A stretch of 64,000 nucleotides of DNA from assembly GCA_028284905.1 (NCBI GenBank), contig JANQQU010000043.1, forward strand, positions 1-64,000. The letters are read 5' to 3'. Shown here one piece after another: positions 1-64,000 of this stretch. The stretch comes from Calditrichia bacterium. GTDB lineage: Bacteria; Calditrichota; Calditrichia; RBG-13-44-9; J075. The notes beneath the pieces are model-generated. The model saw nothing but the letters and a program-made list of their open reading frames with translations. It ran no database searches and had not been told where the DNA came from. Position 1 is the first letter of the stretch. Every line of letters begins with the position of its first letter. The position numbers and the translations under genes are program-made.

Positions 1-2720
1 CCTGCGAAGGAATATCCGGCCTCTGGAGTCGCTGTTAATGTAACGACCGTTGAACTATCATAAATTGCACCACCAGTCGTATCCGGGCTAAAGCCGATGC
101 TGCCATTGCCAACAACCGAGGATGTCAACTGGAACTGGCGAATAAAAGTCGCGGTGACGGTGGTGTTGCTATCAATGTTCACCGAATCGGTCAAAGCGTT
201 GCCACTGAGTGCGCCACTCCAACCGGCGAATGTGTAACCGGAATCGGGCGTAGCAGTGAAGGTGACGACAGTGGCACTGTCGTAGATGGCGCCGACGGTG
301 GTGTCCGGACTGAAGGCGATGTTACCTCCACCGATTGTATTTGCTAGCAGTGAGAACTGACGGATAAAGTTGGCGTTAATGGTGATGCTGGAATCCATGG
401 TCACAGAGTCGGGATTTTCGGAACTGCTGTAATCACCACTCCAGCTGTCGAAGCGGTAAGCAGAGTCTGCTGTGGCAGTCATGGTAACCACTGTCGCGCT
501 ATCGTAGATGCCACCAGCCGGATCAAGTGCAACACTGCCGTTGCTAGCGCTCATTGTGAGCACATAAGCCGGCACGAAAAGCGCTTGCACATTAATGCTG
601 GAATCCATGGTCACTGAATCCGGATTGGCTTTGCTGTTTAAGTCGCCGCTCCAGCCTGCGAAAGAATATCCAGCTTCTGGTGTTGCGGTTAAGGTAACCA
701 CAGTCGCACTATCATAGATGGCTCCACCGGTGGTATCCGGACTGAAGCCGGTGCTGCCATTGCCAACAACCGAGGATGTCAACTGGAACTGGCGGATGAA
801 GGTTGCAGTGACAGTCGTGTTACTATCGATATTCACCGAATCTGTAAGAGCGTTGCCACTGAGTGCGCCGCTCCAACCGGCGAATGTGTAACCGGAATCG
901 GGCGTTGCAGTGAAGGTGATGACAGTGGCACTGTCATAAATCGCACCGCCGGTCGTATCCGGACTGAAGGCGATATTGCCCCCACCAATTGTATTTGCTA
1001 GCAGTGAGAACTGTCGAATAAAGTTGGCGTTGATAGCGATACTGGAATCCATGGTCACAGAGTCCGGATTTTCGGAACTGCTGTAATCACCATTCCAGCT
1101 GTCGAAGCGGTAAGCAGAATCTGCTGTGGCAGTCATGGTAACCACCGTCGCGCTATCGTAGACGCCACCAGCCGGATCAAGTGCAACAATGCCGTTGCTG
1201 GCATTCATTGTAAGCACATAAGCCGGAACGAAAAGGGCCTGGATGGAGATGCTGGAATCCATGGTGACTGAATCTGGATTGGCATTGCTGTTTAAGTCAC
1301 CGCTCCAGCCTGCAAAGGCATAGCCAGGATCCGGCGTTGCGGTTAATGTAACGACGGTAGCGCTATCATAAATTGCACCACCAGTCGTATCCGGGCTAAA
1401 GCCGATGCTGCCATTGCCAACAACCGAGGATGTTAACTGGAACTTGCGGATGAAGGTTGCAGTGACAGTGGTGTTGCTATCAATGTTCACCGAATCTGTC
1501 AGAGCGTTACCACTGAGAGCGCCGCTCCATCCGACAAAAGTGTATCCGGAATCAGGTGTAGCTGTAAAGGTGACGACCGTAGCGCTGTCATAAATCGCAC
1601 CGCCAGTCGTATCCGGACTGAAGGCGATGTTACCTCCACCGATTGTATTTGCTAGCAATGAGAACTGGCGAATAAAATTGGCGTTAATGGTGATGCTGGA
1701 ATCCATGGCCACAGAGTCCGGATTTTCGGAACTGCTGTAATTACCACTCCAGCTATCGAAGCGGTAGGCAGAATCTGCGGTAGCAGTCATGGTAACCACC
1801 GTCGCGCTGTCGTAGATGCCACCAGCCGGATCAAGCGCAACGCTGCCGTTGCTGGCATTCATTGTGAGCACATAAGCTGGGACGAATAGCGCCTGGACAG
1901 TGATGCTGGAATCCATGGTTACCGAATCTTGATTCGAGGCGCTGATCAAATCACCGCTCCATCCTGCGAAGGAGTAACCAGAATCTGGAGTCGCAGTTAA
2001 GGTAACGACCGTAGCGCTGTCGAATATCGCACCGTCAGTCGTATCCGGGCTAAAGCCGATGCTGCCATTGCCAATAACCGAAGAAATCAACTGGAACTGG
2101 CGAATGAAGTTCGCCTGTATACTCATGCTGGAATCCATTGTCACGGAATCGGGATTTGTTACACTGGAGAGATCTCCAGTCCATTCTCTGAAGGAATAAC
2201 CGGAATCCGGGATTGCCGTCAATGTCACAACCGTGGCACTATCATAGCTGCCCCCCGATGGACTTAGCACAACACTACCGTGATTGCTAGTAGTGGTTAA
2301 CGTAAATCCCGGCGTAAATAAAGCTTGAAGTGTTATTGTTGAATCCATCTGTAACGAATCAGTCGCGAGATTGCCGACGAAATCGCCACTCCAGCCGGCA
2401 AAAATAAAACCGGAGTCTGGTATCGCAGAAATACTAACAACTGTTGCGCTATCGTAAACAGCACCGCCGCTGGTATCCGGATCAAAAGTAATGCTGCCAT
2501 TGCCAACCACAGAACTAATTAGCTGATAGCGAGGAATAAAGCGAGCAGTAATCGTAGTGTTGCTGTCAATGTTAACCGAATCAGTGGAAACATTCCCGCT
2601 TAATGCACCACTCCAACCGGCAAATGCAAATCCGGAATCGGGAATGGCAGTAAGCGTAACTACTGAATTACTGTCATATACCGCGCCACCGCTGGTATCC
2701 GGATTAAAAGCAATAGCTCC
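1..2720 (-). repeat. 654-bp higher-order tandem repeat inside the giant gene
   Basis: Three ~72-residue repeats form a 218-residue super-unit. The DNA string 'ccattgccaacaaccgag' occurs at 103, 757 and 1411, and a variant at 2065, each exactly 654 bases apart. The string 'tgtatttgctagca' recurs with the same period (near 335, 989 and 1643). Similarity is highest towards the left edge and decays to the right, so this end was most recently amplified and the array may continue outside the window. Confidence 0.85.
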
Positions 2721-5700
2721 GTTACCAATTGTCGATGCTGTTAAAGAATATTGACGAATATAGTTTGCGGTTACTGATTGGCTGCTGTCCATACTAATAG
2801 AATCGGGATTTTCAGAACTGGTTAAATCACCACTCCAGTTTAGGAAACGATACGCTGAATCCGGCGTCGCTGTTAAAGTAACTACTGTCGCGCTATCATA
2901 AACACCACCAGGCGGATTGAGGCTAACGCTTCCCAAATTACTAATGATGCTAAGTACTTTGCCTTCCCGGAAAAGCGCACCAATATGAATGCTGGAATCC
3001 ATTGTCACTGAATCTGGGTTTGCTGAACCGCTTAAACCTCCGCTCCATTCGGCAAACAGATAGCCAGAATCTGGCGTAGCAGTCATAGTCACAACAGTGG
3101 CACTGTCATAAATTCCTCCACCAGTTGTATCCGGGGTAAATGAAACGGCACCATTGCCGACGACCGATGATGTTAACTGGTATTGTGGAATGAAGCTGGC
3201 GCTAACCGTCGTGTTACTATCAATGCTGACTGAATCTATGGCCGCATTGCTGTTTAATGCGCCACTCCAACCAGCAAATGTAAATCCGGAATCCGGGACT
3301 GCTGTAAATGTTACCACTGTTGCGCTGTCATAGAGACTACCGCCTGTAGTGTCCGGCGTTATAATAATATTGCCATTCAGCGGAGAATTCGCTGATAATG
3401 TGAACTGCCGAATAAAGTTTGCATTTATAATCATGCTGGAATCCATTGTCACCGAATCAGGGTTTGCCGTACTGCTCAAGTTGCCACTCCAGCGATCGAA
3501 TCGATAAGCGGAATCGGCAGTTGCAGTTAGGGTAACGACTGTTGAAGAGTCATAAAATCCTCCCGGCGGATCAAGTGCTACGACACCATTACTGCCAGTG
3601 ATAACTAAAGATACAGCCGGCTGAAAATTCGCCTGAATAGTGATGTTGGAATCGAGTTGAACCGAATCCGTCAATGAACTGCTGGTATAATCGCCGCTCC
3701 ATCCCTGGAAAAGATATCCGCTATCCGGGATGGCTGTTAATGTCACGACAGTGGCACTATCGTAAATGGCCCCGCCGGTAGTATCCGGATTAAAAGTAAT
3801 GCTGCCACCGCTGGTTGCTTGCGCATTCAATGAAAACAGGCGTACTAAATTAAGGCCAACTTCTTTATAGCCATCTATGAGGAGCGTATCGGGATTCTCA
3901 CTGCCGCTTAAGTCCCGATTCCAGGAAAGGAAACGATAGCCGGAGTCCGGGATTGCTGTGAGAATAACCGTATCCAGAGAATCGTAAGCATTGGAAGAAT
4001 CCTCAAGCGTCACTGTTGCATGTGCTGTGTCATAAACGACGATCGAAAATTTATCATTATGGAGCCAGTCCGTCCAGCCCATATTTTTCCCTTGCTCGGG
4101 AATCGGGGAGAGGACCGGATAGTTTGTGCCGAGGTATTCATTGACAGAAAAGGGTAACCAAACGTCGTCGCCAGCTGCCGGGAAATCCGGATAATTATGC
4201 AGCCAATCAAAAGCACGCTTGATCGCCTGATCTTCCCAATCCCAAACATTAAAACCGGCACGATGCAGAATAATCGCGTGAGCGACAGCGCCTTGTAATC
4301 CTTCATAAACATAGCGTTCTTGCGGAGGAGGCCAGGTAAAGGGCACTTCCCGGCGCTGATCATCAGGCAATACGCCGCTAACATCATGACCCTGAATGGT
4401 GGACCCTAATGGATTAATCCCAACCGGATTTGCAGAATCTGCCTGCCAGGATAAATCTGAGCCATATTGAAATGAGGCATAGTAATCCCGGTCTCCTAGC
4501 CATGCGCGCATAATCATAGCAGAGCGGAAAAGTTCTTCATCGTCGTTGAGGTAACGCGCAATCGCCGATCTGCTTGCCCCGGCATATGTTCCCCAGTTGT
4601 TCGGACGGTCTTCATGAGTAGAAATCAATGTCCGGGAATCGAGAACTTCGTAGCGGACATCGCGCAGAAATTGCTTAAAGGTAGAATCTTCCGCGGCTGG
4701 TAATCCTACCAATTCGGCGGCAATAATGTATCCCATCAATTTTCTGCCGAGCGCCAGGGTGCGGCCGCCGGATTGTGTACCAATCGCACTAATTACACCA
4801 CTGATGACTTCTTGTCGATAGGATTCCGTGCCAGTGCGGACATAGACCAGGGCTTTTGCCAGCAATTCGAGATTCGCAGTCTCATTTTGTTCAGAGAGAT
4901 CCGGTTCATCATGCGGTAGATTTGCTGTTTGTAATAGCTTAAACCACGGTGCACCGAGAGTGTCCCGTAAAGCGATCTCTGCTGCAGATGTCCAGATACC
5001 CGAGATTTGCGGCTCCGGCCGGGGGAGAAACATCGCGGTTACGTCAAGGTCTTTATGGATTGTTATTGTGTCGGTTAAGATACTGTCGGTCGCTGTTTCT
5101 TTAAATCCGGCAAATACCCAATCCGTTCCCGGCGTTGCCGTCAGGATTATCTGAGCAGTGCTGTCATACGGACCAACAGCGGGATTGGCGGTGACGGTAC
5201 CCATTCCTAAAGTATCAAGATTCAATGTGAATTTTGAAGGTGCGGGAATAAACGTTGCCGTGACAGTTTGATTGGTGTCCATGGTAACACTATCGGTCGT
5301 TGCATTTCCGGAGAGGCCGCCACTCCATCCCAGGAAAAAGAAACCTGAATCCGGAACTGCAGTTAGGGTAACAACACTCAGACTATCAAAAATACTATCA
5401 CTGGTCGCTTTTTGAATACTGCCCGGTCCGGATGTATTCAGGACTAATGAAAATTGTCGTAAAAAATTCGCTGTAACGGTCTTGTGACTGTCCATCACCA
5501 CACTGTCCGGGTTGGCATTGCCGGAGAGATCATCACTCCAATTGACAAACCGGTAGGCGGAATCCGGCACTGCAGTTAAAGTGACCGTTGCGGCAGAATC
5601 GTACGTCGCTGTTGAAGGATTCGCCAGAATACTGCCATTTGTTGCATTGGCAGTTAAATTAAATTGTGTGGGGATTAATTCGAAGCTGGCGGTAACTGAT

Positions 5701-8700
5701 TTTACCGTATCCATGACAATGCTATCCGGATTCGCCGTGCCCGACAAATCGCCACTCCAACCAGTGAAGTAGTAGCCGGAATCCGGAACGGCGGTTAAAA
5801 TTGCGACGGCAGCTGTGTCGTAAATACCACTCGGCGAATCAAGCGAAACACTGCCATTGCCATTGGAAAAAGTATTCAATGCAAATTGGGTTGGAATTTC
5901 TTCAAAAGTGCCTGTGACGGTTTTTTCACCATTGATATAAATACTGTCAACAAGATTCGTGCTGGCAAGGTCGCCACTCCAATTTACAAAACGCTGACCA
6001 GCATCCGGAGCGGCTGTTAACGTAACATAAGTACCTCCGTAATAAACCCCACCGGGAGGATCCAGCGTTATGCCGCCATTGCCAACGGTATCCACTGTCA
6101 GGGAATATTGCAACTCAGTAATAGAGGTAAATGTTGCGGTAACATTTTTGTGAAAATTCATTGTAACGGAATCCGTCAGGCTGTTTCCGGAAAGATCGCC
6201 ACTCCATCCACTAAAAACATACTCAAAACCCGGTACTGCCGTCAAAGTTACAACGGTCGCACTGTCAAGTTCACTGCCAGCGGGTGTTGCATCGATGCTA
6301 CCTAAGCCGACAGTAGAAGTTGTCAGGCTATAAGCTGGTGTACCTCTGCCGGGTTTGATAGCAAGTCCGATAGCAGACCAGTCAACTGTGCCGCTCAGAG
6401 TACCATCTACCGTTGTTACAGCGGCCGCGGAAACTAATTTTTCCTGCATCACAAGTGTTACTCTGTTGCTATTGCTGCTGCCGTAGTCTTGCTCAAAAAA
6501 CTCTGTAAATCCACTACCGGGAGTATGCGTTCGATTACGAATGCCGGCCATGTTAAATACCAGCATACTGTCTTCGGTCGTGGTTAGATTAAATGAATAG
6601 CTGTTCGTATTGGAACCACCGCTACAGGCGCCATTTTCACCAATCCTATTTCCGGATACGACCGGCCCGACAGGGTTATCCTTATCGACACCGGAGTAAC
6701 GAACGACGGCAATCATGGCATGATCTGGTGCTTTGTCATATACAGCACTGACGACACCATCGCCGCTGGGGGTACCAATCGCCATCCATACCGCCGCGCC
6801 GGATTTATCTCCCCCGGAACATTGTTCGCGGACTTGTGTCCAGGTAAGCCCCATGCCGCTAACACTGGTAACCGACTCTACCGGCTTGGAATTAAGAACC
6901 GCTAAATATAGCTGATTCGTTGCTGCGGTAACATTCCCTGCGGTTGTAAGAAGTGTATTGTCGGAGACTGTGCCAGTGACAATCTCTTCTCTTACGATCG
7001 ATTGAATCCCATATTGGACAAACGAAGCTGTAACAGAGGTTGCCCCATTAACATTCACCGTGGCCGGATTATCCGTACCGCTAAGATTGCCACTCCAGCC
7101 TTCAAAGGAATAGCCGGGATCCGGGACTGCAGTTAAGGTGACATCCGTTGGGGATGTAAAGAGGGTATCAGAAGTGTCTGCGTTTACGATGCCGGGGCCG
7201 GCAGTGTTTATTGTGAGGCGGTGCCCCTCAAAGAAATTTGCAATGACCGATGTATTGGCAGTAATTAACAAGCTGTCCGGATTGTTGCTGCCGGAAAGAT
7301 CGCCGCTCCAGGAAAGAAATTCATAGCCACTTGCCGCCTGCGGGGTAAAAGTTACCATCGTGCCGCCAGTGTAAGTGCCGCCCGGGGGATCGAGAACAAC
7401 GGTTCCGCTGCCGGTATATGTGACAGATACATCGAAAGAAACAGTCGTCCAGGAAACCATCCCGGCAGTTAGCGTTTTATCGCTATCCATAACGATTTGC
7501 AGTGTATCCGATGTGCTGCTGCTGTCCCCACTCCAACTATCAAAAACAAAACCGGAATCTGGGGTTGCGATTATGGTGACAACGGTGGCGCTGTCATAAA
7601 TGCCACCTGGCGGGCTTAAGCTGACGGATCCGTTGCTGACATTTACTGCGAGCGTATATTCAGCCAAAAAGTTCGCGGTTATATTGCGATCTGCCAGCAT
7701 TGCAATACTATCCGGATTTTCGCTACCACTAAGGTCGCCACTCCAGCCGTTAAAGCGATACCCGCTATCCGGGACGGCAGTAAAATGCACAACGGTAGCA
7801 CTATCGTAAATGCCGCCTCCGGTAGTGTCCGGATTGAAGTTGATACTGCCACCATTCCCGCCATCCGCAGTTAAGCGATATTGCCGGATAAAATCCGCTG
7901 TAACGGATTTGTTGGCATTCATGGTGATACTGTCCGGATTATTGCTGCCGGATAAATCTCCACTCCAGGCAGAGAAGCGATATGCGGAATCCGACACCGC
8001 TGTTAACGTAACTACGGTCGCGCTATCGAAAATACTACCGGATGGTTCAGCTGTGATGTTCCCATTGTCTGCAACAAGATCCAAGCTGTAGCTCGGGATA
8101 AAGCTAGCTGTAACATTCCTGTTCGCCGTCATCTGAACACTGTCCGGATTATTGCTGCTGGATAAGTCCCCACTCCATCCGGCAAAAACGTATCCACTAT
8201 CCGGTTGAGCAGTGAGCGTTACAAAAGCAGCAGTGTCATAACTTGCCTGGGCAGGGGAGGGGATTGCCGAACCCTGACCGTCAATGGCAATTGACAGGGT
8301 GAATTGTGCCGGAATTAATTCAAAAGTTGCAGTGACAGATTTCGTGCTATCCATTATCAGACTGTCCGGCGATACGTTGCCACTTAAATCTTCACTCCAT
8401 TCGACAAAGCGATAACCACTATCCGGGATGGCAGTAAAAGAGATGACCGTGGCGCTATCATGCAAACTGCCGCTGGGCGATTGATCTACCGTTCCTTGTC
8501 CGATAGTCGTTACCGAGAGAGGATACTGTGGAATAAAAATAGCGGTAACTTCACGATCAGCATCCATTGTGACGCTATCCGGACTGGCATTGCCGGAGAG
8601 CGCACCAGCCCAACCCAAAAATACAAATCCGGAATCTGCAACAGGCGTAATAGTAACCACTGTGCTGGAATCATACACACCACCGTTGCTGGTGTCCGGA

Positions 8701-11700
8701 CTAAATTGCAGGCTGCCAGCGCCGGTGATGTTGCTGGAGAGCAGGAATTGACGGGTAAACTCAGCGCCGATTGTAAGATTGGAATCTACCTGCACGCTGT
8801 CCGGATTGTTGCTGCCGGATAAATCCCCATTCCAACTGTTAAAGCGATAGGCAGAGTCCGGCACAGCGCTTAGAGTGACCACTGTAGCGCTGTCATAAAT
8901 GCCACCGGGCGGATCCATTGTGACATTACCATTTGACGTTGTAAGGGCTATCTCGTAAGTCGGGGTAAATGTCGCTGTAACAGATTTGTCGCTATTAATG
9001 ATGAGGCTGTCAGGATTTTCAATGCCGCTTAAATCTCCGGACCAGCCAATAAAAGCATTTCCCGAATCTGCTGCAGCTGTCAATGTTACCACTGTAGCAC
9101 TGTCATAAATACCACCAGCCGGATTAAGAACAATATTACCATTCCCGACTACATTGTTGAATAATGTAAAAGCAGGGATAAAGTGAGCGGTTACGGTCAG
9201 GTTAGTATCAATAACCAGACTGTCCGGATTGGTTGAACTGCTCAAATCACCACTCCAGTGACTGAAAAGGAAGCCGGAGTCTGCGACCGCTGTTAGCGTC
9301 ACAACCGTTGCACTATCATAAATACCGCCGCTTGGGGATAAATTAATACTGCCGTTATCGCTGTTGGTAATGAGGCTGTAAGCAGGAATAAAAGTCGCGG
9401 TTATTGCTAAATTACTGTCTATTTGGAGGCTGTCGATGCTGTTTAAGCTGGATAAGTCGCCGCTCCAGCCGGCAAAAGTATATCCGGAATCCGGGGTGGC
9501 AGTTAAGGTAATAACGGTCGCACTGTCATAGATGCCAGCGGAAGTATCCGGACTAATCGTAATATTACCAAACCCAAGTACGGAGGTGGATAACTGATAT
9601 AATGGGATAAAATTTGCCGTTACACTGCTGTTGCTATCAATAACAATACTGTCGTTTAAAGACGTGCTGTTGAGAGAGCCACTCCATCCCGTAAAACGAT
9701 AGCCGGAATCTGGTATTGCGGTAAATGATATTGTTGTTAAAGAATCATATAACCCGCCAGATGTATCCGGAGAAATTGCGATGGCGCCTTGCGATACGGT
9801 ACTTGTGCTTAAAGAATAAAGTCGGATGAAGTCGACGGCAAAGGATTTGTCAGCATTCATTACCAGACTATCGGGATTGTCAACACTGCTTAAATCGCCA
9901 CTCCACTGCGCAAATCGATATGCAGAGTCTGGCAGCGCAGTAATCGTGACAGTTGTTGCACTGTCAAAGATTGTCGTGTCCGGAGCAAACTGGACAGCAC
10001 CGCCGGCATCCGGCATTAAAGTGAGTTGATAAGTTGGAATAAAGACTGCGTTAACAACAGTGTTGGAATCCATTACGACACTATCCGGATTTGCCGTACT
10101 GGTAATAGCATCTTCCCAATGGCTAAAACTATATCCGGAATCGGCAATGGCAGAAAGGACGACTGTCATATCACTGGGATATAATCCACCTGGAGGAGAA
10201 AGGGTAAGGTTGCCGCCTCCCCGGATGTTGGTGGTTAATTGATATTCGGTGCGGAAGATCGCAGATATCGTCATATTGCTATCTACCGATACACTATCCG
10301 GGTTGGTGAATCCGCTATAGTCGCCGCTCCATTCTGCAAAAGCAAATCCGGAGTCCGGAACCGCTGTTAAGGTCACCACAGTGGCACTATCATAAACGCC
10401 GCCGGAAGTATCCGGGGAAATTGTGATACTGCCATTCGCAGCTGGCGTCGTATTAAAGCTGTATAGCGGAACAAAATTAGCGGTAATAGATTTATCGCTG
10501 TTTATGATAAGACTGTCGGTTGTATCGGAACTGCTAATATCACCACTCCAACCGCTAAAACGATATCCGCTATCCGCATTAGCTGTGAATGTAACCACAG
10601 TGGCACTATCATAAATGCCACCGGAAGTATCCGGGGAAATTGTGATACTGCCATTGCCACTTACATTCGAAGTCACTAAAAAGCGCCGGAGAAAGTTTGC
10701 GGTGACGACTTTGCCATTATCCATGAATAAGCTGTTGGGGTTAAGATCCCCGGAAAGAGAATCACTCCAGCCGGTAAAGATGTTTGCAGAATCCGGCGTC
10801 GCGGTTAAAATGACAACTGTCGCACTGTCGTAAGTGCCTCCGCTGGGATCCAAAGATATACTACCGCTGCCGTTGGTTTGTGTAGTGAGGACAAATGATG
10901 TATCGCTGGCAATAGTGTAAGGATTAATTTCAATGGCAATTACCGACCAGTCTGCGCTACCGTTAAAACTGCCATCTACAGCATACGTGGCCGCGGCGCC
11001 GGGAGCCATTTCCTGTAAGCCAAGATTGGCGCGGTTGCTTGCCGTGCTCCCATGACTCTTGTCAAGTAGCTCGGTGTAACCGGCACCCGGGGTGAGGGAT
11101 TTATTGCGGGATCCGACAGCGGCAAAAATCAAGCTGCGTTCATCTGTCGTGGTTAAATTGAATGAGAAGCTGTTACCGTCGGATCCTCCGGAGCATGCAC
11201 CATTTTCACCTAAAGTATTTCCCGCAATTGTATTTCCCAGAGGATTGGCAGGATTGACATATTGATAACGGGAGACAGCAATAATTGCATGGGAAGGATC
11301 ATCCAGAAAGGTTGCTGTCACAACGCCATCACCGCTGGGAGTTCCGATGGCCATCCATACTTCCAATCCGGTATGACTCCGGCCGGAACACTGGGCATGC
11401 ACGCGGGTCCAGGTAAGTCCCAAACCTGTAACAACATCTACATCTTCCTGGGATTTTGTTGTTATGGAAGCCAGATAAAGTTGATCATCTACTGCCGCGA
11501 CATTTCCGGTGGTTGACACTGTAAATAAGCCGGAAGATGACCCGGTATCTATCGCAACTACTGTTGGCGCTAAGGAACCTTGTTGAACAAAGTTCGCCGT
11601 TACTGTCTTATCACCATCGATGTTAATACTGTCCGGATTAGCGTTACCCTGTAAATCGCCGCTCCAGCCGGTAAAAACAAATCCATTGGCTGGTATTGGC

Positions 11701-13961
11701 GTTAAAGTTACTGTTGAACCTCCGAAATATGTACCGCCGGCGGGAGCGAGTTGCACGCTGCCAAATCCGCTTGTATTCACTGTAAGGTCAAACTGTTGCG
11801 TGGTGATATCTACGAAATTGGCGGTAATATTCTTGTCGCCATCCATGGTGATGTCCAGCGATGATTCCGAGCTGGTTGAATCGCCGCTCCAGCCGGTAAA
11901 TATGAATCCGGCTGCCGGTGTAGCGCTGAGAGTAATTGTACTGGCGCTGTCATAGATGCCACCGGCCGGGTCGAAATTAACACTACCGGAGCCAATTGTT
12001 TGCGCCGTCAGACTATATTGCCGAATAAAGGTCGCCGAGACTGAAAAATGATCGGTCATTAACAATGTATCCGGATTCTCACTACCGGATAAATTGCCAT
12101 TCCAATTACTAAACCGATATGCTGAATCCGCTGTCGCTGTGAGAATAACTAATGTGCTGTCGGAGTAAACACCGCCCCCAGGATTGGCAGCAATTGTGCC
12201 ACCGGTGTTTTGAGTAATTGTCAGGTTTTTGATTATCGTTAATGTATCGGCGCTTTCTGTGGGGCCGGCAGTCGTGGTCACGCGAATAGTTCCTGTGGTG
12301 GCGCTGTCAGGTACTATTAATCTAAGTTGACTGGTAGAGTCTACAACAAAACTATCTACGGTAACACCTGCAACGGCTAATGCTGTTATCTGCTCAAAAT
12401 GACTACCGATGACGGTAATTTCCTGGCCAATATCTGCGCTATCCGGGGAGAAGGCACCGATTACAGGAGGCGAGGGAAAATCGTCTGTCTGAATAGTTCC
12501 AACGCCGGTGCTGTCGTTAATATCCGCATTGACTGACCCGCTCAGGTGAACCTTAAAAAACTCATCGGATTCAATCTCGCTATCACTGCTGATGGTAATG
12601 TCAATTGGCTGGGTTGTTGTCCCGACCGGGAAATTTAACGTTCCACTGGCGGAAATATAGTCTGAGGGATTCAGCGCTGTGCTATCTGCCGTTTGATAGT
12701 TTACCGTAGATGTGCTGCCGTTGGGTGAATTGAGAGTGACGGTAAATTGGAGGAGTTGTGTGCCGGTGTCACCTTCCAGAACGGTTGTATCGTTAATCGT
12801 GAAAAAGGGACTGGGCGCTCCCGCAATGATCGTTAATGTATCTGCAGTTTCCAATTCACCGTCATCAACCAGTAATTCAAAAGTGTAGGTGCCATATGTT
12901 GGGAATGTAATTTCCGGTTGAATTACCGTTGTGCTGTTAAATATGGCAGTATCAATGCCGCTTATCTGGCGCCAGGTAGTGGTATATGCTCCGGGAGAAA
13001 GCGGGACGCCATCATCACTGGCGCGGGAAGTCGTGGTAAAATTTATTGGTAAGAAACCGGCCAGGGTTGTATCACTTCCGATTTCTATACATGGCTGAGC
13101 ATTGTAGATTGTTGGGCTGCCATTATAAGGGTTCCGGACATAGGAAAACCAATTTACCGGATCGGTAGTTATTGTTACTTCTAATGGTTGCTCAATTTCT
13201 CCTTCCGCTATCTGGATGCGATGCACGTTGGTTGCAACAGTAAAAGGATCATCTTCCAGCCAATAGTGTAAATCACCATTGATAAACAAAACCGGTTTGG
13301 CAAAACTGCTGGCGGAGATTTCAAACGGATCGAAAAATTGTTCATGGATAGTGCGGCCGGGCCCGGCATGAGAAAATATTACAGCCGCCCGTACACTATC
13401 TTTGTAATTGGTAAAATTAGTATCTATCCAGGCAGCGCCATCGGCCATAAAATCTTCCCAGACGCTAACATCATGGATTGCTCCGCCAACCATATTTAAG
13501 CCGATAAATAAAACACCACTCTCTATAAAGGCAAAATTTTCATGACGAACACTCTGGTGCATTACGTCCGGTGTACCGCAGAACTTGTCTTCATAATTGT
13601 AAAAATATTGTTCCCATAAGATCCAGGCGGCATTCGGATCAACACAGTCGTTCCATTCATTGTCGCCGGGGATAATGAAAACAGGCACAGCGGCATCGAG
13701 CATTATATCATGCGCATCCTGGTAATATTGATTGACACAAGCACTTCCCCCGGTTTTAATGTCACCAATGTGGATGATAAATTCTGACTGGCTGTAAAGA
13801 TTATGGTTGGCAATATAGGAACTTAAATTGGCGTTTTGAGTCGCCCCATAAGGAATATCACCGGTTACGGTAAACGTAATCGCATCCCCCTGGGCGAATA
13901 ATGTGGAAAGTTGACTGAATAAAATCAGCCAACAAAAAATCTGGAGAGTATATCTTTTCAT
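1..13961 (-). CDS. Giant exported multidomain protein: metallophosphoesterase, repeat array, alginate-lyase-like domain (partial, runs off left edge)
   Basis: ATG at 13961; the frame stays open to base 1, giving at least 4653 codons. A signal peptide ends near 'LFAQGD'. Residues ~25-240 form a calcineurin-like phosphoesterase, with motifs 'VTGDIPYG', 'IHIGDI', 'GDNEW', 'FSHAG' and 'NGDLHYW'. A Calx-beta-like domain (~387-490) and an IPT/TIG domain (~497-574) follow. Then come about 45 copies of a ~72-residue InlB-B/Flg_new_2-like repeat (core 'GWSGDLSG.NPDSVTMDS..TVTANF'). These are interrupted by two ~215-residue modules (DNA 10880-11575 and 6340-7010) and an alginate-lyase-like domain (DNA 4050-5010). 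The frame at base 59 and in the lyase domain matches that of the start codon, so I see no frameshift. The C-terminus and any sorting signal lie outside the window. The role is inferred: a secreted or surface protein acting on phosphoesters and uronate polysaccharide. Phosphoesterase substrate unknown. Confidence 0.88.
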   Translation of the reverse strand, partial: MKRYTLQIFCWLILFSQLSTLFAQGDAITFTVTGDIPYGATQNANLSSYIANHNLYSQSEFIIHIGDIKTGGSACVNQYYQDAHDIMLDAAVPVFIIPGDNEWNDCVDPNAAWILWEQYFYNYEDKFCGTPDVMHQSVRHENFAFIESGVLFIGLNMVGGAIHDVSVWEDFMADGAAWIDTNFTNYKDSVRAAVIFSHAGPGRTIHEQFFDPFEISASSFAKPVLFINGDLHYWLEDDPFTVATNVHRIQIAEGEIEQPLEVTITTDPVNWFSYVRNPYNGSPTIYNAQPCIEIGSDTTLAGFLPINFTTTSRASDDGVPLSPGAYTTTWRQISGIDTAIFNSTTVIQPEITFPTYGTYTFELLVDDGELETADTLTIIAGAPSPFFTINDTTVLEGDTGTQLLQFTVTLNSPNGSTSTVNYQTADSTALNPSDYISASGTLNFPVGTTTQPIDITISSDSEIESDEFFKVHLSGSVNADINDSTGVGTIQTDDFPSPPVIGAFSPDSADIGQEITVIGSHFEQITALAVAGVTVDSFVVDSTSQLRLIVPDSATTGTIRVTTTAGPTESADTLTIIKNLTITQNTGGTIAANPGGGVYSDSTLVILTATADSAYRFSNWNGNLSGSENPDTLLMTDHFSVSATFIRQYSLTAQTIGSGSVNFDPAGGIYDSASTITLSATPAAGFIFTGWSGDSTSSESSLDITMDGDKNITANFVDITTQQFDLTVNTSGFGSVQLAPAGGTYFGGSTVTLTPIPANGFVFTGWSGDLQGNANPDSINIDGDKTVTANFVQQGSLAPTVVAIDTGSSSGLFTVSTTGNVAAVDDQLYLASITTKSQEDVDVVTGLGLTWTRVHAQCSGRSHTGLEVWMAIGTPSGDGVVTATFLDDPSHAIIAVSRYQYVNPANPLGNTIAGNTLGENGACSGGSDGNSFSFNLTTTDERSLIFAAVGSRNKSLTPGAGYTELLDKSHGSTASNRANLGLQEMAPGAAATYAVDGSFNGSADWSVIAIEINPYTIASDTSFVLTTQTNGSGSISLDPSGGTYDSATVVILTATPDSANIFTGWSDSLSGDLNPNSLFMDNGKVVTANFLRRFLVTSNVSGNGSITISPDTSGGIYDSATVVTFTANADSGYRFSGWSGDISSSDTTDSLIINSDKSITANFVPLYSFNTTPAANGSITISPDTSGGVYDSATVVTLTAVPDSGFAFAEWSGDYSGFTNPDSVSVDSNMTISAIFRTEYQLTTNIRGGGNLTLSPPGGLYPSDMTVVLSAIADSGYSFSHWEDAITSTANPDSVVMDSNTVVNAVFIPTYQLTLMPDAGGAVQFAPDTTIFDSATTVTITALPDSAYRFAQWSGDLSSVDNPDSLVMNADKSFAVDFIRLYSLSTSTVSQGAIAISPDTSGGLYDSLTTISFTAIPDSGYRFTGWSGSLNSTSLNDSIVIDSNSSVTANFIPLYQLSTSVLGFGNITISPDTSAGIYDSATVITLTATPDSGYTFAGWSGDLSSLNSIDSLQIDSNLAITATFIPAYSLITNSDNGSINLSPSGGIYDSATVVTLTAVADSGFLFSHWSGDLSSSTNPDSLVIDTNLTVTAHFIPAFTLFNNVVGNGNIVLNPAGGIYDSATVVTLTAAADSGNAFIGWSGDLSGIENPDSLIINSDKSVTATFTPTYEIALTTSNGNVTMDPPGGIYDSATVVTLSAVPDSAYRFNSWNGDLSGSNNPDSVQVDSNLTIGAEFTRQFLLSSNITGAGSLQFSPDTSNGGVYDSSTVVTITPVADSGFVFLGWAGALSGNASPDSVTMDADREVTAIFIPQYPLSVTTIGQGTVDQSPSGSLHDSATVISFTAIPDSGYRFVEWSEDLSGNVSPDSLIMDSTKSVTATFELIPAQFTLSIAIDGQGSAIPSPAQASYDTAAFVTLTAQPDSGYVFAGWSGDLSSSNNPDSVQMTANRNVTASFIPSYSLDLVADNGNITAEPSGSIFDSATVVTLTAVSDSAYRFSAWSGDLSGSNNPDSITMNANKSVTADFIRQYRLTADGGNGGSINFNPDTTGGGIYDSATVVHFTAVPDSGYRFNGWSGDLSGSENPDSIAMLADRNITANFLAEYTLAVNVSNGSVSLSPPGGIYDSATVVTIIATPDSGFVFDSWSGDSSSTSDTLQIVMDSDKTLTAGMVSWTTVSFDVSVTYTGSGTVVLDPPGGTYTGGTMVTFTPQAASGYEFLSWSGDLSGSNNPDSLLITANTSVIANFFEGHRLTINTAGPGIVNADTSDTLFTSPTDVTLTAVPDPGYSFEGWSGNLSGTDNPATVNVNGATSVTASFVQYGIQSIVREEIVTGTVSDNTLLTTAGNVTAATNQLYLAVLNSKPVESVTSVSGMGLTWTQVREQCSGGDKSGAAVWMAIGTPSGDGVVSAVYDKAPDHAMIAVVRYSGVDKDNPVGPVVSGNRIGENGACSGGSNTNSYSFNLTTTEDSMLVFNMAGIRNRTHTPGSGFTEFFEQDYGSSNSNRVTLVMQEKLVSAAAVTTVDGTLSGTVDWSAIGLAIKPGRGTPAYSLTTSTVGLGSIDATPAGSELDSATVVTLTAVPGFEYVFSGWSGDLSGNSLTDSVTMNFHKNVTATFTSITELQYSLTVDTVGNGGITLDPPGGVYYGGTYVTLTAAPDAGQRFVNWSGDLASTNLVDSIYINGEKTVTGTFEEIPTQFALNTFSNGNGSVSLDSPSGIYDTAAVAILTAVPDSGYYFTGWSGDLSGTANPDSIVMDTVKSVTASFELIPTQFNLTANATNGSILANPSTATYDSAATVTLTAVPDSAYRFVNWSDDLSGNANPDSVVMDSHKTVTANFLRQFSLVLNTSGPGSIQKATSDSIFDSLSVVTLTAVPDSGFFFLGWSGGLSGNATTDSVTMDTNQTVTATFIPAPSKFTLNLDTLGMGTVTANPAVGPYDSTAQIILTATPGTDWVFAGFKETATDSILTDTITIHKDLDVTAMFLPRPEPQISGIWTSAAEIALRDTLGAPWFKLLQTANLPHDEPDLSEQNETANLELLAKALVYVRTGTESYRQEVISGVISAIGTQSGGRTLALGRKLMGYIIAAELVGLPAAEDSTFKQFLRDVRYEVLDSRTLISTHEDRPNNWGTYAGASRSAIARYLNDDEELFRSAMIMRAWLGDRDYYASFQYGSDLSWQADSANPVGINPLGSTIQGHDVSGVLPDDQRREVPFTWPPPQERYVYEGLQGAVAHAIILHRAGFNVWDWEDQAIKRAFDWLHNYPDFPAAGDDVWLPFSVNEYLGTNYPVLSPIPEQGKNMGWTDWLHNDKFSIVVYDTAHATVTLEDSSNAYDSLDTVILTAIPDSGYRFLSWNRDLSGSENPDTLLIDGYKEVGLNLVRLFSLNAQATSGGSITFNPDTTGGAIYDSATVVTLTAIPDSGYLFQGWSGDYTSSSLTDSVQLDSNITIQANFQPAVSLVITGSNGVVALDPPGGFYDSSTVVTLTATADSAYRFDRWSGNLSSTANPDSVTMDSSMIINANFIRQFTLSANSPLNGNIIITPDTTGGSLYDSATVVTFTAVPDSGFTFAGWSGALNSNAAIDSVSIDSNTTVSASFIPQYQLTSSVVGNGAVSFTPDTTGGGIYDSATVVTMTATPDSGYLFAEWSGGLSGSANPDSVTMDSSIHIGALFREGKVLSIISNLGSVSLNPPGGVYDSATVVTLTATPDSAYRFLNWSGDLTSSENPDSISMDSSQSVTANYIRQYSLTASTIGNGAIAFNPDTSGGAVYDSNSVVTLTAIPDSGFAFAGWSGALSGNVSTDSVNIDSNTTITARFIPRYQLISSVVGNGSITFDPDTSGGAVYDSATVVSISAIPDSGFIFAGWSGDFVGNLATDSLQMDSTITLQALFTPGFTLTTTSNHGSVVLSPSGGSYDSATVVTLTAIPDSGYSFREWTGDLSSVTNPDSVTMDSSMSIQANFIRQFQLISSVIGNGSIGFSPDTTDGAIFDSATVVTLTATPDSGYSFAGWSGDLISASNQDSVTMDSSITVQALFVPAYVLTMNASNGSVALDPAGGIYDSATVVTMTATADSAYRFDSWSGNYSSSENPDSVAMDSSITINANFIRQFSLLANTIGGGNIAFSPDTTGGAIYDSATVVTFTATPDSGYTFVGWSGALSGNALTDSVNIDSNTTVTATFIRKFQLTSSVVGNGSIGFSPDTTGGAIYDSATVVTLTATPDPGYAFAGWSGDLNSNANPDSVTMDSSISIQALFVPAYVLTMNASNGIVALDPAGGVYDSATVVTMTATADSAYRFDSWNGDYSSSENPDSVTMDSSIAINANFIRQFSLLANTIGGGNIAFSPDTTGGAIYDSATVITFTATPDSGYTFAGWSGALSGNALTDSVNIDSNTTVTATFIRQFQLTSSVVGNGSTGFSPDTTGGAIYDSATVVTLTATPEAGYSFAGWSGDLNSKANPDSVTMDSSINVQALFVPAYVLTMSASNGSVALDPAGGIYDSATVVTMTATADSAYRFDSWSGDYSSSENPDSVTMDSSITINANFIRQFSLLANTIGGGNIAFSPDTTVGAIYDSATVVTFTATPDSGYTFAGWSGALSGNALTDSVNIDSNTTVTATFIRQFQLTSSVVGNGSIGFSPDTTGGAIYDSSTVVTLTATPEAGYSFA
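4050..5010 (-). other. Alginate-lyase-like catalytic domain embedded in the giant protein
   Basis: About 320 residues (~2984-3304 of the protein) carry no InlB-like repeats. They match the alginate lyase family (PF05426 type): 'ANLELLAKALVYVRTG', 'GGRTLALGRKLMGYIIAAEL', 'STHEDRPNNWGTYAGASR', 'DLSWQADSANPVGINP', 'YEGLQGAVAHAIILHRAG' and a closing 'GKNMGWTDWLH'. The NNWG region is where this superfamily carries catalytic residues. It begins after 'ISGIWTSAAEIA' and ends just before the next repeat. Substrate is likely a uronate-containing polysaccharide, but the exact one cannot be read from sequence. Confidence 0.78.
6340..7010 (-). other. Unnamed ~215-residue module, second copy in the giant protein
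   Basis: Reads 'SGMGLTWTQVREQCSGGD', 'AAVWMAIGTPSGDGVVSAVY', 'MIAVVRYSGVDKDNPVGPV', 'NGACSGGSNTNSYSFNL', 'MAGIRNRTHTPGSGFTEFF' and 'VDWSAIGLAIKPG'. It has the same order of boxes and the same two cysteines as the other four copies. It separates the 18-repeat block from the short block before the lyase domain. Confidence 0.7.
10880..11575 (-). other. Unnamed ~215-residue module, first copy in the giant protein
   Basis: Between repeat blocks the protein has a segment with 'VTGLGLTWTRVHAQCSGR', 'LEVWMAIGTPSGDGVVTATF', 'IIAVSRYQYV', 'NGACSGGSDGNSF', 'AAVGSRNKSLTPGAGYTEL' and a closing 'ADWSVIAIEI'. A second copy lies at 6340-7010 and three more lie in the neighbouring giant gene (about 21815-22485, 18725-19395 and 17175-17875). 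All five keep the 'GLTWT' box and two cysteines. I do not recognise a named family. The pattern of strands and glycines suggests a beta-sandwich; the cysteine pair could form a disulfide outside the cytoplasm. Confidence 0.7.
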
Positions 13962-14302
13962 TGTAATGATTTATGTATGCTATACCGCAGCCTGGAAAAT
14001 TCCCGCTAAAACAATAGATGCGATTTGGAATTAACTCGCATCCCTGGCAAGTGCCAATACACAGATCTTTATGTATTAATACCTTGCCGGATAAATTAAA
14101 TGATTACAGGAAATTGTTAAGAGCGCGGGATAATTTTACTGTTCCGTCAGTATTCCCCAAAAAACTGAGGTTCCCTAATTTTGCCAATGACTTAATAAGC
14201 ATTTAATAGGCGAAATTTTGGTGATTTTCTGCACATTCTAAAATTCAATAATTTTCGGTAGGAAAGTGTTTCCTGGGTTGGAAAAACAACATGTCTGATT
14301 TG
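13962..14302. other. Intergenic spacer between methyltransferase and giant gene
   Basis: 341 bases, AT-rich, holding the upstream region of the giant gene (minus strand from 13961) and the downstream region of the methyltransferase. A 62-codon plus-strand frame at 14018 has no convincing ribosome site or recognisable product. No hairpin or RNA gene was seen. Confidence 0.6.
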
Positions 14303-14890
14303 TTAGGCTTTTCGGGCCATAATTTGCACCACTGCACTTAATCCGCTATGGTAGCTGCCTTCTTCGATTTGTCGTTCAATTTCTTTGCCATGTTTTATTT
14401 GCAGGCCGTTAAGTTCCTGTTGAAGTGTCGGAAGATCCATTAATAAATCAATACTTTGGGGACCTCCGGTTTTATACTGCAATTGCCGGGGAGTATAAGC
14501 CTCAAGTATAAAACATCCATCGCTAGCCAGACCATTAACAGCGCGCTTGTGAACATCTTTGCGAATTGAAGGAGGCAAATGGCAAAAGATACTGATAATT
14601 CCAGCCCAACAACCTTCCTCAATTGGATAATCTGCCAGGTCTGCCTGAACAGTTTCAATCTTGACACCATGCACTGTTGCCAAATCCTGTGCTTTTTTGA
14701 GACCTACAGAAGATTGATCCACAGATGTAACGGTATATCCCTGTTTAGCCAGATAAACACCGTTCCGACCTTCGCCATCGGCCAGGCATAACACCCGGCC
14801 TTTGGGAATATGGTTTACCATCTCAACCAGAAAATCGTTTGGGTTAGTACCGTAGATGTATTCCGGAACATTAAATCTTTGATCCCACAT
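14303..14890 (-). CDS. Class I SAM-dependent methyltransferase (TehB-like)
   Basis: 195 residues from the ATG at 14890, chosen because GGAG lies six bases upstream; an in-frame TTG 12 bases earlier would overlap that ribosome site. The N-terminus 'MWDQRFNVPEYIYGTNPNDF' is typical of small TehB-like and thiopurine-like methyltransferases. SAM-binding motif I is 'VLCLADGEGRNGVYLA' (~33-48), followed by an acidic 'TSVDQSS' (~55-61) that should bind the ribose hydroxyls, then 'VQADLADY' and 'IISIFCHLPP'. It is probably cytosolic. The substrate is unknown; metalloid or xenobiotic methylation is only a family-level guess. It is preceded on the same strand by the YceI-TPR gene, with ~80 bases between. 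Confidence 0.85.
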   Translation of the reverse strand: MWDQRFNVPEYIYGTNPNDFLVEMVNHIPKGRVLCLADGEGRNGVYLAKQGYTVTSVDQSSVGLKKAQDLATVHGVKIETVQADLADYPIEEGCWAGIISIFCHLPPSIRKDVHKRAVNGLASDGCFILEAYTPRQLQYKTGGPQSIDLLMDLPTLQQELNGLQIKHGKEIERQIEEGSYHSGLSAVVQIMARKA

Positions 14891-14970
14891 GTGCAGCTCC
14901 AATTTTTAGAAATTTAATCAACGGGATGCTGCCAGTGAAGTTGAAAAATATTATTCTCAAAAGATACAGG

Positions 14971-15978
14971 TTATTGCTGAACAGGTGCGGAATCGCTGTC
15001 TGCCGTATTTTCCAGCTTTTCGATCATCTTTTGCGCATTATTGTTTCGGGGGTTTAATTGCAGAGATTTTCGGTAATTTTTTATCGCCAGATCACGCTTT
15101 CCGGCGTTCATATACGCTTCTCCGAGACTGTCAAAAGCATTGCTGGATTCCGGGAAATCACGAGTGTAATAATGGAAAATAGTCAATGCATCTTCCAGTC
15201 TTTTTTCTGCCAGTAATTGATAACCGAGGCTATTGAGATCCTGTTCGTGAAATAAAATTTCAGTGCCTTTTGCGGATTTTTCGCCAAGATAAATTTCGTA
15301 TCCTTTTTCGATCCCGGCATTGCTAACAGCGTCGGCAAGAATTTCCCGCCCTCTGCGAACTGCAAGTATTTTAAGTTCTATACGAACGCTATCGGCAACA
15401 AACATTTGTCCGGTGGACGCCATTACGTCATTGTACTTCCAAAAGCTTTTTTCCGGGTCTTCAAGATGGATGCCATAGTCTTTTCTGTTGACAGTAAAAC
15501 TACCGGTATACCCGGCATATTTACGCATCGGGCCTTGTGTGATTGCCTTAATCGTCGGTTGGAATTTTATCTGAACTGCTTTACTGATGCCGCGCATTTC
15601 CAGGGTGCCATTCAGGAGGAAATAGTTCCCGTATTTGCGAATGTTATTGCTGCTAAAAGTTATTGTCGGATATGTTTCGGCATCAAACCAGTTAGCGCTT
15701 CGCAGGTCCTTATCCCGAAATTCCATACCGGTGTTAATACTGGCAACGCTAATGGTAATCTTCGTGGAAAAGTCGCTTATATTTTCCGGATTTAGAGATA
15801 AACTGCCGGAAAAATTTTCAAAGCGGCCATCCGCTTCTATGATGCCACCGGCATAACCGACAGAAAAACCGATTTTCGAATGTATGCGATCAATGCTAAA
15901 AGTTTGTTTCTCCTGGGCAAGCACTGTTTGCAACAGGCAGAATGTTGTGAGAAGCAGAAACTGACGAATAATAAACAT
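14971..15978 (-). CDS. Exported YceI-domain protein with C-terminal TPR
   Basis: 335 residues with a signal peptide (~1-21, cleavage near 'VLA|QEKQ'). Residues ~22-205 are a YceI-like lipocalin fold: 'FSIDRIHSKIGFSVGYAGG', 'FSGSLSLNPEN', 'SANWFDAETYPTITF', 'LNGTLEMRGISKAVQI' and 'VNRKDYGI'. In this family the barrel binds isoprenoid or similar lipids. Residues ~245-320 contain TPR-like helices ('GYQLLAEKRLEDALTIFHYY', 'SLGEAYMNAGKRDLAIKNYR'). YceI proteins are normally ~190 residues without TPRs, so this is a fusion. It is predicted periplasmic. Start is the ATG after 'ggagga' at about -8. Confidence 0.85.
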   Translation of the reverse strand: MFIIRQFLLLTTFCLLQTVLAQEKQTFSIDRIHSKIGFSVGYAGGIIEADGRFENFSGSLSLNPENISDFSTKITISVASINTGMEFRDKDLRSANWFDAETYPTITFSSNNIRKYGNYFLLNGTLEMRGISKAVQIKFQPTIKAITQGPMRKYAGYTGSFTVNRKDYGIHLEDPEKSFWKYNDVMASTGQMFVADSVRIELKILAVRRGREILADAVSNAGIEKGYEIYLGEKSAKGTEILFHEQDLNSLGYQLLAEKRLEDALTIFHYYTRDFPESSNAFDSLGEAYMNAGKRDLAIKNYRKSLQLNPRNNNAQKMIEKLENTADSDSAPVQQ

Positions 15979-16128
15979 AATATCCTCCGATGGTTGATCG
16001 TTTTAGCTAACGAAAAACAATACGAAGAAATTTGTAGCGGGATGAAGAAATGAGGCAAAGCGGTCGGCAGTTGATGTAGCATGGTGGATGTTTGTTGCAA
16101 AGTGGTCGGGAAAATAGGGGAGAGAATT

Positions 16129-16158
16129 AAGGAGGGGGAATCGGAATTCCCTCTCCTT
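16129..16158 (-). terminator. Hairpin terminator after the endonuclease giant gene
   Basis: About 21 bases after the stop at 16179 the minus strand forms a 13-position stem (bases 158-146 with 141-129, one A-C mismatch) around a four-base loop reading UCCG, a UNCG-class stable tetraloop. The tract after the stem (AAUUCUCU) is only weakly U-rich, so efficiency is uncertain. Confidence 0.6.
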
Positions 16159-16178
16159 TAATCAATCTAATATGAGCA

Positions 16179-19100
16179 TTATTCCTCTAAAGTCGTGCTA
16201 TTATTTCCTGATGCAGACGTATCATTTCTGTCTAAAGGCGTTGTGTTTGTGCCTGTCGATCCGCCCGGCGAAGCTGGCGCTGTTGGCATTGATTCTCCAA
16301 CATTGCTGGAGGAGCCCAAATTGCTACGCCAGAACAGGTTGAGGTCTTCAATGTCGATGCTACCATCCAGATTGAGGTCGGCTTTCTTTATGTATTCCCA
16401 GGTGGTGCCGTTTTGAAATCGCCATACGGAATCGCGATCGGCCATATCGATAATACCATCTGCATTTGCATCACCGGCAATCATCCCATAGACGCCGGAA
16501 GAGAGTTCCTTCATTGGCGTACTCCCGTAGGCTTTCGCGATATTGTCACTAAAATCATAAACGGTGTTGCTATCCGTCAAAGAAACAGTGGTTGCGCTCA
16601 TTATGGATAGGTGATTCCGGTGCTTCAGAACGATATAATAGTCTCCATATTCAATACCGGGAAAAGGAACACCCGCTGCACCGGCAGTATCTGCAATTTG
16701 CCCGTCTTTTAAAATCATTGCAGCGCAAGTGGCAACAATGCTATCTGGAGAAGGTGCAGAACGTAATTCCAGCAGCATCCAGTCGATGGTATTCGCAGGA
16801 AGAGCCGATGGGTTTTCCGTGCCTTCGTATAACCAGGGCGTTTCATTGAATGGCTGCGTCAGCGGAATTAAATTATCACTGGCCAACGTACTGTCCATGC
16901 TGCCGTTTCGGTATGGCCCTTCCAGGAATGTTTTTGCATAAACCCGAAGCGGCAGATTCGCTACAAAGGTCGCAGTGATTGATTTAGCGCTGTTCATCGT
17001 CAAGCTGTCTGTTGAATCCGTACCGATAATATCGCCACTCCAACCGCTGAAAGTCCAGCCGCTATCGGCCAATGCAGTGACGGTTACCACGGATGCACTA
17101 TCATATAATGCACCTCCGCTGGTATCCGGGGAAAAGCTGATGCTGCCACTGCCAACAATACTGCTATTTAAAGTGAATTGTGTTGGTGTGCTGCTACCAG
17201 CCGGCATAATTGCCAGGGCAGTCATAGACCAGTCTACAGATCCGCTAAAAGCACCTTTGACGTCTGTCGAGTCCGTGACCGGCGCCGGTTTATACTGTAG
17301 CGACAAGGTGGCTTGATTACTACCACTGCCGGAGGACTGATCGAAAAATTTACTATACTGACCACCAGGCGTATGAATTTTATTCCGACTGCCAACGGCA
17401 TTAAATATAATTCCATCGAAGTTCGGCACGGCAATACGGAAAATATAGCTGGAATTATCACTGCCACTGCCGTCGCAAATCCCATCCAGGCCGAGGGTAT
17501 TTCCGGAAATTGTTTCTGTAATGGGTACCGTAGTATCGACACCGGACCAGCGAGTAACGCCAATGACGGCAAAGCTGGGTGCGTCGGAAAATACTGCGGT
17601 AACGACACCAGCACCGGTTGGTGTACCGATCGCCTGCCAGATTTCCACAGTGGAATGATTACGGGCAGAACACTGTCTGCGAACGAGCGTCCAGGTTAAT
17701 CCCAAACCAGTCACAGTAGAAATCGTTTCATTCGGTTTGCTACTGATGGTTGCCAGGTAAAGATGATCATTATGCGCACTAATGACACTGTCGGTAGAAA
17801 CGATCAGTGATGATTCGGAAGTGCCGCCAACTGTTTCTGCGAGATAGATCTCCTCGTTAAATATTGCAGAAATGGTTTTGCTGGTGTCCATGGTGATCGT
17901 TTCCGGATTGGTGCTTCCGCTTAGATCTCCGGCCCAGGAAGAAAACAAGCCCCCGGCGCCCGGTATCGCTGTTACCGTAACAATCGTTCCCGGTGCATAG
18001 CTGCCTCCGGCAGGGGAAAGTTCCACACTACCATTGCCAATTGCCGTCGCAGTCAACTGAACTGCCGGGCTAAATGATGCGCCCACCGATGTGTCACTTT
18101 CCAGGGAAAAGACCAACGGGTTATCTGTGCCACTGGGGCCAGAATTCCAATTTGCAAAAAAGTAGGCGCTATCGGGAGTAGCGGTAAGCGTTATCGTCGT
18201 TGCACTATCAAACACTGCACCTCCGCTGGTATCCGGCGTGCTGCTTATGCCACCATTTAAAGCTGGTAATAAGCTTAAGTGAAATTGGCGGATAAACATT
18301 CCCTGAATATTTTTATCCGAATTCATCGTTAGATTCAGGGTGTCTGCGTTGCTAGTTGTATCGCCGGACCAGCCGACAAATCGATATGCACTATCTGCCG
18401 TAGCTACCAATTGAACAACGGTTGTGCTGTCATAAATGCCAGCACTGCTATCCGGGGAAATACTGATTGATCCACCGGTATTATTGTTTGTGGATAGTAA
18501 AAATCGCCGTATAAAATTTGCCGTCGCGGTCATACTGGAATCCATTACAACGGAGTCCGGATTTGCACTACCACTGATAGCACCACTCCAGTGGGAAAAG
18601 ACATAGCCACTATCGGGAACAGCTGTTACCGCCACCGTATCTCCGGCAGAATAACTGCTCAGGTCGGGATTCCGTAAAATACTGCCTCCAATGCTGGACG
18701 GTGTATTCAAAGTAAAGCCGGGAGGGCCACTGCTGCCGGCGGGCATAATTGCTAAACCGGCCAGAGACCAATCCACGGACCCGCTAAATGAGCCATCAAC
18801 ATCCGTCGAGTCGGTGACAGGCGCCGGTTTATACTGCAGTGACAGGGTCGCCTGATTGCTACCGCTACCGGAAGAGTGCTCAAAGATTTCACTGAAATTT
18901 GTGCCGGGAAAATGTGTTTTATTTCTGCTGCCTGCCGCGTTGAATATAATTGATTCACTATGCGGCACATTCATTCGGAAGGAATAGGCAGAGTTGTCGC
19001 TGCCACTGCCGCTGCAACTGCCATTAAGGCCCTGAGTGTTGCCGGAAAATACCTCTGTCAGCGGTGTCGTGGTATCCACACCAGACCAACGGGAGACAGC

Positions 19101-22100
19101 AATTACTGAAAAATCCGGTTCATCATTAAATGTTGCGGTAACGATGTCGTCGCCCGACGGTGTTCCCATAGCTTGCCAGATTTCCACCATAGAGTGATTG
19201 CGGGCAGAACATTGCCGGCGAACCAACGTCCAGGTTAATCCCATTCCGGTAACCGAGCTAATGGTTTCATGGGGTTTACTGCTAATCGTCGCCAGGTATA
19301 ATTGATCCGTTGCTGCAGTAACATTACTGTCTGTGGAAACGATAAATGATTCACCAGCAGTACCGCCAACAACATCCTCAAAAACGATAGATTGACCAAA
19401 TGTGGCAGAAATGTTTTTGTTCCCATCCATGGTAATTGTTTCGGGATTGTTGCTGCCGGATAAATCTCCGCTCCAGGCCGCAAAACTAGCACCGGCACCG
19501 GAATTCGCCGTTACGGTGACAACAGTACCGGCGGCATAACTACCACCGGCAGGAGACAACTCGATACTTCCATTTCCGAAAACAGTGGATGAAAGCGTAA
19601 AAGGAACAATAAATGCTGGTTCAACATGCGTGTCAGCAGTTAAGTTAAAGGCGTAAGGGTTTTCATTGCCAGCTAAATCCGGGCCCCAATTATCCAGGCT
19701 GTAGCTGCTGTCCGGATTAGCGGTTAAAGTGATTGTCGTAGCGCTATCGAGAAGAACACCACTAATGGTATCCGGATCAATTGTAAAGGTACCATTTGAA
19801 ACACTTGAATACGTAAAGGTGAATTGACGTATAAAGGTCGCAATTACTTGCTTGTCGGTGTTCATGTTAACTGATATCGTATCTGCGGTATTACTAGTGT
19901 CCCCACTCCATCCGGCAAACCGATAGCCACTGTCCGGGATGGCGATCATTTCAACAACTGTTAAGCTATCGTAGATGCCCCCACCAGTTGTATCCGGAGA
20001 AAAGGAGATACTGCCTCCGCCAATAACACTATCTGAGAGCACGAATTGGCGGACAAAATTTGCGGTCACCGCGAGATTGCTATCCATTGTTACACTATCG
20101 GGAGTGACGCTGCCGGAGAGGTCGCCACTCCAGCTGGTAAATCGGTATGCGGAATCCGCTTCAGCAGTCAGAATAACTGTTGCTGCGGAATCGTAACTTG
20201 CTAAATCCGGTTGTCTGAGGACAGATCCAGCGCCATTGCTGGTTGTCGCTAAAGAAAATTGAGTTGGCATTAACATAAATGCGGCGGTAACTGTTTGGTC
20301 ACTATCCATGGTAATACTATCGGGATTATTGACACCGGAAAGCCCGCCGGACCATCCTGCAAAGGTGTATCCACTATCCGGAACGGCTGTTAAACTAACA
20401 ACGGTTGCACTGTCATAAAGCGCGCCGCCTGTTGTATCCGGTATAAAAGTGATGACCCCGTTACTGCTTGTATTTGCGGTTAATTGATATTCGCGGATAA
20501 AAAGGGCATTTACAGTGCGGTCACTATCCATTGTAACGGAATCGGTTAAACTGGCGCCACTAACATCACCACTCCAGCCGGCGAATCGATAACCACTATC
20601 CGGGGTTGCGATCATTTCAACGACGGTTAAACTATCGTAGATGCCTCCACCAGTTGTATCCGGAGAAAAGGAAACACTACCTCCGCCAATTACGCTACCC
20701 GAGAGCATGAATTGACGGAGAAAATTTGCGGTTACTACGAGATTACTATCCATTGTTACACTATCCGGACTGCTGTTACCGGAAAGGTCACCGTTCCAGC
20801 CAGTAAAGCGGTAAGCTGAATCTGCAGTCGCAGTTAAAGTGACTGTCGCCGCTGAGTCATAACTCACCATATCCGGTTGGCGAACAATCGACCCATGACC
20901 ATTAGTGATAGTTGTTAAGGAAAATTGTGTTGGTAATAATGTGAACGAAGCAGTAACAGTTTTATCGCTGTCCATTCGAATGCTATCCGGATTGCTTGTT
21001 CCTGATAGTCCGCCGGACCAACCTGAAAAGCCATATCCACTATCCGGAACAGCGGTCATAGTGACAACGGTTGCACTGTCATAAAGGGCACCACCTGTCG
21101 TGTCCGGTGTAAAATTGATAGCACCGTTACCGGCTGTATTCGCAATTAATTGATATTCGCGGACAAACAGGGCATTTACAGTGCGGTCACTATCCATCGT
21201 AACAGAATCGGTTAAACTGGCGCCACTAACATCACCACTCCAGCCGGCAAATCTGTAGCCGCTGTCCGGCACTGCAGTAAATGTGATAACGGTGAGGCTA
21301 TCATAAATAAATTCAGCTTCGATTGGTGGAAAGTTTATACTTCCGCCTCCGCTAGCTGTGCTGGTTAACTTAAACTGGCGAATAAAAGTGGCGTTAACCG
21401 TTGTGTTGCTATCCATTTCAACACTGTCAGGATTTACACTTCCGGAAAGCACTCCGCTCCAGCCGGTAAATCGATAGGCGGAATCCGCAGTCGCTGTTAA
21501 CACAACCGTTTCAGACGAATCATATAATGCCTGATCGGGAGAGCGTTGAATAGTGCCACTGCCACTAATGTTGGTTGTCAGACTATACTGCGGGGTTAGC
21601 GAAGTAAAAGTTGCTGTGACAGTTTTATTACCACTCATGGTAACACTATCGGGATTAGAATTGCCGGACAATTCGCCGCTCCAGCCAGTAAATTCAAATC
21701 CGGCATCCGCAGTCGCAGTAAGTTCAACGACAGTGTTTTCATCGTAAGTGCCACCGGCGGGATTCAAGCTAACGCTGCCACTACCAACGGTTTGGGTAGC
21801 AAGCGTATATTGTGGTGTACCGCTGCTGCCGCTTTTTAATTCCAGACCGATAACTGCCCAGTCTGTGGAGCCGCTTAACGAGCCATTAACGGCAACCGGA
21901 TCCAGTAAGGATACCATTTTGTCCTGCAAAGCTAAACCGATTTTGTTGCCGGAACTACCGACGGTTGTTTCCGCTTGTTCCGTATATCCACTACCTGGCG
22001 TATTCGTTTTGGTTCTGGTCGCTACTAATGCGACGATCATCGTGCCAGTACTTTCCGGTGTCAGCGACAGGTTGTAGCTGCTGTTATCACTACCACCGCT

Positions 22101-23741
22101 ACACGATCCTTCTTCGCCATTTGTATTTCCCCGAACAGTGACGCCGATAGGATCCGCTGCAGAAACACCGGAATAGCGAGCGACGGTTATCAGGGCATTG
22201 GTTGGATCGTTTGCAAAAGTCGCGGTTACTGCTTCGTTACCGGTTGGTGAGCCTTGGGCCATCCAGACCTCGACCCCGGTTTTGTTGCGGCCGCTACACT
22301 GGCTTTCCAGCAACGTCCAGGTAAGGCCCAAACCACTCACCGAAATTACTGGTTCATGATCAACTGTTGATATTGCTGCAAGGTAAAGATGGCCGGAAAA
22401 AGCCGATAATACCGTGCTGGTAGTAACAGTTAAACCAGATTCTGCGCTGCCGGTTTGAATTTCTTCAAACACGACGGAATCGGTGTTAACCTTCGCGAAA
22501 GTCGCGGTCACATTTTTATCATCGTTTACTGTAAGCACTATGGGATTAGTATTTCCGGAAAGATCGCCGCTCCAACCGGCGAAGACGTGGTCTACCCCTG
22601 GCGTTGCTGTAAGCGTCACATCGGTAACGCTGCCAAAGGAAGTGCCGCCGGGAGAAGTGCCAACTGTGCCGGTACCGACGGTGTCAATCGTAAGCGTAAA
22701 TGGCGGTGTTGTTATGGTAAAGCTGTTTGTGGAAATAGCTGTTCCACCCGCATTGACAACGGAAATGGTGCCACTGCTGGCGCCAACCGGTACGGTTGCC
22801 TCAATACTGGCATCAGTTAGTACCGTAAAACTGGCTGATGTGCCATTAAAAAATACATCTGTCGCAGAAGTGAAATTAGATCCACTGATTGTTACTACTG
22901 TGCCTGCCGGACCAATATCCGGAGAGAAACCACTGATCAAAGGGAAAGTGGCCAGACTGTCTGGATAATATGCGCGAATTCCCAGCGTGGCATCCAGTAC
23001 ATAAGGGTTAGGCTTTCCGCTTTGATGAGCTGCGATCAACCAGGTACGGGCAACCTCTGCTGAATCGGCCGGATCATCGATATGCCATTGATAAAGCACT
23101 GGAATATGCTTGTCAAAAAACAGCGGATCTTCGCTGTCATCAACGTCATCTTTATACATGGTGTAGAAGTAGAACATCGCCCGGGCAATATTGCCCTTGT
23201 GTGCATCACGGGGTTCAAAGAACTCGTCATCCTTGTTTCTTCGGCTCCAAAGTCCGAGATCGCCGAATGGACTGGATGTAGTAAAATCTTTCCAGTACCA
23301 GGTATCTGCGTCAGCATTATCGATCTCTGCGAACGGGTAATTGCCCCTTGCATTATTAACACTGCTTTTTACCGGCGTCAAATGGTGCATGTCTTTATTG
23401 GCGTTGCCACCACCTGCACCAAAACGCTTCGGCCAGGTATGCTCAATATTGAATCCTGCGCTTCCTGCAGGACTGGAAGGATTGGAAGTTGTGCCTATAT
23501 AAATCCTCAGGTCAGTATATACGCCGTATAAGCTGTCCTGAGCATCTTTATAAATTTCACCAAAAATAATGTCTTCATAATCAGTAGAACTACTCGGTAC
23601 GCTGCTGGGCTTATATGCTGCTTTTACGCTATCAATTAGCTCCTGCCCATCCAGGGTGGGAAAAATTGATTGCCCATAAATTGCTGTCGAGAATGTCGTT
23701 AAGAGAAGAAATAGTAATAGTTGTCGCTGCAGTCCCTGCAT
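16179..23741 (-). CDS. Giant exported endonuclease I with InlB-like repeats and dockerin-like C-terminus
   Basis: 2520 residues. Signal peptide ~1-23. Residues ~25-260 are endonuclease I (EndA/Vvn family, PF04231): 'NIEHTWPKRFG' (E100-H101), 'DMHHLTPVKSSVNNARGN' and 'EPRDAHKGNIARAMFYFYT', the His-metal core of secreted non-specific nucleases. An IPT/TIG domain (~270-345) follows. Then come 17 InlB-like ~72-residue repeats and three copies of the unnamed ~215-residue module (residues ~420-640, 1450-1672, 1955-2190). Residues ~2250-2410 resemble the segment that often precedes dockerins ('KTFLEGPYRNGSM', 'YYIVLKHRNHLSIMSA'). Residues ~2419-2474 carry two Ca-loop motifs, 'DANADGIIDMAD' and 'DLNLDGSIDIED'. 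A low-complexity Ser/Thr/Gly tail ends it; no T9SS sorting domain is visible. Likely secreted DNA degradation. Confidence 0.9.
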   Translation of the reverse strand: MQGLQRQLLLFLLLTTFSTAIYGQSIFPTLDGQELIDSVKAAYKPSSVPSSSTDYEDIIFGEIYKDAQDSLYGVYTDLRIYIGTTSNPSSPAGSAGFNIEHTWPKRFGAGGGNANKDMHHLTPVKSSVNNARGNYPFAEIDNADADTWYWKDFTTSSPFGDLGLWSRRNKDDEFFEPRDAHKGNIARAMFYFYTMYKDDVDDSEDPLFFDKHIPVLYQWHIDDPADSAEVARTWLIAAHQSGKPNPYVLDATLGIRAYYPDSLATFPLISGFSPDIGPAGTVVTISGSNFTSATDVFFNGTSASFTVLTDASIEATVPVGASSGTISVVNAGGTAISTNSFTITTPPFTLTIDTVGTGTVGTSPGGTSFGSVTDVTLTATPGVDHVFAGWSGDLSGNTNPIVLTVNDDKNVTATFAKVNTDSVVFEEIQTGSAESGLTVTTSTVLSAFSGHLYLAAISTVDHEPVISVSGLGLTWTLLESQCSGRNKTGVEVWMAQGSPTGNEAVTATFANDPTNALITVARYSGVSAADPIGVTVRGNTNGEEGSCSGGSDNSSYNLSLTPESTGTMIVALVATRTKTNTPGSGYTEQAETTVGSSGNKIGLALQDKMVSLLDPVAVNGSLSGSTDWAVIGLELKSGSSGTPQYTLATQTVGSGSVSLNPAGGTYDENTVVELTATADAGFEFTGWSGELSGNSNPDSVTMSGNKTVTATFTSLTPQYSLTTNISGSGTIQRSPDQALYDSSETVVLTATADSAYRFTGWSGVLSGSVNPDSVEMDSNTTVNATFIRQFKLTSTASGGGSINFPPIEAEFIYDSLTVITFTAVPDSGYRFAGWSGDVSGASLTDSVTMDSDRTVNALFVREYQLIANTAGNGAINFTPDTTGGALYDSATVVTMTAVPDSGYGFSGWSGGLSGTSNPDSIRMDSDKTVTASFTLLPTQFSLTTITNGHGSIVRQPDMVSYDSAATVTLTATADSAYRFTGWNGDLSGNSSPDSVTMDSNLVVTANFLRQFMLSGSVIGGGSVSFSPDTTGGGIYDSLTVVEMIATPDSGYRFAGWSGDVSGASLTDSVTMDSDRTVNALFIREYQLTANTSSNGVITFIPDTTGGALYDSATVVSLTAVPDSGYTFAGWSGGLSGVNNPDSITMDSDQTVTAAFMLMPTQFSLATTSNGAGSVLRQPDLASYDSAATVILTAEADSAYRFTSWSGDLSGSVTPDSVTMDSNLAVTANFVRQFVLSDSVIGGGSISFSPDTTGGGIYDSLTVVEMIAIPDSGYRFAGWSGDTSNTADTISVNMNTDKQVIATFIRQFTFTYSSVSNGTFTIDPDTISGVLLDSATTITLTANPDSSYSLDNWGPDLAGNENPYAFNLTADTHVEPAFIVPFTLSSTVFGNGSIELSPAGGSYAAGTVVTVTANSGAGASFAAWSGDLSGSNNPETITMDGNKNISATFGQSIVFEDVVGGTAGESFIVSTDSNVTAATDQLYLATISSKPHETISSVTGMGLTWTLVRRQCSARNHSMVEIWQAMGTPSGDDIVTATFNDEPDFSVIAVSRWSGVDTTTPLTEVFSGNTQGLNGSCSGSGSDNSAYSFRMNVPHSESIIFNAAGSRNKTHFPGTNFSEIFEHSSGSGSNQATLSLQYKPAPVTDSTDVDGSFSGSVDWSLAGLAIMPAGSSGPPGFTLNTPSSIGGSILRNPDLSSYSAGDTVAVTAVPDSGYVFSHWSGAISGSANPDSVVMDSSMTATANFIRRFLLSTNNNTGGSISISPDSSAGIYDSTTVVQLVATADSAYRFVGWSGDTTSNADTLNLTMNSDKNIQGMFIRQFHLSLLPALNGGISSTPDTSGGAVFDSATTITLTATPDSAYFFANWNSGPSGTDNPLVFSLESDTSVGASFSPAVQLTATAIGNGSVELSPAGGSYAPGTIVTVTAIPGAGGLFSSWAGDLSGSTNPETITMDTSKTISAIFNEEIYLAETVGGTSESSLIVSTDSVISAHNDHLYLATISSKPNETISTVTGLGLTWTLVRRQCSARNHSTVEIWQAIGTPTGAGVVTAVFSDAPSFAVIGVTRWSGVDTTVPITETISGNTLGLDGICDGSGSDNSSYIFRIAVPNFDGIIFNAVGSRNKIHTPGGQYSKFFDQSSGSGSNQATLSLQYKPAPVTDSTDVKGAFSGSVDWSMTALAIMPAGSSTPTQFTLNSSIVGSGSISFSPDTSGGALYDSASVVTVTALADSGWTFSGWSGDIIGTDSTDSLTMNSAKSITATFVANLPLRVYAKTFLEGPYRNGSMDSTLASDNLIPLTQPFNETPWLYEGTENPSALPANTIDWMLLELRSAPSPDSIVATCAAMILKDGQIADTAGAAGVPFPGIEYGDYYIVLKHRNHLSIMSATTVSLTDSNTVYDFSDNIAKAYGSTPMKELSSGVYGMIAGDANADGIIDMADRDSVWRFQNGTTWEYIKKADLNLDGSIDIEDLNLFWRSNLGSSSNVGESMPTAPASPGGSTGTNTTPLDRNDTSASGNNSTTLEE
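17175..19395 (-). repeat. 1539-bp internal duplication containing an unnamed module
   Basis: The second and third unnamed modules of the endonuclease giant are close copies. The string 'cgggcagaac' within matching context lies at 19201 and 17662, 1539 bases (513 codons) apart. The flanking repeats are also related (repeat 12 to 16, repeat 11 to 15), so the copied segment included module plus repeats. Confidence 0.72.
19980..21380 (-). repeat. 666-bp higher-order repeat (three-unit, 222 residues)
   Basis: Repeats 4-6 and 7-9 are near copies. 'ccaccagttg tatccggaga' is at 19981 and again at 20647, and 'agggcattta cagtgcggtc' is at 20503 and 21169: 666 bases in both cases, a multiple of three. 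The unit types follow the order RQF/REYQ/TQFS. Confidence 0.8.
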
Positions 23742-23988
23742 CTATAATTCCCCAGTATATCATCCATGATTAAGAATGTTAGGTTCTGTGAACCAACAGA
23801 TTCTGTTCTGTCTAAAAAAATATGTAATTGAACCAGTAAATGGTTGGTCTTATTTGAAAAAGATCATTCCACAGAATAATGCCTTTCGGTAAGTTGAAAC
23901 GTGATATGATCCACAATTAATACATTCTTTTCATTTGTTACAATTCTGTTAGGAAGGATAGGGGAGATTAGAGAAAAATGATAATCGA

Positions 23989-24738
23989 TTATAATATCTC
24001 TTTAAGCTTTTTGTAGCCGGATTTACTGACAGGTAAAGTTGTATTATTGCTGAGGGTCAGTTGATAACTCTCCTTTCCCATCAATTCAATCTGCGCTATG
24101 GCGGAAATTTTAACAATATGCGACCGATGTACCCGGAGAAATTCTGCCGGTGGTAATTGCTTCTCAAAATATGTCATGGTTTTTTGTTTCAGGAAATTTC
24201 CGAGCGTGGAATAGAGCATGACGTAGTCGTCTTGCGCTTCAATATGGAAAAGCTGATCCACTGGGATAACGGTGATTTTATTGCCACTTTTAACGACGAC
24301 TCTGTCCAGCGATTCTGATTTACTGTCATGATGGGCAATGATATTCTTAATCTGCGATGCTTGTGGCTTTTTCTCGCTCAAACTTTGCAAAGCCTTATTC
24401 ATCGCTTCCTGAAAGCGTTCCCGGGAGAATGGTTTCATCAGGTAATCTACTGCATTCACCTCAAAAGCTTTCAATGCAAATTGATCATAAGCCGTGATGA
24501 AAATGATCAAGGGCTGGACCTCCAGTAATTCCAGCATTTCAAAACCGTTAATTTTCGGCATTTGAACATCCAGAAAAACCAAATCCGGTTGTAATTCATT
24601 TATCAGTTTAGTGCCTTCAAAGCCATTACTGCCTTCGCCAGCCAGACTTATTTCCGGAAAAGATTCCAAATGTTTTTTTACCACATCCCGGGCAAGCTTT
24701 TCATCGTCGATGACCAGTGCTCTGAAGTTTGGTTGCAT
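23989..24738 (-). CDS. LytTR-family response regulator
   Basis: 249 residues. Receiver domain ~5-120 with acidic pair 'VIDDEKLAR', phospho-acceptor D57 in 'LVFLDVQMP', 'FITAYD' and 'YLMKPFSRERF'. LytTR DNA-binding domain ~145-249 with 'VDQLFHIEAQDDYVMLYS', 'FLRVHRSHIVKIS' and 'LPVSKSGYKKLKEIL'. The gene is the last of a four-gene run with the LytS-like kinase 55 bases upstream, so it is the likely partner. LytTR regulators bind paired direct repeats; a candidate site lies at 27017-27051 upstream of this operon. Confidence 0.95.
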   Translation of the reverse strand: MQPNFRALVIDDEKLARDVVKKHLESFPEISLAGEGSNGFEGTKLINELQPDLVFLDVQMPKINGFEMLELLEVQPLIIFITAYDQFALKAFEVNAVDYLMKPFSRERFQEAMNKALQSLSEKKPQASQIKNIIAHHDSKSESLDRVVVKSGNKITVIPVDQLFHIEAQDDYVMLYSTLGNFLKQKTMTYFEKQLPPAEFLRVHRSHIVKISAIAQIELMGKESYQLTLSNNTTLPVSKSGYKKLKEIL

Positions 24739-24793
24739 GATGTTAGTCCTTTACTGAATACATTGTAATCATATATGCGAAAGCTGATAATTT

Positions 24794-25849
24794 CTATTCA
24801 TCTTCAAGTGGAATATTGATAGTTATCCGGAAAAGTTTCTCTGCTAACGTTGTTTTAAGCAGATTCGGCTGCCCATACATAAGTTCCAGGCGACTATTAA
24901 TATTTCTTAAGCCAACTCCTTCACCTTTTCCAGTGATATTTTCCGGATCAAAATCATTTTCAATAATAATATTTAGTGTATGACTCTCCAGGCGGGTTGT
25001 CAGGCGGATATTTACCGGGGACAAGCTTTCATAAACGCCGTATTTTACTGCATTCTCGAATATTGGTTGGAGAATCATGCTGGGGACCGGAATTCCCAAT
25101 GCTGCTTTATCGATATTTTCGTGATAGATAATTTTCTCACCAAAACGGGTTTTTTCGATGTCCAGATATAATTTTGCCGTCCGCAATTCTTCCTGAAACG
25201 GCTTTTTCGGGACATCATTGCTGGATAGCGTGGATCTCAAAAAATCTGCCAGTTTTACCGTCATTTCGCTCGCATTTTCCGGCATTGTGAGGATGAGCGA
25301 ATTGATAGAATTGAGGCTGTTAAAGATAAAATGTGGATTGATTTGGAATTTCAGAGTTTTTAACTCAGCCTCTTTAACCAGGGATTTCAATTCCGATTCT
25401 CTCACAAGCTTTTCATGAAAACTCTGATAATAAATCAGTAAATAGTAAAAGGCGACGACAACAAAATAGAGTAAAATGCCAATAAAATAGCGCCAGGGTA
25501 ACGAGGCTTCCAGAAATGTCAGATAGGTTTCACTGGTGGCCAAAATTCTCGACAAAAAGTAATAAATAAGACCGAGCCAAATTGCGGCGGTTAGTGCAGC
25601 AGCGAGCGCGTGGTTAATCAATACCCGTAAAATATTTGCAGATTCCAAGGAATTATAGCGGCATTGGTACCAGAAGGTAATTGCGATAAATCCAAAGAGA
25701 AATGCGGACAACAGACTATCGCTGGTAACTTCCGTCCAGCCAAATGCCAGGCGATACCTTAAAACAACAATCTGGAGCATTGCAAGAATGCTCCAGACAA
25801 AGATATAATAAAGTATGCTGATTCGATTTATGAATAAGGGGTGACCCAT
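24794..25849 (-). CDS. LytS/YehU-type sensor histidine kinase
   Basis: 351 residues from the ATG at 25849, five bases after the stop of the preceding gene; earlier in-frame starts would overlap it deeply. The N-terminal half has about four membrane helices ('ISILYYIFVWSILAMLQIVV', 'LLSAFLFGFIAITFW', 'ALAAALTAAIWLGLIYYFL', 'YFIGILLYFVVVAFYYLLIY'). A short coiled stretch leads to the His_kinase box 'LKFQINPHFIFNSLNS' and an HATPase with 'ILQPIFENAVKYGV' and 'GEGVGLRNINSRLELMYG'. No periplasmic sensor domain is evident, so the signal is probably sensed in the membrane or through the LiaF-like neighbour. Confidence 0.93.
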   Translation of the reverse strand: MGHPLFINRISILYYIFVWSILAMLQIVVLRYRLAFGWTEVTSDSLLSAFLFGFIAITFWYQCRYNSLESANILRVLINHALAAALTAAIWLGLIYYFLSRILATSETYLTFLEASLPWRYFIGILLYFVVVAFYYLLIYYQSFHEKLVRESELKSLVKEAELKTLKFQINPHFIFNSLNSINSLILTMPENASEMTVKLADFLRSTLSSNDVPKKPFQEELRTAKLYLDIEKTRFGEKIIYHENIDKAALGIPVPSMILQPIFENAVKYGVYESLSPVNIRLTTRLESHTLNIIIENDFDPENITGKGEGVGLRNINSRLELMYGQPNLLKTTLAEKLFRITINIPLEDE

Positions 25850-25853
25850 AAAA

Positions 25854-26585
25854 TTAGCTGTTTTGTTCCGGCATTTGTACCGCATTGCCGATTTCGATGC
25901 CACCGAACATTACAAAACCGCGCAGGATCAGGGTTGGGGCATTTTCATCCTGGCTACTGGTGATCAGCTTGCGCTTATCAGCATATCCACCAAAGATAGG
26001 CATTCCTTTCATCACAACATTCCAGTTTGCCGGGACATATATTTCTGCGCCACCGAACATCACGAGAACATCAACAACACTGTTCTCCGGGTTGGGAATT
26101 GCTTCACCGAGATAAACTTCTGCACCGCCGAATAGTACAGTAATATTGCCACCACGAAAATTTTCCGATTGTACCTGTAGTTCTTTCCCGCCGAAAATAG
26201 CTAACGCGTTAAACTGATCCTGGGAGAAGCGATCGCGATCCCGGTTTTCGCCCATCAACCGTTGACCAAGCAATATTCTCAAGCCAATCAGAATCAGGAT
26301 AAACGCCGGTAACACTTCCCAGATATCTCCCCAATAGAGAAAACGGAAATTGGCCAGCAGTGCAAAAATCCCAAAAGTGATTAAGATGCTTGGGCCAAAA
26401 AAGTGAGTGAATCCGGCCTCCCGGAATTTTGCTATACCAATGGCGATCAGAATTAAAGGCCATAAATCCCAAATCTCACCCAGGTAAAAGAAGCCGAAGT
26501 TCTGTAAGAGAAAAAGAACGCCAAAGGTGATCAGAGTTATACTGATCCAATATGGGGCCGTGCTGTTTTGCGAATTATTGCTCAT
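25854..26585 (-). CDS. LiaF-like membrane protein (transmembrane segments plus C-terminal beta domain)
   Basis: 243 residues. Two halves each carry paired helices ('ISITLITFGVLFLLQNFGFF', 'LWPLILIAIGIA', 'SILITFGIFALLANFRFLYW', 'LPAFILILIGLRILL'), as in DUF5668/LiaI-type hairpins. The C-terminal ~100 residues repeat 'FGGAEVYLGE', 'MFGGAEIYVPANWNVVMKG' and 'PIFGGYADKR', the beta-helical pattern of LiaF C-termini (PF09922). In Bacillus, LiaF inhibits the LiaRS envelope-stress kinase; the same logic with a LytS/LytTR pair is inferred here. The start overlaps the upstream gene's stop (ATGA). Confidence 0.85.
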   Translation of the reverse strand: MSNNSQNSTAPYWISITLITFGVLFLLQNFGFFYLGEIWDLWPLILIAIGIAKFREAGFTHFFGPSILITFGIFALLANFRFLYWGDIWEVLPAFILILIGLRILLGQRLMGENRDRDRFSQDQFNALAIFGGKELQVQSENFRGGNITVLFGGAEVYLGEAIPNPENSVVDVLVMFGGAEIYVPANWNVVMKGMPIFGGYADKRKLITSSQDENAPTLILRGFVMFGGIEIGNAVQMPEQNS

Positions 26586-26953
26586 GATGTTACTCCTGTG
26601 TTAGAAAAAATCCCGTTCATCGTCGTCGGCTTTTTGCTTCCCAATAAACTCTTGAGAAACTCGCCCAGGTTATTCAGCCAGCTATCCTGAAATAATTGCG
26701 AAGAAAAAAAATCGAGCTTGAACATTAATAAAACTACACCAGTCGCAATTAAAAAAACAGTTGCCGATACGTCTTGATAGCGGCGGCTAAATCCCTGAAT
26801 AATGCCCAGTAAAACAAATACCAATGGCCAATATGTTTCGACAATCAGGGAGACATTAATATCCGACTTATTCAGGAAATGAACAAGTGCTGCTACTGAA
26901 AAAATTACCCCGAGCCAAAATTCTGGACGTAAATGATATTTTGTTGTTTTCAT
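26582..26953 (-). CDS. Small LiaI/DUF5668-like membrane protein
   Basis: 123 residues from the ATG at 26953 ('MKTTKYHLRPEFWLGVIFSV'); a TTG 24 bases earlier is less likely. Three or four hydrophobic segments ('FWLGVIFSVAALVHFL', 'TYWPLVFVLLGIIQGF', 'ATVFLIATGVVLLMFKL') and a short polar tail. The stop overlaps the next gene's ATG (ATGA), implying translational coupling. It is first in the four-gene run LiaI-like, LiaF-like, LytS-like, LytTR, with the candidate operator 64-98 bases upstream. Probably part of the membrane sensing unit. Confidence 0.75.
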   Translation of the reverse strand: MKTTKYHLRPEFWLGVIFSVAALVHFLNKSDINVSLIVETYWPLVFVLLGIIQGFSRRYQDVSATVFLIATGVVLLMFKLDFFSSQLFQDSWLNNLGEFLKSLLGSKKPTTMNGIFSNTGVTS

Positions 26954-27016
26954 TTCACCGCTTTCAATTAAACTCAAGCGTAAAATACTATCATTATAAT
27001 AATTGAAACAGATCTA

Positions 27017-27051
27017 ATCGGTGAATGGCGGCTGTTTATCGGTGAATGGCG
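27017..27051 (-). promoter_or_regulatory. Candidate LytTR operator: 14-bp direct repeat, 21-bp period
   Basis: ATCGGTGAATGGCG occurs at 27017-27030 and again at 27038-27051, identical over 14 bases and two helical turns apart. LytTR regulators are known to bind two direct half-sites spaced about two turns apart. The site lies 64-98 bases upstream of the operon that encodes a LytTR regulator. It could also serve the divergent gene starting at 27262. Confidence 0.6.
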
Positions 27052-27261
27052 ATACAGACAACTCAATAGGGGATTGTGGATAAATAGGAAAAGTGGGTGA
27101 TAAATTTACAGAATTATCAAATAATACGCATTCCCACTATTTTTTCATTGTTTCTAAGGAGAATAATATTAATAAATTAAGTCGAAAAATTGGAGTTGGC
27201 ATATTACTTGTTCATTAAGGTTGTCAAAATACTCGTGATATTCTGAACAGGGAGAAAGCAA

Positions 27262-29040
27262 ATGAAGCATTGGATTGGCACAATTCTGCAGCGGCCATTT
27301 ATACCGACAATATTATTAATACTAATCACTCTTCCCTGCGCGTGGGCGGAGAGCAATACTTTTTATGTAGCTACAGATGGCAGCAATAGTGGTGACGGTA
27401 GCGCTGCAGCGCCCTGGAGCAGCATTGAGCACGCGCTGGATAACGTGCCGGATGGGAGCCTCATATTGGTGAGAGAGGGAACTTATAACGGCTCGATATC
27501 ACTGGAAGGTGATTTTACGAATGGAGTAACGGTTCGCTCGGAAATTCCTTACCAGGCCCGCCTACGGAATGACGGTAAAGTGATCTCAGCGAAGGGGAAC
27601 AGCAATGGCTGCCGGGGAATAACGCTGGAAGGTTTTGACATCGCCCATGATGGTCCTGGCGCCGGTGCATTGGTCATCCATATTGATGGAGGTGGTGATG
27701 GCGACGTCAGTCATATTACCCTTCGAAACAATGTCCTCCACGATAGCTATGATAATGATGTTCTGAAAATCAACCATAGTGCGCATCATATTGTGGTGAC
27801 AGGCAATCTCTTTTATAATCAACATGGGGAAGATGAACACATCGATATTAACAGCGTCCACAATATTATTGTTGAGGACAATGTCTTTTTCAATGATTTT
27901 GCCGGCAGTGGCCGTCCGGAAAATAATGATAATTCTACCAGTAGTTTTATTGTTATCAAAGATAGTAATGGCGACAATGATATTGTTTTAGGCAGTCATG
28001 ACATTTCTATTCGCCGGAATATCTTTTTTAACTGGGAAGGATGCCCCGAGCATAGTTTTATCATGGTCGGTGAAGATGGCCATGCACACTTCGAAGCCTA
28101 TGATGTATTGATCGAAAACAACCTGATGCTTGGCAATAAAGATAATCTAATGCGTGCTGCTTTAAGCATTCGTGGTGTTCGGGATGTCACTTTTCGGAAT
28201 AATACGATATCCGGCGATTTACCTTCTCAGGCCTATGCGATGCGTCTCAACATTCGCGATGATAATCAGCTGAATGAAAACATTCGTTTTTACAACAATA
28301 TTTGGTCCGACCCCAACGGATCTATGGGCGCAGCAGCTGGCAGCGGCAACGACTTTTCTGATTGCGATCCCGCTGAAACAACATCATTTGTTTTGGAGAA
28401 CAATCTGTACTGGAATGGCGCTCAATCCATGCCCATTGATAATAATGAACTGATAAACTATACCGATGATTCCCAACGTTCCGAAGGAGATCCGCTACTG
28501 GGCGACCAGAGCGGACTAGTCCTGCCAAGATGGAATGAGAATAGCGGATTGTTTGGGGATGGATCTGCGACAATCCGCGCAGCATTTTTGCGACTGGTAA
28601 ATTTGTATGGGACGCCGGCATCGGGTAGTGCGGCCATTGATATTGGAACCTCTGCCCAGAGCCCAGCGGATGATATTCTCGGACGAAGCCGAAACACCGG
28701 AGGCGTCCCGGATGTTGGCGCTTTTGAAGTCGGTGCAATTGCAAATATTGGCGATGAAATTCCCGGCAAACTGCCCGAGCGACTGTTCCTGGCACAAAAC
28801 TACCCGAACCCATTTAATCCATCTACAACGATTCGTTTTCGGCTACCGGCTGCCGGAGAAGTGCGTCTGGTAGTTTTTAATCTACTGGGTGAGAAAGTTG
28901 CCACATTGCTAGAGGAATACCGAAATGCCGGTGAATATGAATTACAGTGGGAAGCGAGTGGGTTTCCCAGCGGCGTATACTTTTATCGCCTGGAGTCTCG
29001 GAGCGGTAATGAAATTCGAAAGATGTTTTTAATGAAATAA
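27262..29040 (+). CDS. Secreted right-handed beta-helix protein with type IX sorting domain
   Basis: 592 residues. Signal peptide ~1-29 ('LLILITLPCAWAES'). 'FYVATDGSNSGDGSAAAPW' is the usual opening of pectate-lyase-like/DUF1565 beta-helix proteins. Parallel-helix rungs run to ~480 ('ITLRNNVLHDSYDND', 'IVVTGNLFYNQHGEDEHIDI', 'ISIRRNIFFNWEG', 'VLIENNLMLGNKDNL'). The C-terminal ~85 residues are a type A T9SS sorting domain: 'LAQNYPNPFNPSTTIRF', 'VVFNLLGEKVATLL', 'GEYELQWEASGFPSGVYFY', 'RKMFLMK'. The fold suggests polysaccharide binding or cleavage, but no catalytic set is evident. RBS 'agggaga' about nine bases before the ATG. Confidence 0.88.
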   Translation: MKHWIGTILQRPFIPTILLILITLPCAWAESNTFYVATDGSNSGDGSAAAPWSSIEHALDNVPDGSLILVREGTYNGSISLEGDFTNGVTVRSEIPYQARLRNDGKVISAKGNSNGCRGITLEGFDIAHDGPGAGALVIHIDGGGDGDVSHITLRNNVLHDSYDNDVLKINHSAHHIVVTGNLFYNQHGEDEHIDINSVHNIIVEDNVFFNDFAGSGRPENNDNSTSSFIVIKDSNGDNDIVLGSHDISIRRNIFFNWEGCPEHSFIMVGEDGHAHFEAYDVLIENNLMLGNKDNLMRAALSIRGVRDVTFRNNTISGDLPSQAYAMRLNIRDDNQLNENIRFYNNIWSDPNGSMGAAAGSGNDFSDCDPAETTSFVLENNLYWNGAQSMPIDNNELINYTDDSQRSEGDPLLGDQSGLVLPRWNENSGLFGDGSATIRAAFLRLVNLYGTPASGSAAIDIGTSAQSPADDILGRSRNTGGVPDVGAFEVGAIANIGDEIPGKLPERLFLAQNYPNPFNPSTTIRFRLPAAGEVRLVVFNLLGEKVATLLEEYRNAGEYELQWEASGFPSGVYFYRLESRSGNEIRKMFLMK

Positions 29041-29055
29041 GGATAATTCTTTGGT

Positions 29056-29090
29056 GATCGAAGAATGAAGAATGATCAACGAGGAAGCCA
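29056..29090. repeat. Short degenerate heptad repeat
   Basis: Downstream of the beta-helix gene the bases read gatcgaa-gaatgaa-gaatgat-caacgag-gaagcca, a loose seven-base period. It belongs to the same class as the clearer heptads at 29957 and 54716. Non-coding. Confidence 0.4.
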
Positions 29091-29164
29091 TTGTTTGTTT
29101 CTCGGGAAATTGTTATCATTTCGCTATTAATTTTGTGAAGACTTTTTAAACCCGGAGAAAACGA

Positions 29165-29950
29165 ATGAGCGAGTCCTTATCAACCAATAAGCTTTTTTCG
29201 ATTGCTGGTAAAATTGCCCTGGTTACCGGCGGTTCCCGCGGAATCGGATTGATGATTGCCCGCGGCTATGTGGAAAATGGAGTAAAGGTATATATCTCTT
29301 CCCGTAAAGCGGAGATATGTGATGCAGTGGCGAAAGAGCTTTCTGAATATGGCGAGTGTCACTCACTGCCGGCAGACCTTTCCACGAATGATGGGCGGAA
29401 GGCGTTGATTACTGAATTACAACAGCGGGAAAAATCGCTTGATATTCTGGTGAATAATGCCGGCGCTGCCTGGGGAGCAGCGTTTGAGGAATATCCGGAA
29501 GCCGGATACGATAAAGTGATGGAGATAAATGGCAAGGCAGTATTTATGCTTACGCGGGATCTGATGCCGCTGCTGACAAAGGGCGCCTCAACGGAAGATC
29601 CTGCCCGGGTCATAAACATCGGTTCTATAGATGGTATCAAGGTATCTTTTATGGAAAATTTTGCTTATGGGCCCAGTAAAGCCATGATTCATCATTTGAC
29701 TCAGAATCTGGCAGTTCATCTCGGCCATCGCGGGGTAACATTTAATGCGATTGCGCCAGGGCTTTTCAAAAGCAAGATGACCGAATTTGTTCTGGAGAAA
29801 TTTCAAAAATCTGTAGAAAAGAAGTGCCCAATGGGAAGGATTGGTAAACCGGAAGATATGGCCGGACTGGCTATTTATCTCGCTTCGCCGGCGGCGTCTT
29901 ATGTTAATGGGACTGTGATAACGTTGGATGGTGGGTTAAGTCTGGTGTAA
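29165..29950 (+). CDS. Short-chain dehydrogenase/reductase (RhlG/FabG-like)
   Basis: 261 residues. Cofactor motif 'ALVTGGSRGIGLMIARGY' (~20-37), followed by 'YISSRK', which favours NADP(H). 'DILVNNAGAAWG' is present. Catalytic set: Ser in 'INIGSIDG', Tyr and Lys in 'YGPSKAMIHHL'. The C-terminus 'GTVITLDGGLSLV' is typical of classical SDRs. The sequence resembles RhlG-type 3-oxoacyl reductases ('STEDPARVINIGSIDGI'), so a 3-oxoacyl-thioester or similar carbonyl substrate is plausible; the exact reaction is not readable. RBS 'cccggagaaaacga' precedes the ATG. Cytosolic, apparently monocistronic. Confidence 0.9.
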   Translation: MSESLSTNKLFSIAGKIALVTGGSRGIGLMIARGYVENGVKVYISSRKAEICDAVAKELSEYGECHSLPADLSTNDGRKALITELQQREKSLDILVNNAGAAWGAAFEEYPEAGYDKVMEINGKAVFMLTRDLMPLLTKGASTEDPARVINIGSIDGIKVSFMENFAYGPSKAMIHHLTQNLAVHLGHRGVTFNAIAPGLFKSKMTEFVLEKFQKSVEKKCPMGRIGKPEDMAGLAIYLASPAASYVNGTVITLDGGLSLV

Positions 29951-29956
29951 AAAAGA

Positions 29957-29991
29957 CGTTGTTCGTTGATCGTTCGTCGTTGTCCGTTTTT
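29957..29991. repeat. CGTTNNN heptad tandem repeat
   Basis: Five consecutive seven-base units: cgttgtt, cgttgat, cgttcgt, cgttgtc, cgttttt. They lie between the convergent ends of the SDR gene and the SpoIIE-phosphatase gene. Similar heptanucleotide repeats (STRRs) are known in intergenic DNA of cyanobacteria. Confidence 0.6.
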
Positions 29992-30035
29992 CTAAAATGA
30001 GAACAATATCTGGATGGCAGATCTTCGAGCAACGA

Positions 30036-31811
30036 TTAAGAAATTCGACGCAGGGCGAGCATTGTGATATCATCAGCTTGCTGTGCACCAGCGCTAAATT
30101 CCTCGATGCCATCAAGCAGTTTGTTGACAATGTCTTTCACCGGGGCGCGGGAATTGTTTTTGACGATCTCGTACATCGGTTCCTCGCCCCATTCTTCATC
30201 ATTGACGTCTATTGCTTCATTGACGCCATCAGTATAGGTAAGCACCAGGTCATCTTTCGCGAGAGTGATAGTTGCTGTTTCATAGGGGCGATTCGGCATC
30301 ACTCCGAGAATAATTCCCCCGACATCCAGAAAATTCATTTGATTATCGGCAGTGTAAAATATCGGATTGTTGTGGCCGGCATTTACATATTCAAAGGTAT
30401 GATCCTTGAAGTTGAGAATGCCGATAAAGAAAGTAATGAATTTATCCAATCCCGTATTGTTGTAAATAAGATCATTCAATTTGCTGACGACATTGGGCAA
30501 GTTTAGGTCGGGCGTCATGCTCACTCGCAGTGCAGACTGCAGATTTGCCATCAACAGCGAAGCCGGGATTCCTTTCCCGGAAACATCCCCAATAGCGAGG
30601 GCAACCCGCTCATCATCAATCGGAATAACATCGTAATAATCGCCGCCGACTGCCAGACTGGAATCGTTCATGCCATATATTTCATAATTTTCTAAATCAG
30701 GAATAGATTTCGGAAGCAGCTTTTTCTGAATGTTACGGGCAACGTTTAATTCCTCTTCCAGGCGTTGCTTTTCCAGCGATTCTTTAAAGAGACGAGCATT
30801 CTCCAGCGATACGGCAGCCTGACCAACCAAAGTGGTCATGAATTCCAGATCATTTTCGCTGAAGGATTGCTGATTCATTTTGTTACCGAGCATTACATAC
30901 CCGAGATGGTTATCCTGGTGGCGCATGGGAATAACGACTTCTACCTGGTTCTCGGTTAATCTGCCAGCAATTTCCGCATCTTCCAGATCGGCGGCGAGGC
31001 AGGTGGCAGGCGGTGCAGGCATAGCACTTAAATTGTCACATAGTTGATGACACATATCTTCTTTAAACCCGCGGCGTTTAAATACTTTCAGGGAATCTCC
31101 CTTGCGATCGAGAATTGCATATTTGGTGATAAACATTTGCCCGGTTAATTCCAGCATTAACAGGCGAATAATTTCATCTTTCTCGAGCACAGAGGAGAGG
31201 CCCTGGGTAATGTCAAAGAGAGAGCGTAGCTCCTGAATGCGTTGGGCGAGTTGATTATTGATGGTGCGAATGTGGTTGACTTGCAGCGCATTTTGGATCA
31301 TTGGTGCGGAAAGGTTCGCCAGCGAGTTTAAGAAATCAATTTCTTCGCTGGTAAAGTCACTTTTATTGAGTTTCGCGCCGAATAGCAGAAAGCCTAATGG
31401 CTCATTTTTGAAGATGAAAGGGACGGCAATTTTGAGATTGGCAGCAGTTACAAATGCCAGAAAGTCATCCGGTAGTGGTGTTTCGCTGGTGGTGCCAGCT
31501 TGATGGACCACAAAAGTATTCTCATCAAAAGTATCTGCGTTAAATTTCTTCTCTTTGAGCTCCGCCGAAATACCCTTGGACATTACGATCTCATAAGCTT
31601 CATCCACTTTCAGAACAATGGCGCAGCGGGGAAGCATTAGTCTGCCCATCGGAATAAGCAAGACATTATTCAGCACCCGGTCCAGTTCCAGGGATTCATT
31701 CAGCAATTGGCTGATTTCAAAAAGAGATGAAAGTTCAACCAGGCGGCGATTTACCTTGTCAATCGCTTCCGGCTGATATTTTTCCGACAAATAATCGATG
31801 AGTTGGGTCAT
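30036..31811 (-). CDS. RsbU-like PP2C/SpoIIE phosphatase with GAF domains
   Basis: 591 residues, no membrane segments. Two GAF-like domains (~20-175 and ~190-345) come before a linker 'LEEELNVARNIQKKLLPKSI', the usual entry to SpoIIE-type phosphatases. Metal and catalytic motifs: 'AVGGDYYDVIPID', 'LAIGDVSGKGIPASLLMA', 'YVNAGHNNP' and 'VLTYTDGVNEAIDVNDEEWG'. It should dephosphorylate the STAS protein encoded two genes upstream, releasing RsbV-type antagonist. GAF domains suggest cytosolic ligand or redox input. It is third in the RsbV-RsbW-RsbU run, 15 bases after the RsbW stop. Confidence 0.93.
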   Translation of the reverse strand: MTQLIDYLSEKYQPEAIDKVNRRLVELSSLFEISQLLNESLELDRVLNNVLLIPMGRLMLPRCAIVLKVDEAYEIVMSKGISAELKEKKFNADTFDENTFVVHQAGTTSETPLPDDFLAFVTAANLKIAVPFIFKNEPLGFLLFGAKLNKSDFTSEEIDFLNSLANLSAPMIQNALQVNHIRTINNQLAQRIQELRSLFDITQGLSSVLEKDEIIRLLMLELTGQMFITKYAILDRKGDSLKVFKRRGFKEDMCHQLCDNLSAMPAPPATCLAADLEDAEIAGRLTENQVEVVIPMRHQDNHLGYVMLGNKMNQQSFSENDLEFMTTLVGQAAVSLENARLFKESLEKQRLEEELNVARNIQKKLLPKSIPDLENYEIYGMNDSSLAVGGDYYDVIPIDDERVALAIGDVSGKGIPASLLMANLQSALRVSMTPDLNLPNVVSKLNDLIYNNTGLDKFITFFIGILNFKDHTFEYVNAGHNNPIFYTADNQMNFLDVGGIILGVMPNRPYETATITLAKDDLVLTYTDGVNEAIDVNDEEWGEEPMYEIVKNNSRAPVKDIVNKLLDGIEEFSAGAQQADDITMLALRRIS

Positions 31812-31826
31812 TTAGCTTGCCGCCTT

Positions 31827-32285
31827 TTATTGGAAATATTTCACCATTTTTACTTCGTTACGAACACCCGGCTTAATACGAAAATCTACTTCATCCATCA
31901 AGGTTTTGATGAGATGAACACCCAAGCCACCCTGCCGACGCTCTTTCAGATACTGATCCATATCCGGTGTTTCCAAACTAGCCGGATCGAATCCGCGTCC
32001 CTTGTCGGCAATAATAATGATTATTTTATCTTTTCGGGTCTTGACGGTTACCTGAATCTTTTCTTCATCACTGTCCATATCCCGATAGGCGTGGTTGATA
32101 ATATTGGCGGATGCCTCGTCGACCGCAAGCTCTATCTGGTATACTTCCTCGTCAGAAAACCCAATTGGTTCTGCAATTCCGGAAACAAATTTACGAATAA
32201 TATCCAGGTTTTCCGATTTTGCAGGCACCTTCATGTGATAAGTGTCGTTCTTTTTAGGAACAGTCGTTGTGTTTTTTCCAGACAT
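31827..32285 (-). CDS. RsbW-type serine kinase / anti-sigma factor
   Basis: 152 residues from the ATG at 32285 ('MSGKNTTTVPKKND'), preceded by AAAGGG at about -7; a longer frame would overlap the upstream STAS gene by 50 bases. HATPase_c_2 domain: N box 'IELAVDEASANIINHAY', 'IADKGRGFDPASLETPD' and 'GGLGVHLIKTLMDEVDF'. The family phosphorylates RsbV-like STAS proteins on serine and usually sequesters a sigma factor. No sigma factor gene lies in this window, so its target is unknown. It sits between its likely substrate (RsbV) and antagonist (RsbU). Confidence 0.92.
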   Translation of the reverse strand: MSGKNTTTVPKKNDTYHMKVPAKSENLDIIRKFVSGIAEPIGFSDEEVYQIELAVDEASANIINHAYRDMDSDEEKIQVTVKTRKDKIIIIIADKGRGFDPASLETPDMDQYLKERRQGGLGVHLIKTLMDEVDFRIKPGVRNEVKMVKYFQ

Positions 32286-32298
32286 GAATAGCCCTTTG

Positions 32299-32646
32299 TT
32301 AGTTTGAAAATTTTTCAACCGCCTTCTCGGTCTCGTCATAAAATTCATACAAACTCGGAAATCCTAGCAGATCAAAAACTTTGAAAACTTTCTCTGAAAC
32401 TTCTGACAATTTAATGTCACCGTCTTTTTCTCGTACTTCTTCAATAAATCCCATAAATACCCCCAAGCCTGCAGAGCTGATATATTGCAGACCCTGGAGA
32501 TTTACGACAATCTTAAATCGATTGTCTTGCAGGAGCTTTGTTAAGGCATTTTCAAAATCCGGAGCTGTATGGGCATCCAGGTATCCGGAAATGTTCAACA
32601 CGGATACTTCACCTTTCTCTTCATGCGCAACATCAAAGTTCGCCAT
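32299..32646 (-). CDS. STAS-domain anti-anti-sigma factor (RsbV-like)
   Basis: 115 residues, a single STAS domain: 'FDVAHEEKGEVSVLNISGYL', 'FKIVVNLQGLQYISSAGLGV', 'FMGFIEEVREKDGDIKL', 'VSEKVFKVFDLLGF'. The conserved serine of 'YISSAGLG' is the expected phosphorylation site for the RsbW kinase encoded 14 bases downstream. Good ribosome site (aaggagga) before ATG. In partner switching the unphosphorylated form binds RsbW and frees its target. First gene of the RsbVWU run; a 204-base gap separates it from the membrane phosphatase upstream. Confidence 0.95.
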   Translation of the reverse strand: MANFDVAHEEKGEVSVLNISGYLDAHTAPDFENALTKLLQDNRFKIVVNLQGLQYISSAGLGVFMGFIEEVREKDGDIKLSEVSEKVFKVFDLLGFPSLYEFYDETEKAVEKFSN

Positions 32647-32850
32647 TCAATCCTCCTTGTAAAAGGTTTTGCTATCTACGATATTTTTCACAAGATGTTT
32701 ATGTCTTTATAGATATTTGGTTATTAAATTTCTGAAACGGTTCAATTATTATTACAATCCTGATAAATTTTTTGCGAATCAAAGATAAAAGATTCGCTAT
32801 CTGATTCAAAGAATTAATCTGACCGATGGCTTTAAAGGCCGCTATTATGC

Positions 32851-35085
32851 TCATTTCGCCACCTTTTCTTGTTTCTTTGTCTTGTCGGGAGGCGCGGGTG
32901 TGTCTATTTCCGGAATGCCTTGCCCAAACTTAATAACAATAAACGTCAGATCATCATGAAGCGGGGTTTCACCGATAAAGTCCATGACGTCCGTCAAGAT
33001 GCGATCTTTTGTGCCGGCTGCGGAATAGGTATGGCAATTACTGATTAACGCTTGTAGTCGCTCTTCACCATACTCGTCTCCGGAAGCATTGCGTGCTTCC
33101 ATTAAGCCGTCTGTTGACAAAATCAGAAAATCACCATGGTCCAGGGTGATGCTTTCCTGCGCGATAATTTTTTCAAAAACCGGGCCTTTATCGAGACCAA
33201 TGCCTAACCCGGGAGGCTGTAGATATTGCACTGTCTTGTTTTTAGGAGAGCAGTGGAGGATCGGCGTATGGCCCGCTCGCACAAATTGAAAGATCTTCTT
33301 CTCCGGAATAAGTTTCCCGACAACAGCGGTAACAAATGACTTTCTCTCGATGGAAGAATAAAAAATTCGATTGGCGTGGCAGATGAGCTCTTTCGGAGAG
33401 TTCAGTGTTTGCGACAAGGTTTGAATAACACCCTTGAATTCTGCCATGTAGAAAGCAGCGGAAGTACCTTTTCCGGAAACGTCACCGATAACAACGCCGG
33501 TTTGTTCATCACCGAATTCGATGAAATCGTAATAGTCCCCACCAACTTCGTAGGCAGTCAGGAAAAAACTTTCCAGTTCAAAACCGGTAATTAACGGCAT
33601 GGATTGCGGCACCAGTTTTAACTGCACATCACGGGCAATTTTTAATTCCTGCTCCATCCGCTCTTTTTCCAGAGATTTGTTCCATAATTGGGCGTTTTCC
33701 AGGGCCATGGCAGATTGGTTGGCAAAACCTTCCAGCAATGAAAGATCATCAATGTCAAATCCAAATGGTTGTGGTTTGGCGGCATAAACAACGCCCATAA
33801 TTTGATCTCTACTGGAAAAAAGTGGTGCTGCGATTAAGGTCCGGGCATCCTTTTTCCATTCGAGCAGATGACGCAAAGAGCGATTCTGGCTAATGTCATT
33901 GATGAGAATTGGCTTCTTTTCATCAAGTAGTTGCTGATTCAGTCCATTCAATTCCTCGAAAGGATTGTCCAGAATTTGCTGCTGGGTAAGATTGATATGG
34001 GATATCAGTTTCATATTTGGGGCCACCGGATTGCGGTATTCCATATACCAGGTGCTCTGGCTTTCCAAAACTTTTGAGGTCAATTGCGTTATAAGCTGGG
34101 GCAGCTTTTCGGCGTTTAACTCTGTGTTCAATAAACGTGCAAAATCGTAAAGAGAAGTTAATTCCTTCAGCTTGCGATCGACGGCCTTGGCAGTGGGCAA
34201 GTGCATCAGTAATGTGACCATCGAAAAGGTTGCATAGATCAGCAGCAAGAGCCAAACAAAGATGGCAAAATTGTAAACCGCAAAACTATATTCCTGTAAA
34301 TAGCCAACTGCCACAGTGGAATTGCCCAGGTAGCCTTCATAGATATCATCACGCAGAAAGATGATCATCAGGTAAACGATGACGCCAATACCGAAATATA
34401 TGAATTTTTGCTTTCTGGGAAGATAGGTGATCCAGTCGTTGCGAAATGCGAGGAGTAGAATAACAATCATTGAAGACCAGACCAGAATGATGTTCATGGT
34501 CGAACCGGCATTCGGTAAGTCGGCAAATGGACTGAGAAAATCAAGCGTCTCTCCGGTGTAGGAAACCCAGATCGTGCTGATAAGCAACATACCGAGGAAG
34601 AGGTTGAAATAAAGCCGGGTGGTGCGTCTTTGCCGGTAAAAGATCAGATCCCGTAATACAAATAAAATAGGGATCAGGGTAACAATGGTCATTAAACCGA
34701 CGATGTTTTTGTAGAACTCATGGACCAGCGCTTCCAGCACAGTTTTTTGGCGGTCAATGTCCCCAATAAGGTAATCCGCTAAAATAATGTCCTTCAGAAG
34801 ATAGGCGATAGCGTAATTAACGAATAGCAGCAGACTGAAGCGCCAGAGCTTTTGGGATAATTCCAGTTCGCTGATTTCGAATCGCCGACGGACGATAATA
34901 ACCCAGGCGGCGACTAGCGCAATGACGATAATGATGCGGACATTTTGCAGGGAGAGTGCTAGAAAAGATAGATTTATGTTGAAATCAAAATGCTCGATAA
35001 TTCGGAAAAAACTATCGATCAAAAAGACACCGACGGCCAGTACTGGTACCAGCAGGTAAAAGATTTTGCTCGGAATCTGTCGCAT
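32851..35085 (-). CDS. Membrane-bound SpoIIE/PP2C phosphatase with GAF domain
   Basis: 744 residues. The first ~300 hold seven or eight membrane helices ('IFYLLVPVLAVGVFLI', 'IIIVIALVAAWVIIV', 'LMTIVTLIPILFVL', 'LGMLLISTIWVSYTGE', 'IILVWSSMIVILLLAF', 'FGIGVIVYLMIIFL', 'FAIFVWLLLLIYATFSM'). A GAF-like domain (~320-465) follows, then 'ELKIARDVQLKLVPQ' and the phosphatase domain: 'EVGGDYYDFIEFG', 'GVVIGDVSGKGTSAAFYMAE', 'VRAGHTPIL' and 'LILSTDGLMEARNASGDEYG'. It probably receives an envelope signal and dephosphorylates the same STAS protein as the soluble RsbU-like enzyme. Its ATG shares one base with the upstream lipoprotein stop (TAATG), so the two are translationally coupled. Confidence 0.92.
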   Translation of the reverse strand: MRQIPSKIFYLLVPVLAVGVFLIDSFFRIIEHFDFNINLSFLALSLQNVRIIIVIALVAAWVIIVRRRFEISELELSQKLWRFSLLLFVNYAIAYLLKDIILADYLIGDIDRQKTVLEALVHEFYKNIVGLMTIVTLIPILFVLRDLIFYRQRRTTRLYFNLFLGMLLISTIWVSYTGETLDFLSPFADLPNAGSTMNIILVWSSMIVILLLAFRNDWITYLPRKQKFIYFGIGVIVYLMIIFLRDDIYEGYLGNSTVAVGYLQEYSFAVYNFAIFVWLLLLIYATFSMVTLLMHLPTAKAVDRKLKELTSLYDFARLLNTELNAEKLPQLITQLTSKVLESQSTWYMEYRNPVAPNMKLISHINLTQQQILDNPFEELNGLNQQLLDEKKPILINDISQNRSLRHLLEWKKDARTLIAAPLFSSRDQIMGVVYAAKPQPFGFDIDDLSLLEGFANQSAMALENAQLWNKSLEKERMEQELKIARDVQLKLVPQSMPLITGFELESFFLTAYEVGGDYYDFIEFGDEQTGVVIGDVSGKGTSAAFYMAEFKGVIQTLSQTLNSPKELICHANRIFYSSIERKSFVTAVVGKLIPEKKIFQFVRAGHTPILHCSPKNKTVQYLQPPGLGIGLDKGPVFEKIIAQESITLDHGDFLILSTDGLMEARNASGDEYGEERLQALISNCHTYSAAGTKDRILTDVMDFIGETPLHDDLTFIVIKFGQGIPEIDTPAPPDKTKKQEKVAK

Positions 35086-36380
35086 TATTCTACATAAACC
35101 CTTGTGGGTCCTAAGATGAATTTATTCCCGTCCAGCGTGCGTGACTCGCTAATGAAGTTCCCCTGTTGGTCATAAAGGTAAAGGAGATTGAAAAAATAGT
35201 CAACAACGATCACGGATCGGTCATATGGATTAATTACTATTTGCTGAACATCACCATAGCCCGATGAGTGATCGAGACGATCTCCATTGAAAGAAAGTTG
35301 CACGATTTTATCATTACCGCTTAAACTCTCTGCCAGATAAAAATGCTGATTTATCGCATCGAAGCGCATTCGGTAAAAGAAATTAGCACTTCTCAGGCTG
35401 TCAGTGACAGTGCTGCCATTGACCGTATAAATCAAACTTTGGGAATCTTCCGATGATGCGGCTAGAATATACATCGTATTTCCTGATAAATCAAAATCTT
35501 TCCCCTCCATTCCCGCCGGGAAGGGAATTGTGACAGAAGCACCGGAAAGCGCATCACTGTTAAATGACCAGAGCCGCTTTTCTCCGAGGACGAGTAATCT
35601 TCCGTCGGATTCCCGGTAAACCATCTTCAGATAGTCTTCTGTAGGATCCATATAAACGATATTTCTGATACTGCCATTCCGAAATACCAGGATCTTTGCA
35701 TCCCGGTTATCCAAAATGTAAATGTCGCGGGTTTCCGTGTTTATTTCTACGTCACGGGTCGAGATAACCGAGTCCGGATAATAATAACGAATATTGCCAT
35801 TGTCTCGATTGATCGAGCTGAGGCTGCGGGAAAAGCGCTCGTTCGCCAGCCAGATTAAAGAGTCTGTGTCAATAAACGCCCATTCCAAAGGTGCCAAAGT
35901 TGTACGATATGTGCGAGTTACGTTCAGCAAATCGTAACTGAGTTGTTTAACAGAAAATCCATCCGTCTCCAAAACCCAGTAGCTGCCAGGGCCAAGAAAA
36001 CTTCGGGCAGTATTAGACGGAGATGTCTCTTCATTATTCGATGTCGCTACTACCCGGTAGTAATACCAGCGCTTTTGATCGATGTTCGTATCGGTGAAGC
36101 TGAATTGATCCGTTGCTAAATCTACGAAAGGTTGAAAGTTCTCCTGGGTGTCGACAGATCGGTAAATGCGAAATCCGTCAAAGCGATCGAGAAATTCCAG
36201 CAGTCTCCAGTCCAACGTTACCCGGTCTGTTCCCGGCGTGAGGGAGAGTGAAAGAATATCTTTGCTGTTGCCGTCGGGATCAAAAGGGTTATCCCGCTTG
36301 CGATCGATACACTGAAGGAGAAGCGTTGCAAGGACAATGATACAAAGAATTTTCGCAGAAAATTTATAGTAACTGGTCAT
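35085..36380 (-). CDS. Lipoprotein with fibronectin III domain and propeller-like region
   Basis: 431 residues. Signal sequence with probable lipobox 'ATLLLQC' (Cys24), then 'NPFDPDG', seen often after the lipid Cys in this bacterial group. Residues ~40-130 resemble fibronectin III ('LTPGTDRVTLDWRLLEFLDR', 'FDGFRIYRSVD', 'YYYRVVATSNNEETSPSN'). Residues ~135-430 show repeated beta-strand blades with 'YVLETDG'-like, 'RDIYILDNRDAKILVF', 'GRLLVLGEKRLWSF' and 'SVIVVDYFFNLLYLYDQQGN', like NHL/6-bladed propellers. Predicted membrane-anchored in the periplasm or outer membrane. The stop overlaps the start of the membrane phosphatase, so it may be its extracytoplasmic sensor partner (inference). Confidence 0.82.
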   Translation of the reverse strand: MTSYYKFSAKILCIIVLATLLLQCIDRKRDNPFDPDGNSKDILSLSLTPGTDRVTLDWRLLEFLDRFDGFRIYRSVDTQENFQPFVDLATDQFSFTDTNIDQKRWYYYRVVATSNNEETSPSNTARSFLGPGSYWVLETDGFSVKQLSYDLLNVTRTYRTTLAPLEWAFIDTDSLIWLANERFSRSLSSINRDNGNIRYYYPDSVISTRDVEINTETRDIYILDNRDAKILVFRNGSIRNIVYMDPTEDYLKMVYRESDGRLLVLGEKRLWSFNSDALSGASVTIPFPAGMEGKDFDLSGNTMYILAASSEDSQSLIYTVNGSTVTDSLRSANFFYRMRFDAINQHFYLAESLSGNDKIVQLSFNGDRLDHSSGYGDVQQIVINPYDRSVIVVDYFFNLLYLYDQQGNFISESRTLDGNKFILGPTRVYVE

Positions 36381-36664
36381 GAATACACTCTTTTTTAATG
36401 ATCGGTGATAATAGTTAATTCTTTATACTGAGAATTTAAGTGATAACTATGACAGATAATGTAAGGCCGTCAACGGAAATCGTTTTATCTCCAGTTATTT
36501 CAAGTATTAATTATAATAAGGAAAGGCACATTCCGGAAAGGTAAAAAGTAATTGTGAACTGTCTGAAAAATTCTTGGATAATTACCCCTTGCCTCTTGTG
36601 ATAAATAATTCTTAAGCATACATTGATGACACGTTGATAAAAATGCATCCGATAAAATTAGACT

Positions 36665-39600
36665 ATGCAAATAGATCACTTGACTCATCTCAAAATATCA
36701 CTGTTAGTCCTTCTACTACTTTCAGTGCCAATAATATCCCAGGAACGTACAATACATTTTGATCACGTGACTGTTGCTGATGGATTATCACAGGCAAAAG
36801 TGAATTGCATTTTGCAGGATAGTCGTGGGTTTATGTGGTTTGGTACCGAAGATGGGCTAAATAAATACGATGGTTACACCTTCCAGATTTATAATCACAA
36901 TCCGCTTGATTCCGCTTCTCTTAGTGATAACAGGGTGCGGGCACTATATGTGGATAGCAACCAGCGCATCTGGATAGGCACTGCCGGTGGACTGAATGTA
37001 ATGTGTCGTTCTATCCCGGAAAAAACGGGTAAAGCCGCCAGTGATTTCTTTCTGCATTTTCGCCATGTTGCCTCAGATTCAACAAGTCTTGGTTCTGATG
37101 ATGTTCGCGCCATTACCCGGGATCGCAAAGGCCATTTTTGGATTGGCACGAAAGGGGGAGGTATAAACCGAGTTGTTTGGGATACTACCGCTGCGGCTAA
37201 TGAAGAATATTCCGGAAATACAGAAAAAACGCCCCGACGGTTTTTACCAATCACATTTGACAGATTTCTTAGTGATCCGGGAGCATCAAACACCCTGGTT
37301 AACAATCAGGTGGAATCTCTCCTGGAAGACCGCACCGGTATTTTGTGGATTGCCACTGATGGTGGACTCGCTACGTTGCAAAATGATGAGGCAGCAAACC
37401 ACGTTTTTGATCATTTCCTGGCCGGTGAAAATAGCCATTCTTTGGCGGATAATGATATAGAAACTATTTACGAAGACCGGCTGGGCAATCTCTGGATCGG
37501 GACCAGGAATGGTTTGTCGCAATTCCACCGGCGCACCCGCCAATTTAGTAATTATTATCCGGTGCCGGAAAATCCCGCCGCGCTAAAGAACATCATTTGG
37601 AGTATTGAAGAGGATCAGGCCGGCAATCTCTGGATCGGCACTGTCGACGGGCTTGCGCGCTTCGACCGTCAGGAAAAAAAGTTCGATTTCTATACGCATA
37701 CCCCGTATGAACCCGGGAGCATCAGCCACAATGTGATCAAGGATGTTTACCAGGATCGGAGCGGGGTGCTTTGGGTGGCAACAAATGGCGGCGGGCTAAA
37801 TAAAATGAATTTCCGCAGTCCACAGTTTCGCGATTACAAGCTTAATCCTGCCGCGCCATTCAGCCTTTCCGGCAATAATGTGGTTTCTTTAACGGAAGAC
37901 TCCCGCAATAATATTTGGGTCGGTACACTGGATGGCGGATTAAATGAAATGGTTTATGCTGCATCCGACAGTAGTAATACGGTTTCTGCGGAGAACCCAA
38001 ATAAGCGGAAACTGCAAAAAATAGTTCACTATCAACACGATGCAGAAGATGCTTATTCCCTTAGCCATGACGGTGTTTTATCTGTTTGTGAAGATCGATA
38101 TGGGGATATTTGGGTCGGTACCTGGGGTGGGGGATTAAACAAACTTCGCCGTAACACCGGTAAGTTTGCGCATTTTAAACATTCTCCTCAGGATAATTCC
38201 AGTTTGAGCGATCCGGAAAATGAGGTGTGGTGTATCTATGAAGATAGTAAGGGACAATTGTGGATCGGTACTGATAATGGGCTGAACAAATTGGAAAAAG
38301 TGATTTTGCCGGATTTCCGTGGTGATCCCCGGGAGAAAATTGTATTTCGGCATGTTACAGATCCTTTGGAAAAAAATGGACCGTTAAACGGCCGGATTCT
38401 GGCCATTTTTGAAGATAGTCGCAGCAATGGCGAACGTTTATGGATTGGCACCGCCTCCGGACTAGTGCAACTGAATATGCAGGAAAATGCATCTCCACAA
38501 TTTACGTATTATCGTCATCAGCCGAAAAGTCGTACTGGATTGCGCCATAATAGTGTGACAGCAATTTTCGAAGATACGCTTAGCAAAACCATGTGGATTG
38601 GTACTTACGGAGGTGGCCTGCATCTTTTTGATCCGGACAATGGTTCAATTGAAGCCGTTGGTGGGCAGGAAGGGTTTACAAATGACATTGTTTACAGTAT
38701 CGGAAAAGATAAAACCGGTGAGATCTGGGTGAGCACCAATAAAGGCCTTTCCAGGTTAAGCACACAAACCATGACGTTTCATTATTTTGATGCTTATGAC
38801 GGTTTACAGGGAAACACATTCTCCGCCAATCAATGTCTTACGCTCGATAACGGCGAACTGGTTTTTGGTGGCAGTAATGGCATTAATATCTTTGACCCGA
38901 GCCGTATCCGGAATAACCCCTTTCCACCGAAAGTGGTGATTACCACTTTTAACGAATTCGATATTCCGGTTCGTTGGGACATCGCCGCCCCGGAAACGCT
39001 GGTTCTGGCCCAGCATGATAATTTTTTTTCCCTGGAATTCAGCGCGATGGATTACACCAATCCGGATAAGAATCGCTACCAGTATAAGCTGGAGGGATTT
39101 GATCGGGAATGGCACTTCCGGGATGCGGATAATCGCTATGCCAGTTATACCAATCTCGATGATGGGGTATATCGTTTCCTTTTAAAAGCAGCGAATAATG
39201 ATGGCTTGTGGAGCGAAGAGCCGCTAATGCTCACTATAATGATTCTTCCTCCGTTGTGGAAGCGCGGCTGGTTTCGCGCGCTGGCCGGTGGCGTTGGATT
39301 GATGATCTTCTTTTCTTTTATTGGCTATCGACTAAAGCGTGAAAAACGCCAGAAAAAGCGTTTGGAAAAAGAGGTGGGGCTACGCACTGTCGAGTTACGG
39401 GAAAGCCGTGATCAACTGGCCGAAAAGTCGGAAGCTTTAGCGAAAATAAATGATCAGTTAATGGTGGAAGTGGAAGAGCGCCGGCGGGCAGAAGAAAAAG
39501 CGGAAAGTGCGAATCAGGCAAAGAGTGAATTTCTGGCGAATATGAGCCATGAACTGCGAACCCCGCTCAATGGCATTCTTGGCTATGCGCAAATCCTTGA

Positions 39601-40915
39601 AAAAGATGAACATCTGGAAAATTCCCAGTTACGCTCCATTGGTATCATTAAGCGTTCCGGAAATCATCTGCTCACTTTGATCAATGATTTGTTGGACTTT
39701 TCGAAAATTGAAGCCGGGAAAATGACTTTACAAAAAGCTGATTTTCCTTTGCGGAAATTCCTGGAAAACCTTATCGATCTATTTACGCTGAAAGCCCGGG
39801 AAAAAGGAATTGCCCTCCGTCTGGACATCGGGGAAGGATTGCCGGAAATTGTCCTGGGCGATGCCAAGAGATTGCGCCAGGTGTTGCTAAATCTTATTGG
39901 GAATGCCTTGAAGTTTACGCCGGAGATATCCGCCAGCACCGGCGATCAGGGAGAGGTGATTTTAAGCGTTCAGAGAGATAGCGATAATATTCGTTTTGCT
40001 GTTCAGGATAATGGTATCGGGATTCCTGCCGATAAATTGGATAAGATTTTTCTTTCTTTCGAACAGGCGGGAGAAAAGGCCATGGCGATTGAAGGCACCG
40101 GATTGGGTTTAACCATCAGTCAAAAGCTGGTGCGTTTGATGGGAGGTGATCTACAAGTCGAAAGTGAACCTGGAAAAGGGAGCACTTTTTGGATGTCGCT
40201 TTCCATGGATGCTATGGCGACCGATGCCAGTGCCGGAGTTCTCGAGGTTGAAAAGATTCGTGGTTATAAACGTAGTGATGGAGTGGCTGCACCCTATTCG
40301 ATCTTGATCCATGACGATAACGAAACCAGCCGAAAATTGCTGAAGGATTTCCTTATCCCACTGGGGTTTGAGATTCAGGAAGGTCGTTCAGTGATGGATG
40401 CGATTAGTAAAACGGCAGAATTCCAACCGGCATTGGTCTTTTTTGACCCGGTTGGGGATGATATGAATATTAGCGAATTTTCTCAGGAAATCCGTCAACG
40501 TGCCAACCAAAAAATTTCGTTGATTGCTGTTGCTGCATTAGATCCCACAGTTGAAAGAAATGATAATGCAAATTGTGATGGATTTTTGCCCAAACCATTG
40601 GAAATAAATCAGTTAATGGCGCTTTTGGAAAAACATCTGGTACTGAATTGGATTTATGAAAGTGAGGAAAATCCGCAGAATACAACATCAACTGTATCTG
40701 CTGGCCAGGAACCGATCGTTTTGCCAGACGATGATGTGCTTGATAAGATCGACAGGCTGTGCAAAACCGGCGATGTCGATGGCGTTATAGCGTTAGCAGA
40801 AGAGATTGCCAAAAATGACAAAAATTTTTCTGAATTTAGCCGGGAAATTGTTACCTTTGCAAAAGAGTTTCAATTGTTGAAGATCCGCGAGCTAATAAAT
40901 CGCAGGAGGACCTGA
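36665..40915 (+). CDS. Hybrid two-component sensor with Reg_prop propeller (HTCS-like)
   Basis: 1416 residues. Signal or anchor ~1-26. Residues ~30-745 are Reg_prop blades ('[20 protein letters not shown]', '[17 protein letters not shown]', '[18 protein letters not shown]', '[17 protein letters not shown]'). Y_Y_Y domain ~770-855 ('[14 protein letters not shown]'), TM ~868-890, coiled linker, HisKA with His ~962 ('[19 protein letters not shown]'), HATPase ('[14 protein letters not shown]', '[17 protein letters not shown]', '[18 protein letters not shown]'). A receiver-like domain (~1211-1325) keeps acidic 'IHDDNE', Asp ~1259 in '[10 protein letters not shown]' and Lys in 'LPKPLEI', but has Ala where Thr/Ser is usual. 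There is no helix-turn-helix domain, unlike Bacteroides HTCS. Followed one base later by a REC-kinase gene. Confidence 0.93.
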
Positions 40916-40916
40916 A

Positions 40917-42179
40917 ATGACAGGCGGTGCTTCCGAAGAACAGGGCATCATTCTTATTGTCGATGACAATACCACGAATTTAAGTGTACTGTTCGACTAT
41001 CTGAAAAAAGCCGATTTTCGAGTATTGGTTGCCCAAAACGGTGCCGCTGCACTTGAATTGGTAGATGAGGTTTTGCCCGACCTGATCCTGCTGGATATTA
41101 TGATGCCGGAAATGGATGGCTTTGAAACTTGCGCCGCATTAAAGGCCCGCGAAGATGCTGCCGATGTACCGGTGATTTTTATGACTGCCCTCACCGATAC
41201 AGTCGATAAAGTAAAAGGTTTTTCCCTGGGCGCGGTCGACTACATTACCAAGCCTTTTCAGCATGAAGAAGTGCTCGCCCGGGTGAATACTCACCTGACA
41301 ATCCAACAGCTAAAAAAACATCTCCTGAAAAAGAATGAAGAATTGGAGGTGATGAATAAAAACCTCGAACTGCAGGTTCAGGAAAAAACCCGTCAGCTGG
41401 TGCACCAGGAGAAAACAGCGATCATCGGCCGTATGATTCAGGGAATTGTTCATAACCTGAAAACACCATTGGCAGTAATTCATAACTCCAACGAAGTGAT
41501 CCGGAAAAAAGTAGAAAAAATTACCGCCGATGAAGGCCGGGAAAGCCTCGCTGAACGTACTCAGAATTTTCTTTCAACAATGCCAACCGATAGCGAGATG
41601 GTTAAACAGGCGCATAAACGCATTATGGAAATCATTAATAACCTGATGTTGAAGAGTCGTATGGATCAAAATGTTGAACGGAAAATGCTCAATGTCAACG
41701 ATCTGTTACGGCAGGAGTTTGAGTTCCTGAAGGCAAATACACAATTTAAGAACAAAACGGAAAAAGAATTGCTCCTGGATGAAGCGATTCCGGAAATTTA
41801 CCTGATCTATTCCAATGTCGCGCAGATTATAGAAAATCTCATTAACAATGCCCTTGATGCTATGTGGGATAAGCCGAAGAAGCAGTTGATAGTACGCTCC
41901 CGGCAGGATGCGGATAACGTCTATATCGATATTGAAGATACCGGTGGAGGAATTCCGGCTGATAAGCTGGAAGCGATTTTTGATCCCTTTTTTACGACAA
42001 AACCGGCGAAGGGGGAGGAAGCCGAGGGAGAGCCTACCGGTACCGGTTTAGGATTACATACCTGCGTCGAGTTGCTGAAACCATTTAACGGGGAAATTCG
42101 GGTGGATAGTGAATTCGGCACCGGCAGCACATTTACGGTTGTTCTGCCAAAACAGCAACCGGAGACAACAGAAAATTAA
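40917..42179 (+). CDS. Response regulator fused to histidine kinase
   Basis: 420 residues. Receiver domain ~8-125: 'IILIVDDNTTNLSVLFDYL', '[17 protein letters not shown]', 'VIFMTALTDT', 'YITKPFQHEEVLARV'. A coiled coil (~128-165) leads to a histidine box 'IQGIVHNLKTPLAVIHNSNE' and an HATPase with 'IIENLINNALDAMWDKPKK', 'IDIEDTGGGIPADKLEAIFD' and 'GTGLGLHTCVELLKPFNGEI'. RBS AGGAGGA sits at 40903-40909, within the end of the previous gene, and the ATG begins one base after that gene's TGA. It is soluble and probably takes phosphate from the large hybrid sensor, acting as a phosphorelay kinase. No output domain. Confidence 0.93.
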   Translation: MTGGASEEQGIILIVDDNTTNLSVLFDYLKKADFRVLVAQNGAAALELVDEVLPDLILLDIMMPEMDGFETCAALKAREDAADVPVIFMTALTDTVDKVKGFSLGAVDYITKPFQHEEVLARVNTHLTIQQLKKHLLKKNEELEVMNKNLELQVQEKTRQLVHQEKTAIIGRMIQGIVHNLKTPLAVIHNSNEVIRKKVEKITADEGRESLAERTQNFLSTMPTDSEMVKQAHKRIMEIINNLMLKSRMDQNVERKMLNVNDLLRQEFEFLKANTQFKNKTEKELLLDEAIPEIYLIYSNVAQIIENLINNALDAMWDKPKKQLIVRSRQDADNVYIDIEDTGGGIPADKLEAIFDPFFTTKPAKGEEAEGEPTGTGLGLHTCVELLKPFNGEIRVDSEFGTGSTFTVVLPKQQPETTEN

Positions 42180-42192
42180 CTGCCGGGGTATC

Positions 42193-42807
42193 TCACTTTA
42201 ACGTTCGCTCAATCACTGAAAAGTATTCTTTTGCCAGCTCCGTATCCTCCATGTCGTGCTGAAGAACGATGGCGAGAACATTCTGGTTTTGCCTGTAAGT
42301 GAATATTTCCAGCCGCACTTCCTGTTTTGCCAGGGATAAGTCCAGCTTTTTCCCTTTCCTTGCAATGCCGGAAAATGTTCGGGTAACTTCAGCCCCGCTT
42401 TCTTCCAGGAAAGTCGCTTCCCGCGATTGAAACTCTTTCTGAAAGCTTTCCATCAGGGCATCTTCGATTTGTTGCGGGGTCGCTTGTATCGTATATATCT
42501 GAATCAGCACAACCGGGGATTTGGTTGAATTTAAGGTTATCGTTGTGATACCGACGTCACTGTCTTCCGATACTTCCATTTCATTGTGATAATCAAATGC
42601 AATGCCGTATTTCTCAAAGTGAAGGTGGGATTTCCGGCGGATAGTTAGGGTAATAGTGTCTCCGTCTGCAGTAACAACGGTAAACGGCTCGCCTTCCGTA
42701 AAGTCGTAGCGATCTTCTTCCACCCAAACGTCAAAGCGGGTTTCCTGTGCGCTTAGCATCGATGAGAGCAACAGTAAGCAGCTTATGGTCGCCAATAAGA
42801 AACGCAA
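42193..42807 (-). CDS. Secreted protein of unknown function
   Basis: 204 residues with a clear signal peptide ('MRFLLATISCLLLLSSMLSA', cleavage before QE). The mature part has an unusual charged N-terminal hairpin ('RFDVWVEEDRYDFTEGEPF', 'TVVTADGDTITLTIRRKS'). A domain follows with 'FEKYGIAFDYHNEMEVSEDS', 'PVVLIQIYTIQATPQQIEDA' and a final 'LAIVLQHDMEDTELAKEYFS'. The order of a 'GI.FdYp' strand, a long central helix and a terminal helix recalls PsbP/DcrB-like folds, but I would not assign the family. It converges with the REC-kinase gene, 13 bases between stops. Periplasmic or exported. Confidence 0.75.
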   Translation of the reverse strand: MRFLLATISCLLLLSSMLSAQETRFDVWVEEDRYDFTEGEPFTVVTADGDTITLTIRRKSHLHFEKYGIAFDYHNEMEVSEDSDVGITTITLNSTKSPVVLIQIYTIQATPQQIEDALMESFQKEFQSREATFLEESGAEVTRTFSGIARKGKKLDLSLAKQEVRLEIFTYRQNQNVLAIVLQHDMEDTELAKEYFSVIERTLK

Positions 42808-43031
42808 TGAAATACTCCAAAAATCCTAACGTTGTTTTTTATCTCTTCTGATACACTACTATGCAAATTTACCTGTTCTTCCATAGAATATATTGCTTAA
42901 TATTGCAATAAGTTGGTGTTTTTTTTGAAATCGCAAGAATCAGATTGAAAGAAACATTCTTTGAACGTATGTTTCTGTTCCTGTGAAAATAACTTGATTG
43001 ACGATCATTGGTTTTGATTTGAGAGAAAATT

Positions 43032-43922
43032 TTGATTAAAGCAGTATTAAATCTTCCAGTGCCGCAAGCATTCAGTTTCGATGAATGCTTGATCTTTCTG
43101 AATCGTTCCCCGTTGGAATGTTTGCACCGGGTTGTCGGTCAATCAGTCATAAAAGCGCTTCGGGTTAAAGATGATAATATATTGTTTCGGCTGGACTTTT
43201 ACAAAGAACAATTGCGGATAACCTTTCTGAATGGCCAACCGGAAGAATCCCAACAGTTGGCAGTTTCAGCATTTGTGAAGGAATGGCTCGATGTTGATCG
43301 AGACCTTAGCCGTTTCTACGAAATTTGCGAAAAAGATCCTTTATTGCAAGGCCTGCCGGAGGCTTATTATGGACTGCGTCTGGTTGCCATTCCGGATTTA
43401 CTAGAGTCGTTGAGTTGGGCTATTATTGGTCAGCAAATTAATCTACGGTTTGCTTATACCATGAAAGCACGACTGGTGGAATTATGCGGAGAGAAAATTC
43501 ATTACGAAGGAGAGGATTATTGGGTGTTCCCCGAAGCAGCGCAGATTGCCCAACTTGGCAATGATGCATTAAAGGAAGCGCAATTCTCTCGTCAAAAGAT
43601 TGCCTATCTGAGAAATGTTGTTGATCTAATGAATAACGGTGCTTTAAAAAAGGATGAATTACAATCCCTGGAAAAAACAGAAATTCTGGATGCATTAATC
43701 GCTATAAAAGGCGTGGGGGAGTGGACCGCAAATTACGTATTGATGAAATGTTTTCGTCATCCGGAAGCATTTCCCTGGGGGGATGTGGGTTTACATAACG
43801 CGATTAAGGAAAAATTGCAATGGTCGCGAAAACCGACCACGGAAGAAATTATGACGTTTGCCAAGGGATGGCGCCACTGGGAAGCATATGCAACATTTTA
43901 CCTATGGAGATCTTTGATATGA
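43032..43922 (+). CDS. alkA: DNA-3-methyladenine glycosylase II (AlkA-like)
   Basis: 296 residues. The N-terminal domain (~1-110) matches the AlkA N-terminal beta region. The HhH-GPD glycosylase core includes 'LSWAIIGQQINLRFAYTMK', the hairpin 'LIAIKGVGEWTANYVLMKC' and catalytic Asp ~251 in 'FPWGDVGLHNAIKE', with 'FAKGWRHWEAYATFYLW' at the end. It excises alkylated bases such as 3-methyladenine. A stop at 43020-43022 in the same frame and no ATG for a long stretch force a TTG (43032) start, with GAGAG about eight bases upstream. It overlaps the ogt gene by ATGA, forming an alkylation-repair pair. Confidence 0.92.
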   Translation: MIKAVLNLPVPQAFSFDECLIFLNRSPLECLHRVVGQSVIKALRVKDDNILFRLDFYKEQLRITFLNGQPEESQQLAVSAFVKEWLDVDRDLSRFYEICEKDPLLQGLPEAYYGLRLVAIPDLLESLSWAIIGQQINLRFAYTMKARLVELCGEKIHYEGEDYWVFPEAAQIAQLGNDALKEAQFSRQKIAYLRNVVDLMNNGALKKDELQSLEKTEILDALIAIKGVGEWTANYVLMKCFRHPEAFPWGDVGLHNAIKEKLQWSRKPTTEEIMTFAKGWRHWEAYATFYLWRSLI

Positions 43923-44386
43923 GCGAAATTCTGAAAGCCTATTATTCCTCGCCGATCGGTTTGGTAGAAGTAACCGGGAATCCGGATGGCATTGCCTCGG
44001 TATACTTTATCGAAGATCAACCCTATCATTCGGACGTACCGGATTGTTTGGCGGATTGCATCACCCAGTTAACAGAATTTTTTCAGGGAAAGCGGCACGT
44101 GTTTTCATTGAAACTTAATCCGCAGGGGACTGCCTTTCAGCAAAAAGTTTGGTCAGAATTGTTAAATATTCCGTATGGACGTACAGCAACTTATCTGGAT
44201 ATCGCACTGGCTTTAGGTGATAAAAATGCGGTCCGTGCAGTCGGTAGCGCAAACGGCCGTAATCCTATATCTGTGATAGTGCCTTGCCATCGGGTGATAG
44301 GTGCCAGTGGAAAGCTGATTGGCTATGGGGGAGGCATCTGGCGAAAGGAGTGGTTGTTAAGGCATGAAGGGGCAATCTTGGCCTGA
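43919..44386 (+). CDS. ogt: Methylated-DNA-[protein]-cysteine S-methyltransferase
   Basis: 155 residues from the ATG at 43919, which overlaps the glycosylase stop (ATGA). An ATG 15 bases earlier is possible. Helix-turn-helix-like and active-site region: 'GTAFQQKVWSELLNIPYGRT', 'AVGSANGRNPISVIVPCHRV' with acceptor Cys ~123, and 'GYGGGIWRKEWLLRHEG'. It removes methyl groups from O6-methylguanine by suicide transfer to cysteine. The Ada N-terminal zinc domain and AraC regulator are absent, so this is an Ogt/MGMT type and does not itself regulate an adaptive response. Confidence 0.95.
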   Translation: MSEILKAYYSSPIGLVEVTGNPDGIASVYFIEDQPYHSDVPDCLADCITQLTEFFQGKRHVFSLKLNPQGTAFQQKVWSELLNIPYGRTATYLDIALALGDKNAVRAVGSANGRNPISVIVPCHRVIGASGKLIGYGGGIWRKEWLLRHEGAILA

Positions 44387-44641
44387 TTTTTTATCGCATT
44401 TCACCTATCCCCGGTAGGAAATTCCTCCAAACGACTATTGTCGGCCAACACCTGCAAAAAGTTTAGAAATTATTTCAGAAATTGCCGCATCTATCAAACC
44501 AGTATCATTTGTTGTGAAATATATTTCAAAGTAATTGGGAAATAGTTTTCTTGACATCAACTCCACTAAACTTTTGTAGTTTTAAATTCCTTTGAAAGCT
44601 TTTTGCCAGAGAAGCAAAACTTCATGGAAGAGGTATATGGT

Positions 44642-46681
44642 ATGAATCGTGGATTTTTTTCACAATTCGAAAAGTTATTACAAATTTTTAGAATTGCGCT
44701 CAACAGGGATAGAGAGAGCAACACCTGGCGACTATTAAAGAGTTTTGTTGTCGTACTGGTGCTGTCCGGTGCAGCGCTGTTCTTCATAACAATTTTTTCG
44801 CATCAGACAAATGTCGAAGATGCCCGGCTAAACATCGAAAAAGAAATGTCGGCGATTGCCCGGACGACCGCAGCTTCAATTGATAAGGAAGTCTTTGAGC
44901 AGCTGTTCATCCCATCAGCTGGCATTGTTACCAATGAGAGCGATTATCGCAATTTTATGAAAAAGGCTTCCCAGGAAGCAGATTTCAGAGAATTGCGGCT
45001 GACATTAAGAAATGCGATTAATGCCCATCGGGACCTGGGCTTTACCGAAGAAAATATTTATGTGTTTGCTGTCGATGCTTTACAGCCGGAAGATCAGTTA
45101 CGTTGGGCAGTAATGGCGCACAATCCTCCATTTGTCGGAGAAGCGCATCGTATGCCACCGGAAATTCAATCGATTCTCAGTGGTATACCGGGTGGGCAAA
45201 TCAGAGAATCTTCAACATCCCCAATTACCCGGCAACATTGGATTGCCGCCGAGGCGCCGTTGCGAAATGCCCGGGGACGAATTATCGGATTTGTCGAAGT
45301 TGCCTGGGATGCCCGCGATGTGCTGGCAGAAACCGAACGGGAAGTTTTACGAAATATCTTTGTTCTGGTCTGGAACGCTTTGCTCGGTATCGCAGTGCTG
45401 CTGATATTGATTTTTATGCTGTTTAAACTGGCAGAAAGCAATCGCAATCTGAAAAAAGAGATCTTGAAACACAAGGAAACTGCTGACAAACTAAAAAGTG
45501 CCAAGACTACCGCAGAAACTGCAAATCAAACAAAAAGCGAATTTTTGGCGGTTATTAGCCATGAAATCCGGACACCACTGAATGCCATCATCGGTATGTC
45601 CGAACTGGTGCTGGATACCAAACTGACAAAAGAGCAACATGATTATCTCAGTGCAGTAAAATCTTCCAGCGATCTTTTACTCACGTTGATGAACGATATT
45701 TTGGACTTTTCGAAAATTGAATCCGGGCAGCTAAAGCTGGATCTGAAAGAATTCGACTTGCGCAAATGCTTAACAGATGTCCATAAATCGTTTTTTGTTC
45801 GTTCTTCCCAAAAAGATCTGACTTTTGTCTCCGATTATGATTTGAATGCTGTGCCGGCATATGTTATTGGAGATGACCACCGATTGCGCCAAATCTTTAT
45901 CAACTTGCTTGGTAATGCAATAAAATTTACCAATCAGGGTGGTGTTCGGATGGAGATAAAGAAACAGTGGGAAAAAGAAGACTATTTGATGCTGCAATTC
46001 TCCGTGTATGATACCGGCGTTGGTATTCCGCCCAACAAGCAGAGAATCATATTCGAAATGTTTTCCCAGGTAGACAGCTCTAACCGGCGTCAGTATGGTG
46101 GCACCGGACTAGGACTTAGCATCGCTCATAAATTAGTTCAAATGATGGGGGGGCGCATTTGGGTAGAGAGTCCTAATCCAATAGACGGGACTTTGGATGA
46201 AAACCCCGGCAGCGTTTTCCACTTTACCGTTTGCTTTAAGAAATCCGGAAAGAAAGCACCAAAGATCAAGGTGAAAACTCGTCCGGAAGTTGAAGAACAT
46301 GCCAAACAGCTTAAGGTGCTGCTGGCGGAAGATAATCCGGTAAACCAGAAAATGATTGCCCGAATTCTGGAAAAGATGGGCTATGGCGTTAGCCTGGCTT
46401 GTAACGGTAAAGAGGCGATAAACAAGTGGCAGAAAGATTACCATGACATTATCTTAATGGATATTCAGATGCCGGAAATGGATGGCTTCGAGGCGACTGC
46501 GACTATCCGGGAATATGAAAAGCAAAGCGGTGTTCATGTGCCGATTATTGCGGTAACAGCAAATGTTATGAATGGCGATCGGGAAAAATGCATTGAAGCC
46601 GGTATGGATGAATACGTGCCGAAACCGATTAGTAAGAAGAAGTTGATTCAGGCGATTGAAGGGGTCATTAGCAACGAATGA
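44642..46681 (+). CDS. Membrane hybrid sensor histidine kinase with receiver domain
   Basis: 679 residues from the ATG at 44642 (GAGG eight bases upstream); an ATG at 44624 is the alternative. TM1 '[18 protein letters not shown]', a periplasmic region of ~190 residues, then TM2 '[18 protein letters not shown]'. The HisKA box '[20 protein letters not shown]' has His ~306. HATPase: '[16 protein letters not shown]', '[20 protein letters not shown]', '[19 protein letters not shown]'. C-terminal receiver: '[18 protein letters not shown]', '[17 protein letters not shown]', '[11 protein letters not shown]', all key residues present. Its stop overlaps the start of the secreted propeller gene (ATGA), an unusual partner for a kinase. 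No separate output regulator lies nearby. Confidence 0.93.
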
Positions 46682-48015
46682 TAGATTTTCTGAGAATCAT
46701 AGTATTCATCGTTCTAATCAAAATTTTTAGTATCTCACCTGCCCTGGCGCAAACCGGAAAAATTCATTTTCATGAAAAATCCCATGCCAGTAATGTCGAC
46801 TATCATTCCTTTAATGCTGCCTTGATGCTCAAATATAGTATCGAGGCAGCTTTTAAACGTTTACCCCGAAATCCGGTTCTTAAACCTTCCAAAAAGCGCT
46901 GGGACAGTCGTGATGTTGCCGATCCTTTTCTGTTGGTCACTGCCGATTCGGTAATGCTGTTCTATGATGGAGATAGCCGCGATCGTTATCGTATTGGCTA
47001 TGCCGTGCAAAAAAAGGAAGGACGACGCTGGTTAAAGCGGGGAGAGATTTTCTCCGGCAGCGGCGGTGAGTGGGATCGCTATCATCAAATTGCCCCGGTT
47101 GTGATTCCGCGCCCGGACGGCTGGCGATTGTATTATAACGGTCATTTTGAAGATGAGGAACTGGGGTATCGCTGGGGATTTGCCCAACGGCAAAAGGATG
47201 GTAGCTGGCAAGCACCAACGACTTCACCGATGATTGCGGCCGATTCTACCCGTTGGGATTTTGCCGGCAATGCTTATGGCGATGTGCTCTATATTCCCGA
47301 GTCGGGCCTGTATAAAATGTGGTATACCGGTTTCCAGGGACCGCTGGCATCGATTGCTTATGCGGAATCGAAGGATGGCCTTCATTGGGAATATCCACAG
47401 GAACAACCGGTGTTGACGCATTTGCCCGGTGTTATTGCGCCGGAGGTGATTTTTAATGGCGGAAGCTATCGCATGTTTTATGTGCAACTGGATTTAACCG
47501 CTAAGGGATTAGGAACAAAAATAATGCAGGCGGTGTCCGATGATGGTCTGGCCTGGCGCGATCATCAGGAAGTGCTTCGCCCGCGGGTAAAGTGGGAAGG
47601 CAAGCGGCTGATGCGTCCCTCGCTGGCGTTTTTTGATGGTAAATTACAGTTATACTATACTGCCGGACGGGGCGGTAGTTGGAAAATTGGTGCGGCGAGA
47701 GCTTATGCAACATTTATAGAAAAAGGGGAATGGATTTCCCGTCCAATGATAATGAATGGGGGACAATTAAGAATTAAATATGAACAGCCGGAAAATACCC
47801 GTTTACTGCTTTCAATCAAAGATGCCTCTGATGATAAAGAATGGATGTTGGCATTCCCCGAAAATCCTCTTGAATTGCGAAGAGGCGTTTATCAGGCAGA
47901 TTTAAATTTACCTCCAGAGTCTTTGAGCCGCCAATGCGCCATACGAATCCAAATGGAAAGCAATGATACCAAAAGCACTCCGGTTGTCTATGAATTGATC
48001 CGGCTAGCGCCTTGA
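46678..48015 (+). CDS. Secreted five-bladed beta-propeller protein (GH43/GH130-like fold)
   Basis: 445 residues. Signal peptide ~1-24 ('IFSISPALA|QTGK'). Blades with recurrent 'DPFLLVTADSVMLFYDGDS', 'GWRLYYNGHFEDEELGYRWG', 'GLYKMWYTGFQGPLASIAYA', 'GGSYRMFYVQLDLT' and 'DGKLQLYYTAGRGGSWKIG' follow the style of GH43/GH32/GH130 propellers, which start with a catalytic or structural Asp in 'DP'. A C-terminal beta domain begins at ~345. Glycan hydrolysis or binding is a fold-level inference; I cannot confirm the catalytic triad. Translation is coupled to the upstream hybrid kinase by ATGA overlap, suggesting that one senses what the other acts on. Confidence 0.75.
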   Translation: MIDFLRIIVFIVLIKIFSISPALAQTGKIHFHEKSHASNVDYHSFNAALMLKYSIEAAFKRLPRNPVLKPSKKRWDSRDVADPFLLVTADSVMLFYDGDSRDRYRIGYAVQKKEGRRWLKRGEIFSGSGGEWDRYHQIAPVVIPRPDGWRLYYNGHFEDEELGYRWGFAQRQKDGSWQAPTTSPMIAADSTRWDFAGNAYGDVLYIPESGLYKMWYTGFQGPLASIAYAESKDGLHWEYPQEQPVLTHLPGVIAPEVIFNGGSYRMFYVQLDLTAKGLGTKIMQAVSDDGLAWRDHQEVLRPRVKWEGKRLMRPSLAFFDGKLQLYYTAGRGGSWKIGAARAYATFIEKGEWISRPMIMNGGQLRIKYEQPENTRLLLSIKDASDDKEWMLAFPENPLELRRGVYQADLNLPPESLSRQCAIRIQMESNDTKSTPVVYELIRLAP

Positions 48016-48031
48016 TTTTTCGTTCCGCACT

Positions 48032-48697
48032 TTATTTGTAGTCTAAATAAAATGCATATCCTGAGTAATTGTCATAATCATATTCATATGTGGTGACATT
48101 TGCGATGCCACCTTTGAACTTTTTACGCCATTCTATCTCTTTGCTCTCCGGATTGTAAACCCCGCTTATGCCACCCTTAAACATTTTTTCCCACTCGACT
48201 TCTTCAGTCTCCGGATTGTAGACCCCGCAAATACCGCCCTTGAACATTTCTCGCCATTCGACAATTTGGGTTTTCGGGTTGTAAACCCCACTTATGCCAC
48301 CGCTAAACATTTTACGCCATTCGACCTGTTTTGTATTGGGATTATAAACCCCACAAATGCTACCCTTGAACATTTCCCGCCATTCTATTTCTTCTGTGGC
48401 CGGATTGTAAACACCAAAAACACTGCCCTTGAAATATTCGCGCCATTCGGTCTCTTGAGTGGCAGGATTATAAACTCCATGAACGCCGCCCTTGAAATAC
48501 TCGCGCCACTCGATTGTTCCGTTATTCGGATTATAAACCCCATGAATGCCGGATTTAAATGAATCTTTCCATGAAATGGATTTTGCCGGAGCCGTTACCT
48601 CGATTGGTTGATCTGCTAACCTGAGGCTGGCACAGCCCATCGCGAAACAGGTAAGCAGGATAATTAAACTTCTTCCCAATAGAATCAAATGCTGCAT
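48032..48697 (-). CDS. Lipoprotein built of seven 21-residue repeats
   Basis: 221 residues from the ATG at 48697 (AAGGGG seven bases upstream); a GTG two codons earlier would sit on the ribosome site. The signal sequence ends in 'CFAMGC', with probable lipid attachment to the Cys before 'ASLRLADQ'. The mature protein is seven consecutive units of the form 'GVYNPxTxxxEWRexFKGGI', each exactly 21 residues, with a half unit before and a Tyr-rich tail ('YEYDYDNYSGYAFYLDYK'). Strands flanking an NP turn suggest a beta solenoid or hairpin ladder. No named family comes to mind. Units 4 and 6 carry Cys before GVYNP and units 5 and 7 carry Ser, so a two-unit duplication is likely. Confidence 0.82.
   Translation of the reverse strand: MQHLILLGRSLIILLTCFAMGCASLRLADQPIEVTAPAKSISWKDSFKSGIHGVYNPNNGTIEWREYFKGGVHGVYNPATQETEWREYFKGSVFGVYNPATEEIEWREMFKGSICGVYNPNTKQVEWRKMFSGGISGVYNPKTQIVEWREMFKGGICGVYNPETEEVEWEKMFKGGISGVYNPESKEIEWRKKFKGGIANVTTYEYDYDNYSGYAFYLDYK
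48104..48544 (-). repeat. Seven tandem 63-bp repeats in the lipoprotein gene
   Basis: Each unit encodes 21 residues beginning at the residue before GVYNP. On the plus strand the blocks 'ggattgtaaaccccgc' and 'cgccattcga' recur every 63 bases. There are no insertions or frame changes among the seven. Confidence 0.9.
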
Positions 48698-49137
48698 GCT
48701 CACACCCCTTTGTTAAGTTGCCGAGGAAAAAGAATTGTAAATAAGTCTTCTTAATTGTCAGCTAACTAGCTTGCTTTGATAATATAATGCAAAAATAATT
48801 CCAGTGATTTAACTTGAAAATATCGCCAGAAGAGTAACTGTTATTATTGAACTTAAGAGAGGCTTGTTTTAGAGGAAGAAAAAAATTGTAAACTTTGTTA
48901 GCACTGGTATTCGTCAAAAATATATTTAGTTAACAGAGGAAAGCCGTTGAGTAAACAGCAGCGCCATAGGTAATGATTAGATTGATTCCCGGAAAAATGG
49001 CCTTGCTATTGAAAAGGGTTGAACAGGGATGTATGCCTTATGGCCCCGGACTAAGATCCGAGGCCAAAGCTAAGAACAATCGGAGCTGAATTTTTATAAA
49101 ACCAATGCATTGAGTCTGCAGGCAAAATTCCCGATTG
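48698..49137. other. Intergenic region with one isolated hairpin
   Basis: 440 bases between the repeat lipoprotein and the M24 peptidase gene. Mostly AT-rich. At 49042-49065 there is a hairpin, GGCC-C-CGGA / TCCG-A-GGCC with a six-base loop. It lies 73-96 bases after the peptidase stop but has no U-tract, so it is not a standard terminator. No open frame or tRNA recognised. Confidence 0.5.
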
Positions 49138-50322
49138 TTAATTGATTAGAATTAACTCTTCCTGCATATCTCCACAGACGACAACTTCCCCTTCCAGCGT
49201 TATAAAGATATTGATCTCCGAACGAACTGCCATCTCGCCTTCCAGGTAAATGCCCGGTTCGATTGAGAAACAGATGCCCGGCACCAGCTTACGTTCATCT
49301 TTGGTTTCCAGATTGTCGATATGAACCCCATTGCCATGCACGTTACCGCCGATGGAATGCCCGGTGCGATGGATGAAAAAATCGCCGTATCCCTTTTCGA
49401 TAATATAATTCCGGCAGGCATCATCCACTTCCCAGCCGTAGCAATCTTCACCTTTGGCAAACCGGTCTCTAACAAAATTAAGGGCGGCATTGCGGGCATC
49501 CCGGGCGATATGAAAAATTTCAGTATACTTCTCGGGAGGCTTACTACCAACATATCCGCACCAGGTGACGTCGTAATAAACGGAACCGGGTTCATCCTTT
49601 TTCGCCCAAAGGTCGATAAGCACGGTATCGCCGGGTTTGAAAATGTAATTGTCTTCACCTTGTTTTGGTTCAAAATGCGGATCCGCCGGATGCTCATTAA
49701 TGCCAACAATCGGCCCATGTCCTTCACAGGTGAGTCCCTCTTCTTCAAAGCGTTTCATGATAAATTGCTGAATTTCATATTCCGTTACCGGGCGCTCGTT
49801 TTTAACTGCGTCGCGGATCGCGGCATAGGCCTCATCCTTAATTTTTAAGATAATCTCTCCTGCTTCCTTATGGCTGCGATATCCTTTCTCGTCAATAATC
49901 GCTTCGAATTGCTGAATCAAGTCGGCAGCGCCAACGACTTCATATCCCAGACTGCGAACCAGGTCTACAGTGCCAGCGTCTACAATTGAGGTGTAAGGAA
50001 TATTGTTGAGCGGAGAGTAGTTCATGGCAATTGTCTTCCGATCGCCAAGCATCACACTAATCTGCTGATGCAATTCTTTCCAGGGAAGATAAACCAGTTT
50101 GTCGCCGGGCAGACTATCCAGCATGGACTGTTCAATTTTGTGCACCAGTTTAACCGGAGCGCCCTCTGCAGGAATAAAATAAAACCAGCGCCGGCTACAA
50201 AAACGATTCGGGTTTAAACCAAGGATGCTGATAGCGAGATGATCACGATTGTGAAAGTTGTAGAAAAGCCAGCCATCAACTCCGGTAGACTTAATTGCTG
50301 ATTGAATTTGAGAAATGTCCAT
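49138..50322 (-). CDS. M24-family metallopeptidase (Xaa-Pro aminopeptidase-like)
   Basis: 394 residues. N-terminal creatinase-like domain ~1-150 ('GVDGWLFYNFHNRDHLAI'). The pita-bread catalytic domain starts at ~155. Metal ligands as expected for M24: Asp in 'DTVLIDLWAKKD', Asp in 'VYYDVTWCGYV', His in 'RTGHSIGGNVHG', Glu in 'FSIEPGIYLEGEM' and Glu in 'RSEINIFI'. It should cleave N-terminal residues next to proline or act on a related amide. Probably cytosolic (no signal peptide). ATG start with 'aggaggcgcgc' upstream. Single gene, flanked by a terminator of the PorU gene upstream. Confidence 0.92.
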   Translation of the reverse strand: MDISQIQSAIKSTGVDGWLFYNFHNRDHLAISILGLNPNRFCSRRWFYFIPAEGAPVKLVHKIEQSMLDSLPGDKLVYLPWKELHQQISVMLGDRKTIAMNYSPLNNIPYTSIVDAGTVDLVRSLGYEVVGAADLIQQFEAIIDEKGYRSHKEAGEIILKIKDEAYAAIRDAVKNERPVTEYEIQQFIMKRFEEEGLTCEGHGPIVGINEHPADPHFEPKQGEDNYIFKPGDTVLIDLWAKKDEPGSVYYDVTWCGYVGSKPPEKYTEIFHIARDARNAALNFVRDRFAKGEDCYGWEVDDACRNYIIEKGYGDFFIHRTGHSIGGNVHGNGVHIDNLETKDERKLVPGICFSIEPGIYLEGEMAVRSEINIFITLEGEVVVCGDMQEELILIN

Positions 50323-50454
50323 GATGCGCGCCTCCTGATTTTTTCCTGGAATTTAAATGTATATGGAAGCGTATTTTAAACGATGGGGAAATAAATAGCA
50401 ATGAAATATTTCTGTCCCGAAACACGCCTATATCAGCCCGATAAATTAGCTGAC

Positions 50455-50495
50455 AAAAAAGCCCCGCAAGCGGCTTACGAGGCTAGTTGCGGGGC
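50455..50495 (-). terminator. Rho-independent terminator after the PorU-like gene
   Basis: On the minus strand GCCCCGCAA (from 50495) pairs with TTGCGGGGC (50469-50461) around a 17-base loop and is followed by TTTTTT (50460-50455). It lies ~34 bases after the stop at 50529. Confidence 0.88.
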
Positions 50496-50528
50496 AAAAT
50501 AAGTGGAATAAAACCTGGTTGAAATCGA

Positions 50529-53500
50529 CTAACGGACAACCGCCATTTTTTCGATCTTCTCGACACGCTTTTCGCCGTCATCAACCACGATTTTATAGAT
50601 GTAAACACCATTTGCCAGCTCATCGCCATCGCGATCGCGGCCATCCCAATAAATCTTGTTAAAGCCTGGGCGGGCGATGTCGTTGATCTCCTGAATGAGG
50701 CGTCCAGATACAGTATAGATTTTTACAGTCGCATCACCACTGCCGTTGGGAGACTGATACTGGAAGGTGAAATGTGTTTCCCCAGCAAGCGGGTTGGGGT
50801 AATTAATCACCTGGGCCAGCGTAATATCTTCCGCTGTCGTTGTTGTAAAGAAAATGGTTTCCTCTGAATAATTGTTCAGGTTATCCCAGGCAGAAATTTT
50901 CAGCTCATGCCGGCCTTTTTCCAGCGCGGGCAATGTGTATGTCAAGCGGCCTTCGGTGTATTCATCCTGGTAGTAAACAAAGAATTCGGTGACGTCTTTT
51001 TTGATCGTATTGTCAATCGTAAGCTCGATACGGTGCCCTACTTCGCCAGTGAGATTGATGCCGCTTTCGTCGGATAATTCTACTTCAATTGTCGGCTGCT
51101 GGCCGACAAAATCACCATCGAAAAAGTCCGGTTGATTCGGGAAGGCGAAGTCGATTGAAGGTCCACGTGTATCAGTGACCTGGGACTGTGTGCCGAGGAA
51201 GAGCAGTTCGCTGTTATAGCCAACAGCATCTCGCTGATTTTCACTCCAGGCATAGATACTTATTCTACCGGTCGGAGAATCTTTATACTTGATCGATTTC
51301 GGCACGATGAAACTGGCATCCTCAATCTTACCGTTTGCGACAGTAACGATGCCTTTAAATATTGTCCCGCCGGGGTAGTTATAATCAACACCAAGATTGG
51401 AAGTGCTATCCACTGCATCCAACACCCGAATAACCGCTTTACCGTTAAAGTTATTCATCGGGTTATCATTGGCATCATAGACGCTGGCGTTGACTGAAAC
51501 CTGCGACAATGCTTTCAAAGTATCCTGAGAAATGCTTTCAATCTTGATGGTATGTTCCGGATCAGCGAGGCGCAGTGTAACATCACCGAATAAGTGATAT
51601 TTCTGATCATTGTCACCACCGCCGACGGAAAGATTCACTGCATCGCCGAGAAGAATTGAGCGTCCGACATCATTGCCAAAATTAAAGAGATTGCGATAGA
51701 CCTGCTTGGCAAATTGCTCGTTCTCGAAGGCAAATGACGGACGGGAAGCAGCAATGGAGGCAATGCCGCCACCATTAGGTGCCCATACCATTTCTTCCGC
51801 CATGGAAGGCGTGTTAGGATCATCATATTTGCCCCAGGTACAGGTTGCCGCAATCCAGATCGGCAATTTGGCGCCATTACGAATTAAGGGGAGGTCACGC
51901 GCTTTTGTTAACACCTGCTCATGCGCCCAGGTATTCGGGTCGCCATGTCCAAAAAAGTTGATCATCAGGGTACCGCGATTAATTTGATCCAGCAAGGCAC
52001 TGCTGGCCTGCGGTTTTTGCCGGCCGAGACCACCAGCCTGCGTTTCGTAATCTACCAGGTAAATCTTTTTCAGATCAAATTTTGTAGGCACCTCCCGGAT
52101 GATCTTTTCCGTTTGAGAGAGGTGAAACCATTCATTACAACGGTCATCACCGGCGCATTCGTCATCCGCAACAAAAGTTAATAATGTTTGCCAGCCATTT
52201 GCGTTTTCATCTTCTTCGAATGAATCGTAATACCGGGTCATTTTGTTCAGATAGGTATTCAATTCAGCCTCATTGTTGGCTGGATAGCGGGCAATTGGTA
52301 ATTGCGGATCGAGATTTGCCAGGCCATTCGAAATATTGTTGATTGCAGTAAAATAGTTATCGGTCACCCGGCTGGCAATATCATCATTAGCGGTAATTTC
52401 GAAGACCGGTACCTGGTTAGTATAACTGGTCAGCTCTATGTTACGATAATCGTAGCTGCCATCACCAAGAATTTGAATGTAGAAAGGATTATATTCCGGG
52501 TTATCGACGCTCCAGTTTTCATAGGCATATTTGATAAAGTCACGAATTGCGGTGGGGTCGGCCAGGCCGGAAGAAAATTCCCGGAAAATTTCACTCACTT
52601 TAATTCGCTCTGTTTCAATGCGGCCGGGAACGCGGGTTTCTTTAAAATCTTCCCAGGCTTCGGCGGCATCATAAAGCTCGTCACTAACGATCAGGAGCAG
52701 TTTCCCTTTGCGTTGCGGATCGCGCAGATTCGGGCTGTTTGGTATTCTTTCAATCGTTTCAACTGAGCGAACGGCGGCTTCTGCGAACACATAAAATGCC
52801 CGGGCAGCAGTTGTTGGCCGTTGCTGCTGAAAACGCACCGTATTACCATTCTGTAAAGGCGCGATGTTTGCGACATTCGCCGGTGCGGTAACATCCCAAA
52901 CCCGATGACTGCCGGCGGGAAGTCCACTGACATCAAACTGGCTGGCCGAGCCGCCGATGTCATAATAAAATTTCAGAAAGCCATTTTCCGCAATAAACGG
53001 CCGTTCGATCCGCACTTCCAGATAATCGAGATAAGCCACGCAGCTTTCCTGGTTGCAGCCATAAGCGAGATCGAAGGTATTAGTGCCGCCGGTAAACGCA
53101 TTGGTTGTGCGAGTGCGCTTGCGGGATAGTTGATTGGTAAAGACTTCATTGGGAAACACTGGTTGACCATTGATGGTACCATCGAAAGTATAAGTATAAG
53201 AACCGTTATCCCAGTAACGCACTTTTGAACCACCTTTTAAACGAAGCTCCGCCACAGCATTATCACTGATGACATTTTCCGGGAGGTCAAAACTGACGCT
53301 CTGTTGACCGGTAGTGCCGCTAAATCGTAACCAGTACCAATCAATGCCGGATTCCAGGATGTTGTTGTTTTCTTCTTCAAATCGATAGAGGTCAGTGAAA
53401 CGATCCGGTTGAGAAATTGTCGGGAACTGTTGTACCGCTTCCGTCTCAATTCGTTTTCCATTGTTTTGGTTAAAGGTAAACAGATAATAGTTGGTGTCCG

Positions 53501-54512
53501 CATAAGGGTTGAGATAATGCGTCCAGCGATTGAGGGAATTGTCATATCGCCAGCCGCGCGTTGCACTGGCATAAAAATAGACTGCGTCATCAGCGTCGAA
53601 AACACCATTTCCGTTTCCATCAGTGACTTGCACAGCAACTTCATTGAGGTCTGCCGGGCGGGAAATGTTGACATTGGTACTTAGCGGCGCACCGCCGTAT
53701 CCGAATACCTGGATAGTAGCGGATTGAATACTGGAAATAGTAATATTCTGAGACTGTAAAAAGCTGCCGGTGATTTTATAAATGCCTTCTTCGTTTACGG
53801 GGATTTTATACCACTCATTGCTGGAAAAATCGTAAGTGACTGTCTGCGTCTTGTTCAGATTACGATTGCGGGGAAGAACCCAATTAGCGGCTTGCCGGTA
53901 GTTCATCGCACGAATCTGCAGGCTGGTTTGTTCGTTGCTGCTCAAACGAGCGGTGCTGGTGCCTGTGCGGCTGCCTTTTAAGTTTAAGCGAATAGTGATT
54001 TGATCGATCAGGCGCACCCGTTTTTCTGCGGGATGATACTGCACCGGATAAATTTTGATGTCCACCATGCGCATTCGTTGATATGTATAAGGTTCGCCAA
54101 CTTCGACGATCTGTCCGGGGAAAGGTGTTGCTGCCTGATAAACGGACTCATTACGCGGAAGTAACGGCGCACTTTTCAAACCATTAACCATCTGGGCCGG
54201 CAGCAGATCCACATTTACCAGCTCTTTTTGGGAGATGATTTCGAAATTGCTGGTGACTGTTGCTTCGGGTGGCAAGGCAATTCTGTGCAGTGTATAAGGC
54301 ACGATCGGTAATCCTTCGCCGACGGCATTAAGGCTTTGGTCGTATTCAATGCGAACATATTGTTGTTGATCCAGCATTACATCTGCGACGTCAATCTCTG
54401 GCAGTTTAAAATCGAGAACGATTGCCTGGTTGGTGTGGCTGGTTATTTTACTTTGTCCGAAAGCGGCAAAAGTGAAAAGAAATGAAAAGAATATCCAGAA
54501 ATGCTTTCGCAT
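50529..54512 (-). CDS. porU: PorU-like C25 peptidase (type IX secretion sortase candidate)
   Basis: 1327 residues. Signal peptide ~1-19 ('FLFTFAAFGQ'). The N-terminal region (~30-600) has the beta-rich prodomain layout of PorU. A gingipain-type C25 domain (~600-1000) shows 'YIQILGDGSYDYRNIEL', catalytic His ~856 in 'INFFGHGDPNTWAHE' and Cys ~891 in 'IWIAATCTWGKYDDP'. Immunoglobulin-like domains follow. The last ~85 residues are a FlgD/T9SS-like sorting domain ('NYPNPLAGETHFTF', 'KIYTVSGRLIQEI', 'IYWDGRDRDGDELANGVYIY'). In Bacteroidota PorU cleaves sorting domains of T9SS cargo and attaches them. The beta-helix protein at 27262 is a candidate substrate. It could instead be a C25 protease cargo, since it carries its own sorting domain. 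Confidence 0.85.
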   Translation of the reverse strand: MRKHFWIFFSFLFTFAAFGQSKITSHTNQAIVLDFKLPEIDVADVMLDQQQYVRIEYDQSLNAVGEGLPIVPYTLHRIALPPEATVTSNFEIISQKELVNVDLLPAQMVNGLKSAPLLPRNESVYQAATPFPGQIVEVGEPYTYQRMRMVDIKIYPVQYHPAEKRVRLIDQITIRLNLKGSRTGTSTARLSSNEQTSLQIRAMNYRQAANWVLPRNRNLNKTQTVTYDFSSNEWYKIPVNEEGIYKITGSFLQSQNITISSIQSATIQVFGYGGAPLSTNVNISRPADLNEVAVQVTDGNGNGVFDADDAVYFYASATRGWRYDNSLNRWTHYLNPYADTNYYLFTFNQNNGKRIETEAVQQFPTISQPDRFTDLYRFEEENNNILESGIDWYWLRFSGTTGQQSVSFDLPENVISDNAVAELRLKGGSKVRYWDNGSYTYTFDGTINGQPVFPNEVFTNQLSRKRTRTTNAFTGGTNTFDLAYGCNQESCVAYLDYLEVRIERPFIAENGFLKFYYDIGGSASQFDVSGLPAGSHRVWDVTAPANVANIAPLQNGNTVRFQQQRPTTAARAFYVFAEAAVRSVETIERIPNSPNLRDPQRKGKLLLIVSDELYDAAEAWEDFKETRVPGRIETERIKVSEIFREFSSGLADPTAIRDFIKYAYENWSVDNPEYNPFYIQILGDGSYDYRNIELTSYTNQVPVFEITANDDIASRVTDNYFTAINNISNGLANLDPQLPIARYPANNEAELNTYLNKMTRYYDSFEEDENANGWQTLLTFVADDECAGDDRCNEWFHLSQTEKIIREVPTKFDLKKIYLVDYETQAGGLGRQKPQASSALLDQINRGTLMINFFGHGDPNTWAHEQVLTKARDLPLIRNGAKLPIWIAATCTWGKYDDPNTPSMAEEMVWAPNGGGIASIAASRPSFAFENEQFAKQVYRNLFNFGNDVGRSILLGDAVNLSVGGGDNDQKYHLFGDVTLRLADPEHTIKIESISQDTLKALSQVSVNASVYDANDNPMNNFNGKAVIRVLDAVDSTSNLGVDYNYPGGTIFKGIVTVANGKIEDASFIVPKSIKYKDSPTGRISIYAWSENQRDAVGYNSELLFLGTQSQVTDTRGPSIDFAFPNQPDFFDGDFVGQQPTIEVELSDESGINLTGEVGHRIELTIDNTIKKDVTEFFVYYQDEYTEGRLTYTLPALEKGRHELKISAWDNLNNYSEETIFFTTTTAEDITLAQVINYPNPLAGETHFTFQYQSPNGSGDATVKIYTVSGRLIQEINDIARPGFNKIYWDGRDRDGDELANGVYIYKIVVDDGEKRVEKIEKMAVVR

Positions 54513-54715
54513 ATATTACTCCCAATAAATTCGTGCGTCAAATACAGGTTCTTTCTCAAACCCAGATTTTGCTAACAAGTTTCTAAAATAACCGAAATAA
54601 TTCTCCAAATCCAATAATAAATCGGTTCGCTTTGCTGGAAAATGACATTTTTAAATTTATGGTCAACTGTTTTATGAGCTGTAGCTTGTCTGACAAAAAA
54701 AGAAGATAAATTTTA

Positions 54716-54856
54716 CAGTTATCAGTGAACAGTGAACAGTGAACACTGATCAGTATACAGCGAACATTGGTAAGTGCCAGATTGAATTTTCAATGATAAC
54801 TGATAACTGTAAACTGATAACTGACAACTGTAAACTGATCACTGACAAATGTAATA
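54716..54856. repeat. Two opposed heptanucleotide repeat arrays
   Basis: 54716-54778 is nine seven-base units based on CAGTNNN (cagttat, cagtgaa x3, cactgat, cagtata, cagcgaa, cattggt, aagtgcc). 54794-54856 is nine units based on TGATAAC/TGTAAAC, whose complement reads CAGTTAT/CAGTTTA. The two arrays are therefore one family in inverted orientation around a 15-base centre, and could pair as a long imperfect hairpin. Confidence 0.8.
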
Positions 54857-54913
54857 AGTTCAACCGGAAAAAGGATAACAATGGGGAAATCAGGTAGCAA
54901 AAGGGGAGAGGGG

Positions 54914-54962
54914 GAATAAAAAACCGTGGATGATCGAATCGTAACGCTGCTCATCCACGGTT
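54914..54962 (-). terminator. Hairpin terminator after the aspartoacylase-like gene
   Basis: AACCGTGGATGA (54922-54933) pairs perfectly with TCATCCACGGTT (54951-54962), with a 17-base loop. On the minus strand it is followed by TTTTTT (54921-54916), 28 bases after the stop at 54990. The A/T tracts on both sides could let it work in both directions. Confidence 0.88.
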
Positions 54963-54989
54963 TTAAAATTGCTAACAATGACTAAGGTA

Positions 54990-56165
54990 TCAGGCAAACT
55001 TCTCCGGATCCGCCAAATCATATTTTCGTCCGGTTACGATCAGGCAGTCACCTTCCTGGCGTTTTTTGCGATAGCCGAGCAAGTGCAGTATTTCAATGAC
55101 CAGCCAGCGGGCGACGCGTTTGTTGATAACTAATTCCAGTGGATTGGCAGGGTTTTTCTTGATACCTGGCAAGAGAGGGGCGACACGAAAAACACCAGAA
55201 CGTCTTAATAAGCGAGAAATATGCAACCAGAAAAGCTTCACCCGGCGAATTCGGAAATATCCATCTGTGCCCTGGGATTGATACAGCGGCATAAAGATGT
55301 TTCCCTTTCCGCCACAGCGAATAACGCCCCATTGATTTTCCGCCAGATTTTCCCCCCGGCGCACTGGCTGGAAGTTACTGTAACCCGGCAACATATGAAA
55401 ATCTTCATCCGGTTGAATTTGATAATGAAAGCGGGTTTCGAATACCGGGGACAGTCCTGAAGAGGCATCTCTCAGGCGCTGTTGATATGATTCGTAATCC
55501 GGAACATTTTCCTGCTTCAGGCAGCCGGCACTAACTAGGGCAATCCAGATGGCCGCTTCGTGATTGTCGACCGATTTCGGATCATCATGATGCCCGGCTT
55601 CAAAAGCCATGGTCCGTGCACCGGAGTCGCAGGTGTAATGAATGATGGCGCCTTCAATCATTTCCTCCAGGCCCAAAATGACCGGTACCGGAAAGTTGAA
55701 AACAAATTCCCGATTCCGAATAGTGTCTGCCATAACCGCAAACGGCGCGCTTTGCGAAGATGTTGTATGGAGGTCGACGATGTAAAGCGGGGTCGTCTTG
55801 TCTTCTAAAAACGGGCGCAGGGTTTTGTAAATCTCGCGCCTTTCAACTTGCTCGGCGGAGTTGTCGATACCAAACTCCGGTGAGGCCTCCAAATCACTCA
55901 TTTCTTCCGGGGACCAAATTCTGTTAAGGTCCTCATCGACATATCTTAGTTGATTATTTAACGCGTTAACATTGCCGATTAAGGCGGTCATTCGACCATT
56001 AAAAATCGTTTGATATGCCGGTAATGCTGTAAATACGCGTTCTAACGCAGAAATTGCCGCTGGCTCATTGCCATGAACGCCTCCGAGAAAAATCACATTT
56101 GGGCCTGATTGTTGACCGGAAAATTCTCCCAATAGTCGCTCGTACTCCACTCGCTCTGTGAACAC
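54990..56165 (-). CDS. Succinylglutamate desuccinylase/aspartoacylase-family protein
   Basis: 391 residues from a GTG at 56165, with AGAGG seven bases upstream; no better ATG precedes it. M14-like zinc carboxypeptidase fold: 'VIFLGGVHGNEPAAISAL' (His and Glu ligands, ~26-43), 'DEDLNRIW', 'YIVDLHTTSSQSAPFAVM' (third ligand His) and 'TMAFEAGHHD' (catalytic Glu region). A C-terminal beta domain (~250-391) includes 'GKGNIFMPLYQSQGTDGYF' and a basic stretch. The family hydrolyses N-acylated amino acids or similar amides; the substrate cannot be set. Cytosolic. Divergent from the BshB1 gene. Confidence 0.85.
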   Translation of the reverse strand: MFTERVEYERLLGEFSGQQSGPNVIFLGGVHGNEPAAISALERVFTALPAYQTIFNGRMTALIGNVNALNNQLRYVDEDLNRIWSPEEMSDLEASPEFGIDNSAEQVERREIYKTLRPFLEDKTTPLYIVDLHTTSSQSAPFAVMADTIRNREFVFNFPVPVILGLEEMIEGAIIHYTCDSGARTMAFEAGHHDDPKSVDNHEAAIWIALVSAGCLKQENVPDYESYQQRLRDASSGLSPVFETRFHYQIQPDEDFHMLPGYSNFQPVRRGENLAENQWGVIRCGGKGNIFMPLYQSQGTDGYFRIRRVKLFWLHISRLLRRSGVFRVAPLLPGIKKNPANPLELVINKRVARWLVIEILHLLGYRKKRQEGDCLIVTGRKYDLADPEKFA

Positions 56166-56365
56166 CGTAAATCCTCTTTCCTGTTTTAGCTTGTCGCTTC
56201 ATCTTTGTTATCCATATAAACCTTGGGAGAATATATCGATTTGAAAATACCATATTCAACTCTTTTTGAATTTTCCCGGACAGCATTAATAAAGGCTTGC
56301 GGTTTATTGCCTTGTCTGTTACTTTTCTAGCTTACTTTTTCCGTTTTATACATGGGTGACTGGTT

Positions 56366-57094
56366 ATGTTAGCAGAGCATGTAGATATTTTAGCATTAGG
56401 GCCACATCCCGATGATGTGGAGCTTGGATGTGGTGGCACACTGGTGAAATTGGCACAGCAGGGATATCGCACTGCGATTATCGACCTAACCGAAGGAGAG
56501 ATGGGGACCCGGGGGACAGTGGCTGAAAGGTATGAAGAATCTGCTGATGCCGCGAAAATTCTCGGTGCAATCGGGCGGGAGAATCTGCAAATCCCCGATG
56601 CAAATATTTACAATAATGACGAGAACCGTCTGAAAATAATACGAGCGATTCGCCGTTTGCGACCAGCGATTGTCTTTGCGCCCTATCCCAATGATCGTCA
56701 TCCCGACCATGTTCATTCCAGTAACCTGATTACCGACGCCTGTTTTTATGCCGGCCTGAAAAAAATGGACCCCGGTAATCATCCCGCCTTTCGCCCGAAA
56801 CGTCTTGTTTATTACATGATGACTTACGAATTTCAGCCGACCTTTCTTGTTGATATCTCGGAACAATACGAAACAAAACTGGCAGCTGTAAAAGCACATA
56901 AATCTCAGTTTTATAACCCTGGCTACGACGGCGAGGAAACATTTATTTCCTCAAAAGGCTTTTTTGATGCGGTAGAATTTCGCATGCGCCATTATGGTTG
57001 GAAATGCGGTGTTACATATGCAGAGCCTTTTTGGGTGCGGGAAGCATTGGTGATGGATGATATCTTTCCTGTGCTGACTCGAAATAAGATGTAA
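56366..57094 (+). CDS. bshB1: PIG-L/LmbE deacetylase, BshB1 type (bacillithiol biosynthesis)
   Basis: 242 residues. The zinc site 'ALGPHPDDVELGCGGTL' (~10-26) gives His-Asp-Asp. Further motifs are 'DLTEGEMGTRGT', 'IPDANIYNNDENRLKIIRAI', 'PYPNDRHPDHVHSSNLITDA' and a C-terminal 'EFRMRHYGWKCGVTYAEPF', which closely follows BshB1 enzymes. BshB1 deacetylates GlcNAc-malate to GlcN-malate, the second step of bacillithiol synthesis. bshA and bshC are not in the window. ATG start; no clear Shine-Dalgarno. About 210 bases separate it from nuoA on the same strand. Confidence 0.9.
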   Translation: MLAEHVDILALGPHPDDVELGCGGTLVKLAQQGYRTAIIDLTEGEMGTRGTVAERYEESADAAKILGAIGRENLQIPDANIYNNDENRLKIIRAIRRLRPAIVFAPYPNDRHPDHVHSSNLITDACFYAGLKKMDPGNHPAFRPKRLVYYMMTYEFQPTFLVDISEQYETKLAAVKAHKSQFYNPGYDGEETFISSKGFFDAVEFRMRHYGWKCGVTYAEPFWVREALVMDDIFPVLTRNKM

Positions 57095-57223
57095 AGCCTT
57101 TAAAAATTAGCGCATAGTGGTGTTTCTAAAGCACCTTTATCTGTTAATTTATCCCTTTTACTTTATTCCTTTCTGCCCGTCTCGAACCGCAAGGAATTGA
57201 AGTGAAAATTAATAGTTTTTTAG

Positions 57224-57252
57224 TTGTTGTTCTTTGCAAGATTGGTTATTAT
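57224..57252 (+). promoter_or_regulatory. Possible promoter of the nuo operon
   Basis: TTGTTG (57224-57229), 17 bases, TATTAT (57247-57252), ~50 bases before the ATG of nuoA. It fits a housekeeping sigma-70 pattern, but promoters in this group may differ, and AT-rich spacers match by chance. Confidence 0.3.
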
Positions 57253-57304
57253 TTGGTCGTTTAGACTTTGTGAAAAAAATTTTTAACTATCACAGGACAA
57301 ACAA

Positions 57305-57670
57305 ATGCTCGATCAATATCTGCCTATCCTTGTCGTAATGGTGCTTGCGACAATTATCACCGCTACCATTATCGGACTTACCCACGTATTGAATCCCAAA
57401 CTAAAGAATAAGATCAAGCAGCAGGTGTATGAATCTGGTCTGAAACCGCAGATGGATGCCCGCCTGCGCTATCCAATCCGCTTCTACGTGGTTGCGATGA
57501 TGTTTATCCTCTTTGATGTGGAAATTATCTTCATGTACCCCTGGGCAGTTGTCTATAACGATTACCTAACCGCCGGTTCTTTTATCTTCTGGGAAATGTT
57601 TGTCTTTCTGGTGATTCTATTCTCCGGATACATCTATCTCTGGAAACGCGGCGCTTTTCAATGGGAGTAG
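57305..57670 (+). CDS. nuoA: NADH-quinone oxidoreductase subunit A
   Basis: 121 residues, three membrane helices ('PILVVMVLATIITATIIGL', 'FYVVAMMFILFDVEIIFMYPW', 'FIFWEMFVFLVILFSGYIYLW'). Family signature 'YESGLKP' and 'RYPIRFYVVAMMFILFDVE', including the conserved Asp/Glu of the second helix. It is a small membrane subunit at the junction of the peripheral and proton-pumping arms of complex I. ATG at 57305, RBS 'cacaggac'. First gene of the nuo run; the next gene is nuoC rather than nuoB. Confidence 0.95.
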   Translation: MLDQYLPILVVMVLATIITATIIGLTHVLNPKLKNKIKQQVYESGLKPQMDARLRYPIRFYVVAMMFILFDVEIIFMYPWAVVYNDYLTAGSFIFWEMFVFLVILFSGYIYLWKRGAFQWE

Positions 57671-57674
57671 TTTG

Positions 57675-58172
57675 ATGGCTAAAGTGACATTTAATACTAT
57701 TCAGGAAAAGGTGTCGGCAAAATTCCCCGATGCAAAGTTCGAGACCGCCCGCGGTCAGCTGGCATTGTTCCTTAATAAAGAGCAACTGATCCCGGTAATG
57801 AAGTTCCTGAAAAAGGACAAAACACTGCAGTTCGACTACATGGTCGACATTACCGGCGTGGATTTCCTGAAAATGGATCGTGAGCCGCGTTTTGATCTGG
57901 TGATCCATATTTATTCCATGAAAACCAATTTACGGCTGCGCGTCAAAGTTGGTATCGATGAGGCCGATATGAATGTGCCCTCGCTGACCCAGGTGTGGAA
58001 ATCTGCCGCCTGGCTGGAGCGGGAAGCATTCGAGATGTTTGGGTTCAATTTTGAAGGGCATCCCGATTTACGTCGGCTCCTCTTGCCGGATATTTTTGAT
58101 GGCCATCCGCTGCGCAAAGATTACCCTTTACGGGGCCGCGGCGAACGAGATGTGATTCTCGACCTGAAGTAA
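57675..58172 (+). CDS. nuoC: NADH-quinone oxidoreductase subunit C (30-kDa subunit)
   Basis: 165 residues from the ATG at 57675, with GGAG seven bases upstream inside the nuoA end; the TTG one codon earlier is less likely. Complex I 30-kDa motif: 'DYMVDITGVDFL', 'RLRVKVGIDEADMNVPSLTQ', 'WKSAAWLEREAFEMFGFNFE', 'GHPDLRRLLLPDIFDGHPLR' and 'KDYPLRGRGE'. It is not fused to NuoB or NuoD. Four bases separate it from nuoA, so translation is probably coupled. Confidence 0.96.
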   Translation: MAKVTFNTIQEKVSAKFPDAKFETARGQLALFLNKEQLIPVMKFLKKDKTLQFDYMVDITGVDFLKMDREPRFDLVIHIYSMKTNLRLRVKVGIDEADMNVPSLTQVWKSAAWLEREAFEMFGFNFEGHPDLRRLLLPDIFDGHPLRKDYPLRGRGERDVILDLK

Positions 58173-58227
58173 GCAAGGTGATAAGCAGCAGTTAGATGAC
58201 TTTAATTGCAAAAACGGATAGAAGATT

Positions 58228-59427
58228 ATGGCGCAAGAAGCAGCATACAGTTTAAAGACAGATCGTACCATTCTGAACTTCGGCCCGCAACACCCGGCGA
58301 CACACGGCACCCTGCGACTGGTTTTGGAGCTGGATGGGGAAGTGGTTGTTAAGGCGGAGCCGCACATTGGTTACCTGCATTCCGGCTTTGAGAAACTCGG
58401 CGAGCACAAGAGCTACAACCAGTGGGTGACCCTTTCCGACCGGATGAATTATCTTTCTCCGCTCTGTAACAATATCGGTTTTGCCCAGGCCGTAGAAAAA
58501 CTGCTGGAAATGGAGATCCCCGAACGAGCCAAGTATATCCGCACCATTCTGGCGGAAATGTCCCGAATTGCCGACCACATGGTTTGGCTCGGCACCCACG
58601 CGCTTGATATCGGTGCCTTCACTGCTTTCCTTTACGCCTTCCAGGCACGTGAAAATCTCTACATTATTTTTGAGCATACTACCGGCGCACGCTTGACAAC
58701 CAGTTATACCCGTGTCGGCGGCGTTTTTCGCGATGTGCCCCACGATTTCAAGGAAATGACCAATAACTTCCTGAATTATTATCCCGGTGTGTTAAAAGAG
58801 GTGCATAATTTACTGACCCGTAATCGTATTTGGGTGGACAGAACCCGCGGCATTGGACATATCTCTCGGGAAGATGCGATTGAACTTGGGGTTACCGGAC
58901 CGATGCTGCGCGGCTCCGGCGTGCCGTTTGATGTGCGCAAGGACCATCCTTACCTGGTTTACGATCGCCTCGACTTTGATGTGCCGGTCTGTGATGACGG
59001 TGACGTTTATGCCCGTTACCTGGTGCGGATGGAAGAGGTTGAGCAAAGTCTCAGTATTATCCGCCAGTGTATCGACGATCTTCCCGATGGTCCGGTGAGC
59101 TATTTTGATAAGAAATACTCCCTGCCGGAAAAAGAAGGCGTTTATGATACTATCGAGGGATTAATACATCATTTTAAGAATATTATGCCTGGACATGGAT
59201 TCGATGTGCCGGTCGCAGATATTTATGATTCAACCGAATCACCGAATGGTGAGCTGGGCTTCTATATCGTTGGTGATGGCACCCATAAGGCATATCGCTT
59301 ACGGGTTCGCGCACCTTCTTTTATCAATTTTTCATCCTTCCAGGATATCTCCAAAGGTGCCAGTGTTTCCGATGTGGTCGCCATTCTGGGAAGTATGAAT
59401 ATTATTGCCGGTGAGCTGGATCGTTAG
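58228..59427 (+). CDS. nuoD: NADH-quinone oxidoreductase subunit D (49-kDa subunit)
   Basis: 399 residues, usual length. 'LNFGPQHPATHGTLRLVLEL' at the N-terminus lines the quinone pocket with His in 'HPATHG'. 'PHIGYLHSGFEKLGEHKSY', 'DRMNYLSPLCNN', 'RGIGHISREDAIELGVTGPM', 'LRGSGVPFDVRKDHPYLVYD' and a C-terminal 'LGSMNIIAGELDR' are all present. It forms the quinone-binding site together with NuoB, which is not encoded nearby. Lies 55 bases after nuoC. Confidence 0.97.
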   Translation: MAQEAAYSLKTDRTILNFGPQHPATHGTLRLVLELDGEVVVKAEPHIGYLHSGFEKLGEHKSYNQWVTLSDRMNYLSPLCNNIGFAQAVEKLLEMEIPERAKYIRTILAEMSRIADHMVWLGTHALDIGAFTAFLYAFQARENLYIIFEHTTGARLTTSYTRVGGVFRDVPHDFKEMTNNFLNYYPGVLKEVHNLLTRNRIWVDRTRGIGHISREDAIELGVTGPMLRGSGVPFDVRKDHPYLVYDRLDFDVPVCDDGDVYARYLVRMEEVEQSLSIIRQCIDDLPDGPVSYFDKKYSLPEKEGVYDTIEGLIHHFKNIMPGHGFDVPVADIYDSTESPNGELGFYIVGDGTHKAYRLRVRAPSFINFSSFQDISKGASVSDVVAILGSMNIIAGELDR

Positions 59428-59469
59428 AGGACGTAGTTAAACAAACGAAAAAATGTTGCAGGTTGAACA

Positions 59470-59943
59470 ATGAAGCTGAGCTTTTCGAAAGACGCGCAGA
59501 AGGAATTTGAAGAAATTTTAACCCGTTACCCGAACAAACGGGCCTCGCTGCTGATGGTGTTACATCTGGCCCAGCGGGAATTTGAGTGGCTTTCCAAAGA
59601 TGCGATGGAATATGTCGGCAGCTTATTGGATTTACCTTTCTCGGAAGTTCTGGATACCGCCTCTTTCTACACCATGTTTAAACTAAAGCCCTCCGGCAAG
59701 TATCACCTTCAGGTATGCCACACCCTTTCCTGCGCATTGCGGGGCGCCTCCGGACTGTGCAAGCACGTGCACAAAAAATATGGTATCGAAAGCGGGGAAG
59801 TTAGCGACGACGGCAAATTCTCTTTAATAAAGGTGGAATGCCTCGGTTCCTGCGGTACTGCACCGGTGGTGCAAATTAACGATGATTATCACGAAGGTCT
59901 GAGTATTGAGGCTTTTGATAAAATTTTGAATGATTTGAAATAA
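59470..59943 (+). CDS. nuoE: NADH-quinone oxidoreductase subunit E (24-kDa, 2Fe-2S)
   Basis: 157 residues. Thioredoxin-like 2Fe-2S subunit: 'YPNKRASLLMVLHLAQREF', 'VGSLLDLPFSEVLDTASFYT', the cluster ligands in 'VCHTLSCALRGASGLCKHV' and 'KVECLGSCGTAPVVQIND'. It carries cluster N1a next to the FMN subunit NuoF, encoded 71 bases downstream. RBS is weak ('caggttgaac'). Confidence 0.96.
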   Translation: MKLSFSKDAQKEFEEILTRYPNKRASLLMVLHLAQREFEWLSKDAMEYVGSLLDLPFSEVLDTASFYTMFKLKPSGKYHLQVCHTLSCALRGASGLCKHVHKKYGIESGEVSDDGKFSLIKVECLGSCGTAPVVQINDDYHEGLSIEAFDKILNDLK

Positions 59944-60014
59944 ATCGAATATCGGGTTGATCACCCGGATATTGACAATGTTGATGTAGCTGTTTTGACG
60001 GAGATAGATGGTAT

Positions 60015-61274
60015 ATGGCATTTGAAAAAGTGTTGACCAAAGATAAGAATTTGCCCGAATCCCGTAAGCTTTCCTATTACGAGAAAGTCGGAGGATATCG
60101 TGCCTGGCAGAAGGTGTTGAAGACGATGGATCCGGAAGGCGTTATCGATCTGGTAAAAGACGCCAAGCTGCGCGGGCGTGGGGGCGCCGGCTTCTCCACG
60201 GGGATGAAATGGGGATTTGTTCCCAAGGATACTGAGAAGCCACATTACATGCTGGTGAATGCGGATGAGAGTGAACCCGGGACTTTTAAAGACCGTCTGC
60301 TGATGGATGCCATGCCCCACTCCACCATCGAAGGAGCGATGATCGGCTCCTTTGCCATTCGCGCCAACACCTGCTACATCTATATTCGCGGCGAATTTGT
60401 CCATGAAGCGAAAGTACTGGAAGTCGCCATTGCCGAGTGTTATGACAAAGGATATCTCGGTAAGAATATCTTCGGCAGCGGTTTCGATCTGGATATGTAT
60501 GTGCATCGCGGTGCCGGTGCTTACATCTGCGGCGAAGAAACCGGATTGATCGAATCGCTGGAAGGTAAACGCGGCTGGCCGCGGATTAAACCGCCGTTTC
60601 CGGCAATTGAAGGCGTCTTCCGCTGCCCGACGATCGTAAACAATGTGGAAACACTTGCCTGCGTGCCTTACATCGTAGAAAACGGTGCGGACTGGTTTAA
60701 GTCGATCGGGCCGGAAAGTGGTCCGGGGCCGAAACTGTACTGCATTAGCGGACATGTGAAGCGTCCCGGTGTGTACGAAGCAGCGATGGGACTGCCCCTG
60801 AAAGAACTTATCTACGACTACGCCGGCGGTATTCTCGATGATAAAAAAGTGAAAGCGGTGATTCCCGGTGGTTCCTCCGTGCCGGTTTTAACAGCGGATG
60901 AACTGGATGTTAATATGGATTTCGATGCCCTGGCGGCTGTGGGCAGCATGCTCGGCTCTGCCGGCTGCATTGTAATGGATGAAGATACCTGCATGGTCGA
61001 TACAATCTTGAATATTACTCATTTTTATCGCCACGAATCCTGCGGACAATGCACGCCCTGCCGGGAAGGAACCACCTGGGCGGAGAAAGTTTTGAAAAAG
61101 ATTAAATCCGGCAATGGCACGATGCGCGATATCGATTTGCTCTATGAAATGTCCGGTAATATTGGCACGCGCACCATCTGCCCACTGGGTGATGCCGCCG
61201 CCATGCCGATCGAAAGTTTCGTGCGGAAGTTCCGCCATGAATTTGAAGCTTACGTGAAAAAAGAAGTTGCATAA
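60015..61274 (+). CDS. nuoF: NADH-quinone oxidoreductase subunit F (FMN/NADH-binding)
   Basis: 419 residues. NADH-binding 'LRGRGGAGFSTGMKWGFVP', FMN site 'YMLVNADESEPGTFKDR' and 'GAGAYICGEETGLIESLEG', SLBB region, and cluster N3 ligands in 'HESCGQCTPCREGTTW' plus 'TICPLGDAAAMP'. It oxidises NADH and passes electrons through FMN to the Fe-S chain. RBS 'cggagata' ahead of the ATG. Confidence 0.97.
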   Translation: MAFEKVLTKDKNLPESRKLSYYEKVGGYRAWQKVLKTMDPEGVIDLVKDAKLRGRGGAGFSTGMKWGFVPKDTEKPHYMLVNADESEPGTFKDRLLMDAMPHSTIEGAMIGSFAIRANTCYIYIRGEFVHEAKVLEVAIAECYDKGYLGKNIFGSGFDLDMYVHRGAGAYICGEETGLIESLEGKRGWPRIKPPFPAIEGVFRCPTIVNNVETLACVPYIVENGADWFKSIGPESGPGPKLYCISGHVKRPGVYEAAMGLPLKELIYDYAGGILDDKKVKAVIPGGSSVPVLTADELDVNMDFDALAAVGSMLGSAGCIVMDEDTCMVDTILNITHFYRHESCGQCTPCREGTTWAEKVLKKIKSGNGTMRDIDLLYEMSGNIGTRTICPLGDAAAMPIESFVRKFRHEFEAYVKKEVA

Positions 61275-61303
61275 ATTTAGAGTTTAAACAGGGATACGCT
61301 GAA

Positions 61304-62932
61304 ATGGCTTTGATTAAAATAGACGGACATGAACTCGAAGTGGAAAATGGCACGACGATTCTGGAAGCCGCGAAATCGCTGGAAAAAGAGATTCCCCATT
61401 ATTGTTATCATCCCGGAATGACCATTGTCGCCAGTTGCCGGATGTGCCTGGTAAAAGTAGAAGGCATGCCAAAGCTGACCCCGGCCTGTTCGACCCGTAT
61501 CGGGGAAATGCCCCCGCAGCGTAAGGTGGATGGTAAGTATGATATGGTTATTTCCACCGAAGAGCAAACCGTAAAGGATGCCCAGGAATCGGTGCTGGAA
61601 TTTTTGCTGCTCAATCACCCGGTCGACTGTCCCGAATGTGACCAGGCTGGTGAGTGTTTACTGCAGGATTATAGCTATAAATACGGAAAAGACCGCAGTC
61701 GCTTCGAATTTGATAAACGTGTTCCGCCCCGGAAGGATCTGGGTCCGAACATGATGCTGATCGGCACTCGTTGTATCCTTTGTTCCCGCTGTGTGCGTTT
61801 TACCCAGGAAATTAGCGGCACCAATGAGCTGATGGTGCGCCAGCGTGGTTATGATTCACAGATCGATCTTTTTCCGGGGCAATCCCTCGACAATAAAATG
61901 TCCATGAATACCGCTGATGTTTGCCCGGTGGGCGCGTTGGTAACAAAGGACTTCCTTTTTAAGCCGCGGAACTGGCGTTATGAAAATACCCGCAGTGTTT
62001 GCCCCGGATGTTCTGTGGGATGTAACATCAATATAGAAAGTCTGGAAGAAGATAATAAGATTTATCGCATCAAACCGGAAGAGAATCAAGCCGTGAACCA
62101 ATGGTGGATGTGCGATGATGGCCGTCTGCTTTATCATACCTATGCCAAGCTAAATCGCCTGGAGCACCCGATGATCCGCAAAGGAGATGAGTTGGCGCGG
62201 CATCCCTGGCGAATGACCCTGAAAGCGGCCGTCAGTAAATTGAAATCTTTTAACGCCGGCGAAGTCGCTGTTATCGGAAGTGGGTATGCGACGAACGAAG
62301 AGAATTACCTCTTGCAAAAAGTGGCTCGGGAAGGCTTCGGCGCCAAACACGTGGCGATCAATGATAATTTCCCGAAGGCAGATGATATCGTTTACAAACA
62401 ATTTACCATCAAAGGTGAAAAGCTGCCTAACTTCCAGGGCGCCAGTGACATGCTTAATAGTAAAGACACCCTTAGCGATATTCTCAAAGCAATCGATAAA
62501 GGCACGGTAAAAGCGCTCTATTGGCTGGGAGGATGCCCGGAAGATACGCTCAGCGAAGCGCAATTGGATACCCTGAAGCAGCTGGATTACCTCGTCGTTC
62601 AGGATATCCGGGAAAGCGCTTTAAGCAGTATCGCCGATGTTGTGCTGCCCGGTGCATCTGCCTATGAAAAAGATGGCACCTTTACCAATTACCAGGGACA
62701 GGTGCAGCGGATTCGCCCGGCAATTCTCCCCCCGAAAGCGGCTAAAACCGATTTGGAGATTCTCCAGGAGATAGTCAATCTGCTCGATATGCCAAAGGTG
62801 CTCAGTCCCTTGAAAGTCTTCGGCGAAATCGCCGGCACTGTTGATGGCTATGCAGGTATGAGTTACAAGGCCCTCGCGAATACCGGTATTAAAAAAGGGG
62901 AAGGCGCAACTGCGACAGAAACTGCCGGGTAA
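61304..62932 (+). CDS. nuoG: NADH-quinone oxidoreductase subunit G (Fe-S)
   Basis: 542 residues, shorter than the ~900-residue enterobacterial form but typical of many other bacteria. The 2Fe-2S N1b ligands lie in 'HYCYHPGMTIVASCRMCLV' and 'PACSTRIGE'. The His-ligated N5 site is 'NHPVDCPECDQAGECLLQD'; the next clusters are in 'RCILCSRCVRFTQEISG' with 'DVCPVGALV'. An extra 'SVCPGCSVGCNINIES' matches the N7-type site kept in some bacteria. The C-terminal molybdopterin-like domain is reduced ('LGGCPEDTLSE', 'DVVLPGASAYEKDGTFTNY'). Confidence 0.96.
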   Translation: MALIKIDGHELEVENGTTILEAAKSLEKEIPHYCYHPGMTIVASCRMCLVKVEGMPKLTPACSTRIGEMPPQRKVDGKYDMVISTEEQTVKDAQESVLEFLLLNHPVDCPECDQAGECLLQDYSYKYGKDRSRFEFDKRVPPRKDLGPNMMLIGTRCILCSRCVRFTQEISGTNELMVRQRGYDSQIDLFPGQSLDNKMSMNTADVCPVGALVTKDFLFKPRNWRYENTRSVCPGCSVGCNINIESLEEDNKIYRIKPEENQAVNQWWMCDDGRLLYHTYAKLNRLEHPMIRKGDELARHPWRMTLKAAVSKLKSFNAGEVAVIGSGYATNEENYLLQKVAREGFGAKHVAINDNFPKADDIVYKQFTIKGEKLPNFQGASDMLNSKDTLSDILKAIDKGTVKALYWLGGCPEDTLSEAQLDTLKQLDYLVVQDIRESALSSIADVVLPGASAYEKDGTFTNYQGQVQRIRPAILPPKAAKTDLEILQEIVNLLDMPKVLSPLKVFGEIAGTVDGYAGMSYKALANTGIKKGEGATATETAG

Positions 62933-62974
62933 TCCGGAAGCGTTAGAAAAGCAAAGTATGCGGAGATAGCATTA

Positions 62975-64000
62975 ATGGAATTTCTATTGTCAATAATCGA
63001 ATCGGTCACGATGTTTTTACTTGTGGATCTAAGCCCTTATCTCAAGGTGTTCTTGATTACCAATTTTCTCATGGTAATGGTAATGGTGCTGACACTGCTG
63101 GAGCGGAGAATTTCTGCCTGGATCCAGGACCGCCACGGACCGAACCGGGTGGGGCCGGGCGGTATCCTGCAACCGATCGCTGACGGAATTAAGCACTTCA
63201 TCAAGGAAGATATCATCCCCGGGCATGTCGACCGATTCCTCTACATCCTCGCCCCGATGGTGGCAATGATTCCCGCGTTGGTAACTTTCGCAGTTATCCC
63301 TTTTGGCGATCAGATGACCATTCCCATATACGACGAACTGGTAACTTTTAAATTCCAAATTGCTGACTTGAATGTTGGCATCCTTTACATTGTTGGTGTT
63401 GCTTCTCTGGGCGTTTATGGGCTCATCGTTGGAGGTTTTGCATCGAACAACAAATATTCGATGCTCGGCGGTCTGCGTTCTTCTGCGCAAATGATTAGCT
63501 ACGAATTACCGATGGGACTGGCGATTGTTGCCGTGGTGCTTCTCGCCGGTTCCCTGCGTTTGAACGATATTGTCGTGGATCAAAGCAGTTTTCTGCACTG
63601 GAATGTTTTTCGTCAACCGCTGGGATTTATTCTCTTCGTCGTCGCGGTGTTTGCGGAAACCAATCGCCTGCCCTTTGACCTGCCGGAAGCGGAGCAGGAA
63701 TTGGTCGGCGGGTATCACACCGAATACAGCTCAATGAAATTTTCCGCTTTTATGATCGCGGAATACACCCATATGATTACTGCAGCAGCACTAATTTCCA
63801 CTCTTTACCTTGGTGGATGGCAGGTACCGGGACTTGCATCGCTGGGACTACCCATTGTGGCGGAGCAGCTCCTGCAAATTCTCGCTTTTGCAGCAAAAAC
63901 CGGCTTCTTCCTGCTGGTGTTTATCTGGGTACGCTGGACGCTTCCGCGTTTTCGCTATGATCAGTTGATGAATATTGGCTGGCGGAAAATGCTGCCGCTT
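62975..64000 (+). CDS. nuoH: NADH-quinone oxidoreductase subunit H (partial, runs off right edge)
   Basis: The ATG at 62975 opens 342 codons to the last base with no stop. 'LERRISAWIQDRHGPNRVGP' and 'ILQPIADGIKHFIKEDIIP' are the classic loop-1 motifs lining the quinone channel. 'AETNRLPFDLPEAEQELVGG' and 'YHTEYSSMKFSAFMIAEYTH' are the conserved acidic loop and helix. About seven membrane helices are visible. Family length suggests only a few residues are missing. RBS 'cggagatag' upstream. Confidence 0.96.
   Translation, partial: MEFLLSIIESVTMFLLVDLSPYLKVFLITNFLMVMVMVLTLLERRISAWIQDRHGPNRVGPGGILQPIADGIKHFIKEDIIPGHVDRFLYILAPMVAMIPALVTFAVIPFGDQMTIPIYDELVTFKFQIADLNVGILYIVGVASLGVYGLIVGGFASNNKYSMLGGLRSSAQMISYELPMGLAIVAVVLLAGSLRLNDIVVDQSSFLHWNVFRQPLGFILFVVAVFAETNRLPFDLPEAEQELVGGYHTEYSSMKFSAFMIAEYTHMITAAALISTLYLGGWQVPGLASLGLPIVAEQLLQILAFAAKTGFFLLVFIWVRWTLPRFRYDQLMNIGWRKMLPL

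Follow-up and report, generated by a model that had tools for sequence, protein, structure and literature searches.

The window analysed here spans the initial 64 kb of contig C61 (C61:1-64000) in a Calditrichota genome of 8.55 Mb and 93 contigs, and its left end is occupied by a giant gene that reads towards the contig edge (Table 1). The frame begins with ATG and is free of stop codons up to that edge; because the window begins at C61:1, the gene is truncated by the end of the contig and not by the window. GC content at third codon positions (GC3) is uniform along the frame. The initial annotation described an exported protein of at least 4653 codons in one uninterrupted frame, with a phosphoesterase head and a lyase domain physically linked on a repeat stalk. 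The frame, the export signal and the stalk architecture all stand: a Sec signal peptide, MKRYTLQIFCWLILFSQLSTLFAQ, is evident in the translation, and both domains share the frame with an extensive array of InlB B-repeats. Pfam recognises 46 stretches of this repeat (Flg_new_2, E = 0), a custom repeat model arrives at the same count in blocks of 3, 18, 6 and 19, and the earlier estimate had been about 45. The last repeats of the 19-repeat array form a three-unit superrepeat of 654 bp. TRF at default settings reports no array in the first 14 kb of the window, presumably because the repeat units are too diverged or have a period above 500 bp.

Table 1. Features of the giant gene and of the neighbouring endonuclease paralogue (positions in the window)
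Feature	Position	Strand	Basis or remark
Giant ORF, 4653 codons	3..13961	-	open at contig start
Sec signal peptide MKRYTLQIFCWLILFSQLSTLFAQ	13890..13961	-	translation
Calcineurin-like metallophosphoesterase-fold head, aa 25-295	13077..13889	-	fold model, family motifs, PF00149 in relatives
PKD-like domain, weak, aa 324-378	12828..12992	-	Pfam; equivalent place in relative L039
Calx-beta, aa 391-477	12531..12791	-	Pfam
TIG-like domain, aa ~498-578	12228..12470	-	position of PF01833 in relative L039
3 InlB B-repeats, aa 580-793	11583..12224	-	Pfam, repeat model
Unnamed ~210-aa module, copy 1, aa 796-1015	10917..11576	-	also on other giants
18 InlB B-repeats, aa 1025-2316	7014..10889	-	repeat model
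Unnamed ~210-aa module, copy 2	6348..7001	-	same module as copy 1
6 InlB B-repeats, aa 2546-2980	5022..6326	-	repeat model
Alginate-lyase-like (alpha/alpha) toroid, aa 2981-3304, NNW at Asn-His site	4050..5021	-	
19 InlB B-repeats, last one cut by contig edge	3..4037	-	almost certainly continues on C51 (L024:3-3275)
2520-aa paralogue: endonuclease I head, 17 B-repeats, 3 unnamed modules, dockerin-like C-terminal module	16179..23741	-	

Among the smaller domains, the Calx-beta proposed earlier is recognised by Pfam (1.3e-13), and a K319L-like PKD domain scores 5e-4, under its Pfam cut-off. Pfam does not call a TIG domain in the giant itself but does call PF01833 at the corresponding position of the relative L039 (1.1e-8), from which we infer the position of a TIG-like domain here. 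Two unnamed modules had also been proposed; two are indeed present, but both are copies of a single ~210-aa module, which finds no Pfam match. The same module recurs one to three times per related giant at many loci.

In the source genome, B-repeat proteins run off contigs C61, C56 and C74 and run onto C51, C24 and C43. The best pairing joins C61 with C51 (2415 bits, 85% over 2.1 kb), followed by C56 with C24 (820 bits) and C74 with C43 (282 bits), each far ahead of the alternatives. No exact overlap was found between the ends of C61, C51, C24 and C56, so the C61-C51 join is judged by repeat similarity, on which the giant gene almost certainly continues on C51. The superrepeat register indicates at least 87 residues missing between the two contigs, and together with both parts this gives a minimum length of 5830 aa (4653 + 87 + 1090). 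The C51 part would add 11 B-repeats, bringing the total to at least 57, and a C-terminal module of ~225 aa. Two more giant genes are split similarly at contig ends (C56:1/C24:1 and the end of C74/C43:1); in the C74-C43 protein, a lyase domain is accompanied by a Por-type tail.

Since B-repeat arrays break the assembly at six contig ends in this genome, the linkage of head and lyase might itself be an assembly artefact, in which halves of different genes were joined over repeats. The repeat content of the gene makes this highly improbable. Between the start codon and the 3' limit of the lyase domain, exact repeats reach 35 bp at most within the gene and 24 bp at most in the comparison with further B-repeat loci. 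Long near-identical copies are confined to the last array, 3' of the lyase domain, where the 654-bp superrepeats have 82-85% mutual identity and where the contig does break. With no long repeats lying between head and lyase, misassembly there is very unlikely, and the fusion as an artefact was rejected on repeat length. No other case of both domains in one frame was found among the collected head- or lyase-bearing frames, several of which are cut by contig ends.

The isolated head finds no significant Pfam match (best 0.24), nothing meaningful in NCBIfam and no real match in the PDB by sequence or profile; only fold comparison found relatives of known structure. Its AF2 model (pLDDT 92.8) is matched by Foldseek to calcineurin-like folds, namely GAP50 (5e-9), Mre11 and acid sphingomyelinase (aSMase). 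A head family of 54 members was assembled from 79 named loci (Planctomycetota, Verrucomicrobiota, Bacteroidota and others) together with Calditrichota copies; the closest named relative is labelled Calditrichota, and most relatives are free-standing single-domain proteins of ~300 aa. Nine of the 54 match PF00149 (Metallophos), the best at 1.4e-8. Membership of the metallophosphoesterase fold is well supported by the predicted structure, so that the calcineurin-like phosphoesterase head of the initial annotation holds as to fold, but not as to a canonical motif or a Pfam match of its own.

The canonical metallophosphoesterase motif is D-GD-GNH[E/D]-H-GHxH (PMC8366450). In the giant, the corresponding positions read D11, GD43, GDNE75-78, H174 and GDxH205-208 (domain numbering): D11, GD43 and H208 are retained, whereas GNH[E/D] has become GDNE and GHxH has become GDxH. 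Over the 54 head sequences, which come from several phyla, D11, H40, D43, K45, D76, N77, E78, H208, R224 and two Cys are invariant, and H174 is retained in 48. Because the altered residues are invariant or nearly so, the alignment suggests a conserved variant active site and not decay. The literature consulted holds nothing on a GDNE metallophosphoesterase.

The second enzyme-like domain is recognised directly, with Alginate_lyase (PF05426) matching the isolated domain above the Pfam cut-off (6.1e-8) and matching 16 of the 19 family members (best 2.6e-15). Its AF2 model (pLDDT 93.1) gives seven Foldseek matches at E<=0.001, comprising PL38, PL17 and PL5 alginate lyases and one more alginate lyase whose entry title names no family; the best of these align with a TM of about 0.5 and 12-15% identity. 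PDB searches by sequence or profile returned no real match, NCBIfam held nothing meaningful, and a plasmid search for the domain found none. The family is without the C-terminal beta-sheet domain found in larger toroid lyases. An (alpha/alpha) toroid of alginate-lyase type, forming a distinct family, is well supported by the model.

At the Asn-His site of this toroid, the giant reads N141-N142-W143, in which the Asn is retained and the His is replaced by Trp. NNW is also present in most relatives, and NNH is found in one divergent copy on a contig from a viral collection. An hhalign comparison of the lyase profile with the lyase-like proteins of the same genome was too weak to establish homology but aligned NNW to the HNHG site. 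Alginate lyases of PL5, PL15, PL17, PL38 and PL39 have a conserved His here; several glycosaminoglycan (GAG) lyases of toroid fold, by contrast, list Asn alone as neutraliser (PMC12088678). With the catalytic His of alginate lyases replaced by Trp, an alginate substrate cannot be assumed for the giant; the alginate-lyase-like domain named earlier is borne out in profile and fold, but not in this residue. Among relatives, two contigs (G030:C547 and G031:C158; L125-L131) encode three to four tandem lyase-like domains within one frame. IMG/VR contigs (L132-L136) also carry lyase-like domains, and in L135 two lie in adjoining frames, one with the canonical NNH.

The C-terminal module that the C51 part would supply has no Pfam or NCBIfam name. 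It occurs in 19 copies in the source genome, each closing a protein. A profile of 18 copies matches exclusively dockerin-bearing PDB entries (2vn5_B, 9e-6) over positions 152-220, the match to solved dockerins covering residues 158-220, the last ~60 of the module. Dockerin_1 (PF00404) is found at E<=0.1 in 10 of the 18 copies, the giant's own copy on C51 being weak (0.04), and the module family has the duplicated calcium-loop sequence of dockerins. The initial annotation had proposed checking whether the gene closes with a T9SS sorting domain; neither a Por_Secre_tail nor an equivalent CTD was found at the predicted C-terminus on C51, which is formed by the dockerin-like module instead. Por_Secre_tail has at least 150 matches in the source genome, and head relatives in two other genomes (G031 and G024), like the C74-C43 lyase protein, end in Por-type tails, read from sequence except in L039, where the tail is just under the Pfam cut-off. 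It follows from these tails that the dockerin-ended module replaces a T9SS tail in the giant gene, that the same kinds of stalk bear either terminus, and that T9SS remains the likely export route for the giant. The Caldithrix genome paper makes no mention of T9SS or dockerin.

The heads that precede this module are diverse. The neighbouring 2520-aa paralogue has an endonuclease I head (EndoI, 9.6e-25); a protein at C51:13069 has an EEP-type domain (1.7e-5), and in one at C51:6917 a propeller-like head is joined by a second lyase domain. Further examples include proteases on C36, both reprolysin-like and subtilase, and one amylase-like protein on C88. If the C61-C51 join holds, the endonuclease giant, the giant itself and three more module-bearing proteins form one same-strand cluster. 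The giant, at least ~5,800 aa long, is one of a family of mix-and-match, modular giant surface proteins. A YceI-like domain protein with TPR (14971-15978, minus strand) lies between the two giants. Genes for a LytTR response regulator, a histidine kinase and a LiaF-like membrane protein (23989-26585, minus strand) adjoin the endonuclease giant and are possible regulators.

How the module acts is the point on which two readings divide. If it behaves as a dockerin, its partner may be one of the three cohesins found above cut-off in the source genome. Alternatively, it may be a different T9SS sorting or anchoring domain, whose dockerin-like loops serve just as a calcium-stabilised core with no cohesin partner, a reading to which we give a little less than an even chance. 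Its position in place of Por_Secre_tail on the same kind of stalk protein is consistent with such a role, as is its distribution: 9 of the 13 module-bearing Calditrichota genomes have no cohesin match, and the module recurs in the class to which a Phaeodactylibacter genome belongs, where 21 of 198 genomes have it, frequently more than once, with only its first ~170 positions aligning in many matches. Set against this are the profile matches, all of them to dockerin-bearing entries from cellulosomal proteins, and the arrangement at C36:57632-65942 (L156), where three module-bearing proteins (two reprolysin-like proteases and one subtilase) have as their direct downstream neighbour a cohesin protein of 298 aa bearing a Por_Secre_tail. 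Among the 40 genomes of the phylum comparison set, the module is present in 13, cohesin in 8 and both in 4, compared with about 2.6 expected; cohesin anchoring thus gets no support from co-occurrence and stays a hypothesis.

Taken as a whole, the protein would be an exported stalk held at the surface or in the matrix, with two enzyme-like modules and a dockerin-type C-terminal hold, a reading that we consider about evenly balanced. Sec export would be followed by passage across the outer membrane, probably through T9SS, with the C-terminal module staying at the cell surface, perhaps bound to a cohesin or some other partner. The repeat chain, with at least 57 units of InlB type, on which the head and lyase modules stand ~2,700 residues apart, could then carry both off the cell into a polymeric matrix, where the head may act on phosphate esters and the toroid may bind or cleave a uronate-containing glycan. 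The giant probably arose by module shuffling between paralogues with common B-repeats. As both active sites depart from canonical motifs, catalysis and the joint release of phosphate and uronate proposed at the outset are plausible but unproven, the phosphorylated or nucleotide-linked polymer of that proposal being a candidate substrate; we know of no experimental activity for any family member.

The same departures are compatible with a different role, in which head and toroid are ligand-binding pseudo-enzymes and the giant is an adhesin gluing cells or matrix without degradation. InlB repeats, Calx-beta, PKD and TIG domains, all carried by the giant, are typical of adhesins; the head's top fold match, GAP50, is a membrane anchor according to its PDB title; and the tandem lyase arrays of relatives include internal copies without the Asn pair (NEPNRKG, KKASNTG). 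We nonetheless hold this purely adhesive role to be rather unlikely, given that the head motif residues are (nearly) invariant in a family of mostly free-standing proteins, that the giant's toroid retains NN, an Arg pair and the Tyr in a DGxLP...YVYE stretch, and that paralogues with the same C-terminus bear recognisable endonuclease, reprolysin, subtilase and amylase-like heads. The reading of an exported stalk with two enzyme-like modules can be extended to a cellulosome-like, non-cellulolytic display, in which T9SS-anchored cohesins would hold giant stalk enzymes through an X-dockerin-like C-terminus common to them all; nucleases, phosphoesterases, lyases and proteases would thereby cooperate on the matrix far from the cell, the giant contributing two catalytic modules. 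This extension is speculative and, in our judgement, improbable.

At this locus a single polypeptide, no shorter than about 5,800 residues, unites two unrelated hydrolase/lyase folds. It also brings to notice two enzyme-like families that are conserved yet altered in their active sites. More useful is the set of 19 surface proteins with interchangeable heads in one Calditrichota genome, which have in common an unnamed dockerin-ended module also present in Bacteroidota. Should this module bind the cohesins of its own genome, the range of cellulosome-type assembly would come to include the degradation of matrix and nucleic acids, in a T9SS organism.

Known systems resemble the giant part by part. 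Its head is like the calcineurin-like superfamily (PF00149; GAP50, Mre11, acid sphingomyelinase) in fold and in the order D/GD/G-x-x-E/H/G-x-x-H, but differs in its GDNE and GDxH motifs and in going unrecognised by Pfam. The toroid has the (alpha/alpha) fold and PF05426 match of PL5 (AlgL, A1-III, Smlt1473), PL38 (BoPL38) and PL17, and keeps the Asn of the Asn-His site and the Arg and Tyr of DGxLPxxxRR...YVYE; in contrast to these enzymes, it has Trp for His and sits within a repeat stalk. Gene clusters encoding surface proteins thousands of residues long are likewise known from Apilactobacillus kunkeei Giant1-5 (PMC12863079), although these belong to a lactic acid bacterium and have beta-solenoid heads, and the abstract of that account describes no such catalytic heads. 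T9SS CTD cargo with modular enzymes (PMC5831590) is similarly exported and multi-modular, in keeping with the abundance of Por_Secre_tail in the source genome, but the giant is without that tail. Cellulosomal X-dockerin enzymes, finally, also join a C-terminal extra module and dockerin-like calcium loops to diverse catalytic heads, whereas in the giant the first module is different, the organism is one with T9SS, and the cohesin partner is only putative.
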